Below are positions 1-34,993 of a DNA stretch of 34,993 nucleotides, piece after piece. The DNA lies in the NCBI GenBank assembly GCA_028691515.1, contig JAQUZE010000011.1:1-34993 (forward strand), given 5' to 3'. The notes under the pieces are model-generated. The model was not told where the DNA came from and did no database searches. It was given only the letters and a program-made list of their open reading frames with translations. Numbering within the stretch: the stretch's first letter is position 1; the number at the start of each line of letters is the position of its first letter. Source of the stretch: Bacilli bacterium. Its GTDB lineage: Bacteria > Bacillota_I > Bacilli_A > ML615J-28 > CAG-698. The position numbers were made by a program, and so were the translations under genes.

Positions 1-4
1 AATT

Positions 5-856
5 ATGAATAAAGAAAGAATTGCTGTTTTAACAGATTCAGGCTCTGATATTGATAATACATATGCAGATAACTTATTTATATTACCATTAACTATTCAA
101 ATTGATGAACAAACTTTTATAGATGGTGTTGATATAACATTGGATCAAGTTTTACAAAAACTTGATACTAGTAAAATAACTACATCATTACCTAATCCTG
201 AAGTCATCATTGAAACGTTAGATAAAATTAAATTAATAGGTTATACGCATGTTATTATAAACACGATTTCATCAGGGTTAAGTGGCACATATAATGTTAT
301 TAGAATCTTGATAGAAGAATATGAAGGGTTAACAATAGGTTTAATTGATACAAAAAATATTAGTAAGGGCAGTGGTTATACTACATATAAGGCAATAGAA
401 CTTATTGAAGAAGGAAAATCGTTTAATCAAATTATGAAAGTATTAGAAAGTACTTTAGATGATCAAAAGGTTTTCTTTACAATTGGTACAGTGGATTATT
501 TAAGACGTGGAGGAAGAATTGGTCTTGTTGCAGGAACTGTTGCTAGTATATTACATATTAAACCAATTATATCTTGTAATGAAAAAGGTATTTATTATAC
601 TGTGAAAAAAACAAGAGGTTATCAAAAAGCCATTAGAAAATTGATTGAACTTGCTTATGAATTTGCAAATGAAGCAAAAAAATATGATATAACAATATTA
701 GTAGCAAAAGTTGATGAAAAAATTGAATCTTTTATTAAAGAGATTAAGACTTTATTTACTAACAAAAGAAATTTTGAAATACGATCTGTAACACCTGCTC
801 TTGCAATTCATATAGGTCCTGAATCTTTTGGTATAGTTGTGAGGAAATTATTATAA
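5..856 (+). CDS. DegV family fatty-acid-binding protein
   Basis: A 283-aa cytosolic protein of the DegV (FakB-like) family. Such proteins bind one fatty acid, and some members present it to the kinase FakA for phosphorylation and entry into phospholipid synthesis. The N-terminal strand ends in TDSGSDI, the family's ligand-binding TDSxSD signature. Other family marks are TSLPNP near residue 60, SGLSGTY near 90 and the YLRRGGRIG segment near 165. Length is normal for the family and the end is intact. Only four bases precede the ATG, so the ribosome binding site and any upstream partner are not visible. The gene converges on the minus-strand signalling gene and shares a terminator with it. Family assignment is firm; the true ligand is unknown. 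Confidence 0.9.
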   Translation: MNKERIAVLTDSGSDIDNTYADNLFILPLTIQIDEQTFIDGVDITLDQVLQKLDTSKITTSLPNPEVIIETLDKIKLIGYTHVIINTISSGLSGTYNVIRILIEEYEGLTIGLIDTKNISKGSGYTTYKAIELIEEGKSFNQIMKVLESTLDDQKVFFTIGTVDYLRRGGRIGLVAGTVASILHIKPIISCNEKGIYYTVKKTRGYQKAIRKLIELAYEFANEAKKYDITILVAKVDEKIESFIKEIKTLFTNKRNFEIRSVTPALAIHIGPESFGIVVRKLL

Positions 857-903
857 TATATATTTAAAATTTTTATTAATATATTTCTTTCTAAGAATTG
901 AAA

Positions 904-934
904 AAAACTGTAGATTAAAATATCTACAGTTTTT
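904..934. terminator. Bidirectional intrinsic terminator
   Basis: Perfect 12-bp inverted repeat, AAAACTGTAGAT at 904-915 with ATCTACAGTTTT at 922-933 and a six-base loop. The A-run on the left and T-run on the right let it work for both converging genes: the DegV gene on the plus strand and the GGDEF gene on the minus strand, whose stop codon overlaps the right arm. Confidence 0.8.
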
Positions 935-2927
935 ATTTGTTTTTTTCAATATATTCATTAAATGCTTTAACTACTAAAGGATTAAATTTTTTCCCAGATA
1001 ATGAATTTATAATTTTTACAGCTTCATTTACAGATGTATAGTTTCCATAAATACCTGTTATTAATGAAACATAATGATCAGAAATAGAAAGAATTTGAGA
1101 GATTATATGAATTTGATTTCCTTTTAGTCCTTTAGGATATCCTGAACCATCCCAATTTTCTTTATGTTGATAAACAAAGTCAGCTATATCAATTGTTTCA
1201 TCAAATAAAGACAATATTCTATAGCTAATTGCAGGATATATTTTTGATGTATCTAGGTTGTCTGGTTTAATGCCTTTTAGTGAATTGGGAAGTTTACCTA
1301 TATTATGTAAGCGTCCTGCTTCTTGTAATGCATATATTTCATTTCCGCTCAAATTAAGTTGTTTACCGATATGTTCACACATTTTAGATGTATGTTCAGA
1401 GTGAAATTTCTCGTCGGGATAAATTTCATAAAAAGTATTAATAATGTTTTCAAGAATTTTTTGATCAAAAATTTTCTTAGATTCAGTTTTTTCTTTATAC
1501 ATTTCATTTTCAGCATTTTCTTTAATTGCTTCTATGTTTTGTTGATTATTAGTTTTAATATCAAAACCCATTGCTAAGCTGCATTGAATTGTATAAACAG
1601 TTTCTTTTTCTAAAGCTTTTTTAACTTGCAGCATAAACATACTTGCTTCCTGAAAATTAGTATTTGGTAAAAGAATGATAAATTCGTCTCCCCCAATTCT
1701 AGCAAACACATCATTTTCTCTGGCAGCTGATTTTAAAGCTTTAGCAGATTTTTGAATTAACTCATCACCTGCTGTATGTCCAAAAATATCATTTGCAAGT
1801 TTTAAGCCATTCATATCTGAAAATATAATTGTAAGGGGGTAGTATTTTTTATTATCATATTTTTTTAATAATGATTCAAAACTACGTCTATTATAAAATC
1901 CGGTTAGTGAATCATGATTTAGTAAGTAATTTATTTTTTCTTCATCTTTTTTTCTATCGTCAATATTACGTGTAGAACAAAGCATTAATGGCTCCTTATT
2001 CTCATTCTTAAAAAACTTCATTACAGTTTCAGTCCAAACAATGGAACCATCTCGATGTTTAATTTGCATTTCATATCTATCATAAGTATTTATATTATCA
2101 TCTTCATTAATTATTTTATAGTTTTTAGCAACAATGTTCATAAATTCTTGATAATAATTTGCAAGCAATATATTATCTATTTTGATATTTTTTATTTCAT
2201 CAAATGTGTAACCAGTAAGTATGGTCATTGCAGGATTTATATAGACAATTTTATTTAGTTTTAGATTTACTATCCAAATGATATCAGAAACATTCTCTGT
2301 AATTATTTTAAATTTTTCTTCACTAGCAAATATTTGTTCTTTTGCCTTTTTTTGTTCTGTAATATTTGTCAATAGAGAAAGGATTGCAGGTTCATTATTC
2401 CAGATAGTTTTTATAATATCACAATTAACATAAACAATATTGTTATTTTTTGCAATTAATCGATATTCGTAATTTATTTTAGTAGCTTCTGTTTTAAAAA
2501 ATTTATTTTGTATTGATAATACTCTTGTTAAATCATCAGAATGTACATATTTATTAATTGGGGAATTTGCTAATTCTTGTTTTGAATAACCAGTCAATGT
2601 TTCCATTTCTTCGTTAACAGTAATTATTTTATCATCTTGATAAACTGCTATTGCAGCAATCATATTCTCAAATAGTAATTTATAATTTTTTTCAGTTATT
2701 TGAACTTTGTCAGCAAGTGAAGATATTTGTGATTTAGATTTTTTATGTTTTGTTTGAAATAAAAATATGATAATAATAATTATCAATAAAACAGCTATTA
2801 GGTATGGCAAGTAATTAGAGAAATGACCAAATAGTAGGTAAGATTTACTTTTAGTTATAGCATTAGATTGTATAACAGAAAAAGATATAATTATTAAAAA
2901 ACTTAATAAATATTTTTTAGTTTTCAA
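933..2927 (-). CDS. Membrane PAS-PAS-GGDEF-HD-GYP (degenerate) signalling protein
   Basis: A 664-aa cyclic-di-GMP signalling protein. Order: an N-terminal hydrophobic segment (about 6-22), a transmembrane helix (about 40-57), two PAS sensor domains (about 80-195 and 203-325), a GGDEF domain (about 335-480) and an HD-GYP-like domain (about 495-660). The cyclase half looks active: GGDEF is exact (412-416), and RxxD (403-406) lies five residues before it, as in the product-inhibition site. The HD-GYP half keeps H512, H588, GYP (596-598) and D617. However, the HD pair is H541-N542, the usual HP histidine is Y564, and the HH motif reads QH, so phosphodiesterase activity is doubtful. The start is TTG, six bases after AGGAGG on the minus strand; no better in-frame start is placed as well. 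The sensed signal is unknown. Confidence 0.88.
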   Translation of the reverse strand: MKTKKYLLSFLIIISFSVIQSNAITKSKSYLLFGHFSNYLPYLIAVLLIIIIIIFLFQTKHKKSKSQISSLADKVQITEKNYKLLFENMIAAIAVYQDDKIITVNEEMETLTGYSKQELANSPINKYVHSDDLTRVLSIQNKFFKTEATKINYEYRLIAKNNNIVYVNCDIIKTIWNNEPAILSLLTNITEQKKAKEQIFASEEKFKIITENVSDIIWIVNLKLNKIVYINPAMTILTGYTFDEIKNIKIDNILLANYYQEFMNIVAKNYKIINEDDNINTYDRYEMQIKHRDGSIVWTETVMKFFKNENKEPLMLCSTRNIDDRKKDEEKINYLLNHDSLTGFYNRRSFESLLKKYDNKKYYPLTIIFSDMNGLKLANDIFGHTAGDELIQKSAKALKSAARENDVFARIGGDEFIILLPNTNFQEASMFMLQVKKALEKETVYTIQCSLAMGFDIKTNNQQNIEAIKENAENEMYKEKTESKKIFDQKILENIINTFYEIYPDEKFHSEHTSKMCEHIGKQLNLSGNEIYALQEAGRLHNIGKLPNSLKGIKPDNLDTSKIYPAISYRILSLFDETIDIADFVYQHKENWDGSGYPKGLKGNQIHIISQILSISDHYVSLITGIYGNYTSVNEAVKIINSLSGKKFNPLVVKAFNEYIEKNK

Positions 2928-2967
2928 AATATACCTCCTAATTTGGAAATTTTCCCTTAGTTTTAAT

Positions 2968-2996
2968 ATTATATATTAATATTGTATTTTTATCAA
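2968..2996 (-). promoter_or_regulatory. Sigma-A type promoter for the GGDEF/HD-GYP gene
   Basis: Read on the minus strand: TTGATA (2996-2991), a 17-base spacer, then a perfect TATAAT (2973-2968). It lies about 40 bases upstream of the TTG start. Confidence 0.7.
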
Positions 2997-3095
2997 GTTT
3001 ATTTTTAATTTAATTGAAAAGATTAATTATTTAAAATATAAATTATTTTATTTGCTTTTTATTTTTAGATAAATGTATAATAATATCATAAAGTA

Positions 3096-3123
3096 TTGAC
3101 AAGACTTAAATATAGTTTATTTG
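3096..3123 (+). promoter_or_regulatory. Possible promoter for the lemA operon
   Basis: A perfect TTGACA at 3096-3101 is followed 16 bases later by TATTTG, a poor -10. An alternative TATAAT at 3076-3081 has no convincing -35. Some promoter is needed between the divergent genes, but the exact choice is uncertain. Confidence 0.35.
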
Positions 3124-3154
3124 TGTTTGTGCTTTATTTTAGAAAGGAAATCAT

Positions 3155-3754
3155 ATGAAAAAAATGCGTGGAAAAATTATACTTATTGTTGCTGTGTTGT
3201 TTGTTGTTGTTATTGGGGTCAGTCTTATAGTTGGTTATAATTCATTAGTTAATGAAAACGAAGAAATTGATTCTAATTTTGCAAATGTAAATAATGTTTT
3301 AATCTCAAGACATGATAAAATTACTCAACTTGTTGCTACTGTTAATGGGCTTCAAGATCATGCTGAAAACATTTATAATGCGATTACTTCAGCAAGGGAA
3401 GCATATGCTGCTGCTCAAGCTAATGGTACAGTTGGTGAAATTGCAGAAGCAGATGCTTTAGAATCTCTTGCAATTACAGATTTGGTTGCTTTTATGTTAG
3501 TAGAAGATAATCCAGAAATTACTGCAACTTCAGCATATAATAGTTTGATGGATGAAATAGCTAGCACTGAAAATGAATTAAAAATTGCAAGAAAAGATTA
3601 TAATGATTCTGTAGAAGAGTATATGAAGTCTATTAAAAAATTTCCTAAATTATTATATGCTGGTATTTTTGGGTTTGAAAAGCAAAAAGAATATTGGAAA
3701 ATAAATGATGGGCAAAATGAAATACCACCAATGGTTTTCGGGAATGAAGAATAA
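3155..3754 (+). CDS. lemA: LemA family protein
   Basis: A 199-aa LemA-family protein: a short N-terminus, one transmembrane helix (about 7-27) and a long alpha-helical domain exposed outside the membrane. The family pattern is clear: YNSLVNENEEIDSNFANV after the membrane helix, and near the end ARKDYNDSVEEYMKSIKKFP, matching the usual AR..YN..V..YN...FP. LemA proteins are widespread and often sit beside TPM/YgcG-like proteins, as here; their biochemical job is unclear. The ATG is preceded by AGAAAGGAAA. The next gene overlaps this stop codon by 11 bases, so the two are almost certainly translated from one transcript and probably coupled. Confidence 0.88.
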   Translation: MKKMRGKIILIVAVLFVVVIGVSLIVGYNSLVNENEEIDSNFANVNNVLISRHDKITQLVATVNGLQDHAENIYNAITSAREAYAAAQANGTVGEIAEADALESLAITDLVAFMLVEDNPEITATSAYNSLMDEIASTENELKIARKDYNDSVEEYMKSIKKFPKLLYAGIFGFEKQKEYWKINDGQNEIPPMVFGNEE

Positions 3755-4565
3755 TTTAAATAAATATATAAAAATCACAGGTTTTTGTTTTTTGTTTATT
3801 TTTTTTGGTTTTATTCTTGCAAGTTGTAATAACAAAAGCTATCCAAGACCGACTCAAGCTTATTACGTTAATGATTTTGCTGAAGTTTTTTTACCAGCAA
3901 CAAAACATAACATAATAAAAAAAGGGGAAGACTTATATGATATTTCAAAGAGTTATGAAGATAATGGAGGAACTCAAATAGTATTTGCATCATTTATAGT
4001 AGAGAATGAAACTGATCTTTCTTCTTGGGAAACAAACAAAACTGAGTTATTTAGAGAATGGAAAATTGGAAAAAATGATATGGGTGTTTTAGTTTTGTTC
4101 TTTTTTATTGAAGAAGAAATTGATGGAATAACTTATAAAACTTTTGTTGAGCCTGTTGGCTTTGAAATTGGCTATAGAATGACTCAATATTTAACATCAA
4201 GTAGATTAGGTATTATTTATAATTCAATTGATTTTGAATCTGATTTTGATATGGGTGTTACACAATTACTTCATGAAATATTAAGAGTAATTTGTACAAA
4301 AGCTTATAATTTTGAGGAGTTTGATTCATGGGAAATAGCAAAGGAAGGATATCAAGATTATTATGACAATTTTATTGAAGAAGATGTCATTACTGATATT
4401 CCAATGAATATTATTTTATTTATATTTTCTCCGTATTCTTCAGTATTAGATAAAATTTTAGCTATTATTCCTTTCGCATTAATTTTATTAGGTGGAGGTT
4501 TTGTTATTAATAAGGGTAAAGGCGGATCAAGTGGTGGAGCTGGTTTATTTAGAAGAAGACGTTAA
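3744..4565 (+). CDS. TPM-domain lipoprotein (YgcG-like)
   Basis: A 273-aa exported protein with a TPM (TPM_phosphatase/YgcG-like) domain. The chosen ATG gives a proper lipoprotein signal: charged start, hydrophobic core and lipobox LASC with C28 as the lipidated residue. An upstream in-frame ATG at 3705 would bury this signal inside an extension and lies deep in lemA, so it is less likely. The TPM domain (about 38-190) starts with YYVNDFAEVF and contains GGTQIVFASF and WKIGKNDMGVLVLF, typical of the family. A C-terminal transmembrane helix (about 240-258) is followed by a Gly/Ser-rich, Arg-ending tail (GGSSGGAGLFRRRR), also usual for this family. Pairing with LemA suggests an envelope-associated role; no activity can be assigned. 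Confidence 0.82.
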   Translation: MKNNLNKYIKITGFCFLFIFFGFILASCNNKSYPRPTQAYYVNDFAEVFLPATKHNIIKKGEDLYDISKSYEDNGGTQIVFASFIVENETDLSSWETNKTELFREWKIGKNDMGVLVLFFFIEEEIDGITYKTFVEPVGFEIGYRMTQYLTSSRLGIIYNSIDFESDFDMGVTQLLHEILRVICTKAYNFEEFDSWEIAKEGYQDYYDNFIEEDVITDIPMNIILFIFSPYSSVLDKILAIIPFALILLGGGFVINKGKGGSSGGAGLFRRRR

Positions 4566-4599
4566 ATAAAAGATGATTTAATTTAATAAATTAAAATGA

Positions 4600-4632
4600 G
4601 AACCTATAAAACAATTTTTATAGGTTCTTATA
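4600..4632 (+). terminator. Intrinsic terminator after lemA-TPM
   Basis: Perfect 11-bp stem GAACCTATAAA (4600-4610) with TTTATAGGTTC (4617-4627) and a six-base loop. The T-tract after it is broken (TTATATATAT), so efficiency may be moderate. Confidence 0.65.
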
Positions 4633-4794
4633 TATATAAAATAGTAATAATTTTATTATATATATGATATGATATAAATAATAAGTAAAACAAATATTTA
4701 TTAATTATGGTATTATTTTTATTTAGACATATAAAAATATATTCTTTTTAGATTATTTTAGAATTATGTTAAAAATAAAATGGAGATAAATACG

Positions 4795-4823
4795 TTGTAA
4801 AACCATTTTAAAAATGTTATTAT
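4795..4823 (+). promoter_or_regulatory. Candidate promoter for the 139-aa membrane protein
   Basis: TTGTAA at 4795-4800, a 17-base spacer, then TATTAT at 4818-4823. An overlapping TATAAT at 4826-4831 has no well-spaced -35. Two mismatches in the -35 make this tentative. Confidence 0.3.
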
Positions 4824-4874
4824 ATTATAATGCAATAGATTATCATTGGTTAAATTCTTTGGGAGACTAAATAT

Positions 4875-5294
4875 ATGATGGACAATAAAACAAAGCAAAA
4901 AGTATCTTTAAGAGATATTATTATTATAATTTTCATTGTAGCAGTTACAGTTTTAATTATTACATTTATTAATAAAATGTTTGAAGCAAGAGAGCCAGAT
5001 ACTGAAGTTATAAATGAAGAAATAATTAATGTAAGAAGCTTTATTTTACATTGGTATCAGGAGTTTGATGAAGAAGAAGTAGCTAGTGTAAGTAGAAATG
5101 AATTAAGTTTTGATTCTGGTAAATATAGTTTAACTTTTGCAGTCAATCGCCTGCGTGCAGTGTTTCCTGATGAAAAGGCAATATTTATTGTTTTTAATCA
5201 CGTAGAGTATTTAGAATTTTATCAAAATGATGGTGAAATCTTGTGTGTAATTTCTTACATTAATTCTGGTAGATATACATTCAATGTTGAATAA
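4875..5294 (+). CDS. Small membrane-anchored protein of unknown function
   Basis: 139 aa, not recognised. The first 15 residues are basic, then one transmembrane helix (about 14-32) leads into an acidic domain of about 100 residues. That domain alternates short helices and strands (for example KAIFIVFNHVEYLEFY and GEILCVISYINSGRYTFNV) and has a single cysteine. The layout suggests an inner-membrane anchor with a small soluble domain, probably outside the cell, but no family motif is visible. GGGAG sits nine bases before the first ATG; the second ATG, immediately after it, is an equally possible start. The gene stands alone, with a terminator upstream and a separate leader before the next gene. 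The good ribosome binding site and lack of stops over 420 bases support a real gene. Confidence 0.7.
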   Translation: MMDNKTKQKVSLRDIIIIIFIVAVTVLIITFINKMFEAREPDTEVINEEIINVRSFILHWYQEFDEEEVASVSRNELSFDSGKYSLTFAVNRLRAVFPDEKAIFIVFNHVEYLEFYQNDGEILCVISYINSGRYTFNVE

Positions 5295-5432
5295 AAAATT
5301 TTTAAGATATTACTATCTTTATTTAGTCATGTAGTGTATAATACTATTATTAAGATTATCAGTTACTATTAAAGTCCCCAGTGTGGATTAGATATGATGA
5401 AATTAAGTCTTAAAAAAGAAATAGGAGAAAAA

Positions 5433-5717
5433 ATGGCAGACAAAACATTAGCATGCAAAGATTGTGGTAAAGAGTTCGTATTTTCACAAAGAGAACAAGA
5501 TTTTTACAAAGAGAAAGGTTTTCAAAATGAACCTCAAAGATGTCCTGATTGTAGAGCAGCAAAAAAACAACAATTAAGAGGTGGAAAATCACAAAGAGAA
5601 ATGCATAAAGTAATTTGTGCATCTTGTGGAAAAGAAACTATGGTTCCTTTCAAACCATCTGGTGATAAACCAGTTTACTGTAGAGATTGTTATCAACAAA
5701 AAAATAATCGTTATTAA
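5433..5717 (+). CDS. Double zinc-ribbon protein
   Basis: A 94-aa protein with two zinc-binding modules. The first has CKDC near residue 9, then EQDFYKEKGFQNEPQRC and CPDCR, the pattern of the short zinc-ribbon (zf-trcl-like) family. The second has CASCGKETMVPFKPSGDKP followed by CRDC. Eight cysteines in four CxxC pairs would hold two zinc ions. The basic linker RAAKKQQLRGGKSQR suggests nucleic-acid or ribosome contact, but no function is established from sequence. I chose the ATG at 5433 because AGGAG lies six to ten bases before it and the family starts at this point. An in-frame ATG at 5394 would add 13 unusual residues and lacks a good ribosome site. A TATAAT at 5337-5342 may serve as -10 for a leader of about 85 bases. 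Confidence 0.85.
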   Translation: MADKTLACKDCGKEFVFSQREQDFYKEKGFQNEPQRCPDCRAAKKQQLRGGKSQREMHKVICASCGKETMVPFKPSGDKPVYCRDCYQQKNNRY

Positions 5718-5736
5718 TTAATAGATTATAAAAACA

Positions 5737-5766
5737 AAAGCAAAACCTAGAGGTTTTGCTTTTTGT
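5737..5766 (+). terminator. Intrinsic terminator after the zinc-ribbon gene
   Basis: Stem AGCAAAACC (5739-5747) with GGTTTTGCT (5752-5760), a tight loop TAGA, and a following TTTTTG run. Good terminator form. Confidence 0.8.
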
Positions 5767-5852
5767 GTTAAATTTGGATATTTGTATAAAATATGTTAAT
5801 GTAAAAGTAAGGAATTTTGCAAAATTATAAATTAATTAATTAGAAAGAAGGT

Positions 5853-6932
5853 ATGCGTATTAATAAATTTGATTATATGGAAAAATATGGTTTTGAAGAG
5901 TTAATATACTTTTATGACAAAGAAACAGGATTAAAAGCTATTACATGTATTCATGACACAACACTTGGGCCTGCTTTGGGAGGAACAAGAATTTGGGATT
6001 ATTCGAGCGAAGAAGAGGCTGTTTTAGATGCTTTGAGACTTGCAGAAGGTATGACTTATAAGAATGCAGCTGCAGGGCTTAATTTTGGTGGTGGGAAAAC
6101 AGTTATAATAGGAAAAGCAAATGAGATCAAATCTGAAAGTTTTTTTAGAGCTTATGGCCGATATATTGAAAGTTTAAATGGTAGATATATTACTACTGAG
6201 GATGTTAATATGACGACTAAGGATATGGAATATATAAATATGGAAACAAATCATGTTGTTGGACTGTCTCATAAATCAGGGAATCCCTCTCCAATAACAG
6301 CACTTGGTGCATTTCATGGTATTAGAGCAGGATTACAGTATAAATTTAATAATGAAGATATTTCAAAATATACTTTTGCAATTCAAGGAGTTGGACAAAC
6401 TGGTAGAACTCTTCTTGATTATTTAGTGAAATCTAAAGCAAAGAAGATTTATTATACTGATATTAATCCAAAGAATATTGAAAGAATTAAAGAAAATTAC
6501 AAAGATGCAATCTTTGTAAAATCTGAAGAAATATATAGTTTAGATGTTGATGTTTTTGTGCCTTGTGCACTTGGGGCTATTTTAAATGATGAAACAATTC
6601 CCACAATTAAAGCAAAAGTTATTGCTGGAACAGCAAATAATGTTTTAAAAGATAAAAACAGACATGGGAAAATGCTTATGGATAGAGATATCTTATATGC
6701 TCCTGATTTTGTAGTTAATGGAGGAGGAGTTATTAATATAGCTCCAACAGGAAGAGACTACAATAATGAGCAAGTTATTCATAATGTTGAAAAAATATAT
6801 GATAGATTGTTGGATATATTCAAAATTGCAAAAGAAAAAAATATTCCAACACAAGATGCAGCAATAATGTTTGCTGAAGAGAGAATTAATAAAATTTCAA
6901 ATATTCATAAAAATTATATTGGTAAAAAATAA
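5853..6932 (+). CDS. ldh: Leucine (branched-chain amino acid) dehydrogenase, paralogue 1
   Basis: A 359-aa Glu/Leu/Phe/Val dehydrogenase-family enzyme (ldh here means leucine, not lactate, dehydrogenase). It should deaminate Leu, Val or Ile to the 2-oxoacid with NAD+. Visible marks: LGPALGGTR near 38; MTYK with its substrate-binding lysine; GGGKTVIIG with the catalytic lysine; the TEDV aspartate; GNPSP; and a Rossmann fold with GVGQTG and YYTDIN, whose Asp favours NAD. It differs from paralogue 2 and the usual family form at one place: the NAGGVINV motif reads NGGGVINI, followed by APTGRDYN. This lies beside the substrate side-chain pocket and may change specificity. AAGAAGG precedes the ATG closely. 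It has its own terminator, so it is not simply the first gene of the operon that follows. Confidence 0.88.
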   Translation: MRINKFDYMEKYGFEELIYFYDKETGLKAITCIHDTTLGPALGGTRIWDYSSEEEAVLDALRLAEGMTYKNAAAGLNFGGGKTVIIGKANEIKSESFFRAYGRYIESLNGRYITTEDVNMTTKDMEYINMETNHVVGLSHKSGNPSPITALGAFHGIRAGLQYKFNNEDISKYTFAIQGVGQTGRTLLDYLVKSKAKKIYYTDINPKNIERIKENYKDAIFVKSEEIYSLDVDVFVPCALGAILNDETIPTIKAKVIAGTANNVLKDKNRHGKMLMDRDILYAPDFVVNGGGVINIAPTGRDYNNEQVIHNVEKIYDRLLDIFKIAKEKNIPTQDAAIMFAEERINKISNIHKNYIGKK

Positions 6933-6957
6933 GCTTGGAAACAAGCTTGTTTTTTAT
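6931..6957 (+). terminator. Intrinsic terminator overlapping the stop codon of paralogue 1
   Basis: AAGCTTG (6931-6937), GAAA tetraloop, CAAGCTT (6942-6948), then GTTTTTT. The left arm includes the last two bases of the TAA stop. Confidence 0.78.
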
Positions 6958-7017
6958 TTAAGTAGCAATATAATTTGTGTGTTTTCAAAAATTTCTATTT
7001 ATCTTTTAAGTAAATAA

Positions 7018-7026
7018 TGTTATAAT
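7018..7026 (+). promoter_or_regulatory. Extended -10 promoter for the leucine dehydrogenase 2 / vor operon
   Basis: TGT directly before a perfect TATAAT (7021-7026) makes a TGn-TATAAT extended -10. The -35 at the usual distance is weak (TTTATC at 6998-7003), as is common with extended -10 promoters. Start of transcription is expected near 7033. Confidence 0.5.
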
Positions 7027-7029
7027 ATT

Positions 7030-7044
7030 ATGTAAGCGTTTTCG
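7030..7044 (+). promoter_or_regulatory. cre-like catabolite-repression operator
   Basis: ATGTAAGCGTTTTCG matches the CcpA operator consensus WTGNAANCGNWNNCW at every defined position except the last. It sits immediately downstream of the -10, over the expected transcription start, where CcpA binding would repress. Another cre-like site occupies the same position before the lysine operon. No CcpA gene is visible here, so the regulator is inferred. Confidence 0.5.
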
Positions 7045-7075
7045 GTAACGACAAAAAAAGAAAGAAGGAAAGTGT

Positions 7076-8149
7076 ATGAACAAGTTTGAATATTTAGAAA
7101 AATATGGGTATGAAGAGCTAGTTTACTTTTATGATAAGGAAACAGGATTAAAAGCAATAACATGCATTCATGATACAACTTTAGGACCAGCATTAGGAGG
7201 GACAAGAATATGGAATTATTCAAGTGAAGAAGAGGCAGTATTAGATGCTTTAAGACTTGCTAGAGGAATGACATATAAAAACTCTGCAGCTGGTCTTAAT
7301 TTAGGTGGTGGCAAGACTGTTATTATTGGTGATGCTGATAAAATTAAATCTGAAGCTTTTTTTAGATCTTTTGGACGTTATGTTGAGAGTTTAAATGGTA
7401 GATATATTACTGCAGAAGATGTTAATACAACTACTAAAGATATGGAGTATATAAATATGGAAACTAATCATGTAGTTGGGCTTGCAGGTAAATCAGGAAA
7501 TCCTTCACCAATAACAGCACTTGGTGCCTTTCATGGGATTAGAGCAGGAATCAAATATAAGTTTGGTACTGATGACATTTCAAAATTCACATATGCTATT
7601 CAAGGAGTTGGTCAAACTGGAGGGTATCTTCTTGATTATTTAATGGAAGCTAAAGCTAAAAAAATATATTATACTGATATTAATCCAAAAAATATAAATA
7701 AGATTAAAGCAGTTTACAAAGATGCAATCTTTGTAAAACCTGAAGAGATTTATAGTTTAGATGTTGATGTCTTTGTTCCATGTGCTCTTGGAGCTATTCT
7801 AAATGATGAGACTATTCCAACAATTAAGGCAAAGGTTATTGCTGGAACATCAAATAATGTTTTAAAAGATGAAGATAAACACGGAAAAATGATTATGGAT
7901 AAAGGAATTTTATATGCTCCTGATTTTGTAGTTAATGCAGGTGGAGTTATTAATGTTTATCATGAGATTCATGGTTATAATAAAGAGATTGTTATGAAAG
8001 ATGTTGAAAAGATTTATGACCGTTTATTAGACATTTTTGAAATAGCAACTGAACATAATGTTCCAACTCAACAAGCTGCAAAATTATTTGCAGAGCAAAG
8101 AATTGAGAAGATTCATAATGTTCATAGAAATTATTTAGGAAAGAAATGA
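7076..8149 (+). CDS. ldh: Leucine (branched-chain amino acid) dehydrogenase, paralogue 2
   Basis: A 357-aa NAD-dependent leucine dehydrogenase, about four-fifths identical by eye to the gene just upstream. It carries all canonical marks: MTYK, GGGKTVIIG, TAEDV, GNPSP, the GVGQTG nucleotide loop with YYTDIN, and the usual NAGGVINV motif, which paralogue 1 has changed. It forms 2-oxoisocaproate and related oxoacids, the substrates of the ferredoxin oxidoreductase encoded downstream. AGAAGGAAAG provides the ribosome site. Its TGA stop overlaps the ATG of the next gene (ATGA), so it heads a tightly coupled operon running to the butyrate kinase. A TGn-TATAAT promoter and a cre-like operator lie directly upstream, suggesting repression when preferred sugars are available. 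Confidence 0.92.
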   Translation: MNKFEYLEKYGYEELVYFYDKETGLKAITCIHDTTLGPALGGTRIWNYSSEEEAVLDALRLARGMTYKNSAAGLNLGGGKTVIIGDADKIKSEAFFRSFGRYVESLNGRYITAEDVNTTTKDMEYINMETNHVVGLAGKSGNPSPITALGAFHGIRAGIKYKFGTDDISKFTYAIQGVGQTGGYLLDYLMEAKAKKIYYTDINPKNINKIKAVYKDAIFVKPEEIYSLDVDVFVPCALGAILNDETIPTIKAKVIAGTSNNVLKDEDKHGKMIMDKGILYAPDFVVNAGGVINVYHEIHGYNKEIVMKDVEKIYDRLLDIFEIATEHNVPTQQAAKLFAEQRIEKIHNVHRNYLGKK

Positions 8150-8793
8150 AAAGAATAACATTTATTGCTGGTCACTATGGTAGTGGTAAAAGTGAGTTTT
8201 CCCTTAATCTGGCAATTAGTAAAAAAGTTGATATGCTAATTGATTTAGATATTGTTAATCCTTATTTTAGAAGTAGAGAACTTGAAAAAGAATTAAATAA
8301 GCTTGGTATCAAGCTTATTTCTTCTTCATTAAAAGATTCTTTAGGAAGTGATTTACCTTTTCTATCTAGTGATATATTTTTGCCTTTTTATAATAAAAAT
8401 ATACATGCAATTTATGATCTTGGTGGTAATGATATTGGATCAAGAGTTTTTAGACAATTTGGAGATTTATATGATGATGAAGTTGATTTATTTTTGATTA
8501 TTAATGTTTATCGAGAAGAAACAGAATCAAAAGATTTAATAATTAAAATGATTAGAAGTATAGAATCTTCATCTGGGATAAAGGTGACAGGTTTAATAAA
8601 TAATAGTAATTATTTAAGAGAAACAAAAATTGCAGATATTTTGTATGGTGAAAAGATAATTTTAGAAGTTTCTAAAAGTCTTAATTTGCCAATTGTTTAT
8701 ACAGCAGTATATCAAGAATTAGTTTCTAATGATAATAGTTTTAAAGGGGAAATTGTCCCTTTACAATTATACTTAAGAAAGAAATGGTTATAG
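8146..8793 (+). CDS. P-loop NTPase of 2-oxoacid oxidoreductase operons (MinD/CobQ-like)
   Basis: A 215-aa soluble nucleotide-binding protein. The Walker A is GHYGSGKS (residues 9-16). IDLDIVNPYFRSRE (about 32-45) resembles the switch region of MinD/ParA/CobQ-type ATPases. NVYREETESKD near 130 and GLINNSN near 165 are further conserved-looking blocks. I recall similar genes next to vor/kor operons in anaerobic Firmicutes, usually annotated only as ATP-binding proteins. The role is not established; help with cofactor or Fe-S assembly of the oxidoreductase is one guess. The start codon overlaps the preceding stop by four bases and the ferredoxin subunit follows eight bases after its stop, so it is made with the pathway enzymes. 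Confidence 0.75.
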   Translation: MKRITFIAGHYGSGKSEFSLNLAISKKVDMLIDLDIVNPYFRSRELEKELNKLGIKLISSSLKDSLGSDLPFLSSDIFLPFYNKNIHAIYDLGGNDIGSRVFRQFGDLYDDEVDLFLIINVYREETESKDLIIKMIRSIESSSGIKVTGLINNSNYLRETKIADILYGEKIILEVSKSLNLPIVYTAVYQELVSNDNSFKGEIVPLQLYLRKKWL

Positions 8794-8801
8794 GAGGAAT
8801 T

Positions 8802-9023
8802 ATGGCAAAAGGTAAAGTAACTTTTGATTATGAAAAATGTAAGGGATGTCTTCTTTGTGTTGCTTATTGCCCTACAAAGATATTAGAAGTTAATAAAAAT
8901 GAGACCAATAATAAAGGTTATAATATAATTACTGTAACTGCTCCAGAGAAATGTATTGGATGTGCATTTTGTGCAATTATGTGTCCAGACTCAGTAATTA
9001 CAGTGGAAAAGATTAAGGAGTGA
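8802..9023 (+). CDS. vorD: 2-oxoacid:ferredoxin oxidoreductase delta (ferredoxin-like) subunit
   Basis: A 73-aa 2[4Fe-4S] ferredoxin-like subunit. Two full cluster motifs are present: CKGCLLCVAYCP near residue 13 and CIGCAFCAIMCP near 52. It carries electrons from the thiamine-diphosphate subunit to free ferredoxin. I set the start at the ATG at 8802 because AGGAGG lies at 8792-8797, directly before it. The longer reading from 8784 would add six residues and overlap the previous gene. Position between the P-loop gene and the alpha subunit matches four-subunit vor/kor operons. Confidence 0.9.
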   Translation: MAKGKVTFDYEKCKGCLLCVAYCPTKILEVNKNETNNKGYNIITVTAPEKCIGCAFCAIMCPDSVITVEKIKE

Positions 9024-9028
9024 TTAAT

Positions 9029-10108
9029 ATGAAAAAAGTGTTAATGAAAGGAAATGAAGCAATGGCTCTTGCTGCAATAAAAGGTGGTTGTGATGCCTTC
9101 TTTGGTTATCCTATTACTCCTCAAAATGAGATTTCTGAATATTTAAGTAAATATTTAAAATTAGAAGGTAAAGTGTTTTTACAAGCAGAATCAGAGATTG
9201 CTGCTATTAATATGGTTTATGGTGCTGCAAGCACAGGAAAAAGAGTTCTTACTAGTTCATCTTCGCCTGGCATTGCTTTAAAGCAAGAAGGTATTTCATA
9301 TTTATGTGGAGCAGAACTTCCTTGTTTAATTATTAATGTTATGAGGGGAGGACCTGGACTTGGTGGAATTCAACCTGCACAATCTGATTATTATCAGATT
9401 ACTAGAGGTGGAGGAAATGGAGATTATCATGTGCTAGCTTATGCTCCTGAAAATTTGCAAGAAACTGTAGATATTATTAAGGAATCTTTTTTTCTAGCTG
9501 ATTATTATCGAAACCCTGTTATGGTTGCAGTAGATGGTTTGATTGGTCAAATGATGGAACCTGTTAATTTAGACAAAGAAGTAGTTTTTAAAAATGATAG
9601 TGATAAATCTTGGGCTTTAACTGGCAAAAAAGAAAGAACACGACATGTAGTTAGTTCTTTGTATTTAGATCCTGCTGAACTTGAAAAGCATAATTTGAAG
9701 TTGAATAAAAAATATCAATTGATGATTAATAATGAACAAAAATGGGAAATGATTAATTGTGAAAATGCTGATATGATAATTGTAGCCTATGGTACAATGT
9801 CTAGAATTTGTAGATCAGCTATTTTAATGTTAAAAAATAAAAATATTAATGTTGGAATTTTAAGACCAATTACTATTTGGCCTTTCCCTGAATTAGCATT
9901 TAAGGAAATACCTAATACTGTTAAAGGAATAATGGTATGTGAACTTAGTTTGGGTCAAATGATTGATGATGTGAAAATTGCAAATAATGGAAGGCTTCCA
10001 GTGTCTTTTTTTGGAAGAGTTGGAGGAATGCTTCCTGAACCTGAAGATATAGTAGAAGCAATTATTAAGTTTAATAAGGAGGTAAGTCATGGGTCAAATA
10101 GTTTATAA
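9029..10108 (+). CDS. vorB: 2-oxoacid:ferredoxin oxidoreductase alpha subunit (VorB type)
   Basis: A 359-aa alpha subunit of a branched-chain 2-oxoacid:ferredoxin oxidoreductase. Early motifs MKGNEAMALAAIKGGCDAFF and GYPITPQNEI are typical, followed by SSSSPGIALKQEGISYL and MRGGPGLGG of the pyrimidine-binding half. RPITIWPFPE near 280 belongs to the C-terminal domain. Combined with beta, gamma and delta it converts a 2-oxoacid plus CoA to acyl-CoA, CO2 and reduced ferredoxin. The leucine dehydrogenases upstream and Ptb/Buk downstream favour branched-chain oxoacids over 2-oxoglutarate. The ATG at 9029 has AAGGAG at 9015-9020. A GTG three codons earlier would overlap that site and is less likely. 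The beta subunit start overlaps this gene's end by 20 bases. Confidence 0.9.
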   Translation: MKKVLMKGNEAMALAAIKGGCDAFFGYPITPQNEISEYLSKYLKLEGKVFLQAESEIAAINMVYGAASTGKRVLTSSSSPGIALKQEGISYLCGAELPCLIINVMRGGPGLGGIQPAQSDYYQITRGGGNGDYHVLAYAPENLQETVDIIKESFFLADYYRNPVMVAVDGLIGQMMEPVNLDKEVVFKNDSDKSWALTGKKERTRHVVSSLYLDPAELEKHNLKLNKKYQLMINNEQKWEMINCENADMIIVAYGTMSRICRSAILMLKNKNINVGILRPITIWPFPELAFKEIPNTVKGIMVCELSLGQMIDDVKIANNGRLPVSFFGRVGGMLPEPEDIVEAIIKFNKEVSHGSNSL

Positions 10109-10847
10109 AAAAACAAAAGGTTTAACTGATTTACCACTTACTTATTGTCCTGGGTGTACACACGGTATTATCCATAAATTAGTTGCTGAAGTAATGGAAG
10201 AATTAGGTTTACTAGATAAAGCTATTGGTATTGCTAGTGTAGGTTGTTCGGTTATGTCTTATTATTTCTTTAATTGTGATATGATTCAAGCAGCACATGG
10301 AAGAGCCTGTGCAGTAGCCACAGGAATTAAAAGAACTAATCCAGATAATATTGTTTTTAGTTATCAAGGTGATGGAGATTTAGCTTCAATTGGAATTGCT
10401 GAAACTATTCATGCAGCAAATAGAGGAGAAAATATAACAGTTATTTTTGTTAATAATGCTATTTATGGTATGACTGGAGGACAAATGGCTCCAACATCTT
10501 TAATTGGACAAAAAACTACTACATCTCCTTATGGAAGAAATTTAGAAGATCATGGAATGCCAATAATGATTTCAGAAATGTTTGCTACAATTCCAAGAGC
10601 TGCTTATATTGAAAGGGTATCCTTAACTACACCTAATAAAGTAAAAAAAGCTAAAGAGTCAGTTCGTAAAGCTTTTCAATATCAAATTGATAAAAAAGGT
10701 TTTACAATGATTGAATTTTTGTCAACTTGTCCAGTCAATTGGGGAATGACGCCAATTGAGGCTATGAAATGGGTTGATAATTCAATGTCTAAATATTATC
10801 CTCTTGGTGTATTTAAAGATATAGGTGAAAAAGATGGAAATAACTAA
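10089..10847 (+). CDS. vorA: 2-oxoacid:ferredoxin oxidoreductase beta subunit (thiamine diphosphate-binding)
   Basis: A 252-aa beta subunit carrying thiamine diphosphate. YCPGCTHGI near residue 19 is the family start motif. GDGD (about 98-101), followed about 26 residues later by VNN, is the metal/diphosphate-binding signature. IYGMTGGQMAPT follows, as in family members. CPGC and later cysteines could supply cluster ligands, as in known oxidoreductases. AAGGAGG lies seven bases before the ATG, inside the end of the alpha gene, and the gamma gene starts before this one stops, so translation is chained. Length is normal and the active-site segments are intact. Confidence 0.9.
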   Translation: MGQIVYKKTKGLTDLPLTYCPGCTHGIIHKLVAEVMEELGLLDKAIGIASVGCSVMSYYFFNCDMIQAAHGRACAVATGIKRTNPDNIVFSYQGDGDLASIGIAETIHAANRGENITVIFVNNAIYGMTGGQMAPTSLIGQKTTTSPYGRNLEDHGMPIMISEMFATIPRAAYIERVSLTTPNKVKKAKESVRKAFQYQIDKKGFTMIEFLSTCPVNWGMTPIEAMKWVDNSMSKYYPLGVFKDIGEKDGNN

Positions 10848-11388
10848 AAAAATTACATGTGCAGGTTTTGGTGGCCAAGGAGTTATGATGATTGGCCAAA
10901 TGATAGCTTATGCGGGAAATGAAGAAGGATTAAATGCTTTGTGGTATCCATCTTATGGGCCAGAAACTAGAGGTGGGACTGCAAATTGTTCTGTTACAAT
11001 TTCCTCTCTTTTAATTAATTCACCTGTATTTTCTAAAGCTAATACTTTAATTATGATGAACAAACCTTCTTTAGTTAAGTTTTTAGATAAAGTAGAAGAT
11101 GGAGGGGAAATAATTTATAATTCTTCCCTAATTGATATGGAAGTAAAAAAAGATAATGTTAGATGTTACCCTGTTCCAGCAAATGATTTAGCAATTGAAC
11201 TTGGAAATATGAGAGTTAGCAATATGATTATACTAGGTGCATATCTTGCTTTGAATAATGAATTATCTCTTTCAACAATTCATAAAGTTTTAGAAAAACT
11301 ATTGGGAGAGAAGAAAAAGGATTTAGTTTCTATAAATATTAAAGCAATTGATATAGGAATGAAATATATTTCTACTTTGGTGACCTAA
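10834..11388 (+). CDS. 2-oxoacid:ferredoxin oxidoreductase gamma subunit
   Basis: A 184-aa gamma subunit. CAGFGGQGVMMIGQ near the start is the signature of this subunit, followed by YGPETRGGTANCSV and a short MNKPSL segment. It completes the heterotetramer and supports CoA binding and subunit assembly. The ATG at 10834 has AGGTG at 10823-10827, at proper spacing. A GTG three codons earlier overlaps that ribosome site and was rejected. The gene overlaps the beta subunit by 14 bases, and its TAA directly abuts the ATG of the phosphotransacylase gene, so oxoacid oxidation and energy conservation are co-expressed. Confidence 0.88.
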   Translation: MEITKKITCAGFGGQGVMMIGQMIAYAGNEEGLNALWYPSYGPETRGGTANCSVTISSLLINSPVFSKANTLIMMNKPSLVKFLDKVEDGGEIIYNSSLIDMEVKKDNVRCYPVPANDLAIELGNMRVSNMIILGAYLALNNELSLSTIHKVLEKLLGEKKKDLVSINIKAIDIGMKYISTLVT

Positions 11389-12291
11389 ATGAAGCAAGTT
11401 AAAGATATTTTAAAATTAATTAATAAAGTAAAAAAAACAAGATTAGTTGTTGCTGCTGCTCATGATGAGTATGTAATTGATGCAGTTAATAGTGCTTTAG
11501 AATTAGGATTTATTTATCCAATTTTAATTGGTAATAAAAGTAAAATATTAAGTATTATTAGAGAAAAAAAATTTGATGAAAAATTATATGAAATTATTGA
11601 TATTTTTGATGATTTATTAATAGCTGAGTCTTCAGTAAAATTAATAAGAGAAAAAAAAGCAGATATTTTAATGAAAGGTTTAATTGATACTAGGGTTTTA
11701 TTAAAAGCTGTAGTTAACAGTGAAACAGGCATTAAAGATGCAAAAATGCTTTCACATGTAGCTTTATTTAGCTATCCTATTCTTAATAGGGTTTTATTTG
11801 CAACTGATTGTGCAATGAATATTGCTCCAACTGTTGACCAAAAAATATTAATTTTAGAGAATGTTTTAAAATTAACTAAAGTTTTAGGATATAAAAAACC
11901 TCTTGTTGGGATTGTTTCAGCAGTGGAAAAAGTTAATCCTAAGATGGTATCTACAGTTGATGCTGAAGCGATTAAAAATGAATATTTAAATAATAATATT
12001 AAAGGTTGTGTTGTTGATGGGCCTTTTGCAATTGATAATTTAGTTTCTATGGATTCAGTAAAACACAAAGGAATTGACAGTTTAGTAGCTGGAAAAGCAG
12101 ATATTTTATTAATGCCAACAATTGAGGCAGGAAATGTTTTTTATAAAACATCAGTGTTTTTAGCTAATGCTCAAACTGCAGGGATTATTCTTGGAGCTAA
12201 AGCGCCTATTATTTTAACAAGTAGAGCAGATACGGCAGTGAGTAAACTTTATTCAATAGCATTAGCAGCGGTGTTAGCAAATGAAGCCTAG
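11389..12291 (+). CDS. ptb: Phosphate butyryltransferase
   Basis: A 300-aa phosphotransacylase of the Ptb branch (PTA_PTB fold, cytosolic). It exchanges the CoA of butyryl-, isobutyryl- or isovaleryl-CoA for phosphate. Typical segments: VAAAHDEYVIDAV early, LMKGLIDTRVLLKAVVN near 100, and the C-terminal LVAGKADILLMPTIEAGN followed by GAKAPIILTSRADT. Length is right for Ptb and short for acetate-type Pta. The ATG follows the previous stop with no gap, with GGTGA just before as a weak ribosome site. The kinase gene begins 11 bases before this one ends. Next to leucine dehydrogenase and Vor, branched acyl-CoAs are the likely main substrates, though butyryl-CoA from the lysine pathway could also use it. 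Confidence 0.92.
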   Translation: MKQVKDILKLINKVKKTRLVVAAAHDEYVIDAVNSALELGFIYPILIGNKSKILSIIREKKFDEKLYEIIDIFDDLLIAESSVKLIREKKADILMKGLIDTRVLLKAVVNSETGIKDAKMLSHVALFSYPILNRVLFATDCAMNIAPTVDQKILILENVLKLTKVLGYKKPLVGIVSAVEKVNPKMVSTVDAEAIKNEYLNNNIKGCVVDGPFAIDNLVSMDSVKHKGIDSLVAGKADILLMPTIEAGNVFYKTSVFLANAQTAGIILGAKAPIILTSRADTAVSKLYSIALAAVLANEA

Positions 12292-13348
12292 AATATTAGC
12301 TATAAATCCAGGTTCCACTTCAACAAAATTAGCTATATTTCTAGGAACTGAATTAATATTTGAAAAAACATTAATTCATGATGTAAGTGAAATAAAACAT
12401 TTTAATACAATTTATGATCAACTTGAGTTTAGATTAGAAACTGTTACTAATTTTTTAAAAGAAAAATCTATAAATTTGGATAATATTGATTTATTTGTTG
12501 GCAGAGGAGGGTTAATTTCTCCTGTAGAAAGCGGAACATATTTAGTTAATGATAAAATGATATCTGATTTAAAAGAGGCAAAATATGGAAGCCATGCTTG
12601 TAATTTAGGAGCAATTATTGCTTGTGATTTAGCAAGATCTGTAAACAAAGAAGCATATGTTGTTGATCCTGTTGTAGTTGATGAATTGCATGATGTAGCA
12701 AGAGTTAGTGGATTAAAAGAAATTGATAGAATTAGTGTGTTTCATGCTTTAAATCATAAAGCTGTTGCAAAAAGATATGCAAATGAAATAAATAAAAAAT
12801 ATGAAGAATTGTCATTAATTGTTTCTCATTTGGGTGGAGGAATTTCAGTAGGTTGGCATAAGTTTGGTAGAATTGTTGACGTCAATAATGCATTAGGTGG
12901 AGATGGACCATTTTCTCCTGAAAGATGTGGAGATTTACCAATCTTTAGTTTGATTGATTTATGTTATTCCAATAAATATAGTAAAGATGAATTGAAAAAA
13001 CATCTTATTCCCAAAGGTGGATTAGTATCTTATTTAAATACACGTAGTGGTATTGAAATATCTAGAAGAATAAATGAAGGTGATAAGGAAGCAATTTTTT
13101 ATTTCAAAGCGATGGCTTATCAAATTGCAAAAGAAATTGGAAGTTTATATTTTGTTGCTAAAGGAAAAATTGATGTAATTATTCTAACTGGAGGGCTTGC
13201 TTATAATAATCATCTTATATCATTTATTAAAGAATATTTGCCAGATTTTATTAATTTAGTAATTTATCCAGGTGAGGATGAAATGTCAGCTTTAGCATTT
13301 GGTGTATTAAGAGTATTTGAAGGAAAAGAAGAAGTTAAAACATATTAA
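12281..13348 (+). CDS. buk: Butyrate (branched-chain fatty acid) kinase
   Basis: A 355-aa acyl kinase of the acetate kinase/ASKHA fold. It makes ATP from butyryl or branched acyl phosphate. Motifs: ILAINPGSTSTKLAIF at the start (phosphate loop), GRGG near 74, VVDPVVVDEL, FHALNHKAVAKRYA, SHLGGGISVGWH and, near the end, ILTGGLAYNN. Length and all these segments match Buk. It overlaps ptb by 11 bases and ends the operon at a strong terminator. The pair gives one ATP by substrate-level phosphorylation per amino acid oxidised. Confidence 0.92.
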   Translation: MKPRILAINPGSTSTKLAIFLGTELIFEKTLIHDVSEIKHFNTIYDQLEFRLETVTNFLKEKSINLDNIDLFVGRGGLISPVESGTYLVNDKMISDLKEAKYGSHACNLGAIIACDLARSVNKEAYVVDPVVVDELHDVARVSGLKEIDRISVFHALNHKAVAKRYANEINKKYEELSLIVSHLGGGISVGWHKFGRIVDVNNALGGDGPFSPERCGDLPIFSLIDLCYSNKYSKDELKKHLIPKGGLVSYLNTRSGIEISRRINEGDKEAIFYFKAMAYQIAKEIGSLYFVAKGKIDVIILTGGLAYNNHLISFIKEYLPDFINLVIYPGEDEMSALAFGVLRVFEGKEEVKTY

Positions 13349-13367
13349 TTTATATATTCTAAATTAT

Positions 13368-13398
13368 AAGCAATCAAGATATTCTTGATTGCTTTTTT
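13368..13398 (+). terminator. Strong intrinsic terminator after buk
   Basis: Perfect 12-bp stem AAGCAATCAAGA (13368-13379) with TCTTGATTGCTT (13383-13394), three-base loop, then TTTT. Confidence 0.85.
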
Positions 13399-13435
13399 AA
13401 AATTATAATTAGTTATTCATTTTGTTATTGATTAG

Positions 13436-13444
13436 TGATAGAAT
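13436..13444 (+). promoter_or_regulatory. Possible extended -10 for the amidase lipoprotein gene
   Basis: TGATAGAAT, an extended -10 lacking a clear -35, about 30 bases before the start codon and after the buk terminator. It is the only plausible promoter in this gap. Confidence 0.3.
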
Positions 13445-13474
13445 ATAAGTAATAAGGGAATAGGAGGTCTAATT

Positions 13475-16400
13475 ATGAATTTTAAAAATAACAAAAGCAT
13501 TCTTAACAAAAATCTTTTCATTTATGTTAAGAATTTATGCTTTGTTATTGTTTTTTTGATGATGTTAGCTTTGGTTAGTGGGTGTGAGAAAGTTATTAAG
13601 GTTACAGATATTAATCTTGATACAGATGATGTTACTGTTGAGGTTGGAGATGTAGTTAATGTTTTTGCAACTGTTTTACCAACTGATGCTACAAACAAAG
13701 TTGTTATTTGGACATCAAGTGATCCTCTTGTAGCTACAGTGGATGAGGGAGTAGTTAGTACTTTAAGTGTTGGTGAGACTATAATTACTGCTAAGATTGA
13801 TAAAATTGAAGCAAGTTTTAAAGTAACGGTTATATTAGAAAAAGTTACTATTAGTTTTGCTAATACTAGTTTGGACAATATTGAAATTAATAAAAACAGT
13901 AAACTAAGTGTGCCTGAAGAACCAGTTAAAGAAGGATATACTTTTGATAATTGGTATATAGATAGTGAGTTTAATACTTTATATGATTTTGATAATGAAG
14001 TAACAGAGAATTTAACACTTTATGCGAGATTTATAAAAAATAGTTTTGATGTTGTTTTTGCAAACACTTCGCTTGAGATACAACAAGTTGATTCTGGAAG
14101 TAAACTACTTAAACCTGAAGATCCTGAAAAAGAAGGATATACTTTTGATAATTGGTATATAGATAGTGAGTTTAATACTTTGTATGATTTTGATTCTTTA
14201 GTTACAGAAGATCTAACAATTTATGCGAGATTTAGTGTAAAGGTATACACTGTAGTTTTTGCAGATACTGATATTGATGATGTTTTGGTTGAACACAATC
14301 AAAAAGTTGCAAGACCAGAGGATCCTGTAAAAGAAGGATATATTTTTAGTGGTTGGAGGGAAAGCTTATCACCTTATAATTTTTATAATTTTGATTCTTT
14401 AGTTGTTAGTGATATAACACTTAATCCAGTTTTTACTGAAATTACAGAATTTATAGTATCATTTGAAAATATTGCTATGGAAGATATAGTTGTAAACAAG
14501 GGAGAAAAATTAAGTGAATTAGAAGATCCTATAAAAGAAGGATTTACTTTTGGAGGATGGTTTAGTGATAGTGAATTTAATACTTTGTATGATTTTGATT
14601 TAGTATTAACTAATCATTTAACACTTTATGCTAAATGGGATGAAATTACTTATACTGTTACTCTAATTTCTTATGATGATGTTATCTTAGATTCTTTAAA
14701 AATTAAAGAAGGTGAAAATTTATCAACAATTAATGAGTATAACAGAGATGGTTATATTTTTGTTGATTGGTATATAGATAGTAGTTTTGCTGTAAAAGCA
14801 AGGCTTTCAAATCCAGTAATTGAGGATTTAACTTTGTATGCTAAATGGGAAGCTAGAACTGATGTAGCATATACTATTAATCATTATTTATATGATGTAG
14901 ATAGTGATGAATATTTAATTGAAGAAACTATTAATTATACAGGGACAACTGGTGAGACTGTTTTTGCTGAGTTTAAAGAATATCCAGGTTTAATGAGTGA
15001 ATATGCAGTTTATTCAGGAGTTGTAAAAGGAGATGGTTCTTTAGTTATTAATATTCGTTATGTGGAGTTTGATGGGGATATTATTTATCATTTAGATGGT
15101 GGTAATTTTACTTATCCTAATAGAGAAGCTATGGCTCTTGATTTTTTAGCAGATTATAATGAGGCTACAAGCTCTGCAATTACTTTAGCTGAGTTAGAAG
15201 CTTATGGTAATTGGAGTCCATTAAATATGCATATAATGTTATTTACTGAGCCTTATCGTACTAAATGGATGTGGATGATTGATTATTTAGGACAAGTAGG
15301 TTCAACAACAAATAAAAGTGCTTGCAAATTATTAAAAACTGCAAGTTCACTTGCAGCGTTTACTAGTAGTAGTGATAATAATAAATATGCAGTTGAGTAT
15401 GAAGTAAGAGCATTTATTTTAGGAATTAAATATACTAAGAATGCTAACTGGATGTCATCTGATTATTCTGTGTATGATATTGGAAATGGTTTTTGGAATT
15501 TATTTGTTCAGTATAATGAGCAAACTAAATATACTACAGATGGTAGTGATGTTGAGTTAGCATATAAAGTGTATAAAGAAGGCTTCTTATTTAAGGGTTG
15601 GTATTTTGAAGAAGATTTTGTTAATAGAGCAACTGCATCAGTTAACAGAGGTTGTGATTTATATGCAAAATGGGAACCAGATAATCCATTAACTGAAATT
15701 ATTATTACAAATCCTGTTACTGAAATAACTAAATTAGAAACGCATCAATTGATTTTAGATTTTGTTCCTGGTGATGCATTTAGTAAGCAAGTAAAATATT
15801 CATCAAGTGATCAAACTATATTGTTGGTTTCTGAAGATGGATTAATTACCGCAGTAAATTCTGGAACAGCAATTATTACAGTTAAATCAGCAACAAGTGA
15901 TGTTTCAATATCTATAACTATTAATGTGCCTGTGGAATCTAATATAGTAGTAGATGTTTCAAGTGATTATAATGGAGTTTTAAATGTTTCAGAAGAATTT
16001 AGTTTAATTGTGAGTAAATATGGTGTTTATTCATCTGAAGAAATTGAATTTGCATCAAGTAATACTGATATTATAACTGTTACTGATAATGGTGTAGTTA
16101 AAGGTATATCTGAGGGATCAGCTTTGATTATGATTTCCGCAAAGAGTTTTGGGAGTATATTTATGAGTTTAGATGTAACAGTTAAGAATTTAGAAGAAAC
16201 AAGCGATATAGATAAGTTGTTTAAATTACTAGTTGATGCTAATCAACCTGTGGTTGATAAAATTAATGCTAGTTTATATTATGATAATTTTTCTTCTTAT
16301 CAACAATATTATGATGCGTCTTATGGAAGTGTTAATTTATTCTTATTTGATGATTTAAGATTGGATCGAGAAACTTATGCAGTTACGCCTTCTATTGGAA

Positions 16401-17311
16401 ATAATACTAGTGGATTAAAATCATCTACTGAGTTTATTGCAGTTCATGATACAGCAAATCTCAATGGAGGATTAGCAGGTCATGGGAATTATTGGTTAAC
16501 TGCTTCAACTTCAATTCATTTTACTGTTGGTGATTATGGAGTAATTGGGAATCTTCCAGAAGAGTATGTAGCGTATCATGCTGGAGATGGAACTAGTTCC
16601 ACATTTACTTGGACAGATACTTCTGTAGTATCAAATGGTAGCAAACCTATAATTGATATTTCAAGTGATGGTTATTATACATTTAATGGTGAGAAGAGTA
16701 GTGTAAAAGCACCAACTGGAAATAGTGGACAAATTTTGGATTCATCATATTTTACTTCATTAGGACCAGTTTGGAAGATTGGTGAAAATAATAATTACTT
16801 TATCGGTACAACTTACTTTACTACTAGTCAAGTAAGTCGTGGAGTAATAGCTAATCATGGTGGTAATAATAATAGTATTGGTATAGAAATGTGTGTTAAT
16901 ACAACTGGAGAAATAGTTGATACATGGCAAAGAAATGCTAAATTAGTAGGAATGTTATTAAATAAATATGGTCTTGATTTAACAAGAGTTCAACAACATA
17001 ATAGTTTTAGTGGTAAAAATTGTCCACAATCTTTAAGAATGAGTAATTATTGGGATAAATTTATGGAAATGGTTGCTTTAGAATTAGAGATTCAATCTAA
17101 TTATAGTGAAGCTATTATTAGTATTGTTTCAAATAATCCAGATTTAATTAGTAATACTGGTAGAGTTATTGGTATGCCAGTAGTAGATACTGCAGCAAGT
17201 TACACTTTAACTGTTAAGCTTGGAGAAGAAACAAGAAGTATAGATTTAGGAGTAATAATTCCTGGAACTGCTTCATGGAAACAATTAAATGGTTATTATT
17301 CAACAAAATAA
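13475..17311 (+). CDS. Large lipoprotein with Ig-like and InlB-type repeats and an N-acetylmuramoyl-L-alanine amidase domain
   Basis: A 1278-aa exported lipoprotein: hydrophobic segment about 20-34, lipobox LVSGC with C37. Order: a BIG2 Ig-like domain (about 42-118); five InlB B-type repeats (about 125-465) of the EGYTFDNWY...LTLYARF form; a YTINHYLYD segment; a sixth B-type repeat split by about 130 residues of unfamiliar sequence (about 530-745); two BIG2-like domains (about 750-910); an Amidase_2 domain (about 975-1205); and a C-terminal Ig-like tail. The amidase looks intact: H991 in AVHDTAN, H1175, K1181 and C1183 (HNSFSGKNCP) match the zinc and catalytic positions of T7 lysozyme-type amidases. 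It should cut the amide linking MurNAc to L-Ala in peptidoglycan, either the cell's own or a neighbour's. AGGAGG precedes the ATG. Confidence 0.88.
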   Translation: MNFKNNKSILNKNLFIYVKNLCFVIVFLMMLALVSGCEKVIKVTDINLDTDDVTVEVGDVVNVFATVLPTDATNKVVIWTSSDPLVATVDEGVVSTLSVGETIITAKIDKIEASFKVTVILEKVTISFANTSLDNIEINKNSKLSVPEEPVKEGYTFDNWYIDSEFNTLYDFDNEVTENLTLYARFIKNSFDVVFANTSLEIQQVDSGSKLLKPEDPEKEGYTFDNWYIDSEFNTLYDFDSLVTEDLTIYARFSVKVYTVVFADTDIDDVLVEHNQKVARPEDPVKEGYIFSGWRESLSPYNFYNFDSLVVSDITLNPVFTEITEFIVSFENIAMEDIVVNKGEKLSELEDPIKEGFTFGGWFSDSEFNTLYDFDLVLTNHLTLYAKWDEITYTVTLISYDDVILDSLKIKEGENLSTINEYNRDGYIFVDWYIDSSFAVKARLSNPVIEDLTLYAKWEARTDVAYTINHYLYDVDSDEYLIEETINYTGTTGETVFAEFKEYPGLMSEYAVYSGVVKGDGSLVINIRYVEFDGDIIYHLDGGNFTYPNREAMALDFLADYNEATSSAITLAELEAYGNWSPLNMHIMLFTEPYRTKWMWMIDYLGQVGSTTNKSACKLLKTASSLAAFTSSSDNNKYAVEYEVRAFILGIKYTKNANWMSSDYSVYDIGNGFWNLFVQYNEQTKYTTDGSDVELAYKVYKEGFLFKGWYFEEDFVNRATASVNRGCDLYAKWEPDNPLTEIIITNPVTEITKLETHQLILDFVPGDAFSKQVKYSSSDQTILLVSEDGLITAVNSGTAIITVKSATSDVSISITINVPVESNIVVDVSSDYNGVLNVSEEFSLIVSKYGVYSSEEIEFASSNTDIITVTDNGVVKGISEGSALIMISAKSFGSIFMSLDVTVKNLEETSDIDKLFKLLVDANQPVVDKINASLYYDNFSSYQQYYDASYGSVNLFLFDDLRLDRETYAVTPSIGNNTSGLKSSTEFIAVHDTANLNGGLAGHGNYWLTASTSIHFTVGDYGVIGNLPEEYVAYHAGDGTSSTFTWTDTSVVSNGSKPIIDISSDGYYTFNGEKSSVKAPTGNSGQILDSSYFTSLGPVWKIGENNNYFIGTTYFTTSQVSRGVIANHGGNNNSIGIEMCVNTTGEIVDTWQRNAKLVGMLLNKYGLDLTRVQQHNSFSGKNCPQSLRMSNYWDKFMEMVALELEIQSNYSEAIISIVSNNPDLISNTGRVIGMPVVDTAASYTLTVKLGEETRSIDLGVIIPGTASWKQLNGYYSTK
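13928..14194 (+). repeat. 201-bp-period direct repeat inside the lipoprotein gene
   Basis: The 66 bases at 13928-13993 recur at 14129-14194 with one mismatch (A13981 against G14182). A shorter third copy lies at 14567-14599. The copies encode successive InlB-type repeats (EGYTFDNWYIDSEFNTLYDF). Near-identity at DNA level, including third codon positions, points to recent duplication or gene conversion. Confidence 0.8.
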
Positions 17312-17355
17312 TACATATTATATAAAAATAATATTTTGTAATTGAGGGGATTATT

Positions 17356-18486
17356 TTGAATCAAACACATGCAAAATTTAATACAAAAGGACAAATAATT
17401 AAACTAGCTTTAGGAGATAGTCATTCTGTTGCCTTATCTAAATCTAAGCGATTTTTTGTCTGGGGCTCAAATGCTAGAGGGCAACTTGGGGATGCTACAC
17501 TAATTGATAAAAGAGTCCCAACTGATATAACTGATTTATTTGTTTTTGATGAAGATGAAGTAATTAGTAAAATTAGTGCTGGTGGATGGCATACAGCATT
17601 ACTTACATCTAAAAATCAATTGTATATTTGGGGTTACAATCAATATCGTCAACTTGCTACTGGAACTAAGGTTGATTCATCAAGTCCTATTAACATTACT
17701 AATAAATTTGAATTATTTCATGATGAAAAAATTATTGATGTTAATTTAGGTGGATATAATTCTTCACTAATTACATCATATGGTAGAATTTTTACATGGG
17801 GTGATAATGAATTTGGTAATTTAGGTGGCTTGTTTGAAACTATGAAGCAAGTATCAATTGATATTACTGGGAATTTTAATTTAAATGAAAATGAAAAAAT
17901 TGATAAATTATATTTAAGAAATAATCATTCAGCAGCAATATCATCATCAAAGAGAGTTTTTACTTGGGGTGTAAATGCTAGTGGTCAACTTGGAAATGGA
18001 AGTTTTAAGATTAAAAAAGATCCGACAGATATTACTAATTTATTTAATTTAGATGATAATGATTATATAATTGAAATGTCTCTTGGTGATTGGTATTCTT
18101 TTGCTTTATCACATAAAGGAAGACTGTTTGGATTTGGAGATAATCAGTATTATCAATTAGGTATAAAAACTTTTAGTAATAATATAAGAAAACCACTCGA
18201 TGTAACGTTTTATTTAGGTTTATTTACAGATGAGAAAGTAGTTTCAGTAGTTTGTGGAAAAGACTGCACTGCAGTTTTAACATCTAAAAATAGGATTATT
18301 ACTTTTGGTCGTAATAAGTTTTCACAATTAGGATATCCTCTTAAAAAGAAAAAAGCTTTACCTTTTGATATTACAACGCAGTTCGGATTAAAAGATGATT
18401 TTATTTCTTCAATTTATGCAGGTAATAATCATTTTGGTGCTTTAACAATTGCGGGTAAAGTATTAATGTGGGGAAAATTATATTAA
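17356..18486 (+). CDS. Seven-repeat RCC1-like beta-propeller protein
   Basis: A 376-aa protein made almost wholly of RCC1/ATS1-type repeats: about seven blades of 50-57 residues, each with a G.(W/N/D).(H/Y).(S/T)A.(L/I)(S/T) strand, then (R/K)(V/I/L)(F/Y)(T/V)WG.N..(G/R)QL. Between blades are linkers such as PTDITDLF and PTDITNLF with acidic DE/NE ends. The last blade is short and could be closed by the N-terminal strand. No signal peptide or transmembrane helix is visible, so it appears cytosolic despite following a secreted amidase. Propellers of this kind usually bind partner proteins; none can be named. The start is TTG (17356-17358) with GAGGGG seven to ten bases upstream. The 44-base gap has no terminator, so it is probably cotranscribed with the lipoprotein gene. 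Confidence 0.85.
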   Translation: MNQTHAKFNTKGQIIKLALGDSHSVALSKSKRFFVWGSNARGQLGDATLIDKRVPTDITDLFVFDEDEVISKISAGGWHTALLTSKNQLYIWGYNQYRQLATGTKVDSSSPINITNKFELFHDEKIIDVNLGGYNSSLITSYGRIFTWGDNEFGNLGGLFETMKQVSIDITGNFNLNENEKIDKLYLRNNHSAAISSSKRVFTWGVNASGQLGNGSFKIKKDPTDITNLFNLDDNDYIIEMSLGDWYSFALSHKGRLFGFGDNQYYQLGIKTFSNNIRKPLDVTFYLGLFTDEKVVSVVCGKDCTAVLTSKNRIITFGRNKFSQLGYPLKKKKALPFDITTQFGLKDDFISSIYAGNNHFGALTIAGKVLMWGKLY

Positions 18487-18493
18487 AAACAGA

Positions 18494-18525
18494 AAAAAAG
18501 GTTCACTTATAGTGAGCCTTTTTTT
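18494..18525 (+). terminator. Intrinsic terminator after the RCC1 gene
   Basis: AAAAAAGGTTCACT (18494-18507), loop TAT, AGTGAGCCTTTTTT (18511-18524), with one G-T pair and a long T-run. Strong form. Confidence 0.85.
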
Positions 18526-18544
18526 AAATTAAGAATGAAAGTTA

Positions 18545-18574
18545 TTGACTTGTTAGCGTGATTTTTGCTAAAAT
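18545..18574 (+). promoter_or_regulatory. Promoter of the lysine fermentation operon
   Basis: TTGACT (18545-18550), 18-base spacer, TAAAAT (18569-18574), with TGC directly before as an extended -10. Transcription should start near 18581, giving a leader of about 235 bases that contains the riboswitch. Confidence 0.75.
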
Positions 18575-18581
18575 ATGGTAT

Positions 18582-18596
18582 ATAGAAGCGTTTTCA
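18582..18596 (+). promoter_or_regulatory. cre-like operator before the lysine operon
   Basis: ATAGAAGCGTTTTCA fits the CcpA consensus WTGNAANCGNWNNCW except for A in place of the first G. It shares AAGCGTTTTC with the site at 7030-7044 and holds the same place just after the -10, over the expected start of transcription. This suggests the two amino-acid fermentation operons are repressed together by a CcpA-like regulator. Confidence 0.5.
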
Positions 18597-18600
18597 AAAG

Positions 18601-18768
18601 AGACGTGGTAGAGGAGCATTGCAAAGGTAAATCGAAAGAGGCTAAGCACTTATGAGGTCGATTGAATGTTAGCAATGCCGAAATGGTTTGATGAGCTTTT
18701 AAGTCAGACTGTTGGAAATTTTTTGGACAAAAGATTTCTGTCATTGATTAGTCAATGGAGTGCTACCG
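18601..18768 (+). ncRNA. Lysine riboswitch (L box)
   Basis: The leader folds as a lysine riboswitch. P1: GGTAG (18607-18611) with CTACC (18763-18767). The conserved AGAGG follows P1. P2 base: GCATTGC (18616-18622) with GCAATGC (18672-18678), then the conserved CCGAA. P3: GTTTGA (18686-18691) with TCAGAC (18704-18709). P4: a perfect ten-base stem (18715-18724 with 18729-18738) closed by GGAC. P5: ATTGA/TCAAT (18743-18747/18752-18756), preceded by CTGTC and followed by GGAGTGCTAC, the family's 3' signature. AAGC in the P2 arm could kiss GCTT in the P3 loop. The next operon degrades lysine, and P1 overlaps the terminator foot, so lysine probably activates expression. Confidence 0.9.
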
Positions 18769-18803
18769 GTTAAACATTTTGTTTAACCGGTATATTTTAT
18801 TTT
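18764..18803 (+). terminator. Riboswitch-controlled terminator
   Basis: Perfect 12-bp stem TACCGGTTAAAC (18764-18775) with GTTTAACCGGTA (18781-18792), loop ATTTT, followed by TATTTTATTTT. Its first bases (TACC) are also the 3' strand of riboswitch P1, so the two helices exclude each other at the terminator base. Ligand-stabilised P1 would leave only a short AU-rich hairpin separated from the T-run. Confidence 0.8.
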
Positions 18804-18818
18804 AGGGAGGATTTATTA

Positions 18819-19199
18819 ATGAAGGCAATTTTAAGAGTTAGAATGGGAAGTCAAGATGCTCATTATGGTGGTAATTTAGTTGATGGAGCTAAGATCTTAG
18901 CTTTATTTGGTGATGTTGCAACAGAGCTTTTGATTAAGCTTGATGGAGATGAAGGATTATTTAAAGCATATGATATGGTTGAATTTATGGAAGCAGTTTA
19001 TGCTGGTGATTATTTAGAAGTTAGTGGAGAAATTGTAAAAGTTGGTAATACTTCTAGAAAAATGGAATTTGTTGCTAGAAAAGTTATATCTGCAAGGAAA
19101 GATATTTCTTCGTCTGCTGCTGATTTTTTAGATGAGCCGATAGTTGTTGCTCGTGCAAGTGGAACTTGCGTTACTTTAAAAGATAAAAAGAGAAAATAA
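18819..19199 (+). CDS. kal: 3-aminobutyryl-CoA ammonia-lyase
   Basis: A 126-aa hotdog-fold enzyme. It removes ammonia from L-3-aminobutyryl-CoA to give crotonyl-CoA, the step that joins lysine fermentation to butyrate formation. The opening [20 protein letters not shown] and the central [17 protein letters not shown] resemble known Kal proteins, and the small size is normal. GGGAGG stands eight bases before the ATG. It is the first gene after the riboswitch and lies two bases from kce. Sequence identity to the family is recognised from memory, and the surrounding complete pathway supports it strongly. Confidence 0.88.
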
Positions 19200-19201
19200 T
19201 T

Positions 19202-20035
19202 ATGGAAAAATTAATTATTACAGCTGCAATTTGTGGGGCAGAGGTAACCAAAGATGATAATCCAGCAGTTCCATATACTATATCTGAAATGGTTAGAGAA
19301 GCAGTTTTAGCATATAATGCTGGTGCTAGTATTATTCATCTTCATGTAAGAGAAGATGATGGGACTCCCACGCAAAATATAAACAGATACAAGCAAGTAA
19401 TTAACGCTATTAAAGAAGCTATTCCTGATGTAATCATTCAAGTATCTACTGGGGGAGCTTTAGGTATGAGTATTGAAGAGAGAACGGATGTTCTTAATTT
19501 AAAACCAGAAATGGCTACTCTTGATTGTGGAAGTGTTAATTTTGGTGGTGATGAAGTTTTTATAAATACCGAAAATGATATTATTTATGTTGCTAAAAAA
19601 CTACAAGAAAATAATGTTAGAGCAGAATTAGAGTGTTTTGAAAAAGGGCATATTGATTTAGTTTTAAGATTATTAAGAAAAAAAATTATAGATATAAATC
19701 AACATTTTAGCTTTGTTTTAGGAGTAAATGGAGGAATGAGTGGAGAAGAAAGAGATTTCTTTTTTTTAAAGGATTCAATTCCTAATACTGCAACTTATTC
19801 TGTTGCTGGAATTGGAAGATTTGAATTACCACTTGCAAAACTTGCAATTAAGCATGGGGGACATGTAAGGGTTGGACTAGAAGATAATCTTTATGTAAGC
19901 AAGGGTGTTTTAGCAAAATCTAATGCAGAATTAGTTAATTGTGTTGTTGAAATTGCCAAAAAAGAAAATAGAGAAATTGCATCAGCAAATGAAGCAAGAA
20001 GAATTTTAGGATTAATGGAGGGTAAAAATGAATAG
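19202..20035 (+). CDS. kce: 3-keto-5-aminohexanoate cleavage enzyme
   Basis: A 277-aa BKACE (DUF849) family TIM-barrel enzyme. It cleaves 3-keto-5-aminohexanoate with acetyl-CoA to acetoacetate and L-3-aminobutyryl-CoA. The start, IITAAICGAE with E14, and IIHLHVRED with zinc ligands H46 and H48 are as in characterised Kce. GLEDNLY near 226 supplies the late acidic ligand (E227). Length is right. The stop is overlapped by the start of kdd (ATGAATAG), showing tight coupling. The DUF849 family has many substrates, but the neighbours fix this one. Confidence 0.92.
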   Translation: MEKLIITAAICGAEVTKDDNPAVPYTISEMVREAVLAYNAGASIIHLHVREDDGTPTQNINRYKQVINAIKEAIPDVIIQVSTGGALGMSIEERTDVLNLKPEMATLDCGSVNFGGDEVFINTENDIIYVAKKLQENNVRAELECFEKGHIDLVLRLLRKKIIDINQHFSFVLGVNGGMSGEERDFFFLKDSIPNTATYSVAGIGRFELPLAKLAIKHGGHVRVGLEDNLYVSKGVLAKSNAELVNCVVEIAKKENREIASANEARRILGLMEGKNE

Positions 20036-21059
20036 TGGATGTAAGTTTGGAACGCATAGAGTAATTTATCCTATTGGTTCACTTCCTCAAGCGGCCAAAA
20101 AATTAGATAATGAGTCATCTATTTTTGATAATGAGATAGAAATTAATGTTGATGTATTAAATATTGATTCGGCTTCATTTACACAACTTAAAACTGCTAG
20201 TGATAACAATCCAGTTAAAATAGCAGAAATGATTTTAAATATTGTAAATGAAAGAGGAAAAATGCAGAATCCAGTTACTGGATCTGGGGGAATGTTAATT
20301 GGAACAATTAAAAACATCGGCAAGAATCACCCAGATAAATCATTAAAAGTTGGAATGAAGATTGCAACTTTAGTTTCACTCACTTTAACACCTCTTTTTA
20401 TTAAAAAAATTAATAAAGTTAATATTAAAAATGAGCAAGTTGAAATTGAGGGAACTGCATATTTATTTGCTACAGGAATATATGCTGTTTTACCAGATGA
20501 TATCCCTGAAAAATTAGCTCTTGCAGCATTAGATGTTGCTGGAGCACCTGCACAAGTCAATAAATTAGTTAAAAAAGGAGATATAGTATATATCCTTGGT
20601 GCTGGTGGTAAAAGTGGACTTTTATGTTGTTATCAAGCAAAGAAAAATGTTGGAAAGACTGGTTTAGTAATAGCAGTTGAATATAGAGAAGATCAAAAAC
20701 AATTATTACTTGATAATAATTTAGCAGATATTGTTTTAATTCATGATGCAAGAAATGCTCATGGATTATATAAAAAAGTTATTGATAATAATCTTCCTTT
20801 AGGAGATGTTGTTATTAATGTTGTAAATATAAATAATACAGAAAATGCTTCAATATTAATTGCTAAAGATGAAGGATTAGTTTATTTCTTTTCTATGGCA
20901 ACTTCTTTCACAAAAGCTGCACTCGGTGCAGAAGGAGTTGGGAGTGATGTAACGATGTTAATTGGAAATGGCTATACAAAGAATCATGCGAATTTTACTT
21001 TAGATATTATTAGAGAATCTGAATTTATTAGAAAAATATTTATGGAAAAATATGTTTAA
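20028..21059 (+). CDS. kdd: L-erythro-3,5-diaminohexanoate dehydrogenase
   Basis: A 343-aa NAD(P)-dependent dehydrogenase that oxidatively deaminates L-erythro-3,5-diaminohexanoate to 3-keto-5-aminohexanoate, the Kce substrate. The opening GCKFGTHRVIYPIGSLPQAA is distinctive of Kdd. A Rossmann-type loop, ILGAGGKSGLLC (about 189-200), binds the cofactor, and the chain resembles zinc-free alcohol dehydrogenases. It overlaps kce by eight bases, and kamA follows 11 bases after its stop. No odd features. Confidence 0.92.
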   Translation: MNSGCKFGTHRVIYPIGSLPQAAKKLDNESSIFDNEIEINVDVLNIDSASFTQLKTASDNNPVKIAEMILNIVNERGKMQNPVTGSGGMLIGTIKNIGKNHPDKSLKVGMKIATLVSLTLTPLFIKKINKVNIKNEQVEIEGTAYLFATGIYAVLPDDIPEKLALAALDVAGAPAQVNKLVKKGDIVYILGAGGKSGLLCCYQAKKNVGKTGLVIAVEYREDQKQLLLDNNLADIVLIHDARNAHGLYKKVIDNNLPLGDVVINVVNINNTENASILIAKDEGLVYFFSMATSFTKAALGAEGVGSDVTMLIGNGYTKNHANFTLDIIRESEFIRKIFMEKYV

Positions 21060-21070
21060 GGAGAATACAT

Positions 21071-22285
21071 ATGTCAATAAAGTTAAATGATAAATATTTA
21101 CAAAGGAAAGCTAAATATTTTCCTAATGTTAGTGTTGATGATTGGAATAATTGGAAATGGCAAGTCAGAAATAGAATTATGACTGTGGAAAAATTATCTG
21201 AGTATATAAATTTAAGTAAAGAAGAAAAAGAAGCAATAAAACAAGTATTATCAAAATTTAGAATGTCAATAACACCATATTTTTTATGCTTAATTGATCC
21301 GGATGATCCGAATTGTCCGATTAGAAAACAAGCCATACCTTCTATTAAAGAAACTTATAATGGAGTACATGATTTATTAGATCCTCTTCATGAAGATGTT
21401 GATTCACCAGTTCCAGGACTTACTCATAGATATCCTGATAGAGTACTTTTTTTGATTACTGATATGTGCTCAATGTATTGTCGTCATTGTACGAGAAGAC
21501 GTTTTGCAGGGCAAAAGGATTTTGAACAACCACTAGCAAAAATTGATAATGCGATTGAATATATTAGAAATCATTCTGAAGTGAGAGATGTTTTATTATC
21601 TGGAGGAGATGCATTACTTGTTAGCGATGAGAGATTAGAATATATTATTAAAAAGTTAAGAGAAATTAAACATGTTGAAATAATTAGAATTGGAACAAGA
21701 ACACCAGTTGTTCTTCCTCAAAGAATTACTGATGATTTGGTTAATATGTTGAAAAAGTATCATCCTATTTGGATAAACATTCATGTTAATCATAGTAATG
21801 AATTTACTAGCGAATTAGTAAATGCACTTAATAAAATGAATAATGCAGGAATTCCTTTAGGAAATCAATCAGTTTTATTAAGAGGCATAAATGATTGTGT
21901 TCATATTATGAGGGATTTAGTTCATCATTTAGTATATTACAGGGTTAGACCATATTATATTTATCAATGTGATTTATCTATGGGAATAGAACATTTTAGA
22001 ACTTCAGTTTCTAAAGGAATTGAAATTATTGAAGGGCTACGTGGTCATACATCTGGATTTGCTGTACCAACATTTGTTGTTGATGCACCTGGAGGTGGAG
22101 GAAAAATTCCTGTGGGACCTAATTATGTTATTTCTCAAGGCCCAAATAAAGTTATATTAAGAAATTTTGAGGGACGTATTGCAACTTATTTTGAACCTGA
22201 AGATTATAAAGATGAATGTAATTGTCCAGATTGTCAGAGTAAGAAAGCTTTAATTGGAGTTAGTGGATTATTACAAAAGAAGTAA
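21071..22285 (+). CDS. kamA: L-lysine 2,3-aminomutase
   Basis: A 404-aa radical SAM, PLP-dependent enzyme turning L-lysine into L-beta-lysine, the first pathway step. The cluster motif CSMYCRHC (C133, C137, C140) is intact. PGGGGK places the PLP-binding lysine at K345. C276 in RGINDC and C383, C385, C388 in DECNCPDC match the structural zinc cysteines of clostridial enzymes. DWNNWKWQVRNRI near the start is typical. Length agrees with the longer clostridial type rather than short EpmB-like relatives, favouring free lysine as substrate. GGAG precedes the ATG. It is central in a ten-gene operon under the lysine riboswitch. Confidence 0.95.
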   Translation: MSIKLNDKYLQRKAKYFPNVSVDDWNNWKWQVRNRIMTVEKLSEYINLSKEEKEAIKQVLSKFRMSITPYFLCLIDPDDPNCPIRKQAIPSIKETYNGVHDLLDPLHEDVDSPVPGLTHRYPDRVLFLITDMCSMYCRHCTRRRFAGQKDFEQPLAKIDNAIEYIRNHSEVRDVLLSGGDALLVSDERLEYIIKKLREIKHVEIIRIGTRTPVVLPQRITDDLVNMLKKYHPIWINIHVNHSNEFTSELVNALNKMNNAGIPLGNQSVLLRGINDCVHIMRDLVHHLVYYRVRPYYIYQCDLSMGIEHFRTSVSKGIEIIEGLRGHTSGFAVPTFVVDAPGGGGKIPVGPNYVISQGPNKVILRNFEGRIATYFEPEDYKDECNCPDCQSKKALIGVSGLLQKK

Positions 22286-22296
22286 AGGAGTAATTT

Positions 22297-23259
22297 ATGA
22301 AGGAGTTATTAGCAAATTCAAGAGTGATTGCTATTGTTGGAAGAGGTAAAAATGTTGGTAAAACAACAACACTTAACCATATTCTAAAATTATATAGCGA
22401 TGAGGAAGGTATTTCTATTACTTCTATTGGTTATGATGGTGAAGATATTGATAATATTACTGAAACTATTAAACCTAGAATTTATATATATCCAAACACT
22501 TATTTTGCCACAACAACTTTTGGATTAAAACATTCTAATTTTTTATATGAAATAATTGAAAAAACAAATATTAAAACAGCTTTAGGAAATGTTGTTATTG
22601 GAGTTGCAAAAGGGTATGGAAATATTCTTCTTTGCGGGCCTTCAATTAAAAATGATATACAATGTGTTATTGATAAATTTAAAAATTTATCAAATAATAA
22701 AATATTTATTGATGGAGCTTTTAATAAAAGTATGCAAGCAGAACCTTATTTAAGTGATGCTATGGTTTTAGCAACTGGAGCTGCTTATAGCACTAATATT
22801 GAAGAAATAGTACTTGATACTAAGTATATTATTAGTTTATATAGTAGGGAATATTTATATCAAGATAAAATAAGTGATCTTTATATATATGATGCTTTAT
22901 TTGGTGATATTGCTGAATTTTATAAAAAAATTAGTTCTAATAATACTATTAGATTAAAAGGTTCCTTAACAGATAACTTTATAAAAGAATTACTTTATAC
23001 AAATAAAAAAGTTAAAGATATTGTTTTAGTAGTTGATAATCCAACAATTTGTTTTCTATCAAGAAAAATATTTGAGTATGCTAAAGTGAAAAACATTAGT
23101 ATTAGATTTTTACATACTACTGAAATTAAATTAATTACAATAAATCCTGTTTCTATTAATGGTATTTATCTTGATAGTGAGAAACTCATTAATGATTTAA
23201 AAGAAATTACAGATATAGCTATTTATGATGTTGTAAAAGAAGCTAAAGGGGAGAATTAA
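22297..23259 (+). CDS. kamB: KamB-like P-loop protein (lysine 5,6-aminomutase reactivation)
   Basis: A 320-aa protein with a MobB/CobQ-like phosphate loop, GRGKNVGKTTT (residues 15-25), followed by a region rich in short hydrophobic strands and AYSTNIEEIVLDTKY near 170. Position between kamA and kamD and length match KamB of other lysine fermenters. There kamB is normally followed by kamC, a MutS-like ATPase, and I recall the pair being annotated as a reactivase for the B12-dependent mutase. Here kamC is absent and kamD starts one base after this stop. Function for this single protein is therefore inferred. AAGGAG lies six bases before the ATG. Confidence 0.75.
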   Translation: MKELLANSRVIAIVGRGKNVGKTTTLNHILKLYSDEEGISITSIGYDGEDIDNITETIKPRIYIYPNTYFATTTFGLKHSNFLYEIIEKTNIKTALGNVVIGVAKGYGNILLCGPSIKNDIQCVIDKFKNLSNNKIFIDGAFNKSMQAEPYLSDAMVLATGAAYSTNIEEIVLDTKYIISLYSREYLYQDKISDLYIYDALFGDIAEFYKKISSNNTIRLKGSLTDNFIKELLYTNKKVKDIVLVVDNPTICFLSRKIFEYAKVKNISIRFLHTTEIKLITINPVSINGIYLDSEKLINDLKEITDIAIYDVVKEAKGEN

Positions 23260-23260
23260 T

Positions 23261-24829
23261 TTGGGAAAATTAAGATTAGATCAAAAGATAATTGATTCAT
23301 CAAGAAATCTTGCTAAGAATATTTCTGATGATATTAAAAAAATGATTGATTGCCATACAACAATAACTGTTGAAAGAGCAATTTGTAGAATACTTGGAGT
23401 TGATGGGGTTAATGATGTTGGGATTCCCTTAGCTAATGTATTGGTAGATTTTGTTATAGAAAAAGGTGATATTAGTAAAGGTATTAGTTATTATTTAGGT
23501 AATGCTTTAATTGAAACTAATAAAAGCATTCAAGAGATTGCTAATTTAGTTAGTTTAGATGAATTGGATATAACAGCACTTAATATAAATTCTCTTGAAG
23601 ATATTAAGAAAGCACTTATATCTTTAGTAAGAGAAAAATTAGAAATTATTAAAAGTAATAGGAAATTAAGAAGTGAGTTATTAAAGAAATGTAAGAAGAA
23701 TACACCAGAATTGTATGTAATAGTAGCAACGGGTAATATTTACGAAGACGTTATTCAGGCTAAATCAGCTGCACGTTGTGGAGCGGATATTATTGCAATT
23801 ATTCGTTCTACTGGTCAATCATTACTTGATTATGTTCCTTATGGTGCAACAACAGAAGGGTTTGGTGGAACATTTGCTACTCAAGAGAATTTTAAAATAA
23901 TGAGAAAAGCTTTAGATGAAGTTGGAGAAGAAGTAGGAAGATATATTAAGTTAGTTAATTATGCATCAGGGCTTTGTATGCCAGAGATAGCTGCTATGGG
24001 AGCATTAGAAAGACTTGATGTAATGTTAAATGATTCTATGTATGGAATATTATTTAGAGATATTAATATGAAAAGGACTTTAATTGATCAATATTTTTCT
24101 AGAGTAATTAATGCTTATGCGGGAATTATTATTAATACGGGAGAAGATAATTATTTAACTACTTCTGATGCTGTTGAAGAAGCAAGAACTGTGATTGCAT
24201 CACAGTTTATAAATGAACAATTTGCTTTATCAGCATATTTAAAGGAAGAGTTACAAGGGTTAGGACATGCATTTGAAATAAATCCTAAATTTGAGAATGG
24301 TTTTTTATATGAAATTGCTAGTGCCTTGGCTGCTAGACAAATTTTCCCTAAAGCACCACTTAAATATATGCCACCTACAAAATATATGACAGGTAATATA
24401 TTTATGGGACAAGTACAAAATGCTTTGTTTAATGTAGCATCAATTATGACTGGGCAAGAAATTCATTTGCTAGGGATGATGAGTGAGGCTGTACATACTC
24501 CTTTTATGAGTGATAGAGCTTTAGCTATTGACAATGCTAAATATGTATTTAATACTATGAAAGATATTGAATCAGAAATTGAATTTAAGAAAGATGGTAT
24601 TATTGAAAAAAGAGCTAATCAAGTATTAAAAGAAGCTCATGATTTATTAGAAAAGATTTCTGAAATTGGTCTATATAAAGCTTTAGAAGAAGGAATGTTT
24701 GCTGATATAAAAAGATCAATTGATTCTGGTAAAGGAAAAGAAAATGTTTTCTTGAAAAACAGTGAATACTTTAATATTATCCAAGATGAAATGATTAAAG
24801 AGTTAAAGGAGGAATTTAATGATAAATAA
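23261..24829 (+). CDS. kamD: Lysine 5,6-aminomutase alpha subunit
   Basis: A 522-aa large subunit of adenosylcobalamin- and PLP-dependent beta-lysine 5,6-aminomutase, which yields L-erythro-3,5-diaminohexanoate for Kdd. The TIM-barrel core contains RCGADIIAIIRSTGQSLLDY, YGATTEGFGGTFATQENF and LMPS-like late segments such as APLKYMPPTKYMTGN and GMMSEAVHTPFMSDRA, all typical of KamD. Length is normal. The start is TTG at 23261 with AAAGGGGAG before it; no earlier start is available because kamB ends one base upstream. The end overlaps kamE by 11 bases, as expected for subunits made in equal amounts. Confidence 0.93.
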   Translation: MGKLRLDQKIIDSSRNLAKNISDDIKKMIDCHTTITVERAICRILGVDGVNDVGIPLANVLVDFVIEKGDISKGISYYLGNALIETNKSIQEIANLVSLDELDITALNINSLEDIKKALISLVREKLEIIKSNRKLRSELLKKCKKNTPELYVIVATGNIYEDVIQAKSAARCGADIIAIIRSTGQSLLDYVPYGATTEGFGGTFATQENFKIMRKALDEVGEEVGRYIKLVNYASGLCMPEIAAMGALERLDVMLNDSMYGILFRDINMKRTLIDQYFSRVINAYAGIIINTGEDNYLTTSDAVEEARTVIASQFINEQFALSAYLKEELQGLGHAFEINPKFENGFLYEIASALAARQIFPKAPLKYMPPTKYMTGNIFMGQVQNALFNVASIMTGQEIHLLGMMSEAVHTPFMSDRALAIDNAKYVFNTMKDIESEIEFKKDGIIEKRANQVLKEAHDLLEKISEIGLYKALEEGMFADIKRSIDSGKGKENVFLKNSEYFNIIQDEMIKELKEEFNDK

Positions 24830-25565
24830 AAATTTAATTCTTCCTTATGGAGATACTTTAAATGATGGAAGAGTGCAAGTGAGTTTTACATTACCAATTT
24901 CTAAAGGGGAGCTTGCAATGCAAGCTAGTAGAGAAGTTGGTGTTAGTATGGGCTTAAAACAGGTTGAAGTTGTGCATATGGAGAAAGTTGATGAAGGATT
25001 TACATTTTTTGTAATTTATGGAAGCTTAAATAATCCTGTTGATTTAGGAAAAATTAAAATTAAAGATGAAAAGAAAAAATCCTTAACAAAGGATGAAATT
25101 GAAGAATATATAACGAATAAATTTGGACGAGATATTGTTGTTGTTGGGGCAACAACAGGAACTGATGCTCATACTGTTGGCATCGACGCAATTATGAATA
25201 TGAAAGGTTTTGCGGGTCATTATGGGCTTGAAAGATATAAGGGAATTACTACGTATAATTTGGGAAGCCAAGTTGATAATGAAGATTTTATTAGATTTGC
25301 GAAAAAGGTTAATGCTGATGTTTTATTAGTTTCGCAAACAGTTACTCAAAAAAATGTTCATGTAAATAATTTAGTTAATTTAGTTGAATTATTAGAAGCA
25401 GAAAAAATGCGACATAAAGTAATTTTAATTGTTGGTGGAGCAAGAATTACTAGAGAACTTGCAAAAGAATTAGGTTATGATGCCGGTTTTGGTTTTGGTA
25501 GTTTTGCTGAGGATGTTGCTACATATTTTATTGAAGAATTATTTAATAGAACACAGGAGAGCTAG
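24819..25565 (+). CDS. kamE: Lysine 5,6-aminomutase beta subunit (B12- and PLP-binding)
   Basis: A 248-aa small subunit of lysine 5,6-aminomutase. After an N-terminal dimerisation region (about 1-100) comes the cobalamin domain. DAHTVG (116-121) holds H118, the expected lower cobalt ligand. K129 in MNMKGFAGHYG is the likely PLP lysine, since the 11-residue gap equals that between the corresponding His and Lys in the clostridial enzyme as I recall it. SQTVTQKNVH and IVGGARITRELA are the other cobalamin-fold segments. AAAGGAGG precedes the ATG inside the end of kamD. Confidence 0.93.
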   Translation: MINKNLILPYGDTLNDGRVQVSFTLPISKGELAMQASREVGVSMGLKQVEVVHMEKVDEGFTFFVIYGSLNNPVDLGKIKIKDEKKKSLTKDEIEEYITNKFGRDIVVVGATTGTDAHTVGIDAIMNMKGFAGHYGLERYKGITTYNLGSQVDNEDFIRFAKKVNADVLLVSQTVTQKNVHVNNLVNLVELLEAEKMRHKVILIVGGARITRELAKELGYDAGFGFGSFAEDVATYFIEELFNRTQES

Positions 25566-25567
25566 AG

Positions 25568-26209
25568 ATGGATAAGATAATTAGTATTGAACAATTTAAA
25601 GGCTTGCTTAAAGATGGTATGAGTATAATGGTTGGAGGTTTTATGGCATGTGGTACAGCTGAACCACTAATGGATGCTATTGTTGATAGTAGGGTAAAAG
25701 ATTTAACTATTATTTGTAATGATGCTGGTTTAAGTGATATGGGTGTTGGAAAACTTATTAACTTTTTACAAGTTAAAAAGTTAATTGCTTCTCATATAGG
25801 ATTAAATCCAACTGCGCAGAAACAAATACTTTTGGGAGAATTGGAAGTTGAGCTTGTTCCTCAAGGAACATTAGCAGAAAGAATTAGAAGTGGTGGTGCT
25901 GGTCTTGGTGGTGTTTTAACAAAAACAGGATTAGGTACTATTGTTGCAGAAGGAAAAGATGTAATTAAAGTTGATGGTGAAGACTTTTTATTAGAAAAGC
26001 CATTAAAAGCTGATATGACTATTCTAAGAGGTTCTTTTGTGGATTCATATGGTAATGTTATCTATTCTGGCACTACAAGAAATTTTAATCCAGTTATGGC
26101 AACTGCAGGAGAGATTGTTGTTGTTTGGGCTGAATCTATGGATGAAAGTTTAGACAAAGAAAAAATAATGACGCCACATGTATTTGTGGATTATATAGTT
26201 AGGAATTAA
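25568..26209 (+). CDS. atoD: Butyryl-CoA:acetoacetate CoA-transferase, alpha subunit
   Basis: A 213-aa family I CoA-transferase alpha subunit. MVGGFMACGTAEPLMDAI near 20-37 is the family's glycine-rich CoA-binding signature. GTLAERIRSGGAGLGGVLT follows near 98, as in AtoD/ScoA. In lysine fermenters this enzyme moves CoA from butyryl-CoA to the acetoacetate released by Kce, giving acetoacetyl-CoA and butyrate. The substrate is assigned from context only. It begins two bases after kamE ends, and the beta subunit starts two bases after its stop. ACAGGAGAG is the ribosome site. Confidence 0.88.
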   Translation: MDKIISIEQFKGLLKDGMSIMVGGFMACGTAEPLMDAIVDSRVKDLTIICNDAGLSDMGVGKLINFLQVKKLIASHIGLNPTAQKQILLGELEVELVPQGTLAERIRSGGAGLGGVLTKTGLGTIVAEGKDVIKVDGEDFLLEKPLKADMTILRGSFVDSYGNVIYSGTTRNFNPVMATAGEIVVVWAESMDESLDKEKIMTPHVFVDYIVRN

Positions 26210-26211
26210 TT

Positions 26212-26865
26212 ATGGATTCTAAAATATTAATTGCAAAAAGAGTTGCTAAAGAATTAAGAGATGGTGATATTGTTAATTTAGGTATTGGTCTTCCAACAAT
26301 GGTTGCTGAGTATGTTCCAAAAGATATTGAAGTTTTTTTTCAATCTGAAAATGGTTTAATAAATTTAGGACCAAGGCCAGAAGAAGACTTAATTGATTTA
26401 GATGTTGTTAATGCTGGAGGAAGTCCTGTTTCTATATTAAAAGGAGGAGCCTATTTTGATAGCGCAACTTCATTTATGATTATTAGAGGTGGACATGTTG
26501 ATGTTACAGTTTTAGGATCTTTGCAAGTTGATGAAGAAGGAAGCATAGCCAATTGGATTATTCCTGGAAAACTTGTTCCTGGAATGGGTGGGGCAATGGA
26601 TTTACTTTGTGGAAGTAAGAAAGTAATTGTTGCGATGATGCATACTAATAAAGGAAGGTTAAAGATATTAAAAAAATGTAGTCTTCCTCTTACTGCAGTA
26701 AAGGAAGTTAATTGGATCTTTACTGAACTTGGCGTTATGGAAATAACAAAAGAAGGTATTGTTTTAAGGGAATATAATCCTAATTATTCAATAGATTATA
26801 TTCAAGAAATGACAGAAGCAAAGTTAATTATTCCAAGTGATATAAAAGTAATGGAAATAGAATAA
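26212..26865 (+). CDS. atoA: Butyryl-CoA:acetoacetate CoA-transferase, beta subunit
   Basis: A 217-aa catalytic subunit of a family I CoA-transferase. GIGLPTMVAEYV (about 24-35) and QSENG with E46, the glutamate that forms the acyl-CoA thioester, are intact. NAGGSPVSILKGGAYFDS and GSIANWIIPGKLVPGMGGAM are further family segments. Size and tandem order with the alpha subunit match AtoDA-type enzymes. It regenerates acetoacetyl-CoA while freeing butyrate, so lysine carbon is not lost as acetoacetate. Start is an ATG right after the alpha stop; the ribosome site is weak, suggesting translational coupling. Confidence 0.9.
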   Translation: MDSKILIAKRVAKELRDGDIVNLGIGLPTMVAEYVPKDIEVFFQSENGLINLGPRPEEDLIDLDVVNAGGSPVSILKGGAYFDSATSFMIIRGGHVDVTVLGSLQVDEEGSIANWIIPGKLVPGMGGAMDLLCGSKKVIVAMMHTNKGRLKILKKCSLPLTAVKEVNWIFTELGVMEITKEGIVLREYNPNYSIDYIQEMTEAKLIIPSDIKVMEIE

Positions 26866-26874
26866 GGTGAATAT

Positions 26875-27288
26875 ATGAATAGTTTAACAATTGATAAAAT
26901 TAAAGTAGGAGATTTTGCAGAAAATAAAAAAGCTTTTACAGAGGCTGACGTATTAGAATTTGCCAGAATTTCTGGAGATTTTAATTCTGCACATATAGAT
27001 GTTGATTATGCCAAAACAACTAAGTTTAAAAAAAGAATTGTTCATGGCTTATTAACTGCTGGTTTAATTTCTAGTTTGTTAGGAATGGAGTTACCTGGTA
27101 AAGGAACTTTATATTTAGAACAAAATTTACAGTTTCTAGCACCTGTTTATTTTAATGAACAAATAACTGCAAGAGTAGAAGTCATTGAAATAATTGATAA
27201 TAAAAAAGTTAAATTAAAAACTACTTGTAAGAATTCAGAAGGAATATTAGTAATTAACGGGACTGCTTTAGTATATCCGCCGAGGTAA
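26875..27288 (+). CDS. phaJ: MaoC-like (R)-specific enoyl-CoA hydratase
   Basis: A 137-aa single hotdog-domain MaoC-family protein. The active-site pair D35 and H40 in SGDFNSAHIDVDYA has the spacing of (R)-specific enoyl-CoA hydratases (PhaJ). RIVHGLLTAGLISSLLG and the late LYLEQNLQFLAPVYF are further family motifs. It would interconvert crotonyl-CoA and (R)-3-hydroxybutyryl-CoA. Placed last in the lysine operon, it could feed acetoacetyl-CoA reduction back to crotonyl-CoA, but this would need an (R)-specific reductase, which is not visible here. Thioesterase-like or unrelated hydratase roles remain possible. AAGGTGA precedes the ATG, nine bases after atoA. Confidence 0.8.
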   Translation: MNSLTIDKIKVGDFAENKKAFTEADVLEFARISGDFNSAHIDVDYAKTTKFKKRIVHGLLTAGLISSLLGMELPGKGTLYLEQNLQFLAPVYFNEQITARVEVIEIIDNKKVKLKTTCKNSEGILVINGTALVYPPR

Positions 27289-27295
27289 ATAAATA

Positions 27296-27327
27296 AAAAA
27301 AAGCACTTCAAATGAAGTGTTTTTTAA
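27296..27327. terminator. Intrinsic terminator ending the lysine operon (bidirectional form)
   Basis: An A-run, CACTTCA (27304-27310), short loop, TGAAGTG (27313-27319), T-run. On the minus strand it also has terminator form and could end the small membrane gene at 27434. A second small palindrome, TTGGTG/CACCAA (27370-27385), lies between them. Confidence 0.8.
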
Positions 27328-27433
27328 AGAGAATAATTTGTTATTATAATAACAAATGCATACTAAAACTTGGTGTTTACACCAAAATAAAATATTTAAA
27401 GTTTTAATAATTTTATAGGGCAAATAGTATTAT

Positions 27434-27667
27434 TTAAATTTCTTTACTTTCTACGCTTTTTTCTTGAAAAAATAAAACTAAATAATAAACTAAAAGGCCA
27501 ATTGCTACAACCTCAATTAAAATCAAGAATATAGTTAAGAAAGTAATAATTGTTGCAAGATTTCCTCCACCCAAACTTGTTGCAGCAGTAATGACAACAG
27601 CAAGAAACAAAACAGCTTCAACAATTACTCCAATTGTGAAAATGCGTTCAACCATTTTTGATTTCAT
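27434..27667 (-). CDS. Small two-helix membrane protein
   Basis: 77 aa, not recognised. Two hydrophobic helices (about 9-30 and 38-66) are separated by a short SLGGGN turn. Ends are charged: a basic start MKSKMVER and a KSVESKE tail. It should sit in the cytoplasmic membrane with both ends on the same side. AGGAGG, eight bases before the ATG on the minus strand, and a TGA-TATACT extended -10 just upstream support expression. It is a lone gene on the opposite strand between the lysine and pilus operons. No function can be proposed. Confidence 0.75.
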   Translation of the reverse strand: MKSKMVERIFTIGVIVEAVLFLAVVITAATSLGGGNLATIITFLTIFLILIEVVAIGLLVYYLVLFFQEKSVESKEI

Positions 27668-27692
27668 TAGAATTCCTCCTCATTGTTAATTT

Positions 27693-27701
27693 AGTATATC
27701 A
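27693..27701 (-). promoter_or_regulatory. Extended -10 for the small membrane protein gene
   Basis: Minus strand reads TGATATACT (27701-27693), a TGn-TATACT extended -10 about 30 bases before the start codon. The -35 region is weak. Confidence 0.4.
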
Positions 27702-27778
27702 TATTGATTTTATAAAGAAAAGCCTTTTTTTATAAAATATATTAATATTTACATTATATTGTGTTTTTTTCTGCTAAA

Positions 27779-27808
27779 TTGACAATTTGTTTTAAAATAT
27801 GATATATT
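27779..27808 (+). promoter_or_regulatory. Promoter of the type IV pilus operon
   Basis: Perfect TTGACA (27779-27784), 18-base spacer, TATATT (27803-27808), with TGA just before it as an extended -10. It implies a leader of about 165 bases before the first prepilin gene. Confidence 0.7.
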
Positions 27809-27917
27809 ATATTATATAATATCTTTAATTTTATTTATAATATTGATACCAGTTATAATTATAAAAAAATATTATCAATTATTTATAAAATATGTGGTAA
27901 AATATAATATGAAGAAT

Positions 27918-27960
27918 AAAAAGGAATTAATAATCAGATATGATTATCATCCTTTTTCTT
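27918..27960 (+). terminator. Terminator-like hairpin in the pilus operon leader
   Basis: AAAAAGGA (27918-27925) pairs with TCCTTTTT (27950-27957). Inside, ATAATCA (27930-27936) pairs with TGATTAT (27941-27947) around GATA. It ends in a T-rich stretch and lies between the promoter and the first gene. It could terminate early transcripts (attenuation) or simply act as a 5' stabilising hairpin. Confidence 0.5.
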
Positions 27961-27980
27961 TATAAGGGGGTAAGTTCTCT

Positions 27981-28415
27981 ATGGTAAATAAAAAAACAAA
28001 TAAGGGGTTTACTATAATAGAACTTGTAATTACACTTGGAGTTTTTGCAATTGTTGGAACCTTAATTACTGGATTAGTAGTAATGGCTAGTAATTTTACT
28101 AAAGAACAAAATATAATATCAAGTACTATGAGGGAAATTAATGATTCTAAAGAAATTATTATTAATAAATTTTCGGAATATGATACGGATTTATATCAAG
28201 TTGTGCTAGAAGAAAATAAAGTTACTACTCTTGATGAAGATTTATTATTAGAGTTTAATGAGGGAACTTTAAATAGTGGAAGTAAAATTACTATTTTAGA
28301 ATATATTGTAAATATAAAATTTGAAAAGTTAAGTGAAAGTAAATTAATTAAATGTACTTTTGTTTTACATGATGATCAAGAATTTAGTTTCTTGATAAAT
28401 AGAAGAAGTGAGTAA
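27981..28415 (+). CDS. Type IV prepilin-like protein
   Basis: A 144-aa prepilin. The short basic leader ends at G9, followed by FTIIELVITLGVFAIVG: F at +1, the key glutamate at +5 (E14) and a hydrophobic helix to about residue 33. The rest is a small hydrophilic domain with no cysteines. It should be cut and N-methylated by the peptidase encoded downstream and built into the pilus or pseudopilus. Size and a single N-terminal helix fit minor pilins; whether it is the main subunit cannot be told. GGGGG before the ATG gives the ribosome site. First gene of the operon. Confidence 0.85.
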   Translation: MVNKKTNKGFTIIELVITLGVFAIVGTLITGLVVMASNFTKEQNIISSTMREINDSKEIIINKFSEYDTDLYQVVLEENKVTTLDEDLLLEFNEGTLNSGSKITILEYIVNIKFEKLSESKLIKCTFVLHDDQEFSFLINRRSE

Positions 28416-28440
28416 TAATTAAAATTGAAAGGATTATATT

Positions 28441-29700
28441 ATGATTTTTGGTGTTGATGTAAAAAATTCTAGAATTAAATTAATGAGAACACAATCACAA
28501 GTTGAAAAAATTGTTGTTGAATATCTTCCTTTTGATGATGAACTTGCTTTAAGAGGAAATATTGCAGAAATGTTTGAGTCTGCTTTATCTATATATGTTA
28601 AGGAACATGGTGATTTTAAATCAACTTCTGTTACTTTGGTTTTACCTAATAATTTAGTTGCTATTGATGCAATAACTCTTCCTACAATGAAAAAGTCAGT
28701 TTTATCAGATGTTTATTCAACAGAATTTAAGACTTTATATAAGAACCATACTAGTTTGCAAAGTAAGAGTTTAGTTATTAAAAGCACTAAAATGTCTACA
28801 ACATATTTGGTTACTATGATTCAAAAGAAAATTATTGCTGACATTGATGATGTTTTAGATAAATATAATTTAAATTTAAAATTAACAACTTTTGCTGCTG
28901 CTGCAACTGCAGATGCAGTAATTGCACTTGGACCAAAAGTTGGTAAACATAATACAATGATTGTTGATGTAAAAAAAGAAGAAACTGAAATTGTATTTTA
29001 TGGAAAAGATATAATTTATGGTTTTTCTTCTCTTCCTTTTGGTTATGATGTTTTAAAAAAAGATTCTGTTATTAATGATAGTATGGTTTATTTTAATGAG
29101 GTTTCAGAGTTAGCAGTTATTAATGCTAAAGAATCTGCTAAGAGTAAATCATTAACAATGGCGATTGATTTAGAGGAAGATGAAGAAGTAAGTAAAGATG
29201 TAAGTTCTGACCCTCAAGTTATGGAAACTTCTAAGACAGAATTAAGTAGAGATGAATTTGTGAAATTAATGCAAGAGGATAGTAAGACAAAAGAAGAAGA
29301 TTTAGAAGATGATGATTTAGAATTAGAAGATATTAAGGTTGAAGAAAGTAAAAAGACTTTAACAAGAAAAATTAAAAAATATCCTAAATTTATGCAAAGA
29401 GAAGAGCCTACTAGTGAGGAAGAATATATTATTGAAAATTTTAGATTGTTTCAAAAAAGAATTTTGTTATATGCAAAACATTGTGAACTTAGTGATTATC
29501 TTCCTAATGTAGATTATGTTTTAGTTCATTTTCCTGAACAATTTATGTTTTTAAATAATAAAGATATTCAAAAAAACAATAAAGATCTGGAATTAAAGTT
29601 CTTTTCTTCTGTAAATGCTAATAATGGAATAGTATCTGAAAACCTTGATTTATATGGAAGTAAAATAGGAAGATTAACTACAAAAAATTCAATATTTTAA
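28441..29700 (+). CDS. pilM: PilM-like pilus assembly ATPase-fold protein with acidic insertion
   Basis: A 419-aa cytosolic protein resembling PilM, the actin-like (ASKHA) component that links the cytoplasm to the pilus inner-membrane complex. It opens MIFGVDVKNSRIKLM, the family's first phosphate loop. VTLVLPNNLVAIDAITLP near 60 and MIVDVKKEETEIVFY near 178 are the next ASKHA strands. Residues about 230-320 form a long, highly acidic, low-complexity stretch (for example LEEDEEV and EEDLEDDDLELED) not expected in PilM, which is normally nearer 340-350 residues. The chain then resumes with an ENFRLFQKRILLYAKH helix. GAAAGG precedes the ATG. No pilN or pilO follows, so its usual partners are not seen. 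Assignment rests on fold-like pattern and context. Confidence 0.7.
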   Translation: MIFGVDVKNSRIKLMRTQSQVEKIVVEYLPFDDELALRGNIAEMFESALSIYVKEHGDFKSTSVTLVLPNNLVAIDAITLPTMKKSVLSDVYSTEFKTLYKNHTSLQSKSLVIKSTKMSTTYLVTMIQKKIIADIDDVLDKYNLNLKLTTFAAAATADAVIALGPKVGKHNTMIVDVKKEETEIVFYGKDIIYGFSSLPFGYDVLKKDSVINDSMVYFNEVSELAVINAKESAKSKSLTMAIDLEEDEEVSKDVSSDPQVMETSKTELSRDEFVKLMQEDSKTKEEDLEDDDLELEDIKVEESKKTLTRKIKKYPKFMQREEPTSEEEYIIENFRLFQKRILLYAKHCELSDYLPNVDYVLVHFPEQFMFLNNKDIQKNNKDLELKFFSSVNANNGIVSENLDLYGSKIGRLTTKNSIF

Positions 29701-29719
29701 AATATAAGAGGTATTTAAT

Positions 29720-30133
29720 ATGAAAAAATATTATAGAAAAAATAAAAATGGATTTTCTTTATTAGAGTCTGTTATTTCTATTTTGTTAATTTCTATTATT
29801 ATGACAGCAGTTCTTTCGACTATTTTATATACTAATTCAATTACTAAAAAAGCAGAAATTAAGATGTATGCGATTAATGAAATTGATAATATTGTAACTT
29901 GCTTTAAAGCAGAAGATTATACTTATTATGAAATGGATGGATTTGTTAATAATCAAGAATTAAAATTTTCAAATGATTATGATTTAATTAATTCTACAGA
30001 GTATTTTTATAAAATTGTTTTAAATGTTATAGAGATTGATGGTGGAATAAGAAGTATTAGGGCAACAGCATATAATAGTGAAGATAAACAAATCTATCAA
30101 ATGGAAAATCCTTATGTTTTAGGAGGTTCCTAA
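29720..30133 (+). CDS. Type IV prepilin-like protein (PilV/GspI type)
   Basis: A 137-aa prepilin. The basic leader MKKYYRKNKNG is followed by FSLLESVISILLISIIM: F at +1 and E at +5 (E16), then a helix to about residue 38. The FSLLE form is common in minor pilins of the PilV/GspI/ComGE kind. A TY-rich acidic domain with one cysteine follows. It should be processed by the operon's peptidase and act as an assembly-starting minor pilin. AGAGG lies eight bases before the ATG. Its stop directly abuts the next start. Confidence 0.82.
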   Translation: MKKYYRKNKNGFSLLESVISILLISIIMTAVLSTILYTNSITKKAEIKMYAINEIDNIVTCFKAEDYTYYEMDGFVNNQELKFSNDYDLINSTEYFYKIVLNVIEIDGGIRSIRATAYNSEDKQIYQMENPYVLGGS

Positions 30134-30505
30134 ATGAAATTATTTAAAAATAAAAAAGGGATGTCTTTGTTTTATGTCATTATTATGATGGCAGTTGTAA
30201 CTGCTCTTTCAAGTGCTATGATAGCAGCAGCTGTGTATAATAATACTCTAGCAAGATTAACTGAGAGTAAATTTGAAAGAAGAATTGAATTAGATCAAAT
30301 TGGTGAAGATTTTCTTGGGGGAATTATTACTTCTGAAAATTTTGAAGAATATGATACAATATATGAAATAATATGGCATTTCGAAACTATTGAAACAGTT
30401 GAAGAAATAGGAATTATTGTAAAAAAGGAAGATAAGAATTTACTTATTGTAAAAATGATAAGTGGAACTACTAATATTACTTCTTGGATATATGGAGAGG
30501 AATAA
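30134..30505 (+). CDS. PilX/GspK-like pseudopilin lacking the +5 glutamate
   Basis: A 123-aa protein starting MKLFKNKKG then MSLFYVIIMMAVVTALSSAM: a class III-like leader with G9 at the expected cleavage point, but Tyr where the +5 glutamate should be. Such loss is typical of tip-type pseudopilins (GspK, PilX). A single hydrophobic helix (about 10-32) leads into an acidic globular part. It probably caps the filament or starts its assembly. AGGAGG at 30121-30126 lies inside the end of the previous gene, so the two are coupled. The identification depends on context and leader form. Confidence 0.7.
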   Translation: MKLFKNKKGMSLFYVIIMMAVVTALSSAMIAAAVYNNTLARLTESKFERRIELDQIGEDFLGGIITSENFEEYDTIYEIIWHFETIETVEEIGIIVKKEDKNLLIVKMISGTTNITSWIYGEE

Positions 30506-30510
30506 AACAG

Positions 30511-31326
30511 ATGGGAACACCTACACTAATTATTATTTATGTACTTTCTGGAATTATTGGACTTTGCGTTGGTAGTTTTTTAAACGTAGTAATTTATCGA
30601 GTTCCTTTGGGAATGAGTCTTGCTAAACCAAGTTCTCATTGTCCCAATTGTCAATATAAATTAAAATGGTATGATAACATACCAGTTATTTCTTATATAA
30701 TATTAAAAGGTAAATGTAGATCTTGTAAAAAAAACATATCTATAAGATACACTATTGTTGAAGTTGTAACTATGTTATTATGGCTTTGTGCTGTTTTAAG
30801 ATTTATTGATGATAGTTATATATTTACTATAATAGCAATGCTTGCTATTGTTGCTTTTATAGCAGTTTTCTTTATAGACTTAGAACATCAAATTATTCCC
30901 GATAGATTTAATATTATGATATTATTACTGGGAGTAATTGCTATAGTCAGTAATATATTTTTTAAAGATAATAGTTTATTAATAGATACAATTCCATGGC
31001 AACAAAGACTTGCTGGATTAGTTTTTGGTGGATTGTTTTTCTTGATATTTCATTATGGATCTATTTTGATATTAAAGAAAGAAGCTTTGGGATTTGGTGA
31101 TGTAAAGTTAGTTGCAGCTTGTGGTTTATTACTAGGAATATATAATTTATTTATTGCAATTTTAGTATCGAGTATAATAGCGAGTGTTGTTTTATTAATA
31201 GTTAGAAAAAAGAAAAATGATAAAAAAGATACTGAATATCCTTTTGCTCCTTTCTTAATATTTGGAATGACTTTTGCTATGTTTTTTGGCTCATACATTG
31301 TTAATTGGTATATTTCACTATTTTAA
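30511..31326 (+). CDS. pilD: Type IV prepilin peptidase
   Basis: A 271-aa multi-spanning membrane aspartyl peptidase (A24 family) that removes prepilin leaders and methylates the new N-terminus. The N-terminal domain has GSFLNVVIYR and the zinc tetrad C44-C47 and C69-C72. Catalytic aspartates are D123 in FIDLEHQIIPD and D197 in GFGDVKL. About seven or eight hydrophobic segments follow the usual layout, so the methyltransferase-type N-domain is complete. The ATG at 30511 has GGAGAGG upstream and starts five bases after the previous stop. A TTG at 30484 would add nine residues inside the preceding gene and is less likely. It should process the three pilins just upstream. Confidence 0.93.
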   Translation: MGTPTLIIIYVLSGIIGLCVGSFLNVVIYRVPLGMSLAKPSSHCPNCQYKLKWYDNIPVISYIILKGKCRSCKKNISIRYTIVEVVTMLLWLCAVLRFIDDSYIFTIIAMLAIVAFIAVFFIDLEHQIIPDRFNIMILLLGVIAIVSNIFFKDNSLLIDTIPWQQRLAGLVFGGLFFLIFHYGSILILKKEALGFGDVKLVAACGLLLGIYNLFIAILVSSIIASVVLLIVRKKKNDKKDTEYPFAPFLIFGMTFAMFFGSYIVNWYISLF

Positions 31327-31341
31327 TAATGGAGGAGAAAA

Positions 31342-32547
31342 ATGAAGAAATTTAAATATACAGCTATAAATGCCGATAAGAAAAAATTTACTGGTACTTT
31401 TATGGCTGAAGATGAAGAAAGTTTAAGAGAACAATTGATTTTACAAAAATTATATTTAGTAAAATCAAGAGCTGTTTCTTTTAAACCCCCGAATGCTTTT
31501 TTCTCCGTATCCGGAAAAGTAAAAGTAGGGGAATTAACGACATTCTGTCGGCAATTTTCTATAATGATTAGTTCTGGTATATTAGCAATTGATTGTTTGT
31601 CTGTTTTAAAAAGTCAATCGTATACTGGTTATTTTAAAAAAGTATTAGAAGAAATGCATGAGGATGTTAAAGCAGGAAAACTAATTTCTGAAGCTATGGA
31701 AAAGCATAAGAATGCTTTCCCTGAGTTTTTTAGAAGTATGACTTATGTTGGTGAGATGAGTGGGACACTTGATAAAGTTTTAGTCAGTTTAGCTGATTAT
31801 TTTGAAAGTGATAGTAAATTAAAAGCAAAGACTAAATCAGCAATGGTTTATCCAATTATGCTTCTTGTTATGTTAGTTGGTGTTGTTATGTTAATGATGA
31901 TTTTTGTTATTCCAACATTTAGAGATTCACTTGCAGCACTTGATGTTGAAATGCCAGCATTAACAATGACTATTTTTAATTTTAGTGAGTATTTAATTGC
32001 TAATTGGATGCAAATATTTTTATATGTTTTTGTTATCTTTTTTCTACTTTCTATGTTTGGTAAAACCAAAAAAGGAAGATATGTATATGATACTATAAAA
32101 TTAAAAATACCAATTATTAAAAATATTCAAGTAAATAAAGCTAGTTCTAAATTTGCAAGAGCATTTGGTTTATTAATTGGTAGTGGAATGGATATAGTTG
32201 AGGCAATGTCTATAGTTTCAATTGTTTTAGGAAATAAAAATATTGAAAAACGTTTTAAAGTTTCAGCAGAAGCTGTTACTCAAGGCAAAACCTTGACTTC
32301 AGCTTTAAATGAAGAAAAAATTTTTCCTGATATGTTAATACAGATGATATCAATTGGAGAAAAGACAGATTCAATAGATGAAGTATTATTAAAATCTTGT
32401 GCATTTTTTGATGATCTTGTTGAAAGATCTTTGTCAAGACTAACTACTATATTACAACCTATTATGTTACTTATAATGGGATTATCTGTTGGAGTTATAT
32501 TCTATGCTATTTATTCACCAATGTTATCAATTATGACTGGGCTTTAA
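31342..32547 (+). CDS. pilC: Type IV pilus inner-membrane platform protein
   Basis: A 401-aa PilC/GspF-family platform protein. It opens KFKYTAINADKKKFTGTF, typical of the family. Two repeated GspF domains follow: LTTFCRQFSIMISSGILAID (about 65-85) with FPEFFRSMTYVGEMSGTLD, and KFARAFGLLIGSGMDIVEAM (about 270-290) with FPDMLIQMISIGEKTDSID. Transmembrane helices lie near 170-190, 220-240 and 375-395. It couples the PilB motor to pilin polymerisation. GGAGGAG lies just before the ATG, and pilB follows after 32 bases. Gene order pilC-pilB is reversed from many clusters but not odd in itself. Confidence 0.93.
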   Translation: MKKFKYTAINADKKKFTGTFMAEDEESLREQLILQKLYLVKSRAVSFKPPNAFFSVSGKVKVGELTTFCRQFSIMISSGILAIDCLSVLKSQSYTGYFKKVLEEMHEDVKAGKLISEAMEKHKNAFPEFFRSMTYVGEMSGTLDKVLVSLADYFESDSKLKAKTKSAMVYPIMLLVMLVGVVMLMMIFVIPTFRDSLAALDVEMPALTMTIFNFSEYLIANWMQIFLYVFVIFFLLSMFGKTKKGRYVYDTIKLKIPIIKNIQVNKASSKFARAFGLLIGSGMDIVEAMSIVSIVLGNKNIEKRFKVSAEAVTQGKTLTSALNEEKIFPDMLIQMISIGEKTDSIDEVLLKSCAFFDDLVERSLSRLTTILQPIMLLIMGLSVGVIFYAIYSPMLSIMTGL

Positions 32548-32579
32548 TAAATATTTTGTAAAAAGAAGGAGGATCTTTA

Positions 32580-34271
32580 ATGAATTTAAATTTTGAATTA
32601 TTACAATTCTTTGCATATAAGAAAGTAATTAAACGAAGACAGATTAATGAAATACTTTCTGAATGTGAAAGATTAAAGATGCCTGCTGAAAAATATTTGA
32701 TTGCAAAAGATTATTGCACAGAAATTACAGCATTAGCTGCTATGGGTGAATTTTATTCTATGCCATATATAGAGCTTCCAATGTTAGAAATTGATGAGAG
32801 TTTAGTAGATAATTTTAGTTTACCATTTTTAAAGAAACAGAAAATAGTTCCTGTTTCTTTAGATAATGATGGGATTATGTTAGTTGCAGTTGCAAGACCA
32901 CTAGATTTTAATGCTTTATCATCTATTGCTACATTTTATTCTGGAAAGATAGAATTTATTTTAGTTCCAGGAGTTCAGATTGATATTTATGTAGATTCTG
33001 TTGTAGCTGTAAAATATACTGAAGATGCTTTGGATAATTTAAATAAAGATAAAGATAAAAGATTAATTAGTAAAGCCATGGGAGACCAAGACTTTAAAAT
33101 TGAGACTGAAAGTGATGTTATTAATGCGCCAGCTGTTAAATTTGTAGATTCTGTTATTAAAGAAGCTATTCCTTTTAGAGCTAGTGATATTCATATAGAA
33201 CCATTTGAAAGAAATGTTAAGGTAAGATATCGAATTGATGGAGAACTATCTGAAAGAGCTGTCTTTCCTTTGGAAAGTTATCCAGCTATTGCAGCAAGAA
33301 TTAAGATTGTTTCTGGAATGAGTATTTCTGAAAGAAGACTTCCTCAAGATGGCCGTATTAATTTAGTAATTAATGGAACTGAATATGATTTTCGTGTTTC
33401 TTCATTTCCAACAGTTTATGGTGAAAAAATAGTAATTCGTATTTTAGATAAATCTGCATTTAGTTTTTCAAGAACTAAATTAGGTTTTACTGATGAGGGT
33501 AATGCAGTTATTGATAAAATATTAGCTCATCCCCATGGAATAGTTTTATTATCAGGGCCAACTGGTTGTGGTAAGTCAACAACTCTTTATTCATTTTTAA
33601 GAGAATTAAATAAACCAAATGTTAATATTATTACGGTTGAAGATCCTGTAGAATATACTTTAGATGGAATAAACCAATCACAAGTAAATATAAAAGCTAA
33701 TTTAACTTTTGCTACTGCCTTAAGAAGTATTTTAAGACAAGATCCAGATATTATCATGATTGGTGAAATTCGAGATGAAGAAACAGCACAAATTGCTATT
33801 CGTGCTGCTATTACTGGACATTTAGTTTTTAGTACAATTCATACAAATGATGCACCAGGTGCATTAACAAGATTAGTTGATATGGGTGTGACTAATTATT
33901 TAGTTGCTGATGCTTTAGTTGGTGTTATATCACAAAGACTTGTAAAAAGATTATGTCCAGCTTGTAAAAAGAAAAGAAGAACTAATGCAAGAGAAATGGC
34001 TATTTTAGGTTTAGATAAACCAGTAAGTATTTATAGGCCTCAAGGATGTCAATTTTGTAATCAAACTGGTTATAGAGGAAGAACTGCAGTTCATGAAATT
34101 ATGTACTTAAATGATAAAATTAGAGATGCAATGGTAAAAGGTATGTCAGCAGAAGAGATAAGAGAAGTGGCAAAGAAAAATGGAATGATTTCTCTTTGGA
34201 ATGTTGGTAAAACTTATGTACTCCAAGGTATTACTAGTATTGAAGAATTAATGGGATTATATATGGAATAA
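32580..34271 (+). CDS. pilB: Type IV pilus extension ATPase
   Basis: A 563-aa GspE/PilB-family hexameric ATPase. The N-terminal GspE domain (about 1-150) is present, unlike in retraction PilT or short ComGA proteins. The core has Walker A GPTGCGKST with K332, the Asp box in ITVEDPVEYTLDG, Walker B DPDIIMIGEIRDEETA and the His box GHLVFSTIHTNDA. The tetracysteine zinc site is CPAC and CQFC, followed by GYRGRTAVHEI. All catalytic parts are intact, so it should power filament extension. GGAGG precedes the ATG. It is last in the operon and ends at a strong terminator; no pilT is in the window. Confidence 0.95.
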   Translation: MNLNFELLQFFAYKKVIKRRQINEILSECERLKMPAEKYLIAKDYCTEITALAAMGEFYSMPYIELPMLEIDESLVDNFSLPFLKKQKIVPVSLDNDGIMLVAVARPLDFNALSSIATFYSGKIEFILVPGVQIDIYVDSVVAVKYTEDALDNLNKDKDKRLISKAMGDQDFKIETESDVINAPAVKFVDSVIKEAIPFRASDIHIEPFERNVKVRYRIDGELSERAVFPLESYPAIAARIKIVSGMSISERRLPQDGRINLVINGTEYDFRVSSFPTVYGEKIVIRILDKSAFSFSRTKLGFTDEGNAVIDKILAHPHGIVLLSGPTGCGKSTTLYSFLRELNKPNVNIITVEDPVEYTLDGINQSQVNIKANLTFATALRSILRQDPDIIMIGEIRDEETAQIAIRAAITGHLVFSTIHTNDAPGALTRLVDMGVTNYLVADALVGVISQRLVKRLCPACKKKRRTNAREMAILGLDKPVSIYRPQGCQFCNQTGYRGRTAVHEIMYLNDKIRDAMVKGMSAEEIREVAKKNGMISLWNVGKTYVLQGITSIEELMGLYME

Positions 34272-34302
34272 AAAGAAACAATTTAAAATTGTTTCTTTTT
34301 AT
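34270..34302 (+). terminator. Intrinsic terminator ending the pilus operon
   Basis: AAAAGAAACAATT (34271-34283) pairs with AATTGTTTCTTTT (34287-34299) with a short loop and a T-run; the left arm begins in the pilB stop codon. Confidence 0.82.
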
Positions 34303-34334
34303 ACACTAATATTATTTTATGAATTAAAGATAAG

Positions 34335-34363
34335 TTGACATATATTTTTATTAGTGATAAAAT
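34335..34363 (+). promoter_or_regulatory. Strong promoter for the 147-aa membrane protein
   Basis: Perfect TTGACA (34335-34340), 17-base spacer, TAAAAT (34358-34363), with TGA directly before as an extended -10. It implies a leader of about 105 bases. Confidence 0.72.
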
Positions 34364-34478
34364 TAGTATATGTAAGTAAATTGTTTTGCATGACATTATA
34401 AAATTAGCAAATATTTTATAGTTTTATTTCAAAATTACTAGTTTATTTTTTTACAAAATAAATGGAAAGGCTTTCAAT

Positions 34479-34922
34479 ATGCTTATTTTATTTTTATACA
34501 TGATTGAAAACATAATAATAGCTCGATTTTTCGAAAGAAAAAACATGAAATTAGCTTCGGCTGCTCATGTAGTTTTTTTCGTGTTTTTTGGTTTTTATTT
34601 GCTATTTCCTCCATTTAGTAATTTCTCCGCATATAAAGAGCTTTTTATTAAAGAAGAGGTTTATGCTCTTTTGTCAGAAATAATAAATGGTCCATCACAA
34701 GTTTCTTATTTTACTTTTAGTATTTCTAGTTTTGTATCTTTAATAATGTTAATAATGTTAATTGTTAGTGCAACTTTAGTTGGCATTAAATTAGCTGAAT
34801 TATTTATTGAAATACATTCATTTATTAGAGAAGAAGATAACATCAATGAGAATTTTAACTGTATATATAAGTATGTACAGCCACTAAAAATATTTAAATT
34901 ATATTGTTCTTGGAGAAATTGA
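34479..34922 (+). CDS. Membrane protein of unknown function
   Basis: 147 aa, not recognised. Hydrophobic segments lie at about 1-15, 26-45 and 82-108, so two or three membrane helices. The loop between helix 2 and helix 3 is mixed (NFSAYKELFIKEEVYALLSE), and the C-terminal 35 residues are hydrophilic and end in KLYCSWRN with two cysteines in the last region. GGAAAGG lies eight bases before the ATG, and a consensus promoter upstream drives it separately from the pilus operon. TGA is the stop. A ribosome-site-like AAGGAG at about 34980-34986, at the window edge, suggests a following gene. Confidence 0.65.
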   Translation: MLILFLYMIENIIIARFFERKNMKLASAAHVVFFVFFGFYLLFPPFSNFSAYKELFIKEEVYALLSEIINGPSQVSYFTFSISSFVSLIMLIMLIVSATLVGIKLAELFIEIHSFIREEDNINENFNCIYKYVQPLKIFKLYCSWRN

Positions 34923-34993
34923 TTTTTTTGTTTTACCTAAAAGGTTATACTTCCTTTTCAAAAGTTAAAACAAAAAAATTAAGGAGAAAATTA

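Follow-up and report, generated by a model that had tools for sequence, protein, structure and literature searches.

The leader analyzed here raises the question of sign: it carries a lysine aptamer and stands directly before genes that consume lysine, and bound lysine could turn transcription of those genes either off or on. Both directions have precedent. Barrick and Breaker noted that certain lysine riboswitches have ON logic and bury pieces of the terminator stem (PMC2258182), a logic credited there to Rodionov 2003, and Mukherjee et al. listed lysine riboswitches before kal and kce and called them positively regulated (PMC5584792). That some lysine riboswitches have ON logic, and that they regulate kal and kce positively, has thus been proposed before; what is new here is the consistency of the ON rule across loci and the existence of two terminator geometries. 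The window examined is the whole 34,993-nt stretch of contig JAQUZE010000011.1.

A cmscan search of the window with Rfam placed the lysine riboswitch (L box) model RF00168 at positions 18601-18773 of the forward strand, with 101 bits (gathering cut-off 30), an E value of 5.9e-26, and coverage of model positions 1-182 of 182; nothing else in the window reached cut-off. The original prediction had claimed a conserved lysine aptamer and proposed this search as a check, and the match is both significant and full length. In the Rfam alignment the five-helix junction and its conserved core segments AGAGG, GCCGAA, CUGUCA, and GGAGUGCUACC are intact, and these segments are kept in relatives as well. 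The P1 helix pairs UGGUAG (18606-18611) with CUACCG (18763-18768) through U-G, G-C, G-C, U-A, A-U, and G-C. By the covariance model, the element is a real lysine riboswitch for which lysine binding is predicted, and it is the single copy found by genome search in a 1.23-Mb, 95% complete genome.

Downstream lie ten nearly gapless genes (18819-27288, all on the forward strand). The first seven score above NCBI curated cut-offs, which bears out the earlier reading of a lysine-degradation operon: kal, 3-aminobutyryl-CoA ammonia lyase (18819-19199; NF052388, 187 bits, cut-off 160); kce, 3-keto-5-aminohexanoate cleavage enzyme (19202-20035; NF052387, 406 bits, cut-off 382); kdd, 3,5-diaminohexanoate dehydrogenase (20028-21059; NF052381, 259 bits, cut-off 200); kamA, lysine 2,3-aminomutase (21071-22285; TIGR03820, 611 bits, cut-off 525); kamB, lysine 5,6-aminomutase reactivase subunit (22297-23259; NF052386, 272 bits, cut-off 210); and kamD and kamE, lysine 5,6-aminomutase alpha (23261-24829; NF052384, 859 bits, cut-off 600) and beta (24819-25565; NF052385, 365 bits, cut-off 280). 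They are followed by CoA-transferase subunits A (atoD-like, 25568-26209; TIGR02429, 192 bits, cut-off 128.5) and B (atoA-like, 26212-26865; TIGR02428, 303 bits, cut-off 244) and by a MaoC-like enoyl-CoA hydratase, probably the last gene of the operon (26875-27288; below cut-offs, PRK08190, 125 bits). The whole is the pathway of lysine fermentation to acetate and butyrate. The upstream neighbors are a large cell-surface-like protein of 1278 aa (13475-17311), with Listeria-Bacteroides repeats, Ig-like domains, and an amidase domain, and an adjoining RCC1-repeat protein (17356-18486); downstream, at 27981-34271, is a type IV pilus or type II secretion-like cluster (prepilin-like proteins, prepilin peptidase, T2SSF, T2SSE). 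With neighbors of other function on both sides, the leader most likely serves the lysine-fermentation operon only.

The aptamer runs directly into an intrinsic terminator hairpin on the forward strand (18764-18792; 13 bp, 3-nt loop, -16.6 kcal/mol) with the sequence TACCGGTTAAACA-TTT-TGTTTAACCGGTA. The stem is followed in order by an 11-nt U-rich tail, TATTTTATTTT (18793-18803), the putative ribosome binding site AGGGAGG (18804-18810), and the kal ATG. The hairpin begins one base inside the P1 3' strand, so that UACCG is both the end of P1 and the foot of the terminator, and because these nucleotides are shared, the two helices are mutually exclusive. A 12-bp terminator sharing TACC with P1 had originally been described; the overlap stands, with the stem corrected to 13 bp and the shared piece to the 5 nt UACCG. 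The hairpin is the one terminator-like site found in 18300-19100, where 0.2 were expected, and none of 300 shuffles of the platform produced a terminator that overlapped P1 with an energy of -14 kcal/mol or lower. The terminator scan gave no second terminator between 18792 and kal, in keeping with the earlier claim that there is no separate antiterminator. The stem is largely invariant in an alignment of four relatives, in which P1 is conserved too. The U tract is broken by two A residues, and termination may therefore be leaky.

It could be argued that the aptamer is a nonfunctional relic that no longer binds lysine, leaving the terminator as a merely constitutive attenuator; compared with the Rfam consensus, the P2 loop region has small deletions and UU replaces GG close to the P2 internal loop, which would fit this. 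Against it stand the 101-bit score and the intact core, and the terminator, the P1 3' strand, and the core are kept in relatives whose aptamers are 65% identical or less. We regard decay of the aptamer as very improbable.

How the two helices compete was followed by free-energy folding of growing transcripts from two assumed 5' ends. The probability of P1 is 0.85-0.96 with the transcript 3' end at 18772-18784 and still 0.76-0.83 at 18788; it falls to 0.03-0.04 at 18792 and to 0.001 or less at 18803, while terminator pairing climbs in step with this loss, up to 0.97 at 18803. Folding with and without P1 constrained, also suggested in the original prediction, reduces the -16.6 kcal/mol terminator to a best leftover hairpin of -4.6 kcal/mol when P1 is held (GUUAAACA-UUU-UGUUUAAC; 8 bp, AU-rich, and ending about 5 nt before the U tract). 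Once the full-length transcript is folded, forming P1 costs 8-9 kcal/mol; lysine must therefore act kinetically, during transcript growth. The sequence of events we propose begins with transcription of the aptamer and closure of P1, as the folding shows. Without lysine, the 3' arm of the terminator displaces the P1 3' strand in the folds as soon as it is transcribed, and the 13-bp hairpin forms against the U tract, where transcription would stop. With lysine bound, the aptamer would lock P1 and hold UACCG, only the 8-bp AU-rich hairpin could form, and polymerase would read through into kal.

The layout was then compared with gene context in 119 lysine riboswitches: that of the window, 79 more from genomes of its class, and 39 anchored examples found in kal-carrying genomes (a Marinitoga locus, L194, was left out, its aptamer not being anchored by the script). 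Gene context was assigned with tblastn, the operon proteins of the window serving as queries; L210 was classed as catabolic from a CoA-transferase gene only and L205 from kamA only. The terminator overlaps P1 in 35 of 35 lysine riboswitches that precede lysine-fermentation genes (14 of 14 in the class and 21 of 21 outside it). Among the 14 class loci, the strict detector finds a terminator in 13, all overlapping P1, and a looser detector adds an overlapping one in the last (L106). Elsewhere, the strict detector reports a P1-overlapping terminator in 1 of 84 loci, those counted as OFF being loci whose fetched stretch (mostly 1.3-4.3 kb, less at some contig ends) lacks the window's operon proteins, so that catabolic genes lying beyond it may have escaped notice. 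The 66 other class loci yielded 56 terminators by the strict detector and no overlap with P1 (0/66), with L107 counted as catabolic (kal-kce-kdd-kamA follow it, in the same orientation, at a distance of about 3.7 kb). The single overlapping case is L207, one of 18 other loci outside the class; its contig ends 126 nt after the aptamer, and on another contig of that genome kal starts 15 nt from the edge, so a contig end has probably split the same lysine-fermentation operon here. The P1-overlapping terminator, singled out earlier as worth testing, is no unusual layout in this context: it is the normal form before lysine-fermentation genes. Fisher tests gave p-values of 5e-10 and 4e-10 with related loci treated as independent; the ON label changes only twice on the aptamer tree, and these values therefore overstate the number of independent events.

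The survey also bears on whether this could be a conventional OFF switch, in which the P1-overlapping hairpin would be an antiterminator and lysine would promote a separate terminator further downstream. The majority of lysine riboswitches are OFF switches, and antiterminator-like hairpins overlapping P1 do occur in OFF relatives (e.g., L067, L061, and L102): the looser detector reports hairpins that overlap P1 in 6 of 52 other loci of the class. In five of these six, P1 is cooperative with a separate downstream terminator by 0.8-4.3 kcal/mol, as expected of an OFF switch, and L054 is neutral. All catabolic loci tested show mutual exclusion of P1 and terminator, as opposed to neutral or cooperative behavior in the noncatabolic loci, except L079 (+0.2 kcal/mol) and L032 (+1.2 kcal/mol). 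In the window, however, the U tract lies directly 3' of the P1-overlapping hairpin itself, the stretch from 18792 to kal holds no further terminator, the genes downstream are catabolic, and no surveyed locus has a separate terminator before lysine-fermentation genes; an OFF switch here is improbable in the extreme. A translational switch, in which lysine would alter access to the kal ribosome site, has a precedent in E. coli lysC, whose lysine riboswitch controls translation and RNA decay (PMC5584792); here it has an extremely slim chance, as the site at 18804-18810 lies outside P1 and the terminator stem and is preceded by a U-tailed terminator.

With the ribosome site outside both helices, control is at the level of transcription. 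Mutual exclusion of P1 and terminator, no other terminator before kal, and a free ribosome site together imply that lysine-stabilized P1 should allow read-through; ON is also the sensible sign, because the downstream genes are catabolic for lysine. The original reading that lysine permits transcription is supported by these points and by the surveyed layout, and we place high confidence in 18601-18803 as a transcriptional ON lysine riboswitch that drives the lysine-fermentation operon, its response to lysine being predicted from folding and comparison.

Transcription of the leader would start from a forward-strand promoter with -35 TTGACT (18545-18550), an 18-bp spacer, and an extended -10, TGCTAAAAT (18566-18574). 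As a bare pattern (TTGACT-18-TAAAAT, with TG before the -10), it occurs at chance level (3 found, 3.2 expected) and is not significant; it aligns with TTGACW...TGATAAAAT in four relatives, and we accept it, including the extended -10 proposed earlier, because of this conservation. An operator had been proposed as well, its position unstated. The candidate we considered, the inverted repeat TTAGC-N9-GCTAA at 18553-18571, is at chance frequency in the window (1 found, 1.48 expected) and is not conserved in the four relatives, and it was rejected.

Between the -10 and the aptamer, a motif scan found a cre-like site on the reverse strand, TGAAAACGCTTCTA (18583-18596), which matches TGWAARCGYTWNCW at 13 of 14 positions, lies at the same place in the four aligned relatives, and would be the binding site of a regulator. 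Sites with at most one mismatch lie near the promoter in 10 of 13 ON loci of the class, compared with 1.2 expected even when two mismatches are allowed. Most catabolic loci of the class have equivalent sites, some overlapping the -35 (TTGACAACGCTTACA). Upstream cre-like sites are enriched at OFF loci of the class too (20 versus 3.6 expected); the enrichment is therefore not specific to catabolic operons. No genome-wide excess of the motif was found (33 matches versus 95 for the reversed control), and the LacI-family protein of the genome scores 260 bits, below the CcpA cut-off of 442. A search of the genome for HPr kinase gave no match, and the same search also missed B. subtilis among its controls. 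The LacI/CcpA-like gene (L221) has a cre-like palindrome, TGAAAGCTTTTTCA, 62 nt upstream (G000:C5:88682-88695), through which it possibly regulates itself. Another cre-like site, TGTAAGCGTTTTCG, lies at 7031-7044 of the window, in the gap between open reading frames ending at 6932 and starting at 7076. Sugar (CcpA-type) control, to which the site in the leader may contribute, is plausible rather than established and less firmly grounded than the lysine response.

In a tree of aptamers built without the P1 strands, the 36 ON loci (the 35 above and L207) fall into two well-supported groups of 28 and 8 that no bootstrap tree joins; the window belongs to the group of 8, with loci from two other families of its class. 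An AU test did not reject a single ON group (p 0.48), and the case for two origins of the ON form is thus suggestive rather than proven. Terminator placement separates the two groups: among the 28, the hairpin usually starts 12-19 nt ahead of the point where the Rfam match ends and takes up part of the conserved GCGCU core; among the 8, its start is 9-10 nt ahead of that point and only 4-5 nt of P1 are taken. Six of the eight loci in the window's group have a cre-like site at the promoter. A wider reading, which we find possible and somewhat doubtful, is that OFF ancestors gave rise to the ON form on two or more occasions, always ahead of lysine-fermentation genes, with the two lineages differing in geometry, and that the window's leader would be a two-input gate responding to lysine present and preferred sugar absent. 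Agreement between a kal/kce tree and the aptamer groups is imperfect: in this quick tree with long branches, kal/kce of the window fall with loci of the other aptamer lineage. Within the window's family, kal is present in only 4 of 28 genomes, and in two of these (G009, L235; G021, L238) a lysine riboswitch was sought and not detected; operon and leader are therefore patchy in the family. In a Mollicutes-like relative (L104, G078), a conserved region of kal contains an in-frame TGA, which would fit decoding of TGA as tryptophan in that lineage.

The leader shares its aptamer family and transcription attenuation with the OFF-type L box of B. subtilis lysC. There, an antiterminator reverses the sign; none is present in the window. 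In the adenine pbuE and glycine gcv ON riboswitches, a ligand-held aptamer helix likewise competes directly with the terminator; their ligands and aptamers differ. Burial of a terminator piece in the ligand-bound RNA is also the feature of the ON lysine riboswitches proposed earlier (PMC2258182). With the riboswitches before kal and kce in Clostridium sticklandii, Fusobacterium nucleatum, and Thermoanaerobacter (PMC5584792), it has in common aptamer class, target genes, and predicted positive sign; it differs from them in lineage (probably GTDB Bacilli with Mollicutes-like relatives), in controlling a full kal-kce-kdd-kamABDE-CoA-transferase operon, and in a terminator that takes only 5 nt of P1.

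These loci offer a natural case in which the same sensor RNA has the opposite sign, the terminator having moved by a few bases, and across the surveyed loci whose context could be read, the sign matches without exception what becomes of lysine, whether it is consumed or not. Such compact, predicted lysine-induced leaders would be material for studying the competition between P1 and terminator during transcription, and the simple rule may allow the sign of lysine riboswitches to be predicted in unannotated genomes.
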